DNA of 64,000 nucleotides from Bemisia tabaci (Eukaryota; Arthropoda; Insecta; Hemiptera; Aleyrodidae), in NCBI RefSeq assembly GCF_918797505.1, contig NC_092802.1:8761480-8825479 (forward strand), written 5' to 3'. Below the pieces are notes generated by a model, which was not told the origin of the DNA, searched no databases, and saw only the letters and a program-made list of their open reading frames with translations. Every line of letters begins with the position of its first letter. Position 1 is the stretch's first letter. Positions 1 through 64,000 of this stretch are shown here, one piece after another. Position numbers and translations under genes: made by a program.

Positions 1-463
1 AGGCGCTCGTTGTGAACACCTGGTTTGTCGATCATTTACTATAGGTTTAAATGGCAGATTAATCGATTCCTCGCAAAGCATGCCACGCTACTGACTTGGA
101 CCCTGTGGATGACGAAGCTGTAAAAGGGATTGGTTGATCAGGAGGAAAGGGACGAAATAAAAGGAGGAGATCGCCCGTAAAACGGACTCAGCTGACACTA
201 GGAGGGCGGTTGCCAAGTTTCTTGGATCATCGAGGACGTCTCTCTTAGTTTAATTAAGAATTTTAAGCGGCTCCGTCGGTCGTTTGGCAGCGGTGTCTGG
301 AGCATCGAGGAACCCATTCCGTAAATTGCGTTTCAATCGAATGCCCTTTTTCCGTTAGGTTCTGTTCGGTACAGAACAGCGCCAAAAAACAACTTCATCA
401 ACGGTTAGGTTGCCGCATTAACGCTCAATATATGAAGGGCTTGTAGCTTGTAGCACAAGGCGC

Positions 464-652
464 ATGATTGCAGTTTTAGAAAAAATTGAGATATCAATGA
501 TTTCAAGTAAAACTGGCCTTAATGCATATCCTGTGAAAAATTCGCTCCCAAATTCAAATTTTTATGCACCAAAAAGGTGGTTTGAACTTTCTCTTCGCCA
601 TAAGGATCCATTTAATTTCGAAACTTCAAACCGAACATATTTCGCAAAATAG
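464..652. other. Unassigned short open frame region
   Basis: A 62-codon open frame on the plus strand with no recognisable domain, signal peptide or splice context. I regard it as chance, and list it only because nothing else explains this stretch. Confidence 0.1.
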
Positions 653-1447
653 CGAAAACTGCCCTTATGCGCCTAATCCTCCAAGCCTTTCATTATAAAC
701 TGTCAAATGAACCTCCATACAGAGGAATAATTTAGGTAGATTTTAGGGAGTCTATGTATCTTGGTCTTGAGAACACAGCATATTTGGACATACATATTGA
801 TATAATAGATCGTATTTGATAGTCGTTCTATGTATCGTTTGGTTAAACGATAGAACATAACCTCGAACTCAACTTTCAGCATTTATGTAGGGAACGCAGA
901 AAAATTCCTAACAATTGCAGTTTTCATTGAAATTTTATACTCCTAAGACTCAAAAATCTATTAAAAGAAACCCGCTCGCTCAGATTACTCGATTGACTTT
1001 TAAGGCTATGTTTACATGTTAAGCCAATCGATATCGATACGATCTCATCTGATTGATGTATCGAATACGATCCATCGCCTTCAGACGCGATTTTGAAAAT
1101 GTCTCGTCCAAGCTAGAAGATGTGTCAGATTTCATTCTGTACATTCTTGATGCGCTGAACGTGTTTTTGTGCGGTTTTACTGATATAAACAATCTTCTCA
1201 ACCGCCAATTCCTCTAGGTGCAGAATAGACTCCTGTGACCGGGAACTTCGGTTATATGAACCGGAAGAGTTCAATACAAACCGAAGTTCAGCTCCTACAC
1301 TGGAAAAAAAGTTACGGGTTATATAGACGTACCGTCCGTTTCGGGATCAAAGGCCGAATGTTACGGGTATGCTTCGATTGCTCCGGGTGTCACGCGCGGA
1401 ATATCCGGCCTCTAAGCCCGGAAGACGGACGGTATGTCTATATACTT

Positions 1448-2000
1448 CCGTGCAAGGAAGAACGTCGTATGAACATTCGAGAGTTGCCAGATTTTCTTCG
1501 TTAAAATAGTTATTTTTGAGAAAAATTCTGAATATTTTTCCTTGATATTTTCAGAAACTATAGGTGAGATAGAGAATTTTCAAGTGTCTGAAATTTGATG
1601 GATTTCGTGTTTAAATGGAAACTACTGAGTGAACTGAACACGAGGATATCGTTGGTTCAGAATTGAACAATTATTGAAGAAAATATGACAAAACTATCTA
1701 ATCTGCTAAAATACATGTGTTTAAATAGGAAATGCCGCCAGATGACGTCACTAGGCGGTGCATTTTCTCACTTTTAAATCTGTTTTTTACTATTTCCCAT
1801 GTCAGAAAAAAAATTACAAAAAATACTGTGAAATCAGCTCTTTAAGCACTTTCAGATGAAGCAATAAAAAATGTGCATGCAAGTTCTCCTTATCAAAAAA
1901 ATTGGTAGGAAAACATTCATAAGTTTACCAGGAAATTCTTGTTTTATCAAAGGAATTTTAGCATCGCCTGAAGGTTCACACGAGTTTTTCCTCAGCACGG
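1448..2000. mobile_element. MITE, CCGTGC terminal family (copy 1)
   Basis: Starts CCGTGCAAGGAAGAACGTCG and ends with the inverted counterpart ...TCCTCAGCACGG. Related copies lie at 7034-7276 and 61029-61275. All share GTTGCCA(A/G)ATTT near each end. This copy is longer, with extra AT-rich sequence in the middle, probably a nested insertion. Non-coding. Confidence 0.6.
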
Positions 2001-2227
2001 TAGTATATAACCTGTAAGCACGGCTTTCACGGCGCAGTTTTTCAGTGCATACCCGAACTTTTATTTTCAGTAGCATCTGGCAACCCTGGCCGGGTAAATG
2101 TGAGCGTTAACCTCGTAAAAGCCATTAAACGACCAAGGAGAGAAACGCGGGCGGAAGATGAAGGGTGGGATGGGCCGATGTCAATGTCTGTTATCATCGA
2201 AGCCTGGCAGAAAAGTCAGGTTCGAGG

Positions 2228-2361
2228 TGTCAATTATCGATCATCGATATTTCTCCATTTGAAGCCATAGCAAAGAATCGATCATTGAGGTGTTCATTGC
2301 GAAGACTCTGTTAATCGATCCATTTCCATAGATTTAATGGCAGATCAATCGATGTATCGCA
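2228..2361. mobile_element. ATCGAT-rich palindromic MITE (copy)
   Basis: Shares with 1-108, 9990-10157, 21550-21705 and 51152-51300 the blocks TCCATTTGAAGC.ATxGxAAAG, AATCGATyxxT, AGGTGTTCxxTGCG, and TTTAAATGGCAGATCAATCG at the other end. The two halves are inverted copies of each other. The copy at the window's left edge is truncated. Confidence 0.6.
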
Positions 2362-2856
2362 ACTGAGAAAAGTGTCGGTGCTTCTTCTTGCGTTGGCGTC
2401 GGGGAACCGCGTCGGTGTGGAAACAACATAACATCCAACACCGCGATTTATCGCCCAGCGACGTCGTAACTTAAGAAGCGCGGCTATTTGCCGGCAATGC
2501 TAATGCCTTGTAAATCACTTTACGAAGATATTAAATTAATGGAAATTTACAGGTTTCTCGGAATTGAATTAATAGCGGTGAAGCGACTGCTCTGTTTGTG
2601 GGAATTATGCTGAGAAAAATAACAGCTGTGAAATTTCCGATTCGGCGGTGATATAAAACATCTGCATACTAGACAATCGGTAGTCTATTTTCAGGGGTTG
2701 TAAGCTAGTGGGGAACGTAAACTAAAAACTAAACGTAAAACGGACCTAGGTGAGAAATATAGCAGCACGAGACATGTGACCTCATGAAAATTTCATGCAG
2801 TTTTCAGTGAGTTTGTTGAAAATTCCTGAAATCATCTCGTTAACAAGATAATACAG

Positions 2857-4602
2857 CACTGGAAAAAAGTCCCTTGGAACTTGCGTCCAGACTCTTGAAT
2901 TTTGATAAGAAAATATACTCTTGATTCAATCGGATTTTTCCTTGAATCAAGAGCCAAGCCTCTTAATTTAAGCGGATTTCCTTTTGATCCAAGCAAATAT
3001 CCTATAGAATAAAGAGTATTTTTCTTGTCAATTTTTTTTTCCAACACAGTCCTAGTATCCGTATTCAATAACGTTTAGCATGATTTTTGAACTTCATTAG
3101 AGGAATAAGTTACTTGATTAAAGCAGAAGTATACTCAAATTTACCGCCAAAAAGATTTCCCTATGAATCAATAAAGAAAATAATGATCGTTTAAAAAAAA
3201 AAAAAAAAGATGCTTATTTAAAAAGAATAGTCACCTACATCAAGCAGAAACCCGCTCTCATTCAACTATTTTATCATTGATTCAAAATAAAATCTCCTTG
3301 ACGGCATACTCAAGAATGTCTCTCCCTAAATCGAGTCACTCTTTTCTCTAATGAAGTTCAAAAATTAAGCTAAACGCTAATAAGTACGGCTGCTAGGACT
3401 TAGTGAGTTTTTGGACTACCGCTCTCTTTTTGTGGCTTAGTGTCTTGACTTATTTTGCGAGGAAAGCTCCGCACTCTTAAAGGATGCCTGTCATTCTTAA
3501 CATGTTGGATCGCCCTCAATTTCGTATGATGCTGCGCAACACCTCTGTCGTGTAATAGTTGCTTGAGACGCCGCGCCGAGGCACGCTGCCGCGCGGGGCG
3601 GAGGGCAGGCGGCCGACCAGCGCGGAACGCGCATTGGCGCCTACAAACCTAAGGGGATACTTCAAGCATTACGCAATGCGTGAGGTATCCCCTTAGGTTT
3701 GCAGGCGCCTATGCGCGTTCCGCGCTGGCCGGCCGCCGCGCGCCGCTGCATGTCTCTGTTAGGCTCTAATATTTCAGTTCGCGGAGACAGCGTTACTCAA
3801 TTCATGATTTTGAAATGTTTCTACACTCTGCATGGATTATTCTCTTATTAATTGATGGGGGAAAATGTATTAAAGGAAAATATAATGTGTACTTTGTTAA
3901 TAACATGGTGATTTCGTGTCAATTTGAATGATTTCTAAAGCACTTTAATTTTTCTTTTATATTTCATGATTTTACTTTGCTGCAGCTTGGTGTACGCGCA
4001 ACCAAACGTTCAAAATTGGACGCATTTAACTTTAAAATATCGATTTACAAATGGGTTAAAACCAAATATTGCGTGTTTTTTGGTTTTTCCTTTCTTTATT
4101 CATTTTTTTAGAGTTTCTCTCAACAGCACTACAGCTCATTGATATTAATATCAATGCCATCGCTTGAAGAAGGTTGGCCTCGTTTTAAAAATGCCAATGT
4201 TTTTAAAATGAAGTAATATTTTCATTTGGAAAAAAAGAAGAAGAAAAAAAAGGAAGGTATTTATTAGATATATTTTTTATCTCAAATTTTAAGGATTGAA
4301 ATAAAACCAAATATTCACCAATGACAATTTGAAAAAATGAATCAAAAGAAGAAAGTCACTTTTCATTGAAAAAATGAGTTACCATAACAACACATCTTTC
4401 TCTCTCAATTTTCTCCGATATATTGTCAATATAATTTTACACATGGACTAAAATACAGCGTTTGGTCCAAGTCACTGTTGCTTGTTTTTACGCATGGACG
4501 TAAACTACTGGACAAAACAGGTGCGTGGACAAAAAATCGTTGACGAAATGCCCTGAAACCTCAGAGTCTGGACTCTAGATTCATGAGGCTTTTTTTCCAG
4601 TG
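2857..4602. mobile_element. CACTGG-terminal element with nested foldback element
   Basis: The left end CACTGGAAAAAAGTCC and right end TTTTTTTCCAGTG are inverted, as are the sub-terminal GTCCAGACTCTTG and GAGTCTGGACTC. The same ends occur in the compact copy at 7867-8093. A copy of the 74-bp hairpin family (core 3636-3709) is nested inside. No transposase frame is visible, so it is non-autonomous. Confidence 0.5.
3370..3950. mobile_element. Foldback element with 74-bp hairpin core (copy 1)
   Basis: Contains a nearly perfect hairpin at 3636-3709 (GGCGCCTACAAACCTAAGGG and its inverse) flanked by GC-rich arms. Sequence on both sides matches the copies at 27260-28273, 51474-52690 (inverted) and 53803-54289. 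This copy is the most diverged and sits inside a CACTGG element. Confidence 0.65.
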
Positions 4603-5295
4603 AGTTATACAGCATGTTCAAATTAGTCAATGCCACCCTCCGCGTTGCCTAGGGAGAAGAAAAACTACATTAGAATGTTGATCAATCTGAAATTTAACAT
4701 TTTTTCTTCAAATTTTTTCATGGAGATGAATTTACAATTCATTCGCATGTGACTGAAATTGTCAAGGAAAACTTTCCTAACCAATTTACACAAATATGTG
4801 TATGTATATTATCAGACACGACTGAGAAAAAGTAATCGCTTAAGAGTCAGTTTTCGTGATACCACTATTCGAGCTCTGGCGTGTTGTGGAGTATCGTCGT
4901 TATTTGAAGGCGTTTTAATAAAAGGCACTTTTTGGTTCGTCAAATCGAACTTTCTGTTTGTGTAACCGAACGTCAACGGTAAAGTGAACTGACGAACAAA
5001 GTTTGGTCATATAAACCTAATGTTCGGCTACACAAACCGAAAGTTCCTTTCGATAAACCGAATATTTTGGATGATATGGAATATCGAACATTCGGTTCAT
5101 ATGACCGAACTTTTCTATTCAGTGCACGATTTTACAAGTTTAGTCGAGTCAAGTTCAGTAAGTTCAGTCGTTTTTTTAGTTGGCTGCATCTTTTCTGTGC
5201 AACAGACTCATTCTGATCAGCGATTGCGATCGTACGTTTTCGCCGACTTCAACATTATCCCGCTGTAAACGGTTCGTTCCCATTTGATCCGCCCG

Positions 5296-5360
5296 CGATT
5301 AAACCCTCCCTCCCCTCCCCTCCCCCTCCCCTCCCCCTCCTCTGCCTCTCCTCCTCTCAT
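5296..5360 (+). repeat. CCCCT/CT-rich simple repeat
   Basis: A homopyrimidine run of CCCTCC and CTCCC units, with the complementary purines on the minus strand. It could adopt triplex or G-quadruplex structure on the minus strand, but that is inference. Confidence 0.9.
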
Positions 5361-5477
5361 TTTTCCAACCGAGTCGAAATCGAAAAGCTCAATACCGATA
5401 CGGCATTAGCTTCAATTACACCGTCAGATATCACTCCTTCCCTCTCGGTTCTCGGCAATTAAGAGAATCCTCGCGCA

Positions 5478-5930
5478 TTACCAGCAATCACTTTGTTGCG
5501 CATTTTCAATCGAACCGTTTGGATCCGAGCTCTGGGAGCTCATGATACCCGGAAGTAACGGCGGGTAATGGGATCCGATGCTCGAGTGATATCCGCACTC
5601 GCGTTTTATTCGACGTGATCGCTTCAATTTCCGGCGGCAGTTTCGCCGGCGCGGATCGCTGTAATTGGCGTCGAGCGTTTGCATAACCGGCGGCCCGAAG
5701 GCGCTCGCAAGGAGCGAGTAAACCCGGTAATGGTGCGATCCGAGGGCGAGCTTCCGGAATTCGCGGTTTTTGCCGGCTCACTCGAAAAAAAATGCAATTT
5801 TCGCGGCGCGATTTTCGAGCCGCACAGTGGATCGAGTCGTGGGAGAGGTCGGACAGAATTTGGAAGCTTTAAACGCTTTTGATTTATACACAACTTTGAG
5901 GCTCTAAAAAGCAGGCAAGGCAGATGCAAT
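5478..5930. other. GC/CpG-rich island
   Basis: A stretch of about 450 bp that is markedly richer in G+C and CpG than its neighbours, with overlapping open frames on both strands, which is expected for GC-rich DNA. No domain is recognised in any frame. It may be a regulatory element of the surrounding intron or an unrecognised exon. Confidence 0.35.
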
Positions 5931-6114
5931 CAAATGACCTCTTTTGGATTGAAATCCATTTAATTCTGTTTTTTTTCTCCAATTTGTTTATTTTTATTAT
6001 TTTGTTAGTGAGAACAATTTATGACTTTCACATCATTTGAAGACCACTTATTGATGGCCAAGGTGCAAAACCACATATTTGTAATTTCCGCTCTCATTTG
6101 ATTTTTTCGACGGA

Positions 6115-6270
6115 AGCGGATCCAGTAATTTAGTGACGCCGGATTTCTCCTTTAAACCTAAGTTATATAATAATCGATTTTGATCAAAGCACCAGGTCCC
6201 TCCAAGAATCGATTCATTTCCATGGGTTCAAATGGAGAAGATACGATGTTGCCAATTTGCTGGATCCGCC
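6115..6270. mobile_element. Palindromic MITE, GGCGAATCCAGCAA family (copy)
   Basis: Related to 21845-21990 and 35231-35385. All have ends resembling GCGAATCCAGCAATTTGGCAAC facing each other, with a central CAAGAATCGAT and TTTAAATGGAG. This copy is diverged at the left end. Confidence 0.55.
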
Positions 6271-6318
6271 AATGTTTTTCGACGAAAAACAAGCCAACTC
6301 TACAGCTTACATTCCAGG

Positions 6319-6366
6319 TTGGCCTAATAGTCAGCGTGTCTGACTGTAGACACGAGTTCAAATCCC
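6319..6366 (+). repeat. tRNA-like Pol III box pair (possible SINE fragment)
   Basis: TGGCCTAATAGTC resembles an A box, and GAGTTCAAATCC about 35 nt downstream resembles a B box, the spacing expected for a tRNA or tRNA-derived SINE. A stem-loop with arms GTGTCT and AGACAC lies between, but the loop size does not fit a functional anticodon arm and no good acceptor stem is seen. Confidence 0.35.
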
Positions 6367-6631
6367 GGTCTTTGCGACAAATTTTTAAGAATCGGACTAA
6401 TAGATCTGCAGAGGCAGACTCCATTCGGCCTTATAACCCCTGAAAATTTGAAATTTTGGGGCATGGATATGCAAACCCTAATCCGATTGATTCCCCATAA
6501 AAAAGCTGTCTATTCAGCAACTAAGGCCAAACTTAACTCGAACTCTAACTGAAAGTTTCAGTTAAAAGTTTCCAGCGATCTCCCAGTGAAAGCACAATTT
6601 TTGATTGGAAATGTTGTAACTTTGAAAGGCA

Positions 6632-6966
6632 CACGGAGAAAAAAACCTCGTGCGTGGGACCTGAAGTTTAGGTCATATGGATCTCTGAAGTTTTCAGATT
6701 GAGCATCTGAACACTTTAGATCTAGCTGTCGAGGTTCAGATCACACATCTGAACTTCAGTTCTTACATCTGAAGTACTTCAGTCGTGAGAACCGAAGTTT
6801 TTCGGATGTGAAAACCGAAGTACTTCAGATGTTAGAACTGAAGTTTCAGATGTGTGATCCGAACCTCGACAGCTAGATCTAAAGTGTTCAGATGCTCAAT
6901 CCGAAAACTTCAGAGATCCATATGGCCTAAACTTCAGGTCCCACGCACGAAGTTTTTTTCTCCGTG
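6632..6966. mobile_element. Near-perfect 335-bp palindromic MITE (CACGGAGAAAAAAA ends)
   Basis: Begins CACGGAGAAAAAAACCTCGT and ends with its inverse ...TTTTTTTCTCCGTG. Almost the full length folds on itself, with repeated sub-motifs ACTTCAG and CTGAAGT. A second copy lies at 22959-23275. Non-coding. Confidence 0.8.
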
Positions 6967-7033
6967 CAGTTACATTTTTTTGTCTGGTAAACTGCGAACT
7001 GATTATTTCTGGCCTCGTCCTATGAAAATGCTG

Positions 7034-7276
7034 CCGTGCTAAGGAAAAACTGAGTATGAACGTTTGAGGGTTGCCAAATTTCCTCCGATAAAATGTTTAT
7101 TATTGAGGAAAACTATGAATATCTTTCCTTGAATTTCAGGAACTTTAGTTGAAATTGCGAACAAAATGATCTGCAAAATTGGACGAAAAATATTTACAAA
7201 TTTCCAAAAGTTCGTGATTTACCAAAGGAAATTTGGCAACGCCTGACGTTTCATACGGCGTTGTTCCTTCACACGG
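7034..7276. mobile_element. MITE, CCGTGC terminal family (copy 2)
   Basis: The left end CCGTGCTAAGGAAAAAC and right end GTTGTTCCTTCACACGG are inverted, with GGTTGCCAAATTTCC and GGAAATTTGGCAACGCC inside. The compact 243-bp form defines the family together with 61029-61275. Confidence 0.75.
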
Positions 7277-7866
7277 CAGATGGATAACAAATATTTGAAA
7301 AATGGGCAACACGCCCATGATCGCCATGTAATTGAAAATCGGAGATGAAAGCCACGGGAACGGAAAAAGAAAATTCGTTTAATATCGTGACAATTCTTCC
7401 CGGCATCGCAGCGTCTTGACAAAGGCGCGACGTTGTCAATTCTCCCCGAAACACCCCCGGGTTCCAATGTAACCCGCGGAAAATTAAGGAATTTCGACGG
7501 AGAGGCGGCATCGCTGCGACGCGACCTGGAGCGACTGTCGGGGGCTCCGTGTTTGACAAAAATTGTGAGATTAAAGAAGGCCGGAATTTAATTAAAGTGC
7601 TGAAAGGAAGGAGCGAAAACTGGCATAATTTAATTTCTCGATGACCTCGGAGCGGGTTGATGACGCCGAGGGAGACCGTGAGGATTGGCAAATCCAAATA
7701 TAGCTGTTTATTCTCGAGAAGGGCTTTTTCTATCATCGTTATTTGCTTAATTTAATTTTCGGAACTTAGCACCATTGGAAAATGTTTTGGTGTACCTTCT
7801 TCTTAGAAAATATTACCTTCAACTGTGTTATTTCAAAGTGAAACGCCGCACTACCATTTGGACGTG

Positions 7867-8093
7867 CACTGGAAAAAAAAAAAAAAAAAACACATTGGAT
7901 CTAGAGTCCAGACTCTTGAAAACATTGACAAGAAAAAGTACTCTTGATTTAATCGGATTTTTGCTTGAATCAAAACGGAATCCGCTTAATAGTTCTTGAT
8001 TTAAGCTAGATTCTGATTGAATCAAGAGTACTTTTTCTTGTCGATGTTTTTCAGAGTCTGGACTCTAGATCCAATGTGTTTTTTTTTCCAGTG
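7867..8093. mobile_element. CACTGG-terminal MITE
   Basis: CACTGG followed by an A run at the left, T run then CCAGTG at the right; GATCTAGAGTCCAGACTCT and AGAGTCTGGACTCTAGATC are perfect inverted sub-ends. It is flanked on both sides by a similar 32-bp sequence ending ggacgtg, longer than any usual target duplication. Confidence 0.75.
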
Positions 8094-8624
8094 AAAGTAA
8101 AACGCCGTACGACCATTAGGACGTGGCTAAGCTGGACTGTATTTTGCAATCGGAACTATAAATTTTGGCTCTTTTGGAAAAACACTTATGTGCACAGGGA
8201 AACTAATGGCACATACGTTGTTTTTAAACCAGGCTAGAATTTATAGTTTCAATTGCAGAATGTAGTCCAAATGTTCCGATATGATGCGGATTTTACGGAC
8301 ATTTTGTATGCTTCTTTGAAAGACCTTTTTGAAATTTTCAGAGATTTCAATTTTTTTAAAATGGAAACCTGATCAGAAACTAGAATACCCTCAAAAGGAG
8401 GGCATGGACACGTCAAAAAGGAGGTCAGGTTTGATCAGACCGTGTACCTATTGGAGTCCAAAAGGGCAGCCAACATATGAACTCGAATCATTCAGTGGTA
8501 CTAATTTTCACAATTCTTAATAGTATATTCTTCATAGTAAACTGGGAGAGTATAGGTACTCTGATCAAAAATTATAAAAGCATTTATAATACTTGGATTT
8601 CGCGTACATTTTTTCAGTCTCAAG

Positions 8625-9190
8625 GTCTTAATTCTTAAAGACGCTTGTTTACAATGCGCTGTCGGCCATATTAATTAATCTTTCAAATACATAGGTCGGC
8701 AGCGTCACTTTTCTAGTGATTTTCGTTTTAGAAGTTGTTGCCCTTTTGGGCCCTAAGAGCTGCATAAATCGACGTGTCCGTACTTTTCCTATAAAGGTAC
8801 TCTGTCAGAAACCACACCAAAGAAATAATATGCTGAACTCGAAAATGTCGAATGTCAACATTGTGTATACGTCCAATACGTCCATCGCGCAACATTTTCA
8901 ATTTCAAGATCCGAGGTGACCGGTTCCGATCTGCGCGAAGCGGCAGGCGCAGAGGAAACAACTATATCAACTCTCGTGTGATGTGGTGAAGTATCACAGT
9001 ATTTGAAGGCGTTTTGAAATCACTAAATTTGTACCGACAAGAAAGTTATATCTGGCCCCCACTTCGTGATTTTGTACGGTGGTCGAATGAGTCAATTTGG
9101 TGGGCTGATCGTTGACTTTGATGGACAAAGCGATAGACACAGCGATAGGCAAAGAAGATCCAGAGAAGATGGAGCAATCCAATTGGTGAC
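8625..9190. repeat. Dispersed repeat, inverted copy at 32155-32750
   Basis: Segments around AATCTTTCAAATxCATA, CACACCAAAGAAATAATATG and GCGCGAAGCGGCAGGCGCAG recur in inverse orientation in the 32-kb region. The two are about 23 kb apart on either side of the receptor exons. No coding potential is recognised. Confidence 0.65.
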
Positions 9191-9600
9191 GGCTGGTGGT
9201 CGCAATAAGACCCCATAGTTAGTCCACCATTTTTCCTCCTAGTCTAAAATGGATTGCATTTTGCAAAAAGGAACCACTAGCATTGCAATGTTGCTAAAAT
9301 TGTGCAACTTCTTTTGTCTTGGAGGAAAAACCCGATTATCCCTTAATAGTTTCTATTTTACTCACTAAAAACTGTAAATTTTGAGACAAAAATTACCATC
9401 CAAATTTCATAGTTTTTCACAATTTCCGCAATTTTATTGCAAAGGATGAAGTTGCACAATCTTAACATCATTGCAATGCTAGTGGTTCCTTTTTGCAAAA
9501 TGCAATCCAAATAACGACCCATTTCCACCAATAGGATCCCTCCATTCCTTTAAAGTCGTCTTTGTCGATCGTTTTGTCCACTAATTTCAACAATCAGCCC
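9102..9600. mobile_element. GGGCTGAT-terminal MITE with nested palindrome
   Basis: The left end GGGCTGATCGTTGACTTTGA and right end inverse (...AACAATCAGCCC) define the element. A second, unrelated palindrome (9249-9511, ends TTGGATTGCATTTTGCA) is nested in the middle. Relatives lie at 25603-26719 and 28274-28532. Confidence 0.65.
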
Positions 9601-9654
9601 GCAGACTTTTTTCTCGGTGCAGATACAAGAAATCAAATCAATAAGTTCATTAGG

Positions 9655-9922
9655 TGCAGCAACAAATTCAAGAGTAGAAGGGAATTCACCATTCAGGAAA
9701 CGCGTTGCAGCAACTAATGTATAATTAGCAAGGGAGCTCACCGTTCAGGCAACTCGTTGCAGCAACTAATTTACAACTAGGAGGGAATTCACCGTTCAGG
9801 CAATTCGTTGCAGCACCTAATTTACAACTAGGAAAAATTCCACCGTTCAGGCAACTCGTTGCAGCAACTAATTTACAAATAGGAGGAAATTCACCGTTCA
9901 GGCAACTCGTTGCAGCAACTAA
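9655..9922. repeat. 51-bp tandem repeat, about 5 units
   Basis: CACCGTTCAGGCAACTCGTT starts recur at 9739, 9790, 9841 and 9892, with a diverged unit at 9687. Since 51 is a multiple of three, a minus-strand frame stays open and repeats a 17-residue unit containing AATSCLNGEFPP. I see no other evidence that it is coding. Confidence 0.9.
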
Positions 9923-9989
9923 TCGCTCGGCGGATGGAATGGCCTCAAATATCACATGGCCATGCAAAGGCCGAGAGCGCGCAGGAGGA

Positions 9990-10157
9990 AACCAGTGGCG
10001 TGGCGTGAAGGATCGATAATCGATATTTCGCCATTTGAAGCTATGGTAAAGAATCGATTACTAAGGTGTTCGCTGCGGACACCCTGTTTATCGATCCTTT
10101 TCTATAGGTTTAAATGGCATAACAATCGATATATCACAAAGCACGCCACGCCACTGG
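9990..10157. mobile_element. ATCGAT-rich palindromic MITE, most complete copy
   Basis: GTGGCGTGGCGTGAAGGATC at the left and ...GCACGCCACGCCAC at the right are inverted. The centre has GGTGTTCGCTGCGGACACC. This is the best copy for defining the family seen at 1-108, 2228, 21550 and 51152. Confidence 0.75.
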
Positions 10158-10562
10158 AGGAAACTCGCCCGGGTTCGGGAAAGGATCGGAAGGGTCGAGC
10201 CATTATTTATACGAAGGCGAAGAGCTAATATTGCCTTTGAATTATTCCGAATCGAATGGACCGCTCTATTGACCCACTAACTTACTGTCTTATATTTCGG
10301 CTGTTTGATCGCCTCGCCGCCCTCCCGCCGCGCTGCGCGGAAAATCCTTTGTAAACGCCCGCCCGGTCGCCACCTACCCTTATTTATGCTCCCGCGACTT
10401 CCCGCCCGAAATTGCTCTTTCTATTCCTCCACTCCCGAGCCTCTCAGCTTTGGTGAAGAAAAACACCGCGTGAATATACGAATGTTGGTGTATTTTTCCT
10501 GGAAATCGTGGATTTTTGAGTGGTTTATTTATTTTCTTATTTTTTTTTAAAGGTTCGCCTAG

Positions 10563-11071
10563 AATGGAAATGTTGTATGTGTGAGGAATTTGCGATTTGA
10601 CTACTAATTCTTAGATAAAAGTTCGCGAGAAACACGATGATGCCACTAGTTTTCTCTGAAATTAACTCCAAAGCTCAAAATAAGCTCTTAAGTTGAGGCC
10701 AAAATGGAGGGGATATCCAACTCCACCCTAAGAGTCCACCTCTACATCAAAACAAACTCTCCATGCAAAGATAGGGAGCTAATACATTAGCAGTGTTGCC
10801 GTGTTTTCAGTTTTGGAGTCCCCAAATAAAGTGGCAGCCCTGTCAATGTATTTGCTCCCTATCTTTGCATAGAGGGTTGGTCTTGATGTAGAGGTGGACT
10901 CTCAGGGTAGGGTGGGATATTTCCTCCATTTAGGCCGCAACTTGAGAGCTTTTTTTGAGCTTGGGAGTTGATTTCAGAGAAAACCAGTGACACCATCGTG
11001 TTTCTCGCGAACTTTTACCTAAGAATCAGTAGTCAAATCGCAAATCCCTCACACATGCAACATCTCCGTTG
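10563..11071. mobile_element. Foldback element with arms of about 200 bp
   Basis: GTGTGAGGAATTTGCGATTT at the left and AAATCGCAAATCCCTCACAC at the right pair, and the arms continue inward through CGCGAGAAACACGATG and CATCGTGTTTCTCGCG. There is no open frame. Confidence 0.8.
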
Positions 11072-11518
11072 GTTGTAAAGTATGGACTGAGGGGGACAAA
11101 GTTTCCAGATTGTGCAATTAAATGTAGAAATTGTTAATGCGTTTAAATGTAAAAAGTGCTGATTTTTCAGCACCATCCGGCTGTCATACGGTGACGTCAC
11201 TTTTGCTTAACCCTCGCCTCGAGCGGTAGGTGACGTTATAAACCGAATTTTTCAAAGCGCGATTTCTCGGTTAATATAAAACGTCGAAAGTTGCTGTTTG
11301 GACAGATCTTGATATATTTTGCTAACTTTGTCCGGGGCTCTTATCGACTGCGTTTGTTTTTCTGCAATAAAAAAAAACAATTTAAAAAGCGGGTTACAAG
11401 GCTAAAATTTAACATTTAAAAATCAAATTTTCAAATTTTTAAATTGTTTTTTTATTGTATATCTTGTCACGGGCTGCAGAGCATCTATCATATTTCGTGT
11501 TTGTTTCTCTGCTTTCAG

Positions 11519-11759
11519 GTATATCAAAATGTCTAGTCCTCATCTGAATAACTTAATAATAGTGGGTTGTATACTGACGTACAGCAGCGTGATCTTCCTG
11601 GGGCTGGACTCGACGCTGACCAGCACGGAGGCCTTCCCGTACATCTGCACGGCTCGCGCTTCCCTCCTCATGTCCGGCTTCTCGCTCGCCTTCGGCGCCA
11701 TGTTCTCCAAAACGTGGCGCGTCCACTCCATTTTCACTGACGTTAAGCTCAATAAAAAA
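11519..11759 (+). CDS. GABA-B-R2: GABA-B-R2 exon: TM2 and TM3
   Basis: The acceptor is the cag after a pyrimidine-rich stretch ending at 11518, and the donor gtaagc begins at 11760. The exon starts with the third base of a split codon, then reads YIKMSSPHLNNLIIVGCIL onward. It encodes TM2 (LIIVGCILTYSSVIFLGL), a short loop, TM3 (ASLLMSGFSLAFGAMFSK) and the start of intracellular loop 2 (TWRVHSIFTDVKLNKK). The SKTWRVHSIF motif after TM3 is typical of GABA-B receptors. The ATG at 11529 is an internal methionine and not a start: the reading frame is open and conserved before it. The exon ends in phase 0. Confidence 0.9.
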
Positions 11760-12279
11760 GTAAGCTCCCCTCTTTCACACATATTTACCGCAAGAGATGT
11801 CTTTGAAAACCCATCGATTCTGATACCGATCGAGAAAATTCAACAATTAACTTTGAAACTGGATCCTTGCAAGGGATTACAATGATTTGCCCCACAAGAG
11901 AACAGAACATGGATGGAAAAACTCAATGTTTAACAAATTTCAAGGTAGGTTTTAACCTAAAAATTTTCAAAACCTCCAAAATCTCGTTTTTTTATTTTTG
12001 CACGGTGGCAAATTGTTTTATTCCCTTGCAAAGAGCCATTTTCAGAGTTTGAGTAAAACAAATTTGTTTTTATCTCAAATACACGAGAGTCGTTTTTCTC
12101 AGCTTAGAAGTCAAATTTAAGAAATCAAGATAAATATGATCCTCTATGGTGAGAGGTGACCAAAATTATCAAGAATACGGATGCAATGATCGGAGTGCTG
12201 AGTGTATTTATTTGAATTGAAGCTGAATTCCTTCGAAAGCACAGGATACTAACTCAGAGTCATTTTCTTTTGTTGGCAG

Positions 12280-12402
12280 GTTATAAAAGACTATCAATTA
12301 TTTTTAGTGGTTGGCGTCCTGCTGTCTGTAGACTTTGTCATTATGATAACGTGGCAAGCCATAGATCCTTTTTTTCGAGAAATTAGACATATGGAGCCTT
12401 AT
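12280..12402 (+). CDS. GABA-B-R2: GABA-B-R2 exon: intracellular loop 2 and TM4
   Basis: A 41-codon exon, phase 0 at both ends, with acceptor ttggcag ending at 12279 and donor gtaagt at 12403. It reads VIKDYQLFLVVGVLLSVDF and continues through the TM4 end WQAIDPFFREIRHMEPY. The IKD(Y/Q)xL start, the hydrophobic helix and the WQA(I/V)DP motif at the TM4 exit match subunit 2 of the family. It is separated from the previous exon by only 520 bp and from the next by about 7.2 kb, the intron that hosts the antisense IR gene. Confidence 0.9.
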
Positions 12403-12927
12403 GTAAGTACATAAAGTATATAGTACATTCTATATTTTTACAATTCGCCATAATGTAAGACATACGTTCATGAATAATATTCAGTGAGTATATTCCAAAA
12501 ATCAATTCTAGAAAGCTGACAGCACTTCAAAAGGGTATAATTTCAGAAAAATCTTAGAGGAGAGCCTGGCAAAAGTTTTTGAAAGGGGGCGAAATTTAGG
12601 GTAAAATCTAAAACATGTCTCAAACTCAATGAACATAGATCCAAAGGGCCTTTGATGGAAAATCAACGCTGATGACACCCCCGGCAACAAATCACGAAAT
12701 CTAAGACGTATGCCCAATCCTCAAGATTTAGTGTAGACTTCAAAAAAATGCACAAAATTATGTCATATAAGTGAACACCTAAGGTGTTACTACTACTTTT
12801 TTGGGGACAAGTTATCTCTCATATATTTCACGTGGTGACACATTGTGTCGTATACACTAAATGTTTATGATGATAAATCATAAATGTTTGTGGTGTAGTT
12901 GTCTTCGTTGAACTTGAGTGAACTTGT

Positions 12928-13887
12928 TTAAAAAATTATTGAACATAATATACGATCATACAAAATATAACTAATTATATTTAAAGCACAACTAATTATA
13001 TTCAAAACATAATCAATCATATTTAGAACATACATAAACACATTTGGAACAGAATCATTATCATGCTGGATTACAGGCCTTGCAAGGTTTTTTCCACCCC
13101 GGGTGTGAAACATATAGGGAAACTGACTTACTTTTTTTGGGGGGGGGGGAGGGGTCAAACCGAATTTTCCCCTGAAAATAACTCATCATCACATATGAAC
13201 ATGATTTCACCTTATAAAATAGTTTGATTTTGTTGCATTGAAATGAAATATAGAATCATAACAATACTTCAATTACTAGAAAACAACTTCTAACTTGTCG
13301 AACGTTGATTTTAAACCATTTTCCTGCTTTCATCGTCAATATTTACGACAAAAATCCCAATTCACGTGCCTCGGTTTACGACGAGAAGAGACACATCCTT
13401 TATTTTATGAAATGAAAAACCACTCAACTGAAATTTTTTGATACTGTCATAATATTTACTCTCTGTGCGAAGAAAATTCTGGGGAAACTCAAGCAATAAT
13501 GATTTTTTCTCCTTTAAAAAGATAAACTAAAAAAGGAGCGGAGATTTTAAAACTCTGTAATCAAGATGCGTGGTATTGGACATGAAAATGTATCCCTCGC
13601 ACATGCAAATCGTCGTTCCCTTCACTAAGGAACTTAACTAAATTTTCAATGTTGCCAAATTTTCCTTCGTAAATTTCATTTTTCTCAGAAGAATCGTGAG
13701 CAATTCTAGATGATAATTTGACGAATTTTTCCTCTGACTTCGGGCAAAAATCAGAAAAAATTGGATTAAAACCACACAGGTAAATTCTTTTAAAAGATTG
13801 AATTGTTTGAGTCAATGTTGCAACCTCGGAACAGAGACACGTTCCTTCGTCCCGAAAACGACGAGATCAGCCATGACTCTTAGATTC
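12928..13887. other. Intron DNA between GABA-B-R2 exon and IR gene 3' end
   Basis: AT-rich. Contains imperfect direct repeats of about 20-28 bp around 12945-13035 (cataat.aatcatattta type) and a G run at 13140-13149. No exon was found. The sequence between the IR stop and about 13560 has no clear polyadenylation signal on the minus strand that I could confirm. Confidence 0.45.
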
Positions 13888-16194
13888 TCATTTTGACAGA
13901 CCAACGTAAAGCTCAATCACAAAAGCCATAAAACTGATCAAATATCCGATTCCAAGGCTGATAAACGCAAGCTGTAAATCTATCATACTGAAGGGTCTGA
14001 GAGATCCCTCGCCAGAATTCCTCTCCGCGATGTATCCGAAGTAAATCTGCGTCTCGAAAGTGTCAGCTCTGAAAGAATCAGCCATGACACCGTTCTCAAG
14101 AAGCCGATGAACGCTTTCGTCGAAAATCTCGGTGAGAATCGAATTCTTGACTATCAGGTACGAAAACGGGTAGGTCACCAAACACTCGTCTATCAAATGC
14201 AGCTCGATATTCTCCTTATTCGCGTCCACCGGAATTCGATTCTTCACCGAGAGCAACGAGTAGGGTACCCTGGCGGCAAATGCGTCCGTCTCCATGATCA
14301 TATCGACGCTCTTCATTAGAGTCGCTTTCAGCTCACTCGTATTGTTTTGAAGCGGCAAGAATTCTCGAAAGCGTGTGTCCTCAAGTTCCGAGAGGGGATC
14401 CGGAAACAGTTCATCGTAGTAGAACTTGCTTTTGGTCAGTCGATCTCGGAGGGACGCATGACCGGACTGCTCCAGAAGTTCCGGAAGCATTTCAGTATCC
14501 GGAGTTTGTATGTACAGTCCGGATTGTTCCAATTCCTGCAGGGTCTCGATGTCGGCATAGCGCACGTAGCTGCTTAGCAAGGTCGTCATCCCACTTTGAA
14601 TAACGGTGCCTACGATGAGACTGAAAAAAGTGAAGACGAGGAAACAGACCTTCCCGGTTAGAAGCTTTCCCAGGAGGAGAACGGGTGGACTTCCATTCAA
14701 GAGATACGAATAAATAGTGAGAAATGCTGGTGACTCCTCGTAAGCAAGGATCTCTGCGTCGGAGTAAAAGCGCGTGAAATGCGTAACTTGGGACCATTGG
14801 AAAAGCCACTGCATGAACCAAGAGGTGCCTATTGCCATTACTGTAGCCACCCATACCGGAGGCGAGAAGCATTTGACGACCACGAGATATTGAGGCATGA
14901 ACCCACGCCGTGGTGCTAGCAGACAGTAACTAAAAGAGTCGATGATCGGGGGATGGTGGGATCTGGGAAGCTCCGATGCTTTGGGACCGTAGCTACTTTC
15001 GTAGACGATGAGATCCACGTTGTGCCTCAGACCATCGTCGGTACTCATGATGATCGAATCCTCCGGCAGATTGTAGTAGTTTTCTTTGGATCCGATTTTC
15101 CTCGAAATCACGCGGATTACCTCGAAGATGATATGGGGTGTCGCGCCCCAAAAAGCGGAAGTGCTCATGAGACTGCCGTCGTCGTAAGTGACGGCTACGG
15201 TGTATTTCTTGTCGCGGTAGCCTCGGAAAGAAAAGTCGAAATACCTCTCGTCCGTCGTGCCTTCGTAGCGGTCCAGACGCCCCTCGAAGCGGTCGTACCA
15301 AACGCAGTATGTTTCGAAGCAGATAGTTGTTCGCTGACCCCGGAAAAATCGCCAAAATAGGTCGAAGAGAAAGATCAGGTTGCAAGAGTCGATTTCAGCA
15401 TCGGTTAAAATAGTTGTATCTGGCGTATCGATTCCCGGACATTTTTGATCTGCGTTAAGTTTCCTCCAACTCTGCTCATCGACTATGAATACGATGTGGT
15501 TTTCGTAGTTCCAGACATCGTGAGAGTACAGACCACGGGTTAAGATAAGTAAATCATCCGTCAAAGGAGACCGACCGTCTAACTCTGCAGGAGTTATATC
15601 AACTCTGAAATCGCAACTTCCATTTTTTTGTTCGGACTCAGCTGAATTGTACACGACACAATAATTTGGTAGTTCTCCCGGGACGTGTTTCTCTGTGTCG
15701 TGTTCGAAAATTACGTCTGAAAAGTTGGCAGAAATGTCGGGGTAGTTGGTAATTTCATTCTCTTGAGAAGCTGTCGCCAAGATTAGACTAAAAATGTCGT
15801 TCGTTTCTTTCAAAAAGAAGATTATGTTTTTTGGATGCTGGCTTTGAGAGAGGAGACTCATTTCGCTGTAGTGGCTGATTGAAAAGATTGGAATCGAATT
15901 CTCATGTAAGTCCTGGATAAGGGCGTTGACAGACAGGTCTCCCCGCAAGTTAACAATGTAAATTTGCTGATATTTTGAGATTCGCACAAGTTCTTTGCAA
16001 ATTTGCAAAGGCAGAGAGGTGGTGCGGTTCAGAGCTTCGTGGCCACCAGACTGAGAGGCAATCTCATTCCGCGCAAATAAAATAATGATCAGCATTTTCA
16101 TTCTCAAAAGTGTAATAAATGAGGTGGAAAAAGCGTTTATCGGCACATTCTTATGAGACCGAACGTAGATGCCTGAAATTACACTTTTTTCCAT
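13888..16194 (-). CDS. Divergent ionotropic receptor (IR family), intronless
   Basis: A 768-residue open frame without introns. It has an extracellular N-terminal part of about 430 residues, then a first membrane helix near 447-465 (WVATVMAIGTSWFMQWLF). A pore and second/third helix block follows near 505-540 (LLTGKVCFLVFTFFSLIVGT), then a second ligand-binding lobe, and a final helix near 740-764 (LAFISLGIGYLISFMAFVIE). This layout and the helix sequences are those of insect divergent IRs, variant ionotropic glutamate receptors that act as chemosensory cation channels in sensory neuron dendrites. The first Met (16194) is followed by a second Met cluster near residue 32 (RMKMLIIILFARNEIASQS) that looks like a signal peptide, so translation may begin there. 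The gene sits wholly inside a GABA-B-R2 intron on the opposite strand. The specific IR number and ligand cannot be inferred. Confidence 0.85.
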   Translation of the reverse strand: MEKSVISGIYVRSHKNVPINAFSTSFITLLRMKMLIIILFARNEIASQSGGHEALNRTTSLPLQICKELVRISKYQQIYIVNLRGDLSVNALIQDLHENSIPIFSISHYSEMSLLSQSQHPKNIIFFLKETNDIFSLILATASQENEITNYPDISANFSDVIFEHDTEKHVPGELPNYCVVYNSAESEQKNGSCDFRVDITPAELDGRSPLTDDLLILTRGLYSHDVWNYENHIVFIVDEQSWRKLNADQKCPGIDTPDTTILTDAEIDSCNLIFLFDLFWRFFRGQRTTICFETYCVWYDRFEGRLDRYEGTTDERYFDFSFRGYRDKKYTVAVTYDDGSLMSTSAFWGATPHIIFEVIRVISRKIGSKENYYNLPEDSIIMSTDDGLRHNVDLIVYESSYGPKASELPRSHHPPIIDSFSYCLLAPRRGFMPQYLVVVKCFSPPVWVATVMAIGTSWFMQWLFQWSQVTHFTRFYSDAEILAYEESPAFLTIYSYLLNGSPPVLLLGKLLTGKVCFLVFTFFSLIVGTVIQSGMTTLLSSYVRYADIETLQELEQSGLYIQTPDTEMLPELLEQSGHASLRDRLTKSKFYYDELFPDPLSELEDTRFREFLPLQNNTSELKATLMKSVDMIMETDAFAARVPYSLLSVKNRIPVDANKENIELHLIDECLVTYPFSYLIVKNSILTEIFDESVHRLLENGVMADSFRADTFETQIYFGYIAERNSGEGSLRPFSMIDLQLAFISLGIGYLISFMAFVIELYVGLSK

Positions 16195-16810
16195 TGCACA
16201 GAATTAAAATACCGTATCGAGTTGGGAAGTAGTGAAATTCGACGATATGCCAGAGTGACCAAAATGATCAAAATAAATCTAGCTTTGACTTAGTCCTTAC
16301 CATTTCAGTTTCTGTGTACTAAGGTCTTTTTTCTTTGTACAATCCTGGATGAGCCCAATTCCTTCAAATTTCAGAATTATGACCAAGGTTTCATTATTGG
16401 CTCGCAACAGCCTCAAAGAGCCCAGACGCGGAGTATAAGTCAGGGGTTGGGCCGCGCAGAAACCAGGGAGGACCCCAATTTAAAATAATTCTTAGGTTGT
16501 TTTATAGAAAGTCGTAGATCGATGAAACAATCCACGTAACATCAGGTCGCAGAGCAAGTGGCACATGCGAGTTTCCACAAACGCCTTCAATTGAGAGTGA
16601 TACGCTGCAATACACCGGTGTTCGATAAGTCGCATCACGTAAGTTGACTCGCTGCCCGCTGCTCAGTATGGTTTTAACGTCCATCACCTCACTAAGTATC
16701 CTATCCGGTTGGAAAATAGTGAAATTCGGGAGGTTGCAAGAATAATTGATGATGAAAATAAGTTAACTTTGACAAAGTCCTCACCATATCTGGTTCAATC
16801 ATCATTTTAG
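16192..16810 (-). repeat. Diverged duplication of the IR gene 5' flank
   Basis: The stretch just upstream of the IR start (about 16192-16320) is recognisably similar to 16682-16800. Both contain the path tagtgaaattcg, then a short variable part, then aactttgac or gctttgac followed by a(g)tcct.accat, in the same order and orientation. The second copy precedes a 61-codon open frame (16502-16687, minus) with no recognisable domain. The simplest reading is a partial tandem duplication of the IR promoter or leader with a decayed coding remnant, but coding homology is not visible by eye. Confidence 0.4.
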
Positions 16811-19575
16811 AAAAGAAACCACATTTAGTTTAAACACCATTTTAGACAAAATAAGACACTCTCATCATGATACAGCTAGCATTCTTATTGTTTTAATTTT
16901 TAACGTGTTAAAATCATGATAATTCTGCACTTTATCGTCGCAATTTTAAGGGACAATTCACGCTCAATGAGAGTACATGACCGAAAAATTTCACGTAAAA
17001 AGAACGCTAAAGATTTTTTGGTTTAAGCTCAATGAGATTAATTGTCGCATCATATCTTTAGAGTCTAAACTGACCAACACTTTTTGACGAAAGATATGAC
17101 AGGAAAAGTATTTAGAGGTTTTACCTTTTCAATTTTGAGGATTCCAAGTTAAAAGTATAACGAGCTCAGTTACAAGATCACCAAGTAAGAGCTATAAATT
17201 GAAGTTACAAGGAGAGGAACATCATACTATTTATTGCATAGTTCACACTCATTTCAGAATGGTAAATACCTACATCTATAAAGTGCGACGATTGTTTTAA
17301 TTATAGGTTATGAATGATGAATAACTAAGTGACACATTGACAAAAGTATGAAATATTTCACAGTGAGTGTAACTTGTCTTAGAATCTTATTTTTTATCTT
17401 CAATGAAAAACTCAAGTATTGACACTAATTTTTCCACCCGTTCGTCCAAGTTTCAAGTTCATTCGCCTCATGAACCAGTCTGTAATTTTTCAAATTAAAG
17501 CATGCTTTAACGAATAAAAAAAAAAATGTCACTTATCTCATTTATCCGTGCAACTCATCAGATTTTCTAAATCAAATATTATCTTCATCGCATTCAGTTT
17601 CCATGTTATTTCCATTGAACACACACAAACACATGGAACTCAATCGCTTGACTAACGCGATTCCATTTTGTTTCAACTTCCTCAATGCAAAAATGTTTTT
17701 TCAGGTCGTTGTAAGGACCATGTTGATTGTTCAAATCGATCTTTCAACACGTGAGCATGAATAATGCCACAACATTAATAGAATAGCAAATTTTAGTCCA
17801 CTGAGCACCGACAAGTTTCCTCGTTTCCTCGTGTAACAAAAACGAGACGAATAGAGAAAGAAAAGACACGAATTTACAATCAAATTTGTTTACATGTCGT
17901 TCTTCTCGCGATACAACCTTCTCGGTAGGGAAATTCCCTCGCTCCAGAGATTCAATCCTTCTCTTAGATATCAGCTGAATTTCTAGACGTAAAATCACAT
18001 CTACTTATCACTATCTTCACGGTTTTTCCTTAACCCTTACTTAACCTTGGTTTTAGACATGATGAAGACGTGATTTGAGAATTTCCATCGACTGTTTACT
18101 TTTTTCTCTCCACCCCTTGAATACTCACTAACTGCAAAAGCAAATTTGCAATTTTTATGAAAAAGTTTTTGATTTCTTCTATAGCTTCCTGCTCATTTTT
18201 CTGTCGGAGCTTGCTATCTCGCAGGATAAAGTTAATAGTGGGTCACTAAACCATGAACGAATTTGGACTTGCGAATACGTTTTTTTAAAGTTAAATGACG
18301 CATGGAACACGACGCGCACTTTGAAAATGCGGAAAAGTTACCCAGATCTCGAGAAGTATGCAGTTCATTGAGCGCATCTTTTCCGCAAATTTAAAACCCC
18401 CTAGTTTCGCGCCGAACCGAATGATGCCATCCTGCACAAATCAGAAGCAAGCACGGGTTTCTACGACTTCCGTCAGACGTCTCTCTACTCATCGCACATG
18501 AAGAAAATAGGAGAGCCGAGACTATACATCACATTGACTGAACAGCGGCGCGTAGCTGGTCAACTCACGCGATACAACTTATCGAACACCGACGTGTTGC
18601 GGTGTATCACTCTCAATTGAAGGCGTTTGTAAAAAAATCGCCTGCACCTTTTGCTCAGCGCAGCGTCTTTTATGGTATGCCGATGTGGCTTGCTTTGTTG
18701 ATCCCAACTCACTGGAAAGGAACCATAGAATCATTTTAAGTCGGGGTCCTTCCCTGGCCACTACGCAGCCCAACCCGTCGATGATCCACGCCTAGACCTG
18801 GGCCTCCTAAAGCTGTTGCGCACCAATAATAAAATGTTGATCGTAATTCCAAATTTCGAAGACAGTGGGCTCATTCATGACTATACAATGTGAAATGACC
18901 TCAGTGCATGAGACATTAAGATGAGACTATAGATATTTCACGAACATATTGAGGCAAATAACACGCAAGAATGTCGAATCAAGTTGAACCTATCGTAATG
19001 TGAAATTTGTTGATCAGAAAACGTAATTTTGAGGTGTTTAAAGTTCTAATCCACCGTATGTTCTGGGCGATAATATACCGGATTATGAGGCTATCTTACG
19101 CTCTCTTCTACAAAACCAATGAACTTAAATTTTCGGATTCTCTTTTTTAGGAAACTATAAAGTTTTCCGGCAAAATTTCAGAATCCGAATCCTATACCCA
19201 ATCACATGACTCGATGAATCCTACTGAAAATCCTACTGAATCCTACTCATCCTACTGAAAATGTTGTCTCCGTGGGCAAATGTTCCTTTTCCTTCGGACA
19301 GTTACATCTGAAAATTATTACCTTCCCCACAGTCAGAATCTTGATAAGATCATGGACATCGTATGTCATCAATTGAACCAAACGAAATGAGGTAGAAAAT
19401 TTTCACCTGTTTCATGATACTGTTTCCAGTTGGGTTGGGTTAGGTTAGGTTTGGTTTGGTTAGATAGTAATTTGTGTTGGGTCTGATAGATGCATCGTGA
19501 CTCATACATTTATTACGGTTTTTATTTTGACCCTCGATCGTTTCTTTTTCTTTTTCAGCCACAGCCTAATTTGAG
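16811..19575. other. Intron sequence without recognised genes
   Basis: AT-rich remainder of the GABA-B-R2 intron between the IR gene and the next exon. I see short runs and one repeated pentad (atcctactga, three times near 19210-19258), the fragment gttgggttgggttaggttagg near 19430, and repeat pieces around 18590 shared with 4880 and 8970. No coding exon was found. Confidence 0.55.
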
Positions 19576-19668
19576 GATATTATGATAGTGCCCGAAAATG
19601 AGTCGTGTATGAGTCATCGCATGACCACTTTCGTTTTTGTGATATATGCGTACAAAGGAATATTGATG
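19576..19668 (+). CDS. GABA-B-R2: GABA-B-R2 exon: extracellular loop 2 and TM5 start
   Basis: A 31-codon exon reading DIMIVPENESCMSHRMTTF then VFVIYAYKGILM, with donor gtaagt at 19669. The PENExC segment and the IYAYKG(I/L)LM end of TM5 are characteristic of the subunit. The obvious acceptor ttttcag at 19558 cannot be used in this frame because TAA (19567-19569) would follow. The next AG in frame is ttgag at 19574-19575, so I place the start at 19576, which keeps phase 0 with the previous exon. The loop is then a few residues shorter than in vertebrates. Frame and identity are firm; the exact 5' border is inferred. Confidence 0.8.
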
Positions 19669-19965
19669 GTAAGTAAGCATCGCTCCGCACTCAAACATTT
19701 TAATATTTTTTTCATTTTGTATTTCACAATTTATCTGCGTCAATTCTTTGGTTATTGGTTTTAGCTGTTCCAAAATGATGTGTAGTGCTCATTAAGTTTT
19801 GTCGCATGCGTTTCATTTTTGTTTTTATTTGGATAACTTCTTTAAAGCCGTTTAAGAAAAAATCACAGAAAATCAATAATCCAAGTCATCAAAAGGACAG
19901 TATTAACCGAAATCAACCAAACATCAGATATGCCTAATTTACACTAGAATTTTGCTTTTTTAATA

Positions 19966-20157
19966 CATGGAAAAAACGATTTAGTGCTGAGCACTAACTG
20001 TTTAGGTCAAATGGAGCTAGCTAGCATGACAGTAGTGCTGACCTCTAAAACTTTACTGTCCAGCCCTACATACTGTAGGTCTCGGAAGTACTGCCATTTC
20101 AGCTGGCTCCATTTGATCTAAACAGATAGTGCTCAGTACGAAATCGTTTTTTCCGTG
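19966..20157. mobile_element. Palindromic MITE, CATGGAAAAAACGATTT ends
   Basis: The left end CATGGAAAAAACGATTTAGT and right inverse ...AAATCGTTTTTTCCGTG pair. The arms continue through GAGCACTAxCTGTTTAG and its inverse. 192 bp, non-coding. Confidence 0.75.
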
Positions 20158-20454
20158 AGAAAACTATAAGCAATATTTTGACTTAAATTTTTTTGCGTGC
20201 ATACTTTGTACATGTGCACATGTCCCTCCCGCAGCATTTTTTGGCGATTTACAACACCCAATCGCTACATGTGCCTGCATTCCCCAAGCTCATTCAACAA
20301 GTAATATCCTAAAATATCGTGATCGACGCCCTGTTTCATTCTTTTAATAGGACTTTCCGTTCCCGTCGCCTTCTATCAGGAGAATCCAATGCTTATCTTT
20401 TGGAGCCCAAGAAAAATTCATGAAAAGCTTTAAAATGGTTTGTTGCTCAGTTTG

Positions 20455-21095
20455 CTGTTCACGAAATGAAACATGAGAGAGGGTGGGTCTGTTGCACGCA
20501 AGAGACACAGTGAACTGAATACATGTTCGAAGGGTAAATTTGCTCGAAAACCACATTGGGCACATCAAAAAAGTCTAAAATCCGCTCCTTAGCACGCAAT
20601 CTGCGTAGTTTGAAACACGCTTTTTCAAGGTTTCCGCGCCTGCGGCAATTTTCTCAGTCACCGCCTATCAGGTTTGTACAGGCAGAAGAAGAAGAGAGAA
20701 ATACCCCAAAGTAAACAAATGATTGACTAAGTTTTTCTATTTTATGATTTCCAAGCGTATGTTTCATTTTTCTTTCATTAAATTGAAAAAAAAAGCTCTA
20801 AATCAATTGAAATCTTGCGCAAGGAGAGTTTATAACAGCCCGTGAGATTGTTTGTTCATTTAGGTTACGTGTCTTTCCGATCAAACCCGACTGCCGGCCA
20901 CCAAGAAAACTACCCGCAGACGCAAGAAACTTGAAAAAGCGTGTCATAAGCTACACAGATTGGGCGCTAAGGAGTGGATTTCAGACTTTTTCTATGCCCT
21001 CAGCGTGATTTTCGTGAGATTTTACCCGTCAAAAGGATATTTATATATGGCTGTATCTCTGGCGTGCAACACACCCATTATCAAAGAGATCAAAT
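20455..21095. mobile_element. Foldback element in GABA-B-R2 intron
   Basis: Arms of roughly 200 bp: AGTCTAAAATCCGCTCCTTA at the left and TAAGGAGTGGATTTCAGACT at the right are inverted and about 85% alike, as are GTTGCACGCAAGAGA and TCTCTGGCGTGCAAC. The loop is about 200 bp. Ends about 115 bp before the TM6-7 exon. Confidence 0.7.
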
Positions 21096-21210
21096 TTTCT
21101 CGAAACTTGACTTTTTTTGGTGGTTACGCCTTTTTTGGAAGCGATTTTCATCCGGTTTCTGTATGCATGGCATGGTATTGTAATGAGTGTTGCATCGTTG
21201 CGTTTTGCAG

Positions 21211-21435
21211 GCGTTCGGGGCGTTCCTAGCGTGGGAGACGCGGCACGTGAGCATTCCGGCGCTGAACGACTCCAAGTACGTGGGCATGTCCGTCTACAAC
21301 GTGGTGCTCATGTGCATCATGGGCGCGGCCATCTCCTTCGTCCTCTCCGACCAGCAGGACGTCTCTTTCATCATCATCTCCTTCTTCATCATCTTCTGCA
21401 CCACCGCCACGCTCTGCCTCGTCTTCGTTCCCAAA
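21211..21435 (+). CDS. GABA-B-R2: GABA-B-R2 exon: TM5 end, TM6, TM7
   Basis: A 75-codon exon, phase 0 at both ends, with acceptor ttttgcag ending at 21210 and donor gtgagt at 21436. It encodes [20 protein letters not shown], then TM6 ([18 protein letters not shown]), the loop SDQQDV, and TM7 ([20 protein letters not shown]) ending FVPK. The [16 protein letters not shown] block is the most strongly conserved subunit 2 signature in the window and decides the assignment. GC content is far higher than in the surrounding introns. Confidence 0.93.
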
Positions 21436-21549
21436 GTGAGTTCTCTCCCCCTTTAAACACTCCGTCTTTTCTACCGAAGAATCCCTATCTACAATTGAGT
21501 TCTGGAGCCGCCACACGGTGGTTTCGGAAAGAAACACCAGGCAGCATTG

Positions 21550-21705
21550 GCGTGGCAAACTTTGCGATATATCGATTACTCAGTTTAAAAAAACTGTGGA
21601 AAAAGATCGATAAACAGGGTGTTCGCAACGAACACGTGAACAATCGATTCTTTACCATAGCGTCTAACGGAATTATCGTTAATCGATCATTCACGCCTCG
21701 CCGCT
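21550..21705. mobile_element. ATCGAT-rich palindromic MITE (copy)
   Basis: Has GGCGTGGCAAACTTTGCGAT at one end, GGGTGTTCGCAACGAACACG in the centre, and ATCGATCATTCACGCC at the other end. About 115 bp downstream of the TM6-7 exon donor. Confidence 0.7.
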
Positions 21706-21844
21706 AGGGGCCAGGGCGATAATAATGGAGCTCTTGCATATTCCTGGAATTTGCAATCCAAGCACTGACCCCTGTGTAAAATTTTGTAAAATTGCCCCTT
21801 AATGCTGATAATTATTTACTTTGATTTCTCGCTTTTCCGTAGAA

Positions 21845-22406
21845 GCGAATCCAGCAATTTGGCAACACCGGATTTCCTCCATATTAACCTATGCTGAATA
21901 ATAGATTCTTGTCGGAGTACCTGGCCGCTCCAAGAATCGATATATTTCCATAGGTTTAAATGGAGTAAAGACAACGTTGCCAATGAGCCAGTTCTGCTGG
22001 TCACAGAATCGTGTTTTGATGCTTGATTCTTGTCGCTCAGCTAAAAATAATAAGATCCGTCCAAACCGCAACTATCTAGGTTCAATATTAACAGAGATAT
22101 CGCCCTTTGAAAAGTCGGGTTTTTGACGTCATCCACCGCGGTAGTGACACTATTGGTTTCTTCCACCTTGCTTTCATCAATCAGGGAAGACGCATTTGAA
22201 CTGGTTGTTCAACGTGAAACTCGGATGGAAACAAGGTGTAAGAAACCAAGGGTGTCACCACCGCGGTGGATGGCGTCATAATCTGAATTTTTCAAAGCGC
22301 GATATCTCGGTTAATATTGAACGTGAAAAGTTGCGGTTTGGACGGATCTGATTATTTTAGCTGATCTACAAGAATCAAGCATCAAAACACGATTCTGTGA
22401 CCAGCA
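21845..22406. mobile_element. Two adjacent palindromic elements
   Basis: A GCGAATCCAGCAA-family MITE (21845-21990) is followed immediately by a longer foldback (21995-22406). The arms of the latter are TGCTGGTCACAGAATCGTGT and its inverse, continuing through GATCCGTCCAAACCGCAAC. Its inner part has GTGACxxxxTTGGTTTCTT and inverse. Part of this foldback resembles 11160-11340. Confidence 0.65.
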
Positions 22407-22685
22407 CACTACCGTCCAACGCAGAAAGGCCGTACCTCCATCTCAGATTCGGCACATTTTTCTCAGACAAAATGCTCCATAGCAAAAAAGGCTGCAAACA
22501 TCCATCCTTTGTACCTTCAGAATGACTTTGTTATACAATGTTAAAAATCCTGGCGCGAAATTCACGCTTACTCAGTTGCTATTTTGACTACCTGTTACTC
22601 TGAAGGCATGGATCCGGCGCGAATTTTGCGCTCTGGCGGGAGTGAAAATCTGACGGGCAAACGTAAAACGGAACTGCCGTAGCAT

Positions 22686-22738
22686 GGACTTGAACTCGAG
22701 TCACGGCGGTGATAAACGAGTGCGCTGCCACTTTGCCA
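22686..22738 (-). repeat. tRNA-derived SINE-like box pair
   Basis: On the minus strand TGGCAAAGTGGCAGCGC is a good A box and GAGTTCAAGTCC a good B box, about 35 nt apart. I could not build a clean acceptor stem, so a SINE head or tRNA pseudogene is more likely than a functional tRNA. Confidence 0.4.
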
Positions 22739-22958
22739 TTCGGCGCTCATACCAGGAGGCCCTGAATTCACGCTACTTGAGGTACCTCAACTAATTCGTC
22801 CGTCGTTGGTGACATTTACGCTCTGATCTATTCACTCAGAGTACGGCGCGAAATTCGCGCTGGAGTTTTTTTTTCACGCCGGCTATTCACTCAGAGTAAA
22901 TCATTGATTTTTAACAGTGTACCATTAGGAAGTTAAATTGAAAATATGAAGCATGGTG

Positions 22959-23275
22959 CACGGAAAAAAAAAAACTACGTGCGTGGGACCCGAAGTTTAG
23001 GTCATATGGATCTCTGAAGTTTTCGGATTGAGCATCCCAACACTTAAGGTCCAGCTGCTGAGGTTCGGATCACACATCTGGAACTTCAGTTCTCACATCC
23101 GAAGTACTTCGGTTCTCACATCTGAAGTACTTCAGATGTAAGGACTGAAATTTCAGATGAGTGATCCGAACCTCGACAGCTAGACCCAAAGTGTTCAGAT
23201 GCTCATTCCGAAAACTTCAGAGATCCGTTTGACCTAAACTTCGGGTCCCACGCACGAGGTTTTTTTCTCCCTGTG
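22959..23275. mobile_element. Palindromic MITE, CACGGA-A-run family (copy 2)
   Basis: The same family as 6632-6966: GTGCGTGGGACCCGAAGTTT and its inverse near the other end. The right terminus is diverged (CCCTGTG). Confidence 0.75.
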
Positions 23276-23404
23276 GTGGCCAGGTATTCTTGTAACGCAG
23301 CATTTTGTCTGAAGAAGGATTTCAAAATCTGGAATGGATTTACGGCGTTTTTGCGTTGGACGGCAGCACAACTGACCCATTTCCTGGATCCGCGGATGAT
23401 TTTT

Positions 23405-23952
23405 CGGAGGGTATGGATTCGATCGACATGAATCGATCGAAAAATGAAAACGTGAATCGATCGACATGAATCGATCGACACCGATTCGATCGACATATTA
23501 TTAAAAGACCGGTGTCGATTCGATCGACATGAATCGATCGAAAAATTAAAACGTGATTCGATCGACATGAATCGATCGACACCGATTCGATCGACAGTTA
23601 ATTTAAAAACACCCGTACCGATTCGATCGACATGAATGGATCGAAAAATGAAAACGTGAATCGATCGACGAGAATCGATCGACACCGATTCGATCGACAA
23701 AATTCGATCGACTCACGGGTTTGTCGATCGACTCACGGATTTGTCGATCGATTCACGGGTTTGTCGATCCACTCACGGGTTTGTCGATCGATTCACGGAT
23801 TTGTCGATCGATTCACGGGTTTGTCGATCCACTCACGGGTTTGTCGATCGATTCACGGTTTGTCGATTGATTCACGGTTGTCGATCGATTCACGTCGATC
23901 GATTCACGTTTTCATTTTTCGATCGATTCATGTCGATCAAATCCATACCCTC
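23405..23952. repeat. CGATCGA satellite folded as a giant inverted repeat
   Basis: Dense repeats of TCGATCGA with spacers such as catgaa and attcacgggtttg. The outer arms GGGTATGGATTCGATCGACA and TGTCGATCAAATCCATACCC, and the sub-arms CGAAAAATGAAAACGTGAAT, are inverted. Between 23705 and 23900 an 18-20-bp unit (GTCGATCGATTCACGGGTTT) runs in tandem. It ends only 39 bp before the coiled-coil exon. Confidence 0.9.
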
Positions 23953-23991
23953 CTGATTCTTCGAGCATTGCATGGGTACGATTGGTTTCAG

Positions 23992-24321
23992 GTGGTGGAG
24001 CTGCGCCGGAACCCGGGGGGCTCGATCGACAAGCGGATCCGGGCGACGCTGCGGCCGATGTCGTCGAAGATGCGGCGGGACTCGTCCGAGCTGGAGGAGA
24101 AGATGCGGGAGGCCAAGGCCCAGAACCAGCAGTGGCGGAAGATGATGATGGAGCGGGACAACGAGCTCCAGCAGCTGCTCCGCCAGCTCGGCCCCACCCC
24201 CACCGCCCCCACCACGACGACCACCCTCTCCACCGCCTCCGCCGACGACCGCCACCACCCGCCCAGGGCCCCAACCACCAGGCTCCCACCAAGCAGGAGC
24301 TCAACCAGCTCCGCAAGGAAC
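23992..24321 (+). CDS. GABA-B-R2: GABA-B-R2 exon: cytoplasmic coiled coil
   Basis: Acceptor ggtttcag ends at 23991 and donor gtaagt begins at 24322. The exon starts in phase 0 with VVELRRNPGGSIDKRIRATL and continues RPMSSKMRRDSSELEEKMRE, then a heptad-rich helix (NQQWRKMMMERDNELQQLLR) that should pair with the R1 coiled coil. After that comes a C-rich stretch coding Pro/Thr. The exon length (330) ends in phase 0, but the next exon needs one leading base. In the last 45 nt the neighbouring frame reads TKQELNQLRKE, which looks more like a real continuation than the primary frame. A one-base loss in the C-rich run (about 24185-24290) would explain both. Either an assembly error or a real lesion is possible. 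Confidence 0.82.
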
Positions 24322-24349
24322 GTAAGTACATCGAAACTCAAGTCATTTC

Positions 24350-24796
24350 TAGAGTCCCTTTATACCCAGAGTTGAGACAACTCACTTTTGGTTGGGCCAG
24401 GGTTGGGCTGAAAGTGGCCTAAAAAAAAATCCAATTCTGATTGGTTCTCTCTCATGGAGGCCGAAACGAGTGCACCAAGATGGCGGTACCTCGAATGTCA
24501 ACAAGAATAATGAAAATATTACCTAATTGTGGTTTATCAAGAGTAAATTGTTATTTCTATCGGTCCAAAATGACAATAAATTAAGAAATTATTCACAAAC
24601 CAATCTCATTTTCTTTTTAATTGATCAATTTGTTTATGTTGTTGTTTTTGTGTGACAGATATCGCAGGATTCCTGATCCTTATCCCTCAATATCGTTCGT
24701 TTGGGTGCACTCGTTTCGGCCTCCATGGCCAGCCAAGGCCGGCTGCCAGTCAGCTGATAATCGAGTTGTCTTAACTCTGGGTATAAAGGGACTCTA
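24350..24796. mobile_element. hAT-type MITE with 8-bp target duplication
   Basis: TIR TAGAGTCCCTTTATACCCAG and inverse. The flanks GTCATTTC (24342-24349 and 24797-24804) are identical, the 8 bp expected for hAT. It starts 28 bp after the coiled-coil exon. A related element, with its own target duplication, is at 31248-31706. Confidence 0.88.
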
Positions 24797-24809
24797 GTCA
24801 TTTCTACCA

Positions 24810-25584
24810 CACTGAAAAAAAAAATGAGCTTTCCGTGTGATTTTGCTGAAAATGGACCTTTAACCCAATTTGACCCTAGCCCCCCCCCCCCCAAATTCTA
24901 GCGTAGCCCAAAATCGTTTGACGTGCATAAGGAGACCATAGATATGGTGTTCTGTGCCAATTTTGAATGAAATCGAACAGATGGATTCTGAGATATCGCT
25001 GTACACAGATTTGGGGGATATCTGACGGACGGACACACTTTTTTTCAAGTATGGTTATTTTGACTCTTGGGACCTTAAAACGTCTAGAAATGATGAAATT
25101 TTAACTTTTTTTTTTTTTTTTTTTTTTTTCTCTTAGAGAATGACAATACTTCCTCTCTACCCTAGGGGAGCGAGAAAGTAAAAATCTCGGTGTATTTACT
25201 AAGACAAGGGTAAAATAACCAAGAATTCATGGTTCTATTTGATCCCAGTTTTTTCTTGGTAAAATTGCCATTTATGGAATTGGTAATTTTACCGAGGAAT
25301 CTCGATGAAATCATTGAACTTTCTCAGTAATTTTACTGGACCTTGGTAAAAACGCCAATATTTTTTATCGACTGTGGTAGAATTACCGAGATAAAATGGC
25401 AAAGTTACCGGGAATTGATTACCAATAAAAGTGGTATTCTCACCTGAAAAAACCAGTAAAAATACCGGTTTTTAGGTAAGCTTACCAGTCTGTCTTGGTA
25501 ACATTACCAATAATTGGTAAAAAAACTGAGATGGTAAAGGTACCAACGGACCTTGGTAAAAACGCCGAGAATTTTTTTTCAGTG
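24810..25584. mobile_element. CACTGA-terminal element
   Basis: CACTGAAAAAAAAAATGAGC at the left and ...AATTTTTTTTCAGTG at the right. The interior includes a T24 run (25106-25129) and many GGTAA(A)A(T/C)xxCC units around 25200-25560 that make short inverted repeats. Whether this is one element or two abutting ones is unclear. Confidence 0.4.
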
Positions 25585-25602
25585 CAAACGGAACCAGAGA
25601 CA

Positions 25603-26719
25603 GCGGGCTCATTTTTGAGTTTGATAGACAAAGAAGACACAGGAACAGTGTTCGAAACTCACCTTTGAGTTTTAGGAGCCATATGACGCATCAAGCCCGA
25701 TTTTTAGGCGCCATTGAAGATTTTTTAGGGACCAAATTGACTTTTTGCCCATATATTACGGCGCATTTAGTAAAAAGTGAAAAAAAAAAAACCACTAAGA
25801 AGTGGCCCAAACTGTATGTAACTAGGTGGAGAAATAATGCTGGGTCCACACCATTTCGCAGGGAAAACAAAGCCAAGAAGTTCCAAAAATTAAAATTAGA
25901 GTCAAAATTAATTTTTTGAACTCTAATATGCGCACCAGTACGAAACTGAGGGGGTAAAAACTTTAGGATAAGTTAGACGCAAGATGTTTTCGTAACAGAA
26001 CTAGTGAGTAGCTGTAACTTGGGGAAGACAAAAGCACTAAGGATGAAATCGTGAAGAATAGAAAAAGCTTTCACTTGTAGTGCTGAATTTTCGCCTGATA
26101 TGAAAATTCAGATTTTTAAGGGGCAATTTTTAGGTGCCACGTTGGCGCAGAGCCTTCATTTTTTAGGCGCCGTGGCCGATTTTTTAGGCGCGTTTGGCGC
26201 GTTGGCGCCTGTGAGTTTCGAACACTGCACAGGAAGTATGTGGAGCGATCCTATTGGATGCAACACACGATTCGTATACAGACTAAGGAGGAAATTGATG
26301 GACTAGCTGGATTGCATTTTGCAAAGAGGAACCAGGAGCATTGCAATGTTGCTGAAATTGGGCATCTTCTTTTGCCTTGGAGGAAAAACCTGATTATCCA
26401 TCAACAGTTCCTATTTTACTCGCTAAAAACTATGCATTTAAGACAAATATTATTATGTAAATTCATATTTTTTCAAGGTTTCAGTAATTTTATTGCAAAT
26501 AATGAAGTTGCACATGCACAATCTTAGCAGCATTGCAATACCTCTGGTTCCTTTTTTGCAATTCCAATCCAACAGTCGGATCTCTTGTCGGTTGCCGTTG
26601 GTTAGTCTATTTACTACCTCCTTTATCCATTGCAACCACCTGCGTCCACCAATAGGATCCCGCCGTATCCCTTTTGTCTACTTTGTCTATAGCTTTGTCT
26701 ATCAATTTCAATAATCGGC
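25603..26719. mobile_element. GGGCT-terminal MITE carrying nested insertions
   Basis: The outer ends (GGGCTCATTTTTGAGTTTGA and ...AATTTCAATAATCGGCCC) belong to the 9102-9600 family. A complete hAT MITE (25646-26227) is inserted in the left arm. A TTGCATTTTGCA palindrome (about 26310-26575) occupies the centre, as in the 9-kb copy. Confidence 0.6.
25646..26227. mobile_element. hAT-type MITE, CAGTGTTCGAAACTCAC ends, 8-bp duplication
   Basis: The left CAGTGTTCGAAACTCACC and right GTGAGTTTCGAACACTG are inverted. CACAGGAA occurs on both sides (25638-25645, 26228-26235). The interior has TTTTTAGGCGC repeats. A second copy is at 31715-32077. Confidence 0.88.
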
Positions 26720-27099
26720 CCGAGGGTGGAAAAGAGGGGTGTGCTCGTTAGTCAAGGGCCGTAAGGATGAATGGGAACTATAAAGCGCGAGTGAGGTCAG
26801 TGGCGACGAAGGCAACACTGTACTTGCGCTGGTTCCTTTTTGCTACATGCAATCTATATCTAGTTTAATGAGTGATAACTGATAAGCCATCGGCAACTCA
26901 AAAGGTGCCTTTATCTTGTTGTCATAAGTGTAATTAATAAAATTTTCTTGGGATGAACTGACTCGGGTCCGAGTCCTCCCAGTGGAAGCTATCAGAAGTA
27001 TCTTCTCTGAAAAAATTTTAAAAATGATTTATCTCTCACAGATGTATTTTGAGGCAACTTTTTCCCTTCAATTTTGAGTGTGTCTGTTTACTGTTTCAG

Positions 27100-27193
27100 C
27101 TCCTTCGGGCACAGAAACGACTGATATTAGCTCTATATGTTCCATAAACTCCTCCCATGGGGATGAGAACGCAACTGAAACTCCCGCTCTCAG
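27100..27193 (+). CDS. GABA-B-R2: GABA-B-R2 exon: cytoplasmic tail, short
   Basis: A 94-nt exon with acceptor ctgtttcag ending at 27099 and strong donor gtaagc at 27194. In the frame that joins the next exon it reads PSGTETTDISSICSINSSHG then DENATETPAL, a Ser/Thr-rich tail segment with no domain. Both other frames hit a stop. It needs one base from the previous exon and donates two (AG) to the next, where AG+G completes an Arg codon. The phase match with the following exon is the main support. Confidence 0.7.
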
Positions 27194-27259
27194 GTAAGCA
27201 TAGAATTTTCCTCAGTTTCATTTTGAAATATAATCACTGATCAAAAAGCAAATTAGTGT

Positions 27260-28273
27260 ATGCTAAAAAAAAAGTGTATGCTAAACGTCACTAATTACGG
27301 ATGCTAGGACTTAGTGAGTTTTTGGACCACTGCTCTCTTTTTGGGCCGTAGTATCTTGATTTATTTTGCGAGGAAAGCTCCGTACTTTTGATGGATGCCT
27401 AAAATATGCATTCCTAATATATTAGAGCGCCTTCAGTTTCGTATGATACTGTGCAATACCTCTGGTGTGAAATAGTTGCTTCAAGCGCCGTGGCACGCTG
27501 CGGTGCGGCAGGCGAGCAGCCAGCGCGAAACGCCGTTGGCGCCTACAAACCTAACAGGGATACTTCACGCGTTGCGCAATGCGTGAAGTATCCCCGTTAG
27601 GTTTGTAGGCGCCAGTGCGTCGCCGCTCCGCTTTGTGTTAGCCTCTAATATTTAATCTGGCGGAGTCAGCGTTATTCAACTCATGATTTTGAAATGTTTG
27701 CACATCCTGTATGGATTTTTCTCGTTTTAATTGATGAAAAAAATATGTATTAAAGGAAAATATAACGTGTGTTTTGTAAATATTAAGGTGGTTCCGTATG
27801 AAACTTAATGATTTCCAAAGCACACGAATTGCTACACAATTTCTTATAGCCTTTTATAATAGATGGCGAAAAAGCAACAGCCAGGCGATAAAGTGTAAAG
27901 CCCGGCCCGGCTGCATAATTTTTTATTGCTTCGTATAGCCCGGCCGTATGATTTTCTCCGCACTCTACAGCCAGCTTTATGATTTTCTGTAGCCTTCTTT
28001 AACCGGCTATAAGAATTCCTATGGTATTTTGAAACGCACACTGAAAAAAATAGTATGCTGTTTTAGCACCTAGGATGTCAAAAACGTGTCTGGTGATCCC
28101 AAATTGCTGCCTGTACTGCCCTCGCAGTTAACTTTACATCCTACGAATGCAAATTAAACTGCGTGGGCAATCAAGTTAGCATCTTAGGATGACCAGACAC
28201 ATTTTTGACATCCTAGGTGCCAAAATTAGCGTACCATTTTTTCGGTGCAGCTCTTATCGCCAATTTTTACCAG
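27260..28273. mobile_element. Foldback element with 74-bp hairpin core (copy 2)
   Basis: Hairpin core at 27538-27613. The right end CGCCAATTTTTACC is the terminal sequence shared with the 51-kb and 53.8-kb copies; the left terminal part is missing. A CACTG MITE (28039-28247) is nested in its right end. Compared with the 51-kb copy it lacks the 268-bp LTR-like insertion, providing the empty site for that insertion. Confidence 0.8.
28039..28247. mobile_element. CACTGA MITE nested in foldback element
   Basis: CACTGAAAAAAATAGTATGC at the left and ...TACCATTTTTTCGGTG at the right, with TAGCACCTAGGATGTCAAAA and inverse inside. The uninterrupted site in the 51-kb foldback copy shows the borders exactly. 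The only duplicated target bases appear to be CA. Confidence 0.8.
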
Positions 28274-28532
28274 CGGGCCGATTATTGAAATTTATGGACA
28301 AAGTTATAGACAAAGAAGACATAAGGAGTATAGAGCGATCTTATTGGTTGAAATGGGTGGTTCCTATAGACTAAGGGGGTACATGATGGACTGACTATCG
28401 GGTCTCTCGTGGGTTGCCGTCAGTTAGTCTATTACCTAGTCGTTTGTCCATTAAAACCACCCGCTTCCACCAATAGGATCCCTCCATACCCTTCTTGTCC
28501 TCTTTGTCTATAAATTTCAATAATCAGCCCGC
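28274..28532. mobile_element. GGGC(T/C)GATTATTG MITE (compact copy)
   Basis: GCGGGCCGATTATTGAAATT at the left and AATTTCAATAATCAGCCCGC at the right, with TAGACAAAGAAGACA and inverse just inside. It abuts the foldback end and lies 89 bp before the long tail exon. Confidence 0.75.
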
Positions 28533-28621
28533 AGGGACCAGTGGAGGGTCTCTTATCCCTGGTATTCTAGTTCCTGATTGCAAATTGTAGTCCAACTTTG
28601 AGTCCGTGCCTCGTGTTGCAG

Positions 28622-29040
28622 GAAAAAAGGCGCCATCTGTAGCAATAAAATCCCGTCGATCTCGGTGGACGACGGCCTGCCTTCGGCGCCGCTGTCGATG
28701 ATCAACGAGGCGATGTACAACGGCGCGGGCTCGCCGGAGGGGGCGCCCACCCCGGAGCCGTTCACGGTGACGCGGGCGCCCTACTCGCCCCACTCGCCCC
28801 ACTCGCCTCACTCGCCGCACCACGGGCGCCCCCACGGCGGGAGCAGCTCCGTTCGCCGCCGCTCGAGCCTCTGCAAGGCCGCCGCCGGGGCCGGCACCCC
28901 GCACGGCGGGCGCCGCACCTCCATGCCCGCCCACCCGCACGCCCACCGGCAGCCGCCCACCTACGTCATGCAGGACGAGCTCTGGATGACGCAGCGCAAT
29001 TGCCGCTCCCGCTGCATCCTCAACCACTCCCCGTCGGACG
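28622..29040 (+). CDS. GABA-B-R2: GABA-B-R2 exon: long low-complexity tail
   Basis: Acceptor tgttgcag ends at 28621 and donor gtcagt begins at 29041. After completing a split codon it reads KKGAICSNKIPSISVDDGLP, then a Pro/Ser/His-rich stretch (PYSPHSPHSPHSPHH), RRRSSLCKAA and THREE-His motifs, ending MTQRNCRSRCILNHSPSD plus one base. This is a disordered cytoplasmic tail with several RRxS-type basophilic kinase sites (RRRSS, GRRTS). GC content is about 65-70%. No frame problem is seen in this exon. Confidence 0.78.
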
Positions 29041-29069
29041 GTCAGTATACCTTTAAACCTCCTTACCCG

Positions 29070-29281
29070 CACTGAAAAAAAAAAGTAGCTTGGATCAAGC
29101 ATGATAATTCTTGAATTTGCCGCCAAGAATTTTCTTTATCTTGCTTTAAGCTGAATTTTTCTTGATTCAAGAAAAATAATGCTTGGGTTAAGCAAAAAAG
29201 TAGCTTATATTAACCAGCAAAATTCTTGATTCAAGAAGAAATACTTCTTGGCGGCAAATTTAAGATTCTTTTTTTCCAGTG
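29070..29281. mobile_element. CACTG MITE just after tail exon donor
   Basis: CACTGAAAAAAAAAAGTAGC and ...TTCTTTTTTTCCAGTG. The arms contain AATTTGCCGCCAAGAA and TTCTTGGCGGCAAATT. It starts 29 bp downstream of the exon donor. Confidence 0.75.
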
Positions 29282-29617
29282 CGTTAACGTGAATCCAAAA
29301 TTTTGCCGCACAAAATGTTTTTCTTACTGCTCAAAATAGCACAAAATCAGCTTAAAACGATTATATAATTTTCTTCTTAAAATTCAAAAGTGGGGGGAAG
29401 GGGCTATGAAAATGGAGCCAGAATCCACGCCGTAAGTTAAGATGAATAACAGATTTTGCTGTATCACTGCAACTTTTTGCTATCGTGAAACCTATGTAGA
29501 CCCAGTCCCAGTCTTATAGACTTAGGTTTTTTCTATCCTCAACTGGAGGGTTTTTGAAAACGCGTATGTGCAATAGCCTAGGTCTTCTGATATATGTTAG
29601 ATAGCGGCGCATTTGAA

Positions 29618-30030
29618 AATACGGAGAGGGAAATGGGAATTAGTAAAAAGAATGAGAGGAAGGAGAAGATAAGTCAGAAGAGAAATAGGGGAAACAAGAA
29701 TATGAGTATGAGTAATAAGGGAAAGAGAGAAAGAGGAAGAAGATGGAGAAGATGTAGAAGTAGAAGAAGCGTAGAAGAAGAAAAAGTACCAAAAGAAGTA
29801 TAAGAAAGTAGAAAAAATACGAATAATAAGAGTAAGAAAAGTAGATAGAAGTCATCAAAGATATATTTTTCTTGGCCGTTCGCCTCCTCTTTCCCCTTTT
29901 CTTATTTCTCATATTCTTTTTGCCCTCATTCTCCCCATTTTCCCCTCTTATTTGGACATATCTCATTTATCTCCTTTTGATTTCATTTCCTCTACGAAAC
30001 AACTCTTCTTTTTGCTTTGCTTTCATTTTG
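29618..30030 (+). repeat. Purine-rich then pyrimidine-rich low-complexity tract
   Basis: From about 29618 to 29853 the plus strand is almost all A/G (GAAGAGAAATAGGG style). From about 29877 to 30030 it is T/C-rich (CTTTCCCCTTTTCTTATTTC). The two could pair loosely. Open frames here reflect composition only. Confidence 0.85.
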
Positions 30031-30170
30031 CTTGCCAAAATTTTAAAAATTCTATGCATTATCACTTGTTGAAAATCTCATGAGAGATGTGCATTCAGGA
30101 TTTTTAAAGTATGCTGCATATTTTTACAGAGAATTCCGTCTTACAGGAGCAACGAATTATTTAGTCTTAA

Positions 30171-30723
30171 ATGGACCACTAGACAAGGTACGAATTTACG
30201 CATTCTGATACATGTTTCCGAGTCAAAATTTCACGTAGAGCACGATTCGCACATTGAAAATTACCTAAACCAACTCCTAACGAAGATATTCACGTTTTTA
30301 TTTCACATTGGTTACGAGGAATTTGAACTACCCGCTCACAAGAAACTCAAAGCTCTACGTGAGTCAAATCGCGCACTACAACGGTTTCAGCAAGCTTCTC
30401 AATCGAGCAATGTACATTTTTCACCATGTGTTGTTCAAACTGTAAGCAATTTGCTATAGCTGAGCCAAAGCGTCAAGATTGAGGTTGCCAGATTTGTATA
30501 TCGTAGAGGCTGTCATGATAACGTTTAGCGTGCGATGTGAATCACGTAGATCATTGAGTTTTCATGAGCGGGTGATTTGCATTCACGCATCAAGAATCAT
30601 TTAATATCTTAGTAAGGAGTTAATTTCAATAGTTTTCGTTATGTGCATTGTGTTTTACGTGAAATTTTGGTTAAGAAGCATGTATCAGAATGCTGAAATT
30701 CGTACCTTATCTAGTGGTCCATT
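30171..30723. mobile_element. Foldback MITE, GGACCACTAGACAAGGTACG ends (copy 1)
   Basis: ATGGACCACTAGACAAGGTA at the left and ...TACCTTATCTAGTGGTCCAT at the right. The arms run through CAAAATTTCACGTA and its inverse. Copies at 35785-36338 and 55588-56602. It ends 143 bp before the terminal receptor exon. Confidence 0.8.
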
Positions 30724-30866
30724 AGGGGGGGAAAATCCAAATTTCAATATAGTAAGAATATTCGACTATTTGCCGAGGCATTTGACAAAATGCCTGATTT
30801 GACTATTTGCCTTCGACAGATACAATCTCACCTGTTTGATGTTTCATGTGGGATTTTGATTTTCAG

Positions 30867-31176
30867 ATGAGGAGGTGACGATGATGCACCGGTCGGTGTC
30901 GGAGCGGCGCAACGGGAAGATGAAGGCGGACGGCGGCGGGCGGCGGGGCGGGGCGCGGGGGCGGGGGGCGGGGGCGGGGGCGGGGGCCTCAAGAAGCCGG
31001 GGCCGGGCCACGTCCAGAGCACGCCGAACGTCCTCGGGACGGCCGTGAGCGAGGGGGAGATCCTGGACCTGGCCATCCTCCCCATCTTCCAGAAGCTCCT
31101 CACCGAGCGCCACGGCGCCGCCATCGCCTCCTGTCCCAACATAGCAATCAAATGCGACATCGTCGAGTACCTATGA
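30867..31176 (+). CDS. GABA-B-R2: GABA-B-R2 terminal exon
   Basis: Acceptor attttcag ends at 30866. The first codons complete Asp, then EEVTMMHRSVSERRNGKMKA. A G-rich run (about 30922-30987) follows, after which the meaningful frame is shifted: GLKKPGPGHVQSTPNVLG, then EILDLAILPIFQKLLTERHG and finally NIAIKCDIVEYL with stop TGA at 31174-31176. The terminal motif matches the conserved C-terminus of insect GABA-B-R2 as I know it. Without a shift the upstream frame stops soon after the run. As in the coiled-coil exon, one missing base (or two extra) would restore the frame, again inside a homopolymer-rich GC tract. Confidence 0.8.
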
Positions 31177-31247
31177 GAACCCCCTCCCCCACTCAAACCT
31201 CGCACCGAGCTCAGGTAACCAAATCAATCTTCTTCCTCCTCTGCCTC

Positions 31248-31706
31248 TAGAGTCCCTTTATACTGAGAGTCAAGACAACGTGAATCCATTTCTGATTGGT
31301 TCCCGTATTTTAGGCCTTCAAAGCCTTGAAAGAGAGGCCCTTTGAAGAGATGGAGAGATGCCACCTTCCGGAGGATCTCTACCATGACAGATTCCTGTGG
31401 AGAATAGGCGTCGCAGAGCGCCCTAGCGCGCCGTAAAAGCGGCTCATACATACATACATTTTAGGCCTCATAGTGTCACAAACGGAATAAAGATTACAGT
31501 TTCACCGATTGCAAAGATTTAATCTGGAATGGACCAGGGAATTACGGGTTCGGCAAGGAACAAACGGAATGAGGGAAGGAACGAAGAAAGGAATTCGAGA
31601 ATGGGCCGATCAAAGATTACGAAAAACGTTCAATTTCTGTAATCTTTATTCCCGTTTGTGACTCCATGAGGGGTGTTGTCTTGACTCTCAGTATAAAGGG
31701 ACTCTA
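31248..31706. mobile_element. hAT-type MITE (TAGAGTCCC) in the receptor 3' flank
   Basis: TIR TAGAGTCCCTTTATACTGAG with its inverse, and 8-bp duplication TCTGCCTC at 31240-31247 and 31707-31714. It begins 71 bp after the GABA-B-R2 stop and includes an AATAAA at about 31486. The inner minus-strand frame YEPLLRRARALCDAYSPQES recurs at about 59050, so part of the interior is a dispersed repeat. Confidence 0.88.
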
Positions 31707-31714
31707 TCTGCCTC

Positions 31715-32077
31715 CAGTGTTCGAAACTCACCTTTGAGTTTTAGGAGCCATACGACGCACCGAGCCCGATTTTAGGCGCCATTGAAAATTTATAGGGGCA
31801 AATTGACTTTTTGCCTATATATTACGGCGCATTTAGCGAAAAGTTAGATGCAAGATGTCGTCGTAACAGAACTAGTAACTTGGGGAAGACAAAAAAGTGC
31901 AAAGGATGAAATCGTGAAGAATAGAAAAAGCTTTCACTTGTAGTGCTGAAAATTTCGAATAATCACCTGATATGAAAATTCAGATTTTTAGGGGACAATT
32001 TTTAGGAGCCACGTTGGCGCAGAGCCTTCATTTTTAGGCGCATTTGGCGCGTTGGCGCCTGTGAGTTTCGAACACTG
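31715..32077. mobile_element. hAT-type MITE (CAGTGTTCG) abutting the previous one
   Basis: The same family as 25646-26227. It begins directly after the right target duplication of the neighbouring MITE and is followed by CCTGCCTC (32078-32085), one mismatch from TCTGCCTC. Confidence 0.85.
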
Positions 32078-32154
32078 CCTGCCTCCCCCGCTTTCTTCAA
32101 CTTTTTCAAGTGAGGAATATTTCAAGTAGAGTACCTTCATAGGGAGAGTATGGA

Positions 32155-32750
32155 AAACTCGATATATGTAGTTCTTTGGGCCCGAAGGGCGACAACATGA
32201 AAAATGAAAATCACTAGAAAAGTTTCGCTGCCAACTTATGCATTTGAAAGATTAATCAATAGGGCCGACAGTGCATTGTAAACAAGCGTTTTTAAGGATT
32301 AAGACTTCTTCAATTATTAAGACAATCTTCTCTGAATCTTCTTTGCCTATCGCTTTGTCTATCGCTTTGTCCATCAATTTCAACAATCAGCCCACCAAAT
32401 TGACTCATTGACCACCGTATAAAATCACGAAGTGGGGGCCGGATATACCTTTCTTATCGGTGCAAATTTAGTGATTTCAAAACGCCTTCAAATACTGTGA
32501 TACTTTACCACATCACACGAGAGTTGATATAGTTGTTTCCTCTGCGCCTGCCGCTTCGCGCAGATCGGAACCGGTCACCTCGGATCTTGCGATTGAAAAT
32601 GTTTAACGATGGACGTATGCACAATGTTGACATTCGACATTTTCGAGTTCAGCATATTATTTCTTTGGTGTGGTTTCTGATTGAGTACCTTTATAGGGAC
32701 AGTACAGTTATCCTTTATGTACAGTATGCAGGCCCTCCAGCCCCATACTA
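32155..32750. repeat. Dispersed repeat, inverse of 8625-9190
   Basis: Carries the inverse of the 8.6-9.2-kb segments, including CTGCGCCTGCCGCTTCGCGC and CATATTATTTCTTTGGTGTG. Also includes a fragment of the GGGCTGAT MITE family near 32340-32396. Confidence 0.6.
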
Positions 32751-33970
32751 GTTCCGCCCATATGCGATGTTGTTGAACTTGGTCCATATTAAGTCAGATT
32801 TCCTCGATCGATGTAAGGGTATATTAAATGGTGATCATTCCAAAAATAGCCTCCTCAAAAGTATAATAGGCACTTACTGTGATTTTTAGCCTGAAATTGT
32901 TTTAAAGCACATATTTTTTTTTTTCAGGTATCCAGTTTCCACTTCGTTTTTTGTATTTGCCTCGACAATTTACGAATATAGAAAAAAACGCACTGACGTT
33001 GGATGGACTCTCTCTCACGAGGAGCTTTTTTCTACAACACCTATAAAAGTCTATCAGAACTAGACATTTGCAAAGCTTGATGTCATATGTTGCTGGCATC
33101 AATTTTCAAGACGTTTTCTTGAGGACGTTCCCATGTTTTTGTTCCTTTAATTTTTCGTTTATGGTAGAAATACTCGTTCATTTTGACACCAACTGAGCAG
33201 GAATGGAGACTCTGTGTCTTTAAATCTTCAAAATTTACAAGACAGAATCAGATTTACTTGAATAAATTTTGGGTTTAATTAGAAATGAAAAACAATAAAA
33301 ATATCATGGCTTGATAAAAACTCAGACAGTGGGACTGTTCCCGTACTTGCCGCTGTAATCTTTGGATTTTTCTGATTTGTGTCAGTGTGGAAAAAGAGAC
33401 TCAGATGTCTAAACACCAGAACTGAGATATTTGTACCAGTTCATGGGTGATTATTTTAAACTCTATTTTGGCTCGAAAAACGGTCATAAATTTCAACTCA
33501 ACCAGGAATTAATTTTTCTTCGGGTTCAAATTTGCAGTTCCCAATACTTGTGGTGAAGAGAAAAACCATTTAAAGTTATCTGCTTGTCTTCAAATTAAAA
33601 CATTTCGGATGATAATGCAACTCCACAACGTCTATCAGCATAAAATTTGACTGCAACGCATTGAAGCTTATTTTAGACATTACAGCTGAAATGTTAATTT
33701 TCAACCTATAATCTCGAGAAAATTTTCCCCCCGAAAAATTGCCTCTTTTCACCGAGGCAACTTTTAATAAAGTATATTTTAACATTGTATGGAATAGAAT
33801 CCCTCACACGATTGATGGGTGAGAGTATAAACCGTTAAAATCAAGATTTTTTCAAATCAAGAATTCGTCATAGTTACATGAGTAATCATCTTCATCCCAA
33901 ACCTACTCAGTCCTGTTTTACAGATGATGAAAATACAATTTTTTCACTACATTCACGTGCAATACAACTT

Positions 33971-34014
<44 letters not shown>

Positions 34015-35230
34015 AGCTGCGAAGTTCCACAATTCATTTGTGTCAGGCAACAAGATAACAACTTCCTCAAAACTGTAGGTAGTAGACCATTCAATCTGCT
34101 CGAGCAATGAAGGAAAAATAGTTTAGGGGAAGTCTGATTTTTTCCTTTTTTCCTGATTACAATCAAGCTTACTCTAGTAAAAGTGGGACATTGTAACATC
34201 ATAAAAACATCGTAAAAAATCGTCGTTTAGACGTCATAAAAACATCCAATGTGTGTTTCACAAAGCAGTGTGGCGTCAATGTGATGTCCGCTGAACACTC
34301 TGCCATTCCAAAATGGTCAATTTTTTTTTTTTTTATTATTATTATTGTCAACATGATGTTAGAGTGATATCAGAGTGACAATATAACAATTTTTTCCAAA
34401 GAGCATTGTGATGTTTCAATGGCAAAGTCATTACGTGCCACTTTTACCAGGGAGATGATACATCAAGCAAGTAAATCAAAGTCAAGGCGGAAAGAACCAA
34501 TTCACAAAACACCGTAAAAAAATTAAAAATAATCAAATTAAAATTAGTCATAGGTTTCAATGATTGTACAGTTCCTTTTTCAGAAGATTCTAAAATTCTC
34601 TAAGTAGGAATAACTGACGTTTGTTTTATGTTACGTATTGTTGAGCAATAAAACTTCGAACAATTTGTCCAGGTATTGTCTGCTGTAAGTTGGTTCTTTC
34701 CACCTGAATTCGGTTTTACAGTTCAAGATCTCGACCTTGTCTGAAACTTTAGAGGTTGTCTAATATGAATCGATTGAGAGCAAACTAACGTACCCATAAA
34801 ATTTTTGTGTTAGTAAATTTTTATATGCAATCATAAGCACAGGCTGTGAAACTGCCTGTGACTTAAAAGTTACAAGAATTGCCCTTTCATACTCGTAAAA
34901 ACAAATTGTTAGTTTGGTAAGTTTTCATCAAGGTTTGCAATACTTTAAAAAGGGAAAACTGATTCAGTATAGATGGGATCATGAAATTATGGTAGCACAT
35001 ATTGATTTTATGGCCTCAGGCTCAAACTGCTTTCCCTTGTGCTTTCATTGAGCTAACCAGGGTCTTTATTGTATTTTAATTTCTTAATAAGGATTAGTTG
35101 CAAGTCACTGAATTGTTTCTTTCCCCTACCTGTTGTTCCTTCCTTCCATAACTTTAAAGTGCTTAGGAGTTCGTTTCAGAGAACCATCGTGTTTCTTTCG
35201 AAATTTACATGAAACCGTACTAAGTCCATC
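32751..35230. other. Gene-poor AT-rich DNA
   Basis: No coding exon recognised. Contains a T40 run at 33974-34013 and a short T/TTA repeat near 34321. The last GABA-B-R2 mRNA end could lie anywhere before here; several AATAAA motifs occur (about 33294, 33771, 34648), but none can be assigned. Confidence 0.5.
33974..34013 (+). repeat. Homopolymer T40
   Basis: Forty consecutive T, possibly the tail of a retroposed sequence on the minus strand. No body of such an element is recognised. Confidence 0.95.
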
Positions 35231-35385
35231 GGCGAATCCAGCAAATTGGCAACATTGCCTTTTCTCCATTTAAACCATTGGAAATGTATCGATTCTTGGA
35301 GGGGGCGAGTGCTCCGTCAAGAATCGATTATTTAGCATAGGTTTAAACGGAGCAAATCCGGTGTTGGCAAATTGCTGAATTCGCC
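35231..35385. mobile_element. Palindromic MITE, GGCGAATCCAGCAA family (best copy)
   Basis: GGCGAATCCAGCAAATTGGC at the left and GCAAATTGCTGAATTCGCC at the right, with the centre GAATCGATTATTTAGCAT. Defines the family at 6115 and 21845. Confidence 0.75.
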
Positions 35386-35784
35386 TCTGATTAACTCGCA
35401 AGTTCTTGGCGCATGCAAGCGCTCTATTAGCATGTCATAAGGGCCAGACTCGCATAATGTCTTTTTTTCTGGTTCTAAAAAGTATTAATGGCGCTGGTTT
35501 CCCGACACTTTTAGTGAAGGTATGATGATTCACTAGCACTAAAATGTTAGCCTTTTCTGTTTTTTTTTTTCCTTTTTTTGGGCACATATGAAATCTCCGA
35601 GGAACGAATTTTGGGGGTAAATAGGCATGTCCAATGATTTTATAAATTTAAAATTTTCGATGGTTCAAGAATACTTCGCAACGAAAGTAACGTTCTGTTA
35701 TCTTGAACATGAAAATCTCACGTAGTAAAACTAGCATTGCCATGATAGCTTGAAAATTCATTTGCTGCAATCCATGTATATTTC

Positions 35785-36338
35785 AATGGACTACTAGACA
35801 AGGTACGAATTTTAGCATTCTGATACATGATTCTTGATCAAAATTTCACGTAAAAGACGATGCACTCAACGAAAATTACCGAAATCAACTCCTTACGAAG
35901 ATATTTAATGATTCTTGATGCGTCAATCCAAACTACCCGCTCATGAAAACTCAATGCTCTACGTGATTCACATCGCACGCTAAATGTTATCATGACAGTC
36001 TCTGCGATATAAAAATCTGGCAACCTCAATCTTGACGCTTTGGCTCAGCTATAGCAAATTGCTTATAGTTTGAAAAACACATGGTGGGAAATGAACATTG
36101 CTCAATTAAGAAGCTTGCTGAAACCGTTGTAGTGCGCGATTTGACTCACGTAGAGCTTTGAGTTTCTTGTGAGCGGGCAGTTCAAATTCCTCGTAACCAA
36201 TGTGAAATGAAAAGGTTAATATCTTCGCTAGGAGTTGGTTTCAGTAATTTTCGTTGCGCGAATCGTGTTCTACGTGAAATTTTGGTTAAGAAACATGTAC
36301 CGGAATGCTTAAATTCGTACCTTGTCTAGGGGTCCATT
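35785..36338. mobile_element. Foldback MITE, GGAC(T/C)ACTAGACAAGG ends (copy 2)
   Basis: AATGGACTACTAGACAAGGT and ...TACCTTGTCTAGGGGTCCATT. Arms and length match 30171-30723. Confidence 0.8.
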
Positions 36339-36945
36339 AAAAGTACCATCATGGTCATGGTGCCTAATTTTGTAAATTAAATTAATGGTTGAAATAAAAA
36401 TACAGGCGTTAACGATGTGGCACCTTACAATCACTGCGGATTCTGAGGCTACTTTTTGTCATTCGCATCCGACTATAACGAATTATTTTTTTCTCAATAA
36501 CTTCGGGGATTTGTAGCCTCCATCTGCACCAGAAGATTATAAAAGTTACCAATCCCTCGGACCTCCCAATACTGATGTTGCAATCCATTGATACTCAAAA
36601 CCTTCTCGATATAATATTTTGATGTCATGTGTATAAATGAAAGTAGAGATTTTTTTATCGATGTAATTTTAAGTACTCAACCGCATTTTTCATTCGTAAC
36701 GAATTTGTAGCCTGGACTCCTCTTGCGTCTCCTTTTCTGTGTTTTGATAACTCACTTTACATTGTTTTTAACTTGGTCCCCACTCCCTTCCTGTCCCAAA
36801 TCTGTACGCGTACAATAATACGGTTGTAAAAATTGAGTAGGAGATAGTGTAGAACGTGCATTGTAAGAGACAAGCTGAGATTTGTACTCGAGGCTGGAAG
36901 AGGGTTGCCGAGACTAGCTTAAAATAATTTAACTTACTCCAAAAA

Positions 36946-37243
36946 CATAGAGAAAAAAAGGAGGTAATTTGCATCTTGAGGTTTGTTTACCCTATGGCGT
37001 AGGTCCGTACAACCTGGCCAGCGAGATCCGGAATTCGAAGTATGAAAAACGGACCATAATGTCCCATTTTTTTGCTTAAATTAACTCATGATATAATTTC
37101 AAGCACTTTTTATAGAATGACTTTTTTCCATAAATTACACCATCTCCAAGAAAATCGATGATAAACGTCGCTGTACCGACCTACGTCATCAAAATAATTC
37201 CAAGATGTCCAAAATGCAAACACCTCCTTTTTTTTCTCTATGC
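36946..37243. mobile_element. Palindromic MITE, CATAGAGAAAAAAAGGAGGT ends
   Basis: CATAGAGAAAAAAAGGAGGT at the left pairs with ACCTCCTTTTTTTTCTCTATG at the right, apart from one base. ATTTGCATCTTG, TTACCCTATGGCGTAGGTCC and their imperfect inverses follow inward. Confidence 0.7.
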
Positions 37244-39634
37244 TCCAAAAAGGTAATTAGTGCCAAAAGTCAATTGTGGGCATCGAATTTCTGGTGATCC
37301 CCTTTCGGGTGGAAGATATTTTTCATCGGAAAAAAAAAAAAATCATAGACGGTCACTTTCTAACTTTGAAAAGCGTTTTTGAAATTTGATCAGTATTTAA
37401 ATGGAAATTCTAAAAAAAAAAATAATTAAAAATGTGATTTGTAAAGTACGGTAAAATAATTTCATGGGAGTATGGAAAAATAATACAAAGATGCACTCCG
37501 TGCATTGAAAAAAATATGATCACGAAAGAAAGAAAACAGAAATTTTGAGTTAGCGAGGCTAAAAATTCAAGGACATTATAATGGCAGGACGTTTCAAGCT
37601 GCCACAAGCTCCAACTACATCTTGCCTCCAGGATATTTTCCATATTTTCGTCTCAATAATACACCATTTGACTTCTGACTCTAATCATCGCAGTAATGCC
37701 ATTAAAACCATTAGACTCTCAAACCGTAATTAAACATAATTTTCACAACTCTTTAACATCGTTTGTAGGTATGAAATTTTGAATAATTTCTAAATCAAGT
37801 TGCAGATTTTATCCTATTCAATTTCGCAGATTTCTAACGATGATAAGGATTTGTTATAAATTTTGTTCAGTTCTATTGATTTGTAACCATCGACTAGTAA
37901 AGGGTCCTTCGTCTACTAAGGCAGAATTTTCAGCAAGGCGATTCTTGTAGAGGCGAGTAAAAAGCGAATATTTACGAATGGTAATTAATTCAATGATCCA
38001 GCAATCCCGTACCTCGAACATGATTTTTAAAAATTAAATAGTTTTTTTTTCTTTTTCTTTTTCTTGCAGAACTGCCCTTCTTGCAATTCAAATTTTAAAT
38101 CACCATAACTCTGGTTGGATTTTACGGTTTTGAGTGTTTTTTGTCTAAAAATATTCGCGAACTAATCCCTCACACTCTTATGTCAATAACCCTACGTTGC
38201 GTTTTTGCGGACTGAGGTCCCTCCTATCTTCGACGGTCACATTTCATGGAAACTTTTTATTTTTGTTAATGATTCATAACAGTAAAAGTAATTTTAAAGT
38301 TTAAAAACTTTTGACTGTGGTCGCAGGTAAATAAAAAAAATTGACCATATTACATCTGTGCGACTTTGTCAAGGATGATATGATTCAATTAAGGCTATAT
38401 TCATCTGTAATGTTTTTAAATGTTATTATGTGTCCCTCAAATTCTAAAATTATTGCATCTGCGTATGAAACAAATCACATAATTTTCCATGATCTCGGCA
38501 ACCCTGCTCACCCATTGAGGCTGGTACTCTTAGAGAATTGTTTTCCTTTTTTAGTTTTTTTCTAACAAATTATTGTAAATATACTTCGAAGGACTTCACC
38601 CACCTTTTTTCGTTAATGTGTATATCACAGATTGATTATTTAAATTTTATTATTTGTTGAAGTTTACGCATTTGGAAAATGTGCCAAATTTTTTCTGTTA
38701 TAAAATTGTTTCTTTTTCTTCTCAAGAGAGTTTTCTTTTTATCCTGCGTCAATGATAGCTATAATCCTCTCGGAAGACTAAAAAATAAACCGGGAAACCT
38801 TGGAAAATTCTCAGAGTGCCCTTAAAGATTGACACATTTTTCGGTAAAAGGGCGTACCTATGAGATCTCCAATGCTGCTAATATTGTGTATCGCAGTTTT
38901 GTAGTTATAAGTAACTTATCCGACAGTTCTGCTATGAATTTTTTCTTGAATCAGCTCCAAGTTTTCTCCTCACCACTGTAAGGAAGTAAGTCGGCTGTGA
39001 ATGAATTTCAGTTGCGCCGAACGCTTTAAAAAATTGCACAATCTTAGCAGCATTGCAAGCATCATACGCCCTTTTACCGAAGAGGTCCTCAATTGGGCAA
39101 AAACGACTAAATCTGAAGAGCAAGTGTTTTTTTATTGTTCGTGGAAGTCAAATTTTAACTCAGTGATGAAAAAATTACTGAAACCTCACAAACATATCGC
39201 AAAAGATAGCACTGAACATGGTTAAACGAATTTTACCTCAAAACAAAAACAACGCCACTATCAACATGAGACTTCTGGGCGAAAAATCTGCGGGCGAAAA
39301 GTTCCTTCATTTCGTGGGGTATGCAATTTGATCTCTACGAAGTTAAAATAGGTGCCTCTCGTAAGATAAAACGGCGCGCATCTCATTGGCGCACGCCACT
39401 TTTGAAAAATAACCAGAAGGAGAGTCACGGGAGACAAGGATTAATCTAGAGACGTCCCTGACACTTTCATAGAGAAAAGTCGCGGATGATCGCCAGAAAA
39501 ATTAAAACTTTTCAAAACGGACCGCGGTGGTGCTTCAAGGACTACGTGAGCAACACAGCCGAAGATAAGAGAGACGTATTCGAGCATAGTTTTATTAACT
39601 TTTCTCTCGAATCTGAGCAGCACCTCACTGGCAG
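37244..39634. other. Intergenic DNA without recognised genes
   Basis: AT-rich with short A/T runs. A fragment related to the GCATTGCAA palindrome family (TTGCACAATCTTAGCAGCAT) lies near 39035. No gene found. Confidence 0.5.
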
Positions 39635-39963
39635 TAGGGATGGCGATTTTTTCGAATGAATCGATTTGATTTTAAAATCAGACGGAAAAAAATAGATTTT
39701 TTGGAAGTCGATTTTAAAACACTTGAAATTCCAAGTTCGGCGCCAAAGACATGACTACATACCATTAAAACTGAACTCGAAATGGAACTCAGGTTTCACA
39801 GAACCTAGGCCTTATGTGACGCATTAACGTAAAAAATTTCGATTTTTTTCAATAATTCGATTTCGGCTTGAAAAATTGATTCCGTTATTCAATTGACCTC
39901 GAAAAATCGATCCGATTTAATTGTTTTTCGGCTCAAAAAGTCGATTAAAAATCGCCATCCCTA
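39635..39963. mobile_element. hAT-type MITE, TAGGGATGG ends, perfect 8-bp duplication
   Basis: Starts TAGGGATGGCGATTTTTTCG and ends ...AAAATCGCCATCCCTA. ACTGGCAG flanks both sides (39627-39634, 39964-39971). The interior is rich in AATCGATTT. It lies about 100 bp left of the LTR element. Confidence 0.9.
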
Positions 39964-40073
39964 ACTGGCAGCTCAAAGCGGAGCATTGCGAGGTCGAGTT
40001 CACGCCTTGCGCCATACTGCCCTCAAAAAAATTTAAAAAAAATTAGAGGTCTCTGTAGCGCCCTAAAGAGTGC

Positions 40074-40506
40074 TGTCATGGCCTTGAACAAAGCACTGTC
40101 GAAATCCGGTTGACGGCGATGACGTCAACGAGTGTTTACTCGTTGGCACATCGCATCTCGGCCGCGTTTCGGCAGCGCATATATAAGGCCAGGGCATCCT
40201 CACGGAGACAGGATTCTGGCGCTGATAGCTGACGCTCCGTTATCAGCCTAGAACATTGGTTTGGCGAGTTTCGCTAAAACCTCCCCACGTGACTTGGCGA
40301 ATATTCGCTTTAGTCCTTGGCTTGGCGACATCGGCGCTGGAGCCCCCCCCCCCCCCCCCCCCCCTCTGCGTCGGAGCCTTGGGCCGCTGCTCATCCTGTA
40401 GATTTTGTTGTAGGTATGCTTGCTTCAATATCAATATGAGTGTTTCATAGTCAATCGTGTTGTCTGTCCCACACATCCCACGCATCCCCTAGGGGGGATC
40501 ACAACA
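40074..40506 (+). repeat. 5' LTR of the Gypsy-type element
   Basis: 433 bp, TGTCATGGCC...ATCACAACA. Contains TATATAA at 40180-40186, a C22 tract near 40343, and no clear AATAAA. Directly after it, TGGTGGAGGCTTGAGG (40507-40522) is in the position of a primer-binding site and begins with the TGG complementary to a tRNA CCA end. The tRNA is not identified. Confidence 0.95.
40180..40186 (+). promoter_or_regulatory. TATA box of the 5' LTR
   Basis: TATATAA 106 bp into the LTR. The identical motif is at the same offset in the 3' LTR (50682-50688). It is the likely core promoter for the genomic transcript. Confidence 0.6.
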
Positions 40507-40615
40507 TGGTGGAGGCTTGAGGTTCTTTCCCAGTACCCCCCCCCCCCTTCCATTCTTTTTTTTCTCTCTTCCTCTCCTTCATTCTTTACGTATTATTACC
40601 GAATGTTTTACCGCT

Positions 40616-40921
40616 ATGGGATTAATTATTAGAACGGATTTTTCAAACACAGAAATTTTTGCTTTTCTCATAGATAATGACGTTATTATAGCAACCGCAA
40701 ATAGGAATTTCACCCTGAATGAACAAAATTTAAGCATATACGAAAAAGAAATTGTATCAATTTATTGGGCGGTAAAATTGTGGGAAAATTGTCTTGAATA
40801 TCGTACTACGATAGTAACGACAAATTTGCAAATCTACGGCGAAATGACAGTTCTAAATTCACCCAATAATTCACTTCTAAAAGAATTAGAAGGGTACAAT
40901 TGCATATGGGAATTGGACTAA
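40616..40921 (+). CDS. ORF0: RNase H-like domain upstream of gag
   Basis: A 101-residue open frame between the 5' LTR and gag. Residues 30-70 resemble the RNase H domain of this element's own pol: RNFTLNEQNLSIYEKEIVSI against RTLTKTEQNYGISERELLAV, then TIVTTN against TVVTDH. EQN and the glutamate position are kept (EQN 36-38, EKE 43-45), while the last catalytic Asp position is Thr/Asn (67-70). An Asp at 8 (DFS) could be the first acidic position. The frame ends in TAA (40919-40921), 12 nt before the gag ATG and in the same frame. It looks like a captured or duplicated, probably catalytically dead, RNase H segment. It could instead be an N-terminal part of gag expressed by readthrough. Confidence 0.6.
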   Translation: MGLIIRTDFSNTEIFAFLIDNDVIIATANRNFTLNEQNLSIYEKEIVSIYWAVKLWENCLEYRTTIVTTNLQIYGEMTVLNSPNNSLLKELEGYNCIWELD

Positions 40922-40933
40922 TTAGTTTATCAA

Positions 40934-42418
40934 ATGGCAAGCATATTTATCATAATTAACGGAAAAAAGTGGAAAGTAGTATGTGCTGATTTAATCCCCC
41001 TTGTCAAGGCAAATTATCCTACAGAAAATAGAAAGTCTCAATGGTCATATTCCGAGTTTAGTAATCTGGTAAAACACATCCCACGCAATGTTCTGATAGA
41101 CTTCATTAATGTAAACACTAACTCTGAAATTTCAGTAGAAGATTCAACAGTAGATGTTACATTAGATAATTCAGATGCAGAGGCAGTGGTAGAAAAAACC
41201 CAGCGTCAAGATTCTCCGCAAGTGCAAAACCAAGAAACTGCACCAACTCCATTTGTGTATAATGATGATGGAACTTTGAAAAATGTCCATGTTTTAAACA
41301 TTCCTGCTTTGACTGAGGCCTTCAAAAGTCTATATCAATTACCGTACAATTTTGCTACTATAGAACACGCTAGGAAACAATTAAGTAAACTCGAGAAAGA
41401 TAGGAGTGAGAAACTCAAGGAATCAACTAGATTAAGACCTCAAAATTCGAGTAAAATGGCCACCGTTAGTATGCAACCCATCAATTGGGAACTACCAAAA
41501 TACAACGGGTCCTCGGAACCCGAGGATTACATACAAAAAGTTGAAAACATGGCCAAAGTTGGAAAATGGGATGACGGTTACACTGTAGGAATTGCAGTTA
41601 TGGGATTAACAGGTAACGCAGATCTGTGGTATAAAACCACTGGTAAGAAATTGAACAGTATGACATGGGTAGAGTGGAAAAAGGAATTTTTAGCAGAATT
41701 TAAAAACATCAGTGGAGGAGTAGGTATGGATTGGCACATTTTTCTGAATAGGAAGCAGAAGCAAAACGAAACCCCTCAGGCATATATTTATAATAAAATT
41801 TATCTTTCTGAGAAACTGAAACCGAAACCATCAGAACAGCAATTAGTGGATTTTGTAACCGAAGGTCTATTTTCACATATCTCAAAACCTCTTTTCACTC
41901 TCAAGAGCAAAACTATAGACGAATTAAAAGATAATCTAGTAATAATCACGAAAAGTATCACTCTCTCCGGAAATTCTAGTGAACAACCGGAGAATAGTGT
42001 GAACAGCATCTCCTCTGATTTGAGAATTGAGAAGTTAGAAGAGATGATGTCACAACTTTTGACCGTAACCAAGGATTTGCAAAACAACAAAAGCAAAGTC
42101 AATAATTACAGGAATAGAGGCGGAAACTCAAATAGAGGCAGAGGAAATTTCAGAGGAAATTTCAGAGGTAACTTTAGAGGAAATTATATTAACGCCAATG
42201 GTAGAAGCTATAGTAGAGGCAGAGGGCGACATAGTTTTTACAATGACAGAAACAGATCGCAATCGCAAAGGAACGATAATTTTAGAGATAGATCCAGAAG
42301 TAATTCTCCTAACAGATCATATCGATGTAAATTTTGTTCCGGAACTAACCATAGAGAAAGCAAATGCTTCAAGAAGAAGGAATTTCTAAAAGCAGAGCTC
42401 AATAAAATGGAAAACTAA
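40934..42418 (+). CDS. gag: gag polyprotein
   Basis: 494 residues. An N-terminal region of about 170 residues has acidic and Pro-rich linkers. The capsid-like core runs from about 180 to 330 (INWELPKYNGSSEPEDYIQ at its start, the WVEWKKEFLAEF block characteristic of retrotransposon gag). A basic RG-rich segment (RGNFRGNFRGNFRGNY) and an RS-rich segment follow, then a single zinc knuckle CKFCSGTNHRESKC at 465-478 of the form CX2CX4HX4C. The protein should form virus-like particles and bind the element RNA. The frame is uninterrupted. The pol frame opens 13 nt before the gag stop in the -1 register, the arrangement expected for -1 frameshifting. Confidence 0.9.
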   Translation: MASIFIIINGKKWKVVCADLIPLVKANYPTENRKSQWSYSEFSNLVKHIPRNVLIDFINVNTNSEISVEDSTVDVTLDNSDAEAVVEKTQRQDSPQVQNQETAPTPFVYNDDGTLKNVHVLNIPALTEAFKSLYQLPYNFATIEHARKQLSKLEKDRSEKLKESTRLRPQNSSKMATVSMQPINWELPKYNGSSEPEDYIQKVENMAKVGKWDDGYTVGIAVMGLTGNADLWYKTTGKKLNSMTWVEWKKEFLAEFKNISGGVGMDWHIFLNRKQKQNETPQAYIYNKIYLSEKLKPKPSEQQLVDFVTEGLFSHISKPLFTLKSKTIDELKDNLVIITKSITLSGNSSEQPENSVNSISSDLRIEKLEEMMSQLLTVTKDLQNNKSKVNNYRNRGGNSNRGRGNFRGNFRGNFRGNYINANGRSYSRGRGRHSFYNDRNRSQSQRNDNFRDRSRSNSPNRSYRCKFCSGTNHRESKCFKKKEFLKAELNKMEN

Positions 42419-43179
42419 AAAGCCCATACAGAGAAGGCCCGCCTGGAAGGGCTACAAAGCGAGAAGGGCCAATACAAAAAGTAACCTTTAACGAATCCCC
42501 ACTCAAAATCGTGAGAAATAAAGAAACAAGTTATTCAAAAAACACAGTAAAATTATTTGATTCTCTTTTGCTTTTGCAATCTATTTCTGTCAATATTAGA
42601 TCTAGTGTAAGTGTAATAGGGCAAGTTCAATCAAAAAAAATCCAAATAATCTTTGACACAGGCTCGACTATTAGTGCTATCTCGAAAGATTTAGTCTCTA
42701 ACTTAACTGTTTTCAAAACACATGAGAAAATCTTCTCAGCAAAAAATGAAGCAATCAGCATTTTAGGCGCAACCAACACGACCGTGAAATTCGCAGGTGT
42801 CGAATTTCCAGTGGAGGTGAAAGTACTCAAAAATCTTTCAGCAAAGATGGTTTTGGGCTCAGATTTCGCGGAACGCTACAAAGCGCAATTAAACTTCCAA
42901 ACGGGAGTATTGACTCTTGAAATATCAACAAACAAGATTAGTCTGCCTATGAAATGGAAAACAGAGGAGAAAAACACGTCAATTTTTGCAGCCGCGGAGT
43001 TGCATAATGGAACGAAAATAAAGTCTTGCGCAGCTCTTCATATTAAAGGACAGATAAATAATGCAAAGTTACCAATCCTTATTGACACGGGTTCATGCGC
43101 AAACATTCTGGATAGCAAGTACGTAAAGAGGCAACAAATAAGTAAAACCAAATTTACAGGGAATTTAAAAAACAGCTGA
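42406..43179 (+). CDS. pol: pol part 1: retropepsin and start of a second retropepsin
   Basis: Opens 13 nt inside gag in the -1 frame. It contains a complete retropepsin-like domain with FDTGSTISAIS (DTG at 42655) and the closing strand MVLGSDFAERYKAQLNF near 42850. A second domain begins with LIDTGSCANILD (DTG at 43084), 429 nt further on. The frame then stops at 43177-43179, just after an A6 run; the continuation lies one frame over. Retropepsins normally act as dimers of a one-DTG chain, so two in tandem could form a single-chain enzyme. That is inference. Confidence 0.8.
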   Translation, partial: NGKLKSPYREGPPGRATKREGPIQKVTFNESPLKIVRNKETSYSKNTVKLFDSLLLLQSISVNIRSSVSVIGQVQSKKIQIIFDTGSTISAISKDLVSNLTVFKTHEKIFSAKNEAISILGATNTTVKFAGVEFPVEVKVLKNLSAKMVLGSDFAERYKAQLNFQTGVLTLEISTNKISLPMKWKTEEKNTSIFAAAELHNGTKIKSCAALHIKGQINNAKLPILIDTGSCANILDSKYVKRQQISKTKFTGNLKNS

Positions 43180-43465
43180 TGGTGAAATTTTAGAAATAAT
43201 GGGAGCAACGGAGATCGAAATTCAGGTTGAGGGCTTTAAATTTAAAGAAACAGCTTTCGTAGCAAAATCTCTCTCAGTGCCTGTAATTTTGGGAACCTTT
43301 TTCTTAGAAAAATTTAATGCAAACATTGACTTTTCAAGAAGTCTTATCTCACTTCAGCATCCAAATATTGAAAGTCCAGTCGTCACGAGTATTTTTTGGA
43401 AAGGTCAATATAAGAACATAATTAAAGATGAAAATGAAAAAAAACACCTTTCAGACCCTCTGTAG
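43173..43465 (+). CDS. pol: pol part 2: C-terminal half of second retropepsin
   Basis: In the +1 frame relative to part 1. It carries the flap-following segment (ADGEILEIMGA) and the closing strand VILGTFFLEKFNANIDF, matching the closing strand of the first protease domain in layout. Then comes a linker rich in Ile and Lys, and the frame ends at 43465. The next open frame overlaps it across an A8 run (43437-43444). This is a fragment of the same coding unit and not an independent gene. Confidence 0.75.
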
Positions 43466-45476
43466 CATCTATGATGCTTGCGTTGAACCAGTCAAGGGAT
43501 CAAAGGCAGTAACAGTTGCCAAATCGGTAACAATTGGTCCATTTCAAAGTAAGAAAATAACTATTAAAATTAAGGATGGATTTCCAGCAGAATTCGGATA
43601 TCTTTTATTTAAGAGGAAATATAGAAAACATCAAGATTTAATTTTCCCAGACGGAATTTTTCATGCGAAAAAATACCTTAATATAGTGATTAGCAATAGG
43701 TCAGAGACGCCTTATATCTTGAGGAAATTCGACAGATTGGGGACTTTTGAAGAAGCGGATGTAATGCCCGTAGAGAAGATCAACACAGTACAATTAGAAG
43801 ATAGCACAATACAAGAAAAAGTAGAACGTTTTATAATTGACAAAAAGAGAACAGACGAAGAAAAGAAACAAGGTCTTGAACTTTTAACTGAATTTATTGA
43901 TGTTTTTCAATTTAATAAGAAAAATTTTAAGGCAGGACAGGCTGATTTTCCACCCGTCGTTTTAAAAAAGACAAGTGATGAGATTAAGAACACTCCTCAA
44001 TATCCTAGTGGAAAAATTCAGCGAGAGCTTATAAATAAATATGTTCAAGAGTTGAAGGAACAGGGAGCAGTAGTTCCATCGGAAAGTCCTTATAACTCCC
44101 CATTAATACTGGTCAAGAAAAAATCTGGTGATCATAGAGTAGTCTGTGATTACAGGAAAATTAACGAATTATTACAAGGATTTTCATACCCTATTCCCAG
44201 AATTTCGGACATCCTAAACTCCTTGAATGGAACCTCTATGTATTGTGTCGTTGATTTGTTCTCTGGGTTTTCGCAATTGAAATTAGCAGAGGGATTCTCT
44301 CAAGATATAACGAGCTTCTCAACACACAATGAACATTTGAAATTTGTGTGTTTGTCTCAAGGTATTTGTGTTAGTCCGAGTCATTTTCAGAGAATGGTAA
44401 ACCAAACTTTTGCGTCGTTACTTTACACCGATTTACTGATTTATTTGGATGATATTTTGTTATTCAGCCGTACAGGATTCGCTGAAATGTTAGTAAAACT
44501 TAGACGATTTCTTGAAATTTGTAGGTTACGTAATATTAAATTAAATCCAAAGAAATGTATGTTTTTTCTGGATGAAGTAGAATTGTTAGGATTCACTGTA
44601 AATAAATTTGGAATTAGACCGGCAGAATCTCTCACAGAAAAGGTTAAAAACTACAAAAGCCCAACTTCGGCAAAAATGCTACGAAGCTATATTGGATTTT
44701 GTAGTTATTTTCGAGCGCATATTAAAGGTTTTTCAAAAATAGCTGCACCCTTATTGAAAATACTAAGAGAAGACCCAAGAAAATTTGAATGGAGTAAAGA
44801 GGCGGAGCATGCTTTTCAAACTTTGAAACAAAAATTAATCTCCAGGCCTATATTACGCCATTTTGATGAAAAATTGCCGATAGAAATCCATTGTGATGCT
44901 TCAAAATTAGGCATTGGTGGGGTATTAATCCAACTTAGTAAGGAAACTGGGAAACCTCACGCAGTAGCCTATACAAGTAGAACGCTGACTAAAACAGAAC
45001 AAAATTATGGTATTTCAGAACGCGAACTATTAGCCGTTGTACATTGTTGCCAAAAATGGAAAAGTTTTTTATTTGGTATACCCTTTACCGTAGTGACAGA
45101 TCATTCGGCGCTAAAAGCTCAAACAAAAATTGATAGTAAAACAGGTAGACTAAGTAGATTAGCCTTAAAATTAAGCGAATTCAATATCTCTTGGCGTCAT
45201 AAAAGTGGCTCAAAACATTTAGCACCAGATTGCTTGAGTAGATATTTTTCGCTTGAGGAAATAATAAACGCTTCAACCACGGAAGATAAACCAATTTGTA
45301 CAATTGTAAATTCGAAAATTAGTATCGAAAATTTAGCAAAGCTTCAAAAAGAAGACGATGGCTTGAAACGTATTTTTAAGGCAATTGAAACCCCTAACTC
45401 GTGCACAGGTCTAGAAATACGTAGAGCTAAACAGTTTGAGATTCTAGATAACATATTATATAAAAAAACAAGGTGA
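43428..45476 (+). CDS. pol: pol part 3: reverse transcriptase and RNase H
   Basis: 682 codons. Approximate layout: a linker to about residue 185, then the RT fingers (SPYNSPLILVKKKSGDHRVV near 220) and the palm with VVDLFSGF. The catalytic YLDD lies at 339-342, followed by connection sequence. The RNase H domain starts HCDASKLGIGGVLIQ, with the acidic position in ERELLAVV and VVTDHSAL, and ends with the SGSKHLAPDCLSR block. All expected catalytic acids of RT and RNase H are present. It runs from the A8 break at its start to a stop just after an A7 run (45462-45468). The ATG at 43428 is not a natural start: the upstream frame belongs to the same polyprotein. Confidence 0.9.
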   Translation: MKMKKNTFQTLCSIYDACVEPVKGSKAVTVAKSVTIGPFQSKKITIKIKDGFPAEFGYLLFKRKYRKHQDLIFPDGIFHAKKYLNIVISNRSETPYILRKFDRLGTFEEADVMPVEKINTVQLEDSTIQEKVERFIIDKKRTDEEKKQGLELLTEFIDVFQFNKKNFKAGQADFPPVVLKKTSDEIKNTPQYPSGKIQRELINKYVQELKEQGAVVPSESPYNSPLILVKKKSGDHRVVCDYRKINELLQGFSYPIPRISDILNSLNGTSMYCVVDLFSGFSQLKLAEGFSQDITSFSTHNEHLKFVCLSQGICVSPSHFQRMVNQTFASLLYTDLLIYLDDILLFSRTGFAEMLVKLRRFLEICRLRNIKLNPKKCMFFLDEVELLGFTVNKFGIRPAESLTEKVKNYKSPTSAKMLRSYIGFCSYFRAHIKGFSKIAAPLLKILREDPRKFEWSKEAEHAFQTLKQKLISRPILRHFDEKLPIEIHCDASKLGIGGVLIQLSKETGKPHAVAYTSRTLTKTEQNYGISERELLAVVHCCQKWKSFLFGIPFTVVTDHSALKAQTKIDSKTGRLSRLALKLSEFNISWRHKSGSKHLAPDCLSRYFSLEEIINASTTEDKPICTIVNSKISIENLAKLQKEDDGLKRIFKAIETPNSCTGLEIRRAKQFEILDNILYKKTR

Positions 45477-46563
45477 AAATAAGCTAACAGTGATTCCGGA
45501 AATCTTAAAGGAAGATATATTGGAACAAATACATGCAGACCCTCACAGCGGAGGTCACGTGGGCATCGCTAAGACTTTAGAAAAATTAAATAGAAATTTT
45601 TATTGGAAAGGTTGTACAAAAGACGTAAAAGAATATGTTAAAACTTGTGATAAATGCGCTTTTGCAAAAAAAAGATCAGGAAAAGAATTAGGAAAAATTC
45701 ATTCACATGAAATTCCAACGCAGCCTATGGAAAAATTGTGTATAGATATCCAAGGTCCAAACTCGTTATCAGGTGGATATAGATACATCATTTTAGCTTC
45801 ATGTTACTTAACATCGTATGTTTACCTCAAACCTATTAAATCCGCTGATTCAAAGTGTGTAATAGAATTTTTCAAAGAAATGTTCTCCATTTTCGGATTT
45901 CCGAAGCAAATTCAGACGGACAAAGCAAGTTATTTTACATCAGAGGAATTAGAGAACTTTCTTAATCAAGTAGGGGTCAAACACAGTTTTTCAGCAGGAT
46001 ATGCCCCATGGCAAAATTCCAAGAGTGAGAGAAATTTTTCTTTTGTAGGCAATTGTTTAAGGGCATACTGCAATCCAGACACTACAGACTGGAAAGAATA
46101 CGCAATTTGTGCAATGATAGCCCATAATTCAACAAAAAATTGCACTACAGGAATTTCCCCGCATAAACTTTTATTCGGATATGATTTTAGAACACCGCTT
46201 GAAGCAGCAATACGCCCACCTGGTAACGAAGTTTCTATTCAAGAGAGATTAGACAAAATTAGCGAATATAGGGAAGAAACCAAGGTATTAATAGAAAAGG
46301 CTAGGAAAAAGCAGGAAGAATACAAAAACCAACGATTAGCCGACGCACCCTTTAAAGTAAATTCCAAAGTCTTATTATATATGCCAGAGAAAAAAAAGGA
46401 ACTACACGGAAAATTGAAAATACAGTATATCGGTCCATTTTTGGTCAAACGGAAAATTGGATTATCCATGTTCGAAATCGAGGATTTACGAACAGGAAAG
46501 ACGGGAACTCAGATTGCACACGCTTCTAGATTAAAAACTTTTTATGAAAGAAAGGCGACGTAG
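45472..46563 (+). CDS. pol: pol part 4: integrase
   Basis: An HHCC zinc-binding module (HSGGHVGIAKTLEKL with CDKCAFAKK) is followed by a DDE core: CIDIQGPN for the first Asp, IQTDKASYF for the second, and QNSKSERNFS for the Glu. A basic C-terminal domain with an SH3-like strand order (KVLLYMPEKKKELHGK, YIGPFLVKRK) ends at the stop 46561-46563. The acidic triad appears intact. It is separated from the RT part by a one-base shift at the A7 run. Confidence 0.88.
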   Translation, partial: GENKLTVIPEILKEDILEQIHADPHSGGHVGIAKTLEKLNRNFYWKGCTKDVKEYVKTCDKCAFAKKRSGKELGKIHSHEIPTQPMEKLCIDIQGPNSLSGGYRYIILASCYLTSYVYLKPIKSADSKCVIEFFKEMFSIFGFPKQIQTDKASYFTSEELENFLNQVGVKHSFSAGYAPWQNSKSERNFSFVGNCLRAYCNPDTTDWKEYAICAMIAHNSTKNCTTGISPHKLLFGYDFRTPLEAAIRPPGNEVSIQERLDKISEYREETKVLIEKARKKQEEYKNQRLADAPFKVNSKVLLYMPEKKKELHGKLKIQYIGPFLVKRKIGLSMFEIEDLRTGKTGTQIAHASRLKTFYERKAT

Positions 46564-46586
46564 AGTGAAACATTGTTGTTTGTTTG

Positions 46587-46627
46587 TTCTAGAGTTGGAT
46601 AACCACACAACCCACCCCCCACTACAG
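46587..46627 (+). promoter_or_regulatory. Candidate splice acceptor for env mRNA
   Basis: CACACAACCCACCCCCCACT followed by ACAG at 46624-46627, 16 nt before the env ATG. Errantivirus env is made from a spliced subgenomic RNA, so an acceptor is expected here. The donor was not identified. Confidence 0.4.
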
Positions 46628-46643
46628 GTGATTTATTTTGGAA

Positions 46644-48434
46644 ATGGAGGTCCTATTCTTCTTCCTGCATCTATGTCTCATGTTCAGAAACTGTGAACCT
46701 TTTAAAATACAACCTCTAAACACGGGAGTAATTTTTGAAAGGGAAACGGACGTTATTTTGTCAACACATACATGGACAGTCTCAGTAAATTATGATTTAG
46801 ATGAAATTTTTAATGAAAAACTGCAATTATTACAGCAAATAGGCAATTTGTCATACACCATTAAAAGTTTTGATGAAGATAGTGAAATAAAAGGGCGTTT
46901 CAACGAGTTATTAACTTCTTTAAATTCTTCAGTAGAAAATTTAGATAAAGAAATATCAGCTTTAATAAACTTCGTACCGAAAAGCAGAAAGAAAAGAGCC
47001 TTCAATACAGCTGGAACAGTTATTAAATTTCTTTTTGGCAATCCGGATCACAAGGATAGAAAAAAATTATTCTCCGAAATTCATAAATTAAAATTGGATA
47101 CAACTCGAATTTCAGTCGACAATAAGTTACAGAAAGTTAAAATTGACAATGCTGAAAGAACTTTAACGGGAGCATTGAACCTTGTTAACGAATTAAGTTA
47201 TAATCTAACTTACTTTAACAACGGATTCCAAGATAAAATTAATGAAAATTTCCAAAATTTTTCCCTCAAATTTCACAGATTGCGACACGAAAATGTTATT
47301 GAGTTAGAGCTTTCGTCATTAATTTTCTACATTATAGAGATTCAAAACGCATTTTTTAACCTTCATGTAGCAATTCAGTCTGCAATTGAATCCAAATTAT
47401 CACCATTTTTATTCTCCCCCGATGTTCTGAACGCCATGTTAAACCTTATCAACTCAAATATTAAAAAACCACTAGAGACAATTGCGACTGTGTACAAAAA
47501 TGAAATGTACGATTATTTTGCTTTAACAAAGACCAAAGTCTATTTCTTGGATTCAAAACTGACTATTGATATTTATTTTCCTATTGCTGATTCGGGTAGT
47601 TATTTTGAGAAATACAAAATTATTCCAGTTCCTCAAACAGTCTCAAATAAGTCGAGTTATTTTGTAAAATGGGATCTAGAACCCTTTCTATTGGTAGATG
47701 CAAACAGGCGATTTCACACAGTACTTAACGATGTACAAAAAAATAATTGTAACGGAAATAAATTGGTAATATGTACTTTAAAACTACCATTACACACTGT
47801 AAATAATCAGCTGTGTGAATTTGCCCTGTTCATGAACAAAACTACGAAGTCGTGCAAGAGATCGGTTCAAATTCTACGAAATAATGATATTATAGCAATA
47901 AATAACGCCTGGATTATAACAGTAGTCGAAGCCTCAACCTTAACCTTTACATGCGCTGAAAAAGAACCTCAGACAGTTGATGTTGTAGGTACCTTTTCAG
48001 TTACAGAGGCTGAAACTTGCGAAATTTCAAATAAATTCTTTAAATTACAAACATCATATGCAATCAAGTCGAATTTCAAGTTTGCAATGCACTCTTTTAA
48101 AATCGCAAAATTTGGACCGATCAAAGAATCTGAAAAACCACCGCTAATCCATCTCGAAACGAATTCGCAGCTCAGTTCAAAAATAAACAAACTGATCGAA
48201 ACGCACAACAATCAGCTAAGTTTTACAACTTTTCTGCAGCAAATCGAAGATAGTACGTCGGAACGCACGGTTAAAACCGAGCATGTGTATGCGGGAACTT
48301 TCTCGATCTATTTTGCCTTCACCAGCGTTATTATCATAACACTGATTTGGAAATATAAGCAAATTTTAAAAAGATCCATAATAGAGACAACAGATGAACA
48401 GGAACAAAGAAGTACCTTAGTACAGGTTAATTGA
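46644..48434 (+). CDS. env: env: class I-type envelope glycoprotein
   Basis: 596 residues from the ATG at 46644. The N-terminus MEVLFFFLHLCLMFRNCEPF is a signal peptide. A furin-type site RKKR at 115-118 is followed by a hydrophobic stretch with KFLFG, the position and look of the fusion peptide in insect errantivirus and baculovirus F-type proteins. Several NxS/T sites and cysteines follow, with a membrane anchor near 555-575 (FAFTSVIIITLIW) and a short basic tail. The frame is intact, unlike pol. In the family this protein mediates membrane fusion at the cell surface; whether this copy is expressed is unknown. Confidence 0.88.
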   Translation: MEVLFFFLHLCLMFRNCEPFKIQPLNTGVIFERETDVILSTHTWTVSVNYDLDEIFNEKLQLLQQIGNLSYTIKSFDEDSEIKGRFNELLTSLNSSVENLDKEISALINFVPKSRKKRAFNTAGTVIKFLFGNPDHKDRKKLFSEIHKLKLDTTRISVDNKLQKVKIDNAERTLTGALNLVNELSYNLTYFNNGFQDKINENFQNFSLKFHRLRHENVIELELSSLIFYIIEIQNAFFNLHVAIQSAIESKLSPFLFSPDVLNAMLNLINSNIKKPLETIATVYKNEMYDYFALTKTKVYFLDSKLTIDIYFPIADSGSYFEKYKIIPVPQTVSNKSSYFVKWDLEPFLLVDANRRFHTVLNDVQKNNCNGNKLVICTLKLPLHTVNNQLCEFALFMNKTTKSCKRSVQILRNNDIIAINNAWIITVVEASTLTFTCAEKEPQTVDVVGTFSVTEAETCEISNKFFKLQTSYAIKSNFKFAMHSFKIAKFGPIKESEKPPLIHLETNSQLSSKINKLIETHNNQLSFTTFLQQIEDSTSERTVKTEHVYAGTFSIYFAFTSVIIITLIWKYKQILKRSIIETTDEQEQRSTLVQVN

Positions 48435-48496
48435 CGTTGGTGTGGTGAGCACGTTGTCCGAACTCTACCGCAATTGTGAGTATTTTTTGATCCATA

Positions 48497-48895
48497 ATGA
48501 CACCCTTAGATGAAATTTATTTGAAATTGCTCCGGCAAGACGTAGACTGGTCCTCCTACGAGGAAGATTTAAACAAGAATACGACCAACTCTTCATTTTC
48601 AGGCAAAGCAGTAACGAGGAAGAGAGGGAAAAATTCAAGAAAAATGTATCAGAAGAAAAGAAGAAATATGAAAAAACAACAAAATCGTGGAAAAAAAGGA
48701 GATGATAATAGAAATTTAGTGTTAAGGGAATCATTATCTTCAAAAGATATTCACATCACGGTAAATCAGTTGTATAAGGTATACCAAAACCACTTAACTA
48801 TTAACATCACTGTACCCGAAGGCAATAGTAAAATGAACAACCAACAGGATAACGGCAGTCAGGAATCAGATTCTGACATTGAAATTCTGAATTAA
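48497..48895 (+). CDS. Small basic ORF downstream of env, function unknown
   Basis: 132 codons from ATG 48497, 62 bp after the env stop. A central strongly basic part (GKAVTRKRGKNSRKMYQKKR) resembles a nuclear or RNA-binding signal. Then follows a short segment with IHITVNQLYKVYQNHLTINI, and an acidic end (ESDSDIEILN). No known domain is recognised. Its position after env, the intact frame and the clear compositional blocks favour a real accessory gene over chance. Confidence 0.5.
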   Translation: MTPLDEIYLKLLRQDVDWSSYEEDLNKNTTNSSFSGKAVTRKRGKNSRKMYQKKRRNMKKQQNRGKKGDDNRNLVLRESLSSKDIHITVNQLYKVYQNHLTINITVPEGNSKMNNQQDNGSQESDSDIEILN

Positions 48896-50575
48896 GTCAT
48901 TGTATATAGACACTTTGAGCAAAGGCATAATTTCTTGTAGATAATTTTATTCTTAAGTAGGTAAATTCACGCGATTTTGTGAACAATAAATTCTTTTAAA
49001 TTAAGTTATTGTATGTAGATACCTTGAGCGAAGACATAATTCCTTGTAGATAATTTTTAAGTAAATTCACGTGATTATGAGAACAGTAAACTCTTCGAAA
49101 TTTTGGTTAATGTGTAAAAATTTAATGTCGAATTTTTTTTGCCGATAAAAAAGTCAATTCGAATTTTAATAACTCTTAGAGATTTATCCTAATTGACTTT
49201 TCCGTCCATAGATTTGACAAAGTCTCTCTGCGATAATCTCCTTGGTTGCATATCACTTTGAGTCAATAAAATTTAGTAGTAGGAACTATACCTTATTGAG
49301 TTAGTGATAATCCAATCAAAGGATTATTTGGAAGCATGAGTTTTCTAGTCTTCGAGAGGGGTGTGCTGGGTCAACAGAACAAAATGGAGTACGTCTAAGC
49401 TTACAATTTCTTTTGACTTGGTGCACCTATCTCGTCACTAGATTCTTCTTTTTGCACGACGGATATTAACTTAAATAGTTTTCCATTGTAAACGTATGTC
49501 TACTTTTAGAGTTAAATTCTGCATTGGAAATATGTAAATATCCAGAAGTGCTAGATTACACTTATTTCATTGTCGGAACAAAAATCATGATTTTTAAAAT
49601 AAAAAAAAAAAAAAAAAAAAAAGGTAAATAATTAATATTCAGAATAATGGAACTAATGTATGCGTGGAAACATTTCTAAACCTAATTTATTAAGTTACTA
49701 TTATTAGTCCAGTTGCTCGCTCCTCGTTTTTCTTATATTGTTACAGGGTCGTTTTCAGTAGGTGTGGCATGGTGGAAGAGTCAGTAACAACGGATTGAGC
49801 ACATTTGGCATTGGCACACGGCATGGTCTAATTTGGCAACGTTTCAGGAGTTCTGCTCACAGGGAAGTTTCATGATGCCATTCGCTTCCCTGCTGTCACT
49901 CATTTACAGTCTACGCATCCGCAATTTCACACCAAAGTGGCGACCAAATCGCGGGAACCTTGACCAGGAGTTCTGCTTGCAGGGAAAGTTTCATGATGCC
50001 ATTCGCTTCCCTGCTGTCACTCATTTACAGTCTACGCAGCCGCAATTTCACACCAAAGTGGCGCCCAAATCGCGGGAACCTTGACTTCGCTGGCCAGACA
50101 CCAGTCGACTCATCTCCTGTCATCGCGACCAGCGGCCCCGGCGGGATCTCCCAAAGGCGGAAGGCATCCCTCAGCACACTCTTTGGACGCATCGACGGCA
50201 GGGACGTATCACCCGAAACGTCTCTCATTTATCTCCAGTCCGGCATCCCCATATAGGACAGTATGGGACATCGATCAGCGGAGGTATCAACATATCATCC
50301 GGATTCCTGAACGTTCGAGGGGTCGAGGCCGACACAGCGACCTAGCCTTCTATCCTATCCATGCGAGCCTGTCAATCACTCATCCTTGTTTGCTGGTCTT
50401 GGAAGCCAGCTCTCCGAAAGAAGCCACCCTGAAGATTTTTTTTTTGGTTGTGAGAGGGGCACAATGCCTTAAGTTAGTTGTTTTTTTTTGTAAGATGAAC
50501 AGGAGCTCAAGGTTCAATTCTCCAGAGTAAGAAAAGAGGAAAAATTCGGGTCGAATTTTCTTTCCGAAGGGAGCA
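48896..50575 (+). other. Long non-coding 3' region of the element
   Basis: 1.68 kb between the last ORF and the 3' LTR. It includes a diverged tandem duplication (units at about 48895-49000 and 49001-49105, sharing TTCTTGTAGATAATTTT and AATTCACG), AATAAA running into an A22 tract (49601-49622), and a precise 120/121-bp tandem duplication (49845-49964, 49965-50085). A GC-richer part follows. A polypurine stretch GTAAGAAAAGAGGAAAAA (about 50526-50543) and AAGGGAGCA directly before the LTR are the candidate polypurine tracts. Confidence 0.7.
49845..50085 (+). repeat. 120/121-bp tandem duplication inside the element
   Basis: CAGGAGTTCTGCT...GGGAACCTTGAC occurs twice back to back with only a handful of differences, indicating a recent duplication within the element lineage. 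Confidence 0.92.
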
Positions 50576-51008
50576 TGTCATGGCCTTGAACAAAGCACTG
50601 TCGAAATCCGGTTGACGGCGATGACGTCAACGAGTGTTTACTCGTTGGCACATCGCATCTCGGCCGCGTTTCGGCAGCGCATATATAAGGCCAGGGCATC
50701 CTCACGGAGAGAGGATTCTGGCGCTGATAGCTGACGCTCCGTTATCAGCCTAGAACATTGGTTTGGCGAGTTTCGCTAAAACCTCCCCACGTGACTTGGC
50801 GAATATTCGCTTTAGTCCTTGGCTTGGCGACATCGGCGCTGGAGCCCCCCCCCCCCCCCCCCCCCCCTCTGCGTCGGAGCCTTGGGCCGCTGCTCATCCT
50901 GTAGATTTTGTTGTAGGTATGCTTGCTTCAATATCAATATGAGTGTTTCATAGTCAATCGTGTTGTCTGTCCCACACATCCCACGCATCCCCTAGGGGGA
51001 TCACAACA
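50576..51008 (+). repeat. 3' LTR of the Gypsy-type element
   Basis: 433 bp. Differs from the 5' LTR by one base (gagagagg against gagacagg), by C23 against C22, and by five against six G near the end. TATATAA at 50682-50688. Confidence 0.95.
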
Positions 51009-51028
51009 GTGCACGTCCAAAAATTGGC

Positions 51029-51101
51029 ATATATGTAATATGGTATATAGAATATGTAGAATATATAGAATATATAGAAGAATAGAATATGTAGAATTTG
51101 G
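51029..51101 (+). repeat. ATATAGAAT microsatellite
   Basis: Imperfect repeats of tatagaatatgtagaata immediately right of the element insertion. Confidence 0.8.
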
Positions 51102-51151
51102 TCATGTCAGGGAATTTTTTATTTTTTGACGACTACCTCTACATATTACAA

Positions 51152-51300
51152 GCCAGTGGCGTGGCGTACTTTGCGATATTCGATTGATCTGCCATTTAAA
51201 CCTATGGAAAAGGATCAATAAGCAGGGTGTTCGCAACGAACACCTTAATAATCGATTCTTCACCATAGCTTCAAATGGGGGAATATCGAAAATGCTGTTT
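51152..51300. mobile_element. ATCGAT-rich palindromic MITE (copy)
   Basis: GTGGCGTGGCGTACTTTGCG at the left, GGGTGTTCGCAACGAACACC centrally, and AATCGATTCTTCACCATAGC in the right half. The right terminus is lost. Confidence 0.65.
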
Positions 51301-51913
51301 CAAGCTAAAATAAATTGCCCCGATCATCTCTTCTGGGGGAGTTAAAGGCGGATGATGAGGGGAGGGGCTGAGAAAGCATCAGTTTATTACACCCCTAAGT
51401 GAAAATTTCAAAAAAAGTATTTCTTATCCTTGAAAATACAGAAATAACATAGCTAACACTTCAAAACCCCGGTAAAAATTGGCGATAAGAGCTGCGAATC
51501 AATATACCATAGGAATTCTTATAGCCGGCTAAAGAAGGCTACAGAAAATCATATCGCTGGCTGTAGAATGCGGAGAAAATCATACAGCCGGGCTATACGA
51601 AGCGATAAAAAATTATGCAGCCGGACTATAGTTCCTATCGCCGGGCTTTACACTTTATCACCTGGCTGTTGCTTTTTCGCCATCGATTATAAAAGGCTAT
51701 AAGAAAATGTGTAGAAATTCGTGTGCTTTGGAAATCATTAAGTTTGATACGGAACAACCGTAATATTTACAAAACACACGTTATATTTTCCTTTAATACA
51801 TACTCTTGTGGCGCCATCGCCACCAGCCAACCAGAGCGAAGCTCCTTGTGCCTGGCACCCTCGTCACCAGCCAATGAGAGCGCAGCCCGTCATGCTTTCC
51901 CGCGCGCCCGCAC

Positions 51914-51920
51914 TATAAAT
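51914..51920 (+). promoter_or_regulatory. TATA box in the histone-like insertion
   Basis: TATAAAT preceded by CCAAT 43 bp upstream. It predicts a start near 51945 and a transcript of roughly 105 nt if it ended just after the stem-loop. Confidence 0.5.
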
Positions 51921-52031
51921 ATGTGCGGCCGCGAGCTCCATTTCACCATTCTCTTGCAGGTCCTCTCACACGCCACACGCTCCCTCTCCGACTCGCCATC
52001 ACCTGAGCACCTTGCTCCATCATTCGAAAAC

Positions 52032-52047
52032 GGCCCTTTTTAGGGCC
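52032..52047 (+). terminator. Histone-type mRNA 3' stem-loop
   Basis: GGCCCT TTTT AGGGCC, a perfect six-base stem with four-base loop, preceded by AAAAC and followed by ACCA as in insect histone genes. The purine-rich downstream element of histone pre-mRNA is not obvious. Confidence 0.6.
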
Positions 52048-52690
52048 ACCATTTATGTAGCTAGCACATCCACACTCTTTTTCATCAATTGAAACGAGAA
52101 AAATACATACAGGATGTGCAAATATTTCAAAATCATGAGTTGAATAACGCTGAATCCGTCAGATTAAATATTAGAGCCGAACACAAAGCGAAGCTGCGAC
52201 GCACTGGCGCCTACAAACCTAACAGGGATACTTCACGCATTGCGCAACGCGTGAAGTATCCCTGTTAGGTTTGTAGGCGCCAATGCGTGTTCCGCGCTGG
52301 CTGCCCGCCTGCCGCACCGCAGCGTGCCACGGCGCTTGAAGCAACTATTTCACACCAGAGGTATTGCACAGTATCATACGAAACTGAAGGCGCTCTAATA
52401 TATTAGGAATGGCAGGCATCCATCAAAAGTACGGAGCTTTCCTCGCAAAATAAATCAAGATACCACGGCCCAAAAAGCAGAGCAGTGGTCCAAAAACTCA
52501 CCAAGTCCTAGCATCCGTAATTAGTGACGTTTAGCACACACTTTATCGCCTGGCTTTGAGTTGCTTACTCGCCATCGGCTATTAAAGGCTATAAGAAATT
52601 GTGTAGCCGGCTATAAGCTATTGGAAATCTTACAGCCGGCCGTAGGTCTATAGTTTTTTGGAACACAGATTCTACTGCCAATTTTTACAA

Positions 52691-53800
52691 GGGAAAGTAT
52701 CAAAACCAATGCATTTAAAAACGAGCTAATTTGATCCGACTTGAGACCTAGCGCGAAAAAAGTCTCGGGTTAATTTGATTTTTTATTATTTCCAAAACTT
52801 TTTTCCTTTTTACCGAGAAGTAGAACCTACCGTCATACTTTGGATTTCAAATCATCATAACACTGATGTCACACGTGTAATCCGTTACCCTGAAAAAAAA
52901 AAAACAAAAAAAAGTTTCCATTTAATGTCACTCTAATGGGACCGCACTAAGTAGAATGGAACCAAGCCACATCGGCTATTGCCAAATTAGATTGGGTAAT
53001 TGGATTTCTTTCCATGAAAACGGCTGTGCGGATTTTTGTGCGAACAATGAATTTTCTGTATGGTGCAAAGCAAATTCCTAAATATTTTCAAAGTAATTCG
53101 CACCAAAGTTCTCTTCTAAAAATTGAATTGTTCAGTTAAATTTGGTAATGGTTAATCGATGGTGAAAGTGCAGAAGTGCCTATCTCGGAAAACACGATTT
53201 TCCAGGAGAGTGAAAAAACTGTCTACATTCCTCTTAATTGTTAGTTGAAGGGTAATAATTCTTGAGAATAGCAAGAATAAGATGTTTTTTCAGACTCCAT
53301 CAGAATTTTGAATAATTCCTCGAACTGTTAGAAAATTCGGCAGAAATGCCGAGATTCGCGTTTTCGGCACTAAGAATTGACAATTCATCATGAAATACTC
53401 ATTTTTGCAAGTAGTGTTTTAAACCTGTTGGCAGATTTGTATCATTTAAAGACTGAAAAAAGAGTTTCACGCTTACAATTCCTTATCAGATAAGATTTAG
53501 TTTGATCTCATACGGCCAGATCAAGCATTGCATGATTGGAAAATGACATTTGATCACGAGATACGCATTTCTGCAAATATTAGCATTTTGAACCTATTCT
53601 TGATGTTTAAGATAAAAAATAGAGTTTATTCATTCTTAAAACTTGTCTAGAAGCTCTAGTTGATCCAATACAATGAGTCATCAATAAGTGAATCAGAGAT
53701 TTGGCTTCCTTGAATAACTTTTACAACATAGGTAGTTAAGAAGACAGTGCGGGATCTCTAAAATATCGTCTCTAAAATATAAAATATATGCTTCCCTGGT
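52691..53800. other. Intergenic DNA without recognised genes
   Basis: AT-rich with an A-rich run near 52896. No gene, RNA or clear repeat is recognised between the two foldback copies that flank it in opposite orientations. Confidence 0.5.
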
Positions 53801-53802
53801 AA

Positions 53803-54289
53803 AAATTGGCAGTAGAATCTGTGTTCCAAAATACCATAGACCTCTGGCCGACGGCCGGCTGTAAGATTTCCAATAGCTTCTATAGCCGACTACACAATTT
53901 CTTATAGCCTTTTATAGCCGATTGCGATTAAGCAACTCACAGCCAGGCGATAAAGTGGATGCTAAACGTCACTAATTACGGATGCTAGGACTTAGTGAGT
54001 TTTTTGACCACTGCTCTCTTTTTGGGCCGTAGTATCTTGATTTATTTTGCGAGGAAAGCTCCGTACTTTTGATGGATGCCTGCCATTCCTAATATATTAG
54101 AGCGCCTTCAGTTTCGTATGATACTGTGCAATACCTCTGGTGTGAAATAGTTGCTTCAAGCGCCGTGGCACGCTGCGGTGCGGCAGGCGGGCAGCCAGCG
54201 CGGAACGCGAATTGGCGCCTACAAACCTAACAGGGATACTTCACGCGTTGCGCAATGCGTGAAGTATCCCTGTTAGGTTTGTAGGCGCC
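53803..54289. mobile_element. Foldback element with 74-bp hairpin core (copy 4, truncated)
   Basis: Starts TGGTAAAAATTGGCAGTAGA, the inverse of the end at about 52690, and runs to the hairpin 54214-54289, where it stops abruptly. The other half is missing. Confidence 0.75.
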
Positions 54290-54704
54290 GCCGCACCGTC
54301 CAATTATAACTTGATTTTTGGCCATTATTCACTCAGCGCTACAAGACCATTGTGCGCAGCATGTCCGACTAGTTTCACCAACCCGCACATAGAGGCCGCT
54401 ACGTGTATGTCAACAACAGCGAGCATTGGCAAGTTAAGGTTATGTTTTCTTGTTTACCGTGAAAATTTATAACTGTGCATGTCGAAACTATTCGGTCTTT
54501 CGTTATTTAAAGCAAATAAATTTTGTGTTTTTTAAACTTTATCGCACTCATCATCATAATTTACATTAAAAGTTGGCCTCCCTTGGGAACAATTCTACCA
54601 TTCGTTTTCCTAACTTCTCCAATTGTGTTATTCTGAAGACAGAAGTTTTGTAGTACATTTTGGACTTCTATGTCTACTTCAATGGTTAAAATTAAACTAT
54701 AAAT

Positions 54705-55136
54705 ATGGGTGAAAGTTACTACACCATTCTTGGAGTCTCCGAAAATTCAAGTCCAGAAGAAATCAAGAAACAATATCAAAATCTGGCCCTTCAGTATCAT
54801 CCAGACAAACTCAGTGCTGATCAAGAAAACGACCCTGCTGTAAAGGAAAAGTTTTTAAGAATTACGGAAGCATGGGAAACATTACGAGATCCTGGAAAGA
54901 GGAGAGTTTATGACTCTATTTTGTTAGAAAATGCTCTTGATGATAACAGTCTCAAGTTTGATTCCGTCAGTTACCATAGTTTAAACTTCGTAGACAGTTC
55001 TCATTCCACCAAATGTAAGTGCGGTGGCACCTATGATGTACAGAGAGATGATTTAGATTTCAGCAGCTCATCATGTTTGTACATACCATGTTCATCATGT
55101 TCTCTCTTTATTGAAATTGTCAAAAAAAGCACCTAG
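54705..55136 (+). CDS. DPH4: DPH4/DNAJC24-type J-domain protein (diphthamide synthesis)
   Basis: 143 residues, single exon. The N-terminal J domain (about 4-72) starts SYYTILGV with the HPD motif at 32-34 (LQYHPDKL) and ends RRVYDSILL. The C-terminal CSL zinc finger has C104, C106, C129 and C132 (KCKCGGTYDV, IPCSSCSLFIEI). This exact pairing of a J domain with a CSL finger is that of Dph4. In the family, Dph4 binds iron and supports the first step of diphthamide synthesis on elongation factor 2 in the cytosol. The length fits the family. It sits between transposons with no visible TATA. An AATAAA follows at 55518. The lack of introns could reflect a natural one-exon gene or a retrocopy; the intact frame and conserved cysteines suggest it works. 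Confidence 0.9.
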   Translation: MGESYYTILGVSENSSPEEIKKQYQNLALQYHPDKLSADQENDPAVKEKFLRITEAWETLRDPGKRRVYDSILLENALDDNSLKFDSVSYHSLNFVDSSHSTKCKCGGTYDVQRDDLDFSSSSCLYIPCSSCSLFIEIVKKST

Positions 55137-55517
55137 CACACACCAGTACATCGATTTCAGAATTAATGTGAGTATTGTCCGTTTGCTTTCCTATCTAATA
55201 TTATATGCATGAAAGTTTTGGTGTGTTCATGCAACAACAATTTGTTCGTTATGGTCAGAATGATCTGAAGTGATCAGTTTCTTGCATATACATTTGCGGA
55301 ACTTAGCTTCTAATTTATCTCTTCAGCCAATATTAGTCGGCGATAGAAGGAAATTTTTTAATTTCATCACAACGTTTCAAAAGATCTACCTCAAAACTTA
55401 TTTTTTCACACTGATTTTGATAATAACTATCCTTGCTAGGAAATCACACAAGGATTCTTAAGAACAATTTTTAATGTTTATGTATGTAATATCAATGTGA
55501 CACAAATTCTTTGATGA

Positions 55518-55523
55518 AATAAA
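55518..55523 (+). terminator. Candidate polyadenylation signal of DPH4
   Basis: AATAAA 382 bp after the stop codon, followed by a T/G-rich stretch (TTTTATTTGTTT). Confidence 0.55.
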
Positions 55524-55587
55524 ATGAGTTACATGTTTTATTTGTTTAGAAGTTCTTTTAAAAATTTATTTAATTTGGGAATTATCT

Positions 55588-56602
55588 AATAGACCACCAG
55601 ACAAGGTGCAAATTTAAGCTTTCTGATTCCATATGTTCCTTATCAATACTCAACGTAAAACACAATTAATACAAAGAAAATAACTGAAATTAACTGGTAA
55701 TGAATAGGGATGGACAATTATCGTATTCGAAATTTTTCAATTGAAATTAGTGCATTTATTTGAGAAATCGAATCTTTCAATTTCGAATACTTCTAAGCGA
55801 ATATTCGAATCTTTTTGATCATTGCTCTGAATTTTATTTTTTTGTAACATGCAACATAGTATTATTATTAATAAAGATAAACGACACTTTTGACTCAGAC
55901 AGGTCAGTTATTCCCATGTGGAGTACAGTAATTACTGTTTACTTATTAACACTTGATGAAATGACTAGAATAAACAAAAGGCAAAACTTGCGTGAGCTAA
56001 GGCGGCACCCGCTCTCTTACCGATTGGATTTTTTGTCGGGGAGGTAATAGATAATGGCAGTTTTGCCAAATTTTTGAATATTAACCCAATAATATTCGAA
56101 TAATTTTACCAACATTCGATTATTGAATATTTGATCATTGAAATATTCGACCATCCCTACTAATGAAGATATTTACTGTTTTCTGATGCGTTTATTCAAA
56201 CCTTTCGCTCCTGAAAAAACAAAAGTCAACAGGAGTCAAATTGAGGACCAAACATCTTTGCAACAGTCTCCATGGTATGAAAATACGGAAATCTCAATCT
56301 TGGTGCTTCGGCTCAGCTTTAGCACTTTCTTAACACAAGCCAGGGGAGGAACACTGATTGATTAAAAAATCTCCCAAGACCATTTAATGTATGCTTTGAT
56401 TCCAGTACTTACTTAGCCTGTAGTTTTTCTTGTGAGGGGGAAAATTCAAAATTCCCGTATTCAATGTAAACCAATAAAGTTAATATCTCAGTTAGGAGTT
56501 GATTTTTGTAATTTTCATTCTGCGAATAGTGTTTTATGTGAAATTTTGGTTAGGAAACATGTATTAGAATGCTTAAATATCTAGCTTTTCCAGTGGTCTA
56601 TT
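55588..56602. mobile_element. Foldback MITE, ACCACxAGACAAGG ends (copy 3) with nested hAT MITE
   Basis: AATAGACCACCAGACAAGGT and ...CTTTTCCAGTGGTCTATT. The arms are like 30171 and 35785. Interrupted at 55705-56159 by a TAGGGATGG MITE. Confidence 0.75.
55705..56159. mobile_element. hAT-type MITE, TAGGGATGG ends (copy 2)
   Basis: TAGGGATGGACAATTATCG and ...TATTCGACCATCCCTA. The flanks GTAATGAA and CTAATGAA match at 7 of 8. AT-rich interior with repeated ATTCGAAT-like words. The same termini as 39635-39963. Confidence 0.82.
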
Positions 56603-59600
56603 GGCACCACGATGAATGCCGCAATTCCCTATAGTAATCTATCATTATCCCAAGAGAGTTCTGTAAGCAAACCTAAAATGACAAGATCTATCCTGAAAAC
56701 CCTTCTGAATTATTTTATCTTCCTAGACATTTGAGGGCACATCTTCGTTTTTGCATGAGCCATGGAAATCATTGAGTTATTAGGAGTGCAAGGGTCCGAT
56801 AATTAATTAGTCCATATAAACTTCCTTCTTAGCAACTGTACATACCTATCTTATTTAATGAGCCAATTTTCAAAACTCGAAACTGTCCAAGAGAATTCCT
56901 CCCTACAGCTATGTTGTAACTAAAAAACAAGAAAGAAGAAGGAAAAAAAACCGTTAATTTTTTTAAATATTTTTATGTGGATAAAATCTCTATTTTAAGG
57001 ATGGACTACAAGATTTAAGTGTATGTGTTGGAGGAGGGGGGGGGGGGCTGTTAGAATGATTCTCCTCCCTTCAATGTATTTTTAGTCAGTGTTTCTTTTT
57101 AAATGAAATTTACTTTATTTAACGAACTGAAAGTCAGTGTACCCCGATCCCCGATGGAAGTGTCATATTGCATGAACATTTTCTAAAGGAGACCTCTCAG
57201 TTCCAAAAACTATTTTTTATTTTTTATTTTTTTTTTTTTGCAGAATTTTGAAATTTGGACTTTCATTCAAAGAATACAAAGGTCCCTTTCTCACCAACAG
57301 AACTGCCCCCTTTCTACAAGTTCAAATGATCATTTAGAAAGCTTTTATTCTTCAAGTAAACATCATCAAGAAGGTAAGTGAATGATTGAAATAAGTTTAT
57401 TTCAGTGATTTAAAGGAACAGAAAATAGGATAAAATAGGACAATCCTACAATGACATTACAAACAAACAAAAAAAAACACCTAAATTTCAGACAAAGTTA
57501 GTTCAAGTAGGTATAATGTAAAATCTACACTTAACCTGCGTTACATAAACTTACAGCCATATAAAATTCAATTTTTGGATTTTCACCCTTTAAATAGCTC
57601 AGTGGCATATGTTGATTGTTGCCATCTAGTCCTGGTTTTATTTTGGTACCTCCTTATTTATTTTATCGTTAGGTGATTCTTTGCTTGCCACCTATCTCGA
57701 GAACACGCACCACTGTACACCCGCGCGCACATTTAAAATTCCCGCCGTATATAGTTTCTCATCTTTGCGATAGAGGCCGTGTTGGTAACACTTCCCTCTT
57801 CCCCCCCCCCCCCCTACACTATTTGTGACCTTGCCATTGTTGTTGTTTTTCTCCCCCCTCCCCTCGTTATAATTCGGACTCAATTTCATTTTCACTAGGG
57901 ACGAGTTCTATAGGACGCCGTTCTGTGTGAGCGGGTGATTGCAGCGCATTCTCGCGTAGGATCCTAGTCAACTCAAAGGATCCTTCCCCCGAACCTCGAC
58001 TTCACATCGCCCGCTCCAAAAGTGAGGTTAAGCCGGAGATGAAAAATAACACATAAGGCGGCTGAATTCTTGAAAAATAAGTATATTTTTGGCGTTTTTC
58101 GACCCCTTTCGACTAGGAAGGCCCGCCGCATTTAATAGTACGACGAAAAATTCGATTTTTCGCAGTTAATACGCGATCCTACGGATTTTAATGAAGTCCA
58201 ACAACTGATAACATGCAGTGAGTTGCGAGGATCCTACGCGCGATAGCAGCACTAGTACCTGCTCACGAATTTTTACATTGACTCTTACGGGAGTCCAGGG
58301 TCCTTTCACTCAATTCATTGACTGTAGTAAGTACGTATTCACTGATTAAAAATTCATCAGGAAAGAAATCTGACAGGTCCCACACTCAAAAACCAGAATC
58401 AGTTAGTTACCTAGAGTCTTGCTGAAAGGTTCTCGTGGTCTACTTATCGGTGTCGTGTACGTAAAGAATTGTGAAATTTTTCTTGGTGGACTCTGATAGT
58501 AGGTAAAAGTGAAGTGACAATAAAACTTTGTGTGCTCTTCTTATGGTTTGAGTCTATTAGCTGTATGAATAAAAGGATAATTCACCTCAGTTTTGTTTGA
58601 ATTGCCCGTTCTCCTGTCCGCTGCTATCAGGTATGTGCCTTAAAGTCACTGGTACTTATTGATCTTCTCTAGCTTAAAATCAGCCCTGCTATAAAAGCTC
58701 AAAGTTAGAACTTAGTTCCCCAAATGGAGAACTTGAATTAAGTACCTACTTATTCTGTATTCAGCAGGCTGATTGTTGAAACTGTGTCAGCATGATAAGA
58801 TAAGACGAAGTCCTGTTCGTTCTATCTAACGATTTGTCTTATGATGTATCATTCTGAGGGCGAAAATTTCCTGCCAATTGAACATGGACCAATACTGCCA
58901 TGTGAACAGTGTAAGCTGACACTAAGCATAAACTAGATAACCAAAAATTCTGCTTCACCATCGCAAGTTCTGTGCCCTAGCAAGACTTATGTCCAAAATC
59001 TTGGAATTTGGTTTCGATTTTCTTGACGTAAAATTGCTTGTGTACACGTATGTATGAGCCGCTTTTACGGTGCGCGAAGGCGCTCTGCAATGCCTACTCT
59101 CCACAGGAATCTGTCATGGTAGAGATCCTCCGGAAGCTGGCATTAAGCATGAGCAGACAGCTAAATTTTGCCTGTGTACATTCCGTGGAAAAACAAGTTT
59201 TGGTTGTCCGAGAGCTCGCTCTTTGTATACCGGAAGCAATGTCATGCTCTGATCAGCTCTGAATCAGCACTAATCAACAGCTTAATACATGCTAACTGAC
59301 AGTACCATTGGCGATAAGTAACTTGAACAGTACTAGATTTTTGTCTCAACACCCAATGACCGAGCTGTAATCACACCTGCCTTTCCTAATATAAAGAAGG
59401 ACCCTGTGAACCCATGTTTTCTGTATTGCTTATCCCTGTTTTAATGACTGAAGTAGCCCTCATCTACCTAATCTCCACATTATTGCTCAGCTATCGTTTC
59501 ACCACCAACTTTCTGAAACCTGAGCATTTCCATACTTTGCATGAACTTCAATTGCTGTACCTACTTACCAGGTATCAAATTTTTTCTGACCTCAAAATCT

Positions 59601-61028
59601 CAGCACCAAATGCGAGTGTCACTACAGCAAAGCCATGGTATGTTAAGATGAAAATCAAAAGTGACGGGCCCTAATTACGCATTATTACTCATCAGGTAAA
59701 TGCAATGCCAGTGGGCCGTTAGAAAAGGTACCACGTAGTACATTTCCTCTTTAAAATTTCACAAGGAAGTGTACCCCACAACGGGAAGTCTGAAAGTCAA
59801 CTCCTGTACAAGATATCAACGGTGTAAGTCAGCAATCACATAACTCGGTTTGCAACATTGCAGACTTCCTGTCGTACCTACTTTATTTTTTAAACGAAAA
59901 CTACTCAACGGCAATTCTTTTAAATTGTTGTGATTTTCCCTCTCTGTGCGAAGAAAATTCTGCAAAAATTTCAAGGAAGGATGTCAATTTGTTCCCCTTT
60001 AAACAAATATCATATGAGGCGGAGATTTTCAGACACCGCAAACGAGATTTGTGACTGCGGACCTACGCTGCCAATATAGGTGTTAACAATTTACATTGGT
60101 TGAATGGCAAAAATACAAATGCATCATTTGCATGATCTAACTTCCGTTTAATCTGTGTTCAAATTATTTGTCAATATCTCATTCAGAAGTTGATTTCCAA
60201 GCTTTCCAATGTGTGAATTGTTTTCCACATGCTATTTTGAAGAAATAGCATGTGACATTTTCTTTGAATTCAGGCCTTGTCTAGGTCACATGCGTGGTAA
60301 ATCTGGCCAGGACGTAGCAGGCGAGTTTTTCTTTGACCTTTCTATTATTCATGGTTTTGAATACGTTCATTAGTTGCGAGTGGGACATGACTTAACGAGA
60401 GGTACGATTTATTCCTTGAACTGCTGTATTAAGTTAACCCAATAACACATTTTTTTAAGAAAGTGTTACGCGATGTTCAAAAGATAGGTATTTTGTTATA
60501 ATTCATGGAGATGGAAGCATACCATAGATTATTAAAAAAAAAAAATCTTTCAAATTTGAAAAAATCGTTTGTAAGCGTGTAAGTGAAATAATTTTTATTT
60601 AAATCATACAAAAAATTGAGCCCGAAAATCCTCTACCTATGAATTGATAAGTTTTTTAAATTGGGAAAAACGTTTTTAAACTATTTTTTTTGTGTTTCTT
60701 GCCGGGCTGATTAACATGTGGATCGCCCCCTCCCCTTCCCCACTACCACCACCAACAACAGTAACATTTCAGTCCTAATTTTTACATCTTTTTTCCGTTC
60801 TGCTCCGGCAGTCGCACAAGTCGACCGACAACGTGGAACCTGGTTATTCGTTCTGCTTTGAGGTTTGGATAGAGAGGGAAAACCGGTTTCTGCGCGGATC
60901 CGCATGACGTCACGCAGCGCGCCGCGATTGAGACCACATTTTTTCGGATAGGTACTTCAGATGCCTATTATTAATCACGGGGGAATATCGTATCATATCG
61001 CGGGTGCTTATTGCGGCTTGCTACTCTG
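56603..61028. other. Intergenic DNA without recognised genes
   Basis: I find no exon. Notable contents are a C run near 57799, a G run near 57037, T and A runs, and a short copy (about 59045-59140) of the YEPLLR-type repeat found inside the MITE at 31248. A GC-richer stretch lies at 57690-58270, and another at 60710-60960, where CCCTCCCC is followed by CCACCACCAACAACAG. The last two could be promoter regions, but nothing proves it. Confidence 0.45.
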
Positions 61029-61275
61029 CCGTGCTTCGGAAGAACGCCGTATGAACATTGGAGAGTTGCCAAATTTCCTCGAGTAAAACATGTATTTTCG
61101 GAGAAAGTCATGCGTGTTTTTCCTTGAAATTTTCAGATATTTTAGATTAAATCGGGAACAAAATTTTCTGAAAAATTGAAAGAAATATATTCAGAATTTT
61201 CCCAGTAAATTCGTTGGTTATTAAAGGAAATATGGCAACGCCTGAAGGCTCATACGGCGCTTTTCCCTAGCACGG
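61029..61275. mobile_element. MITE, CCGTGC terminal family (copy 3)
   Basis: CCGTGCTTCGGAAGAACGCC and ...GCGCTTTTCCCTAGCACGG. It matches 7034-7276 throughout. Extending the ends by CTG/CAG leaves TACT on both sides. Confidence 0.78.
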
Positions 61276-61714
61276 CAGTACTCGCGAGGGATCGCGAAAA
61301 CTGGTTTTCATTCTGTCTGCTGCAATGGTGCAACATCTTAATCTGATTTTCGGGAAATTCGAACGGTAGCTCTTGTTGTCAGCCACAGCTCTCGAAAGGA
61401 AAATTAACAAACTTGTTAATTTAATTGAAAATTTCTGCAAAAATTGTTGAATTATTTAAATTAGGAAACTTCCTTTGGTCTGTAGCACGTAAAAATGTCA
61501 CCTCGCTCTCTTGCAAATTCTTTGCACTCAATTTTTGTACATTTGACTTGCATTTTCAGTTCTGTTGTATGGATTGCAATTTATTTTTGCAATTCATTTT
61601 GATTCAAACCATTTTTAGAAGTTAGGTATCGATTTTGTCGCTCTGTTTTTTCTTAAATTTTCTCGAAGTACAAAAATGTTACTGTAAGAGTACCGAAGAA
61701 CACTTTGAATTTTC

Positions 61715-63955
61715 GGATACGAAGTGACTCAGTCGCGGTTAAACGAGAGACCCGCGCGTATAAGGTAGCATCGCGGATAAGCAAGAGACACAGTCGCGGA
61801 TAAGCGAGCGACGCAGCCACGGACGAGCGAATCAGGTAGTCGCGGATAAGCAAGTGACGCAAACGCGGATAACCGAGACTCACATGCGAATGAGGTAGTC
61901 TCTGACTAGAGAAAGACACAGTCGTGGATAAGCGAGTGACCCAGCCGCAGACGAGCTCATTAGGTAGTCGCGGATAAGCAAGTGACGCAACCGCGGTTAA
62001 GTGAGAGACGCAGCCGCGGATGAAATGGTCTCGGACAAGCGAGCTACAGTCGTGGAAAAGCGAGTGACCCAGCCGCTGACGAGGTAATTAGGTAGCCGCG
62101 GATAAGCGAGTGACGCAGACGCTGATAAGCGATAGACGCCGTCGCGGATAAACAAGTGACGCAGACGCGGATGAAGCGAGAAACCCACGCGGATAAGATA
62201 GCCTCGGATTAGCGAGAAACGCAGTCGCGGATAAGGGAGTGACCCATGCCGCGGATCAGCAAATCAGGTAGTCGCGGATAAGCGAGTGACGCAAACGCGG
62301 ATGAGGTAGTCTCGGACTAGTGAGAGAGATCATCGTGGATAAGCGAGTAACCCAGCCGCAGACGAGCTCATTAGGTAGTCGCGAATAAGCAAGTGACGCA
62401 ACCGCGGTTAAGTGAGAGACGCAGCCGCGGATGAAATGGTCTCGGACAAGCGAGCTACAGTCGTGGAAAAGCGAGTGACCCAGCCGCTGACGAGGTAATT
62501 AGGTAGCCGCGGATAAGCGAGTGACGCAGACGCTGATAAGCGATAGACGCCGTCGCGGATAAACAAGTGACGCAGACGCGGATGAAGCGAGAAACCCACG
62601 CGGATAAGATAGCCTCGGATTAGCGAGAAACGCAGTCGCGGATAAGGGAGTGACCCATGCCGCGGATCAGCAAATCAGGTAGTCGCGGATAAGCGAGTGA
62701 CGCAAACGCGGATGAGGTAGTCTCGGACTAGTGAGAGAGATCATCGTGGATAAGCGAGTAACCCAGCCGCAGACGAGCTCATTAGGTAGTCGCGAATAAG
62801 CAAGTGACGCAACCGCGGTTAAGTGAGAGACGCAGCCGCGGATGAAATGGTCTCGGACAAGCGAGCTACAGTCGTGGAAAAGCGAGTGACCCAGCCGCTG
62901 ACGAGGTAATTAATTAGGTAGTCGCGGATAAGCGAGTGACGCAGACGCGGATAAGCGATAGACGCCGCCGCGGATAAACAAGTGACGCAGACGCGGATAA
63001 AGCGAGAAACCCACACGGATAAGATAGCCTCGGATTAGCGAGAGACGCAGTCGCGGATAAGGGAGTGACCCAGCCGCGGATAAGGGAGTGACCCATGCCG
63101 CGGACGAGCAAATCCGGTAGTCGTGGATAAGCGAGTGACGTAAACGCGGCTGAGGTAATCTCGGACTAGTGAGAGACATTATCGTGGATAAGCGAGTGAC
63201 CTAGCCGCAGACGAGGTAATTAGGTGGTCTCAAGCGAAAGACGGAGTGGCAGATAAGCGAGTGACGCAGACGCGGATAAGCGAAAGACCCACGTGGATAA
63301 GGTAGTCTCGGATAAGCGGAAGACGCAGTCGTGGATAATGGAGCGACCCTGACCTAGCCGCGGACGAGCGAATCAGGTAGTCGCGGATAAGCGAGAGACG
63401 CAGACGTGGATACGCAAGCGACGAAGCCGCGGATACGTAAATGACGCAGTTGTGGATAAGCGAGGGACCTAGCCGCTGACGAGCCAATCGAGTAGTCGCG
63501 GATAAGTGAGATATGGAGTGGTAGATAAGCGAGTGACGCAGACGTGGATACGCGATTGACAAAGACGCGGATACGTAAGTGACGCAGTCGTGGTTAAACG
63601 AGTGACGAAGGCGCGGATACGTAAGTGACGCAGACGCGGATAAGCGAGGGACCTAGCCGCTGACGAGCCAATCAGGTAGTCGCGGATAAGCGAGACATGG
63701 AGTGGTAGATAAGCGAGTGACGCAGTTGTGGTTAAGCGAGTGACGAAGACGCGGATACGTAAGTGACGCAGACGCGGATAAGCGAGGGACCTAGCCGCTG
63801 ATGAGCCAATCAGGTAGTCGCGGATAAGCGAGATATGGAGTGGTAGATAAGCGAGTGACGCAGTCGTGGCTAAGGGAGCAATCCAACCGTACGGACGAGC
63901 GAATCAAGTAATCGCGGATAAGCGAGTAACACAGTCCCGGATAACGAGGAAAACT
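61715..63955. repeat. Minisatellite, 20-24-bp units with 411-bp higher-order period
   Basis: Units like GCGGATAAGCGAGTGACGCA repeat throughout, with variants (CAGCCGCGGACGAGC, TTAGGTAGTCGCGGATAAGC). A longer block repeats with period 411: CCGCGGTTAAGTGAGAGACG starts at 61991, 62402 and 62813, and the first two copies are virtually identical. Minus-strand frames (YPRLRHSLIRDYL) stay open because of the repeat. I treat them as non-coding. Confidence 0.92.
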
Positions 63956-64000
63956 GTCGTGAAAGTTCAATCGCCGATTGTAATTTTCCGAATTGGAAGG

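Follow-up and report, generated by a model that had tools for sequence, protein, structure and literature searches.

The locus described here raises the question of what a 268-bp insertion might be that carries the 3' stem-loop of a histone mRNA but no histone gene. It lies in the whitefly Bemisia tabaci, in the window C10:8761480-8825479 of a 610-Mb assembly; the window is the whole stretch of 64 kb that was analysed. The features of the insertion and its surroundings are as follows.

51807..52074, + strand: probable solo LTR of family A, 268 bp, TGTGGCG...TCCACA (empty site, relatives in its own genome, TG..CA ends, 4-bp target site duplication or TSD)
51803..51806: left copy of the TSD CTCT (flanks of the insertion compared)
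52075..52078: right copy of the TSD CTCT (flanks of the insertion compared)
51827..51875, + strand: U3 with CCAAC and CCAAT boxes within two imperfect repeats (CACCAGCCAAYSAGAGCG), read directly; putative promoter role
51914..51920, + strand: TATA box TATAAAT, read from the sequence; start site predicted at about 51940-51945
51945..52052, + strand: putative R region, from the predicted start site to the predicted cleavage site past ACCA
52026..52051, + strand: histone-mRNA 3' stem-loop, GAAAAC followed by GGCCCTTTTTAGGGCC (52032-52047) and ACCA (Rfam RF00032, pattern search, hairpin in the fold)
52059..52066, + strand: possible degenerate downstream element AGCTAGCA, near the GAGCA position of host histone genes
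51657..52228, + strand: host foldback-family repeat surrounding the insertion, which served for the empty-site test

The initial annotation, made from the sequence of the window, proposed that this DNA had moved in as a unit with TG...CA ends and a CTCT duplication. The ends (TG at 51807, CA at 52073-52074), the TSD and the coordinates are confirmed. Of 62,990 window positions tested, 350 have a 4-bp duplication at a spacing of 268 bp, and one has TG..CA in addition. The same annotation reported empty sites in two foldback copies. The joined flanks match window positions 27889-27591(-) at 94% over 300 bp and positions 3951-3734(-) at 75% over 223 columns, in both cases without the 268-bp unit. 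This part of the claim stands, but the target bases have diverged in both copies, and a single ancestral CTCT at the insertion target is what we infer. There is no second copy of the unit within the window at E 0.01. The foldback repeats around the insertion are found at window positions 52199-52288, 54208-54289, 27537-27620 and near 3630, as a near-perfect palindrome of 82-90 nt.

The CCAAT box (at 51871), TATAAAT and the perfect stem-loop with the flanks AAAAC and ACCA were all found where they had been placed, the stem-loop 118 bases past the TATA start. As had been noted, the unit holds no histone coding sequence; the sole ATG between the TATA box and the stem-loop is at 51921, directly past the TATA box. 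In 476,300 Markov copies of the unit the consensus stem-loop 16-mer did not appear. Its chance expectation on both strands of 64 kb is 4e-4, or 1e-6 together with ACCA. A looser search with up to two mismatches is expected to match 0.35 times in each window, and such a match was present in 31 of 100 shuffles. The Rfam model RF00032 gives the window stem-loop 27.9 bits, which is below the gathering score of 34, with an E value of 6.9e-6 in 501 bases. The fold of 130 nt around it is unexceptional (z -1.31).

Two other features were observed in the window. An errantivirus-like Gypsy element at 40074-50999 has protease, RT, integrase, a Baculo_F-type env and an LTR pair. It resembles the stem-loop elements described below in its TG..CA ends and 4-bp TSD (GTGC, by eye), but differs from them in the Baculo_F-type env, in having other LTRs and in having no histone stem-loop. 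Open frames of repeated peptides (SRSTHGFVDRF and SLAYPRLR types) at 23602-24375 and 61653-63903 are perhaps satellite-like DNA.

A search of the genome with the 268 bp gave 14 matches, the window copy counted. Family A comprises the window copy and the loci L007, L008, L009 and L010, which share the start TGTGGCGCCATCG. L009 and L010 are solo LTR-like with TG..CA ends, and their TSDs are GAGT and AGTA. L009 keeps the 6-bp stem, with the loop TCTC and ACCA, while L010 has one broken stem pair. L007 stops at the stem-loop and is without U5, and L008 diverges ahead of the stem-loop; neither is delimited. The other matches have only bases 182-245 of the query in common, that is, the stem-loop and the bases preceding it, and they lie in the sister LTRs of family B, which begin with TGTGGCGGC.

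At a locus on C1 two family B LTRs are found 6.4 kb apart, with CTTT on both outer sides and an identical stem-loop in each. The second LTR carries a palindromic insertion of about 143 nt. Between the LTRs are Pfam matches to gag (DUF7041), RT, RNase H and integrase, as pieces in several separate frames. Copies flanking gag and pol had been named as the proof of an LTR. They exist for the related families B, C and D, which flank gag or pol, but not for the window copy's own subfamily, of which the genome search gave solo or defective copies (L007-L010) and none bearing gag or pol. In family C the stem-loops are 4577-4588 bp apart and the LTR is 251-262 bp long.

In the 610 Mb there are 141 exact stem-loop matches by pattern search, while the reversed control has none. 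Among the 100 listed of these, histone clusters contain 24, of which one on C8 has an LTR-type context, and the other 76 are found outside them. Those 76 form 19 same-strand pairs and no opposite-strand pair at 3.5-11 kb; one of the 19 belongs to a tandem array, and two pairs share a stem-loop. Eight pairs were examined, those with both members among 30 fetched loci, and each of the eight proved to be an LTR pair with 96-100% identity and a perfect 4-bp TSD. The young pairs span three families. Among single or derived units, equal 4-bp flanks are present in seven of the eight tested, a survey in which six further loci are undelimited and L024, L028, L038 and L052 lie outside the sample. The exception, L049, has no equal 4-bp flanks and has polypurine-like sequence ahead of it, as is expected of a 3' LTR. 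That such copies are not continuous with histone coding regions is borne out on C1-C2, where a histone peptide motif (11 motifs, up to 900 nt upstream) was found at none of 30 stem-loop loci.

Several derived arrangements were observed in the course of this survey. L019 (4243-5113) and L018 (4551-5207), both reverse-complemented, are short non-autonomous derivatives with 871 and 657 bp between TSDs, and L014, with three tandem units of about 2536 bp each, is grouped with them. These derivatives have a small Cys-rich frame, and the stem-loop is present in the 3' repeat only and not in the 5' repeat, as if they came from spliced or recombined RNA. At L080 (C5:26623480-26624330) three LTR-type contexts with the stem-loop follow each other at intervals of 270 bp, linked by the primer-site-like remnant GTGGTGACC. 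At L064 (C8:47.47 Mb) a histone-like match that has an internal stop and its own stem-loop is located some 1.2 kb from a stem-loop LTR-type context; in a third nearby unit GGCTCT..AGAGCC represents a paired change in the stem.

The coding region and the LTR borders allow the group to be placed. A CHCC finger, CX2HX9CX3C, is present in gag at all ten chosen 5'-LTR loci and is invariant in an alignment of 11 gags. The putative primer sites adjoining the 5' LTRs are TGGTGACTCCCGAC, TGGTGACCTCCGAC, TGGTGACCTCGACG and TGGTGACCCC. They are of the TGGTGAC type and start one base past the LTR; L052 reads TGGTGGC. The LTR start TGTGGCG is found in 10/10 LTRs, nine of which had been cut out by that motif. 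In the part of PMC2582038 that was available, CsRn1-like elements are described by a CHCC gag, a tRNA-Trp primer site and 4-bp TSDs, and in Table 3 of PMC3601003, a source likewise consulted in part, CsRN1 LTRs start with TGTGGYG. The gag finger, the TSD and the LTR start make it highly probable that the stem-loop elements are a Ty3/Gypsy group related to the CsRn1 clade. The window copy is, with similar confidence, a solo LTR of this group.

The stem-loop itself led to families C, D and F, and a segment that includes it led to family B, so that the conservation seen there is partly ascertained. The gag sequences provide a sample that was not selected by the stem-loop, and hence the unbiased test of its conservation. 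The gag search of the genome gave 56 matches. The best 40 were taken, without the lowest 16, and 35 of these are assessable against the listed stem-loops. An exact stem-loop is located within 450 bp upstream of 24 of these 35 gags, and of 19 of the 23 that are near full length. Among the four near-full-length gags without it, one has an intact stem with the ACC flank changed to ATG, two have decayed stem-loops and then the usual GAGCAC, and one is without LTR start or primer site. The stems at L088 and L089 are decayed. Both gag copies on C10 that lie beyond the listed stem-loops have the exact stem-loop, and a near-full-length copy on C55 was left out of the count.

A further gag lineage (five matches) has 37-38% identity, and the three stretches read upstream of its gags contain no close stem-loop. 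The LTR-like start TGTGGCG is present in one stretch, and another, the sole one reaching far enough, has AATAAA past a shared leader. This contrast fits a replacement of the polyadenylation signal in one lineage, as judged from one copy with undelimited LTRs.

Within the LTRs the stem-loop also stands out, and its retention among copies, on which the initial annotation had made the LTR reading depend, is upheld. Ten LTRs were aligned with MAFFT and six representatives were scored, one per family and two for family A; L010, with its broken stem, was aligned but is outside the six. With gaps counted as differences, mean pairwise identity is 91% in the 24-nt block of the stem-loop, while other 24-column windows average 28% and do not exceed 52%. 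In four of the ten LTRs (A, A2 and twice in B) the patterns used find a TATA box, and TATA-like variants are seen by eye in the others. Neither AATAAA nor ATTAAA occurs in any of the ten. This absence alone is weak evidence, since the unrelated Gypsy LTRs of the window (423 and 424 bp compared) also have no AATAAA and the GC content of the stem-loop LTRs is high (54-63%).

It is important to compare these LTRs with the 3' ends of the host histone genes. The genome has 45 matches to PF00125, and the histone genes read in the clusters on C5, C6, C22 and C23 end in AAAACGGCCCTTTTCAGGGCCACC. In 9 of 11 distinct histone contexts, GAGCA or GAGCT starts 11-12 nt past the stem; two H2A forms carry ATGCTACC or TAGCTACC in its place. 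The GAGCA-like element is a candidate for the host histone downstream element. In the LTRs 15-38 nt are left between the stem-loop and the LTR end, and RAGCW occurs 9-13 nt past the stem in 27 of 33 distinct non-histone contexts, which are not independent, against 7.6% of 20,000 random 30-mers under the same rule. The comparison with histone 3' ends proposed in the initial annotation thus shows both signals of the LTRs to be host-like. The contexts that miss RAGCW are the window copy, L007, L009, one unit of L016, L050 and L051, and all except L007 are one base off. The AGCTAGCA of the window copy resembles one host H2A form (tAGCTAcc). The mixed locus L064, scored apart, has RAGCW in 3/3.

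The search for a U7 snRNA gave hits below threshold (best 24.2 bits against 34), and 12 of 14 control genomes of prokaryotes gave matches too. The best candidate is a weak one, L081 (C6:45598631-45598685, -), which holds TTCTCTTT and the Sm-type site AATTTGTCTAG.

These arrangements allow us to propose that the 3'-end signal of the LTR in this Ty3/Gypsy group is probably of the histone type and not AATAAA, and that the RNA would be ended by histone-type cleavage. Transcription would start about 30 nt past the TATA box, and R would run to the histone stem-loop, beyond which the remaining bases usually contain the GAGCA-like element at a host-like place. SLBP and the U7 machinery would bind the stem-loop and the downstream element and cut past ACCA. 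The resulting genomic RNA would finish in the stem-loop and would lack a poly(A) tail. If this RNA behaves as histone mRNA does, its production, export, translation and persistence may take place mainly during S phase. The SLBP, cleavage, tail-less end and S-phase steps are borrowed from the known histone pathway (PMC1924863 and PMC7026596, in the parts consulted; partial background on histone ends is also given by PMC9756948). That R is ended by histone-type processing, as the initial annotation suggested, is supported by the stem-loop together with the host-like downstream element. The S-phase link is an inference only, drawn from analogy. The more general statement, that one lineage of LTR retrotransposons has given up polyadenylation in favour of the histone-mRNA 3' pathway, so that its genomic RNA is tail-less, ends in an SLBP stem-loop and follows DNA replication in its production and use, appears rather more probable than its negation.

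An alternative would be that the stem-loop has another use, such as SLBP-dependent export or translation, RNA packaging or 3'-end protection, and that the RNA receives an ordinary poly(A) tail, for example through signals in the flanking DNA. AATAAA or ATTAAA is indeed present within about 300 nt downstream of the LTR in five of the nine looked at. Searching nr with gag gave 14 matches, four of which are predicted B. tabaci genes; gag relatives beyond those are also among the 14. Ordinary strand transfer demands that R end within the LTR, where none of the ten has AATAAA and where the stem-loop occupies the expected R/U5 border, usually followed by the host-like downstream element. Such another use is therefore unlikely, and histone-type cleavage is preferred.

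It could also be that an LTR once recombined with a histone gene and that the stem-loop is now a functionless relic. The match of both signals to host histone genes would be explained in this way, and some copies are decayed. However, a passive relic would hardly account for the identity of the block relative to the rest of the LTR alignment, or for a stem-loop kept in the young copies of three families and in most of the near-full-length gag-anchored copies, and we regard it as very unlikely. Least probable of all, to the point of being nearly negligible, is a small DNA transposon or a mobile histone-gene fragment that kept promoter and 3' UTR and lost the coding part between them: a promoter that leads through a short leader straight to the stem-loop, with nothing coded in between, the 5-bp inverted end TGTGG/CCACA and the lack of a gag/pol-bearing family A copy in the genome search would agree with it, but the related LTR pairs with PBS, gag/pol and TSDs, and the 30 loci on C1-C2 without an upstream histone motif, argue against it.

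Other origins were rejected. A histone pseudogene or moved histone fragment was rejected in view of the LTR pairs and the motif-free upstream regions on C1-C2, and a DNA transposon or MITE by inverted ends of only 5 bp and the existence of LTR pairs. For SINE or LINE-like retroposition no A-tail is seen, and the likeness of the flanks past ACTCT (4/6 bases, by eye) is unconvincing. Viral contigs, which hold no whitefly DNA, gave nothing with the stem-loop, an RNase H piece or the gag alignment; four matches by the promoter pattern were judged on reading to be due to chance. One scan of prokaryote genomes was empty, and in another the single match was taken as chance from its title.

If the proposed exchange of 3'-end pathways is correct, this group of retroelements would be a second user of the histone 3' signal, and an R region could end without polyadenylation. 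Such elements would be under-seen in poly(A) libraries, and they would serve as a natural experiment on the coupling of RNA to S phase by the histone pathway. Among the matches listed from the open-licence PMC literature no precedent for histone-type 3' ends in LTR elements was found; PMC5371812 has no bearing on the question. By word count, 'histone' and 'stem' are both absent from the main text of PMC2582038, and 'histone' occurs once in that of PMC3601003, on chromodomains.

Two known systems can be compared with the whitefly elements. The 3' end of replication-dependent histone mRNA (RF00032) resembles them in the stem-loop, the A-rich 5' flank, ACCA and the GAGCA-like element; they differ from it in the LTR location and in having no histone coding sequence. 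The loop is TTTC in the histone-cluster sites read (C5, C6, C22, C23), while the LTRs also have TTTT, TCTT, TCTC, TTAT and TTTA. The CsRn1 clade (CsRn1, PwRn1 and AgCR), as far as the consulted parts of its descriptions go, shares with the whitefly elements a TGGTGA-type primer site next to the 5' LTR, the CHCC gag, the 4-bp TSD and the TGTGGYG start. The putative whitefly primer sites resemble the CsRn1-type TGGTGAG/CCCCGT/A in the available part of PMC2582038. AgCR1, at 4671 bp with 264-bp LTRs, is near in size to family C. The difference lies in the 3'-end signal: the six Metaviridae LTR models described in the consulted part of PMC3601003, CsRN1 included, have an AATAAA motif, whereas the ten whitefly LTRs lack it and carry a histone stem-loop.
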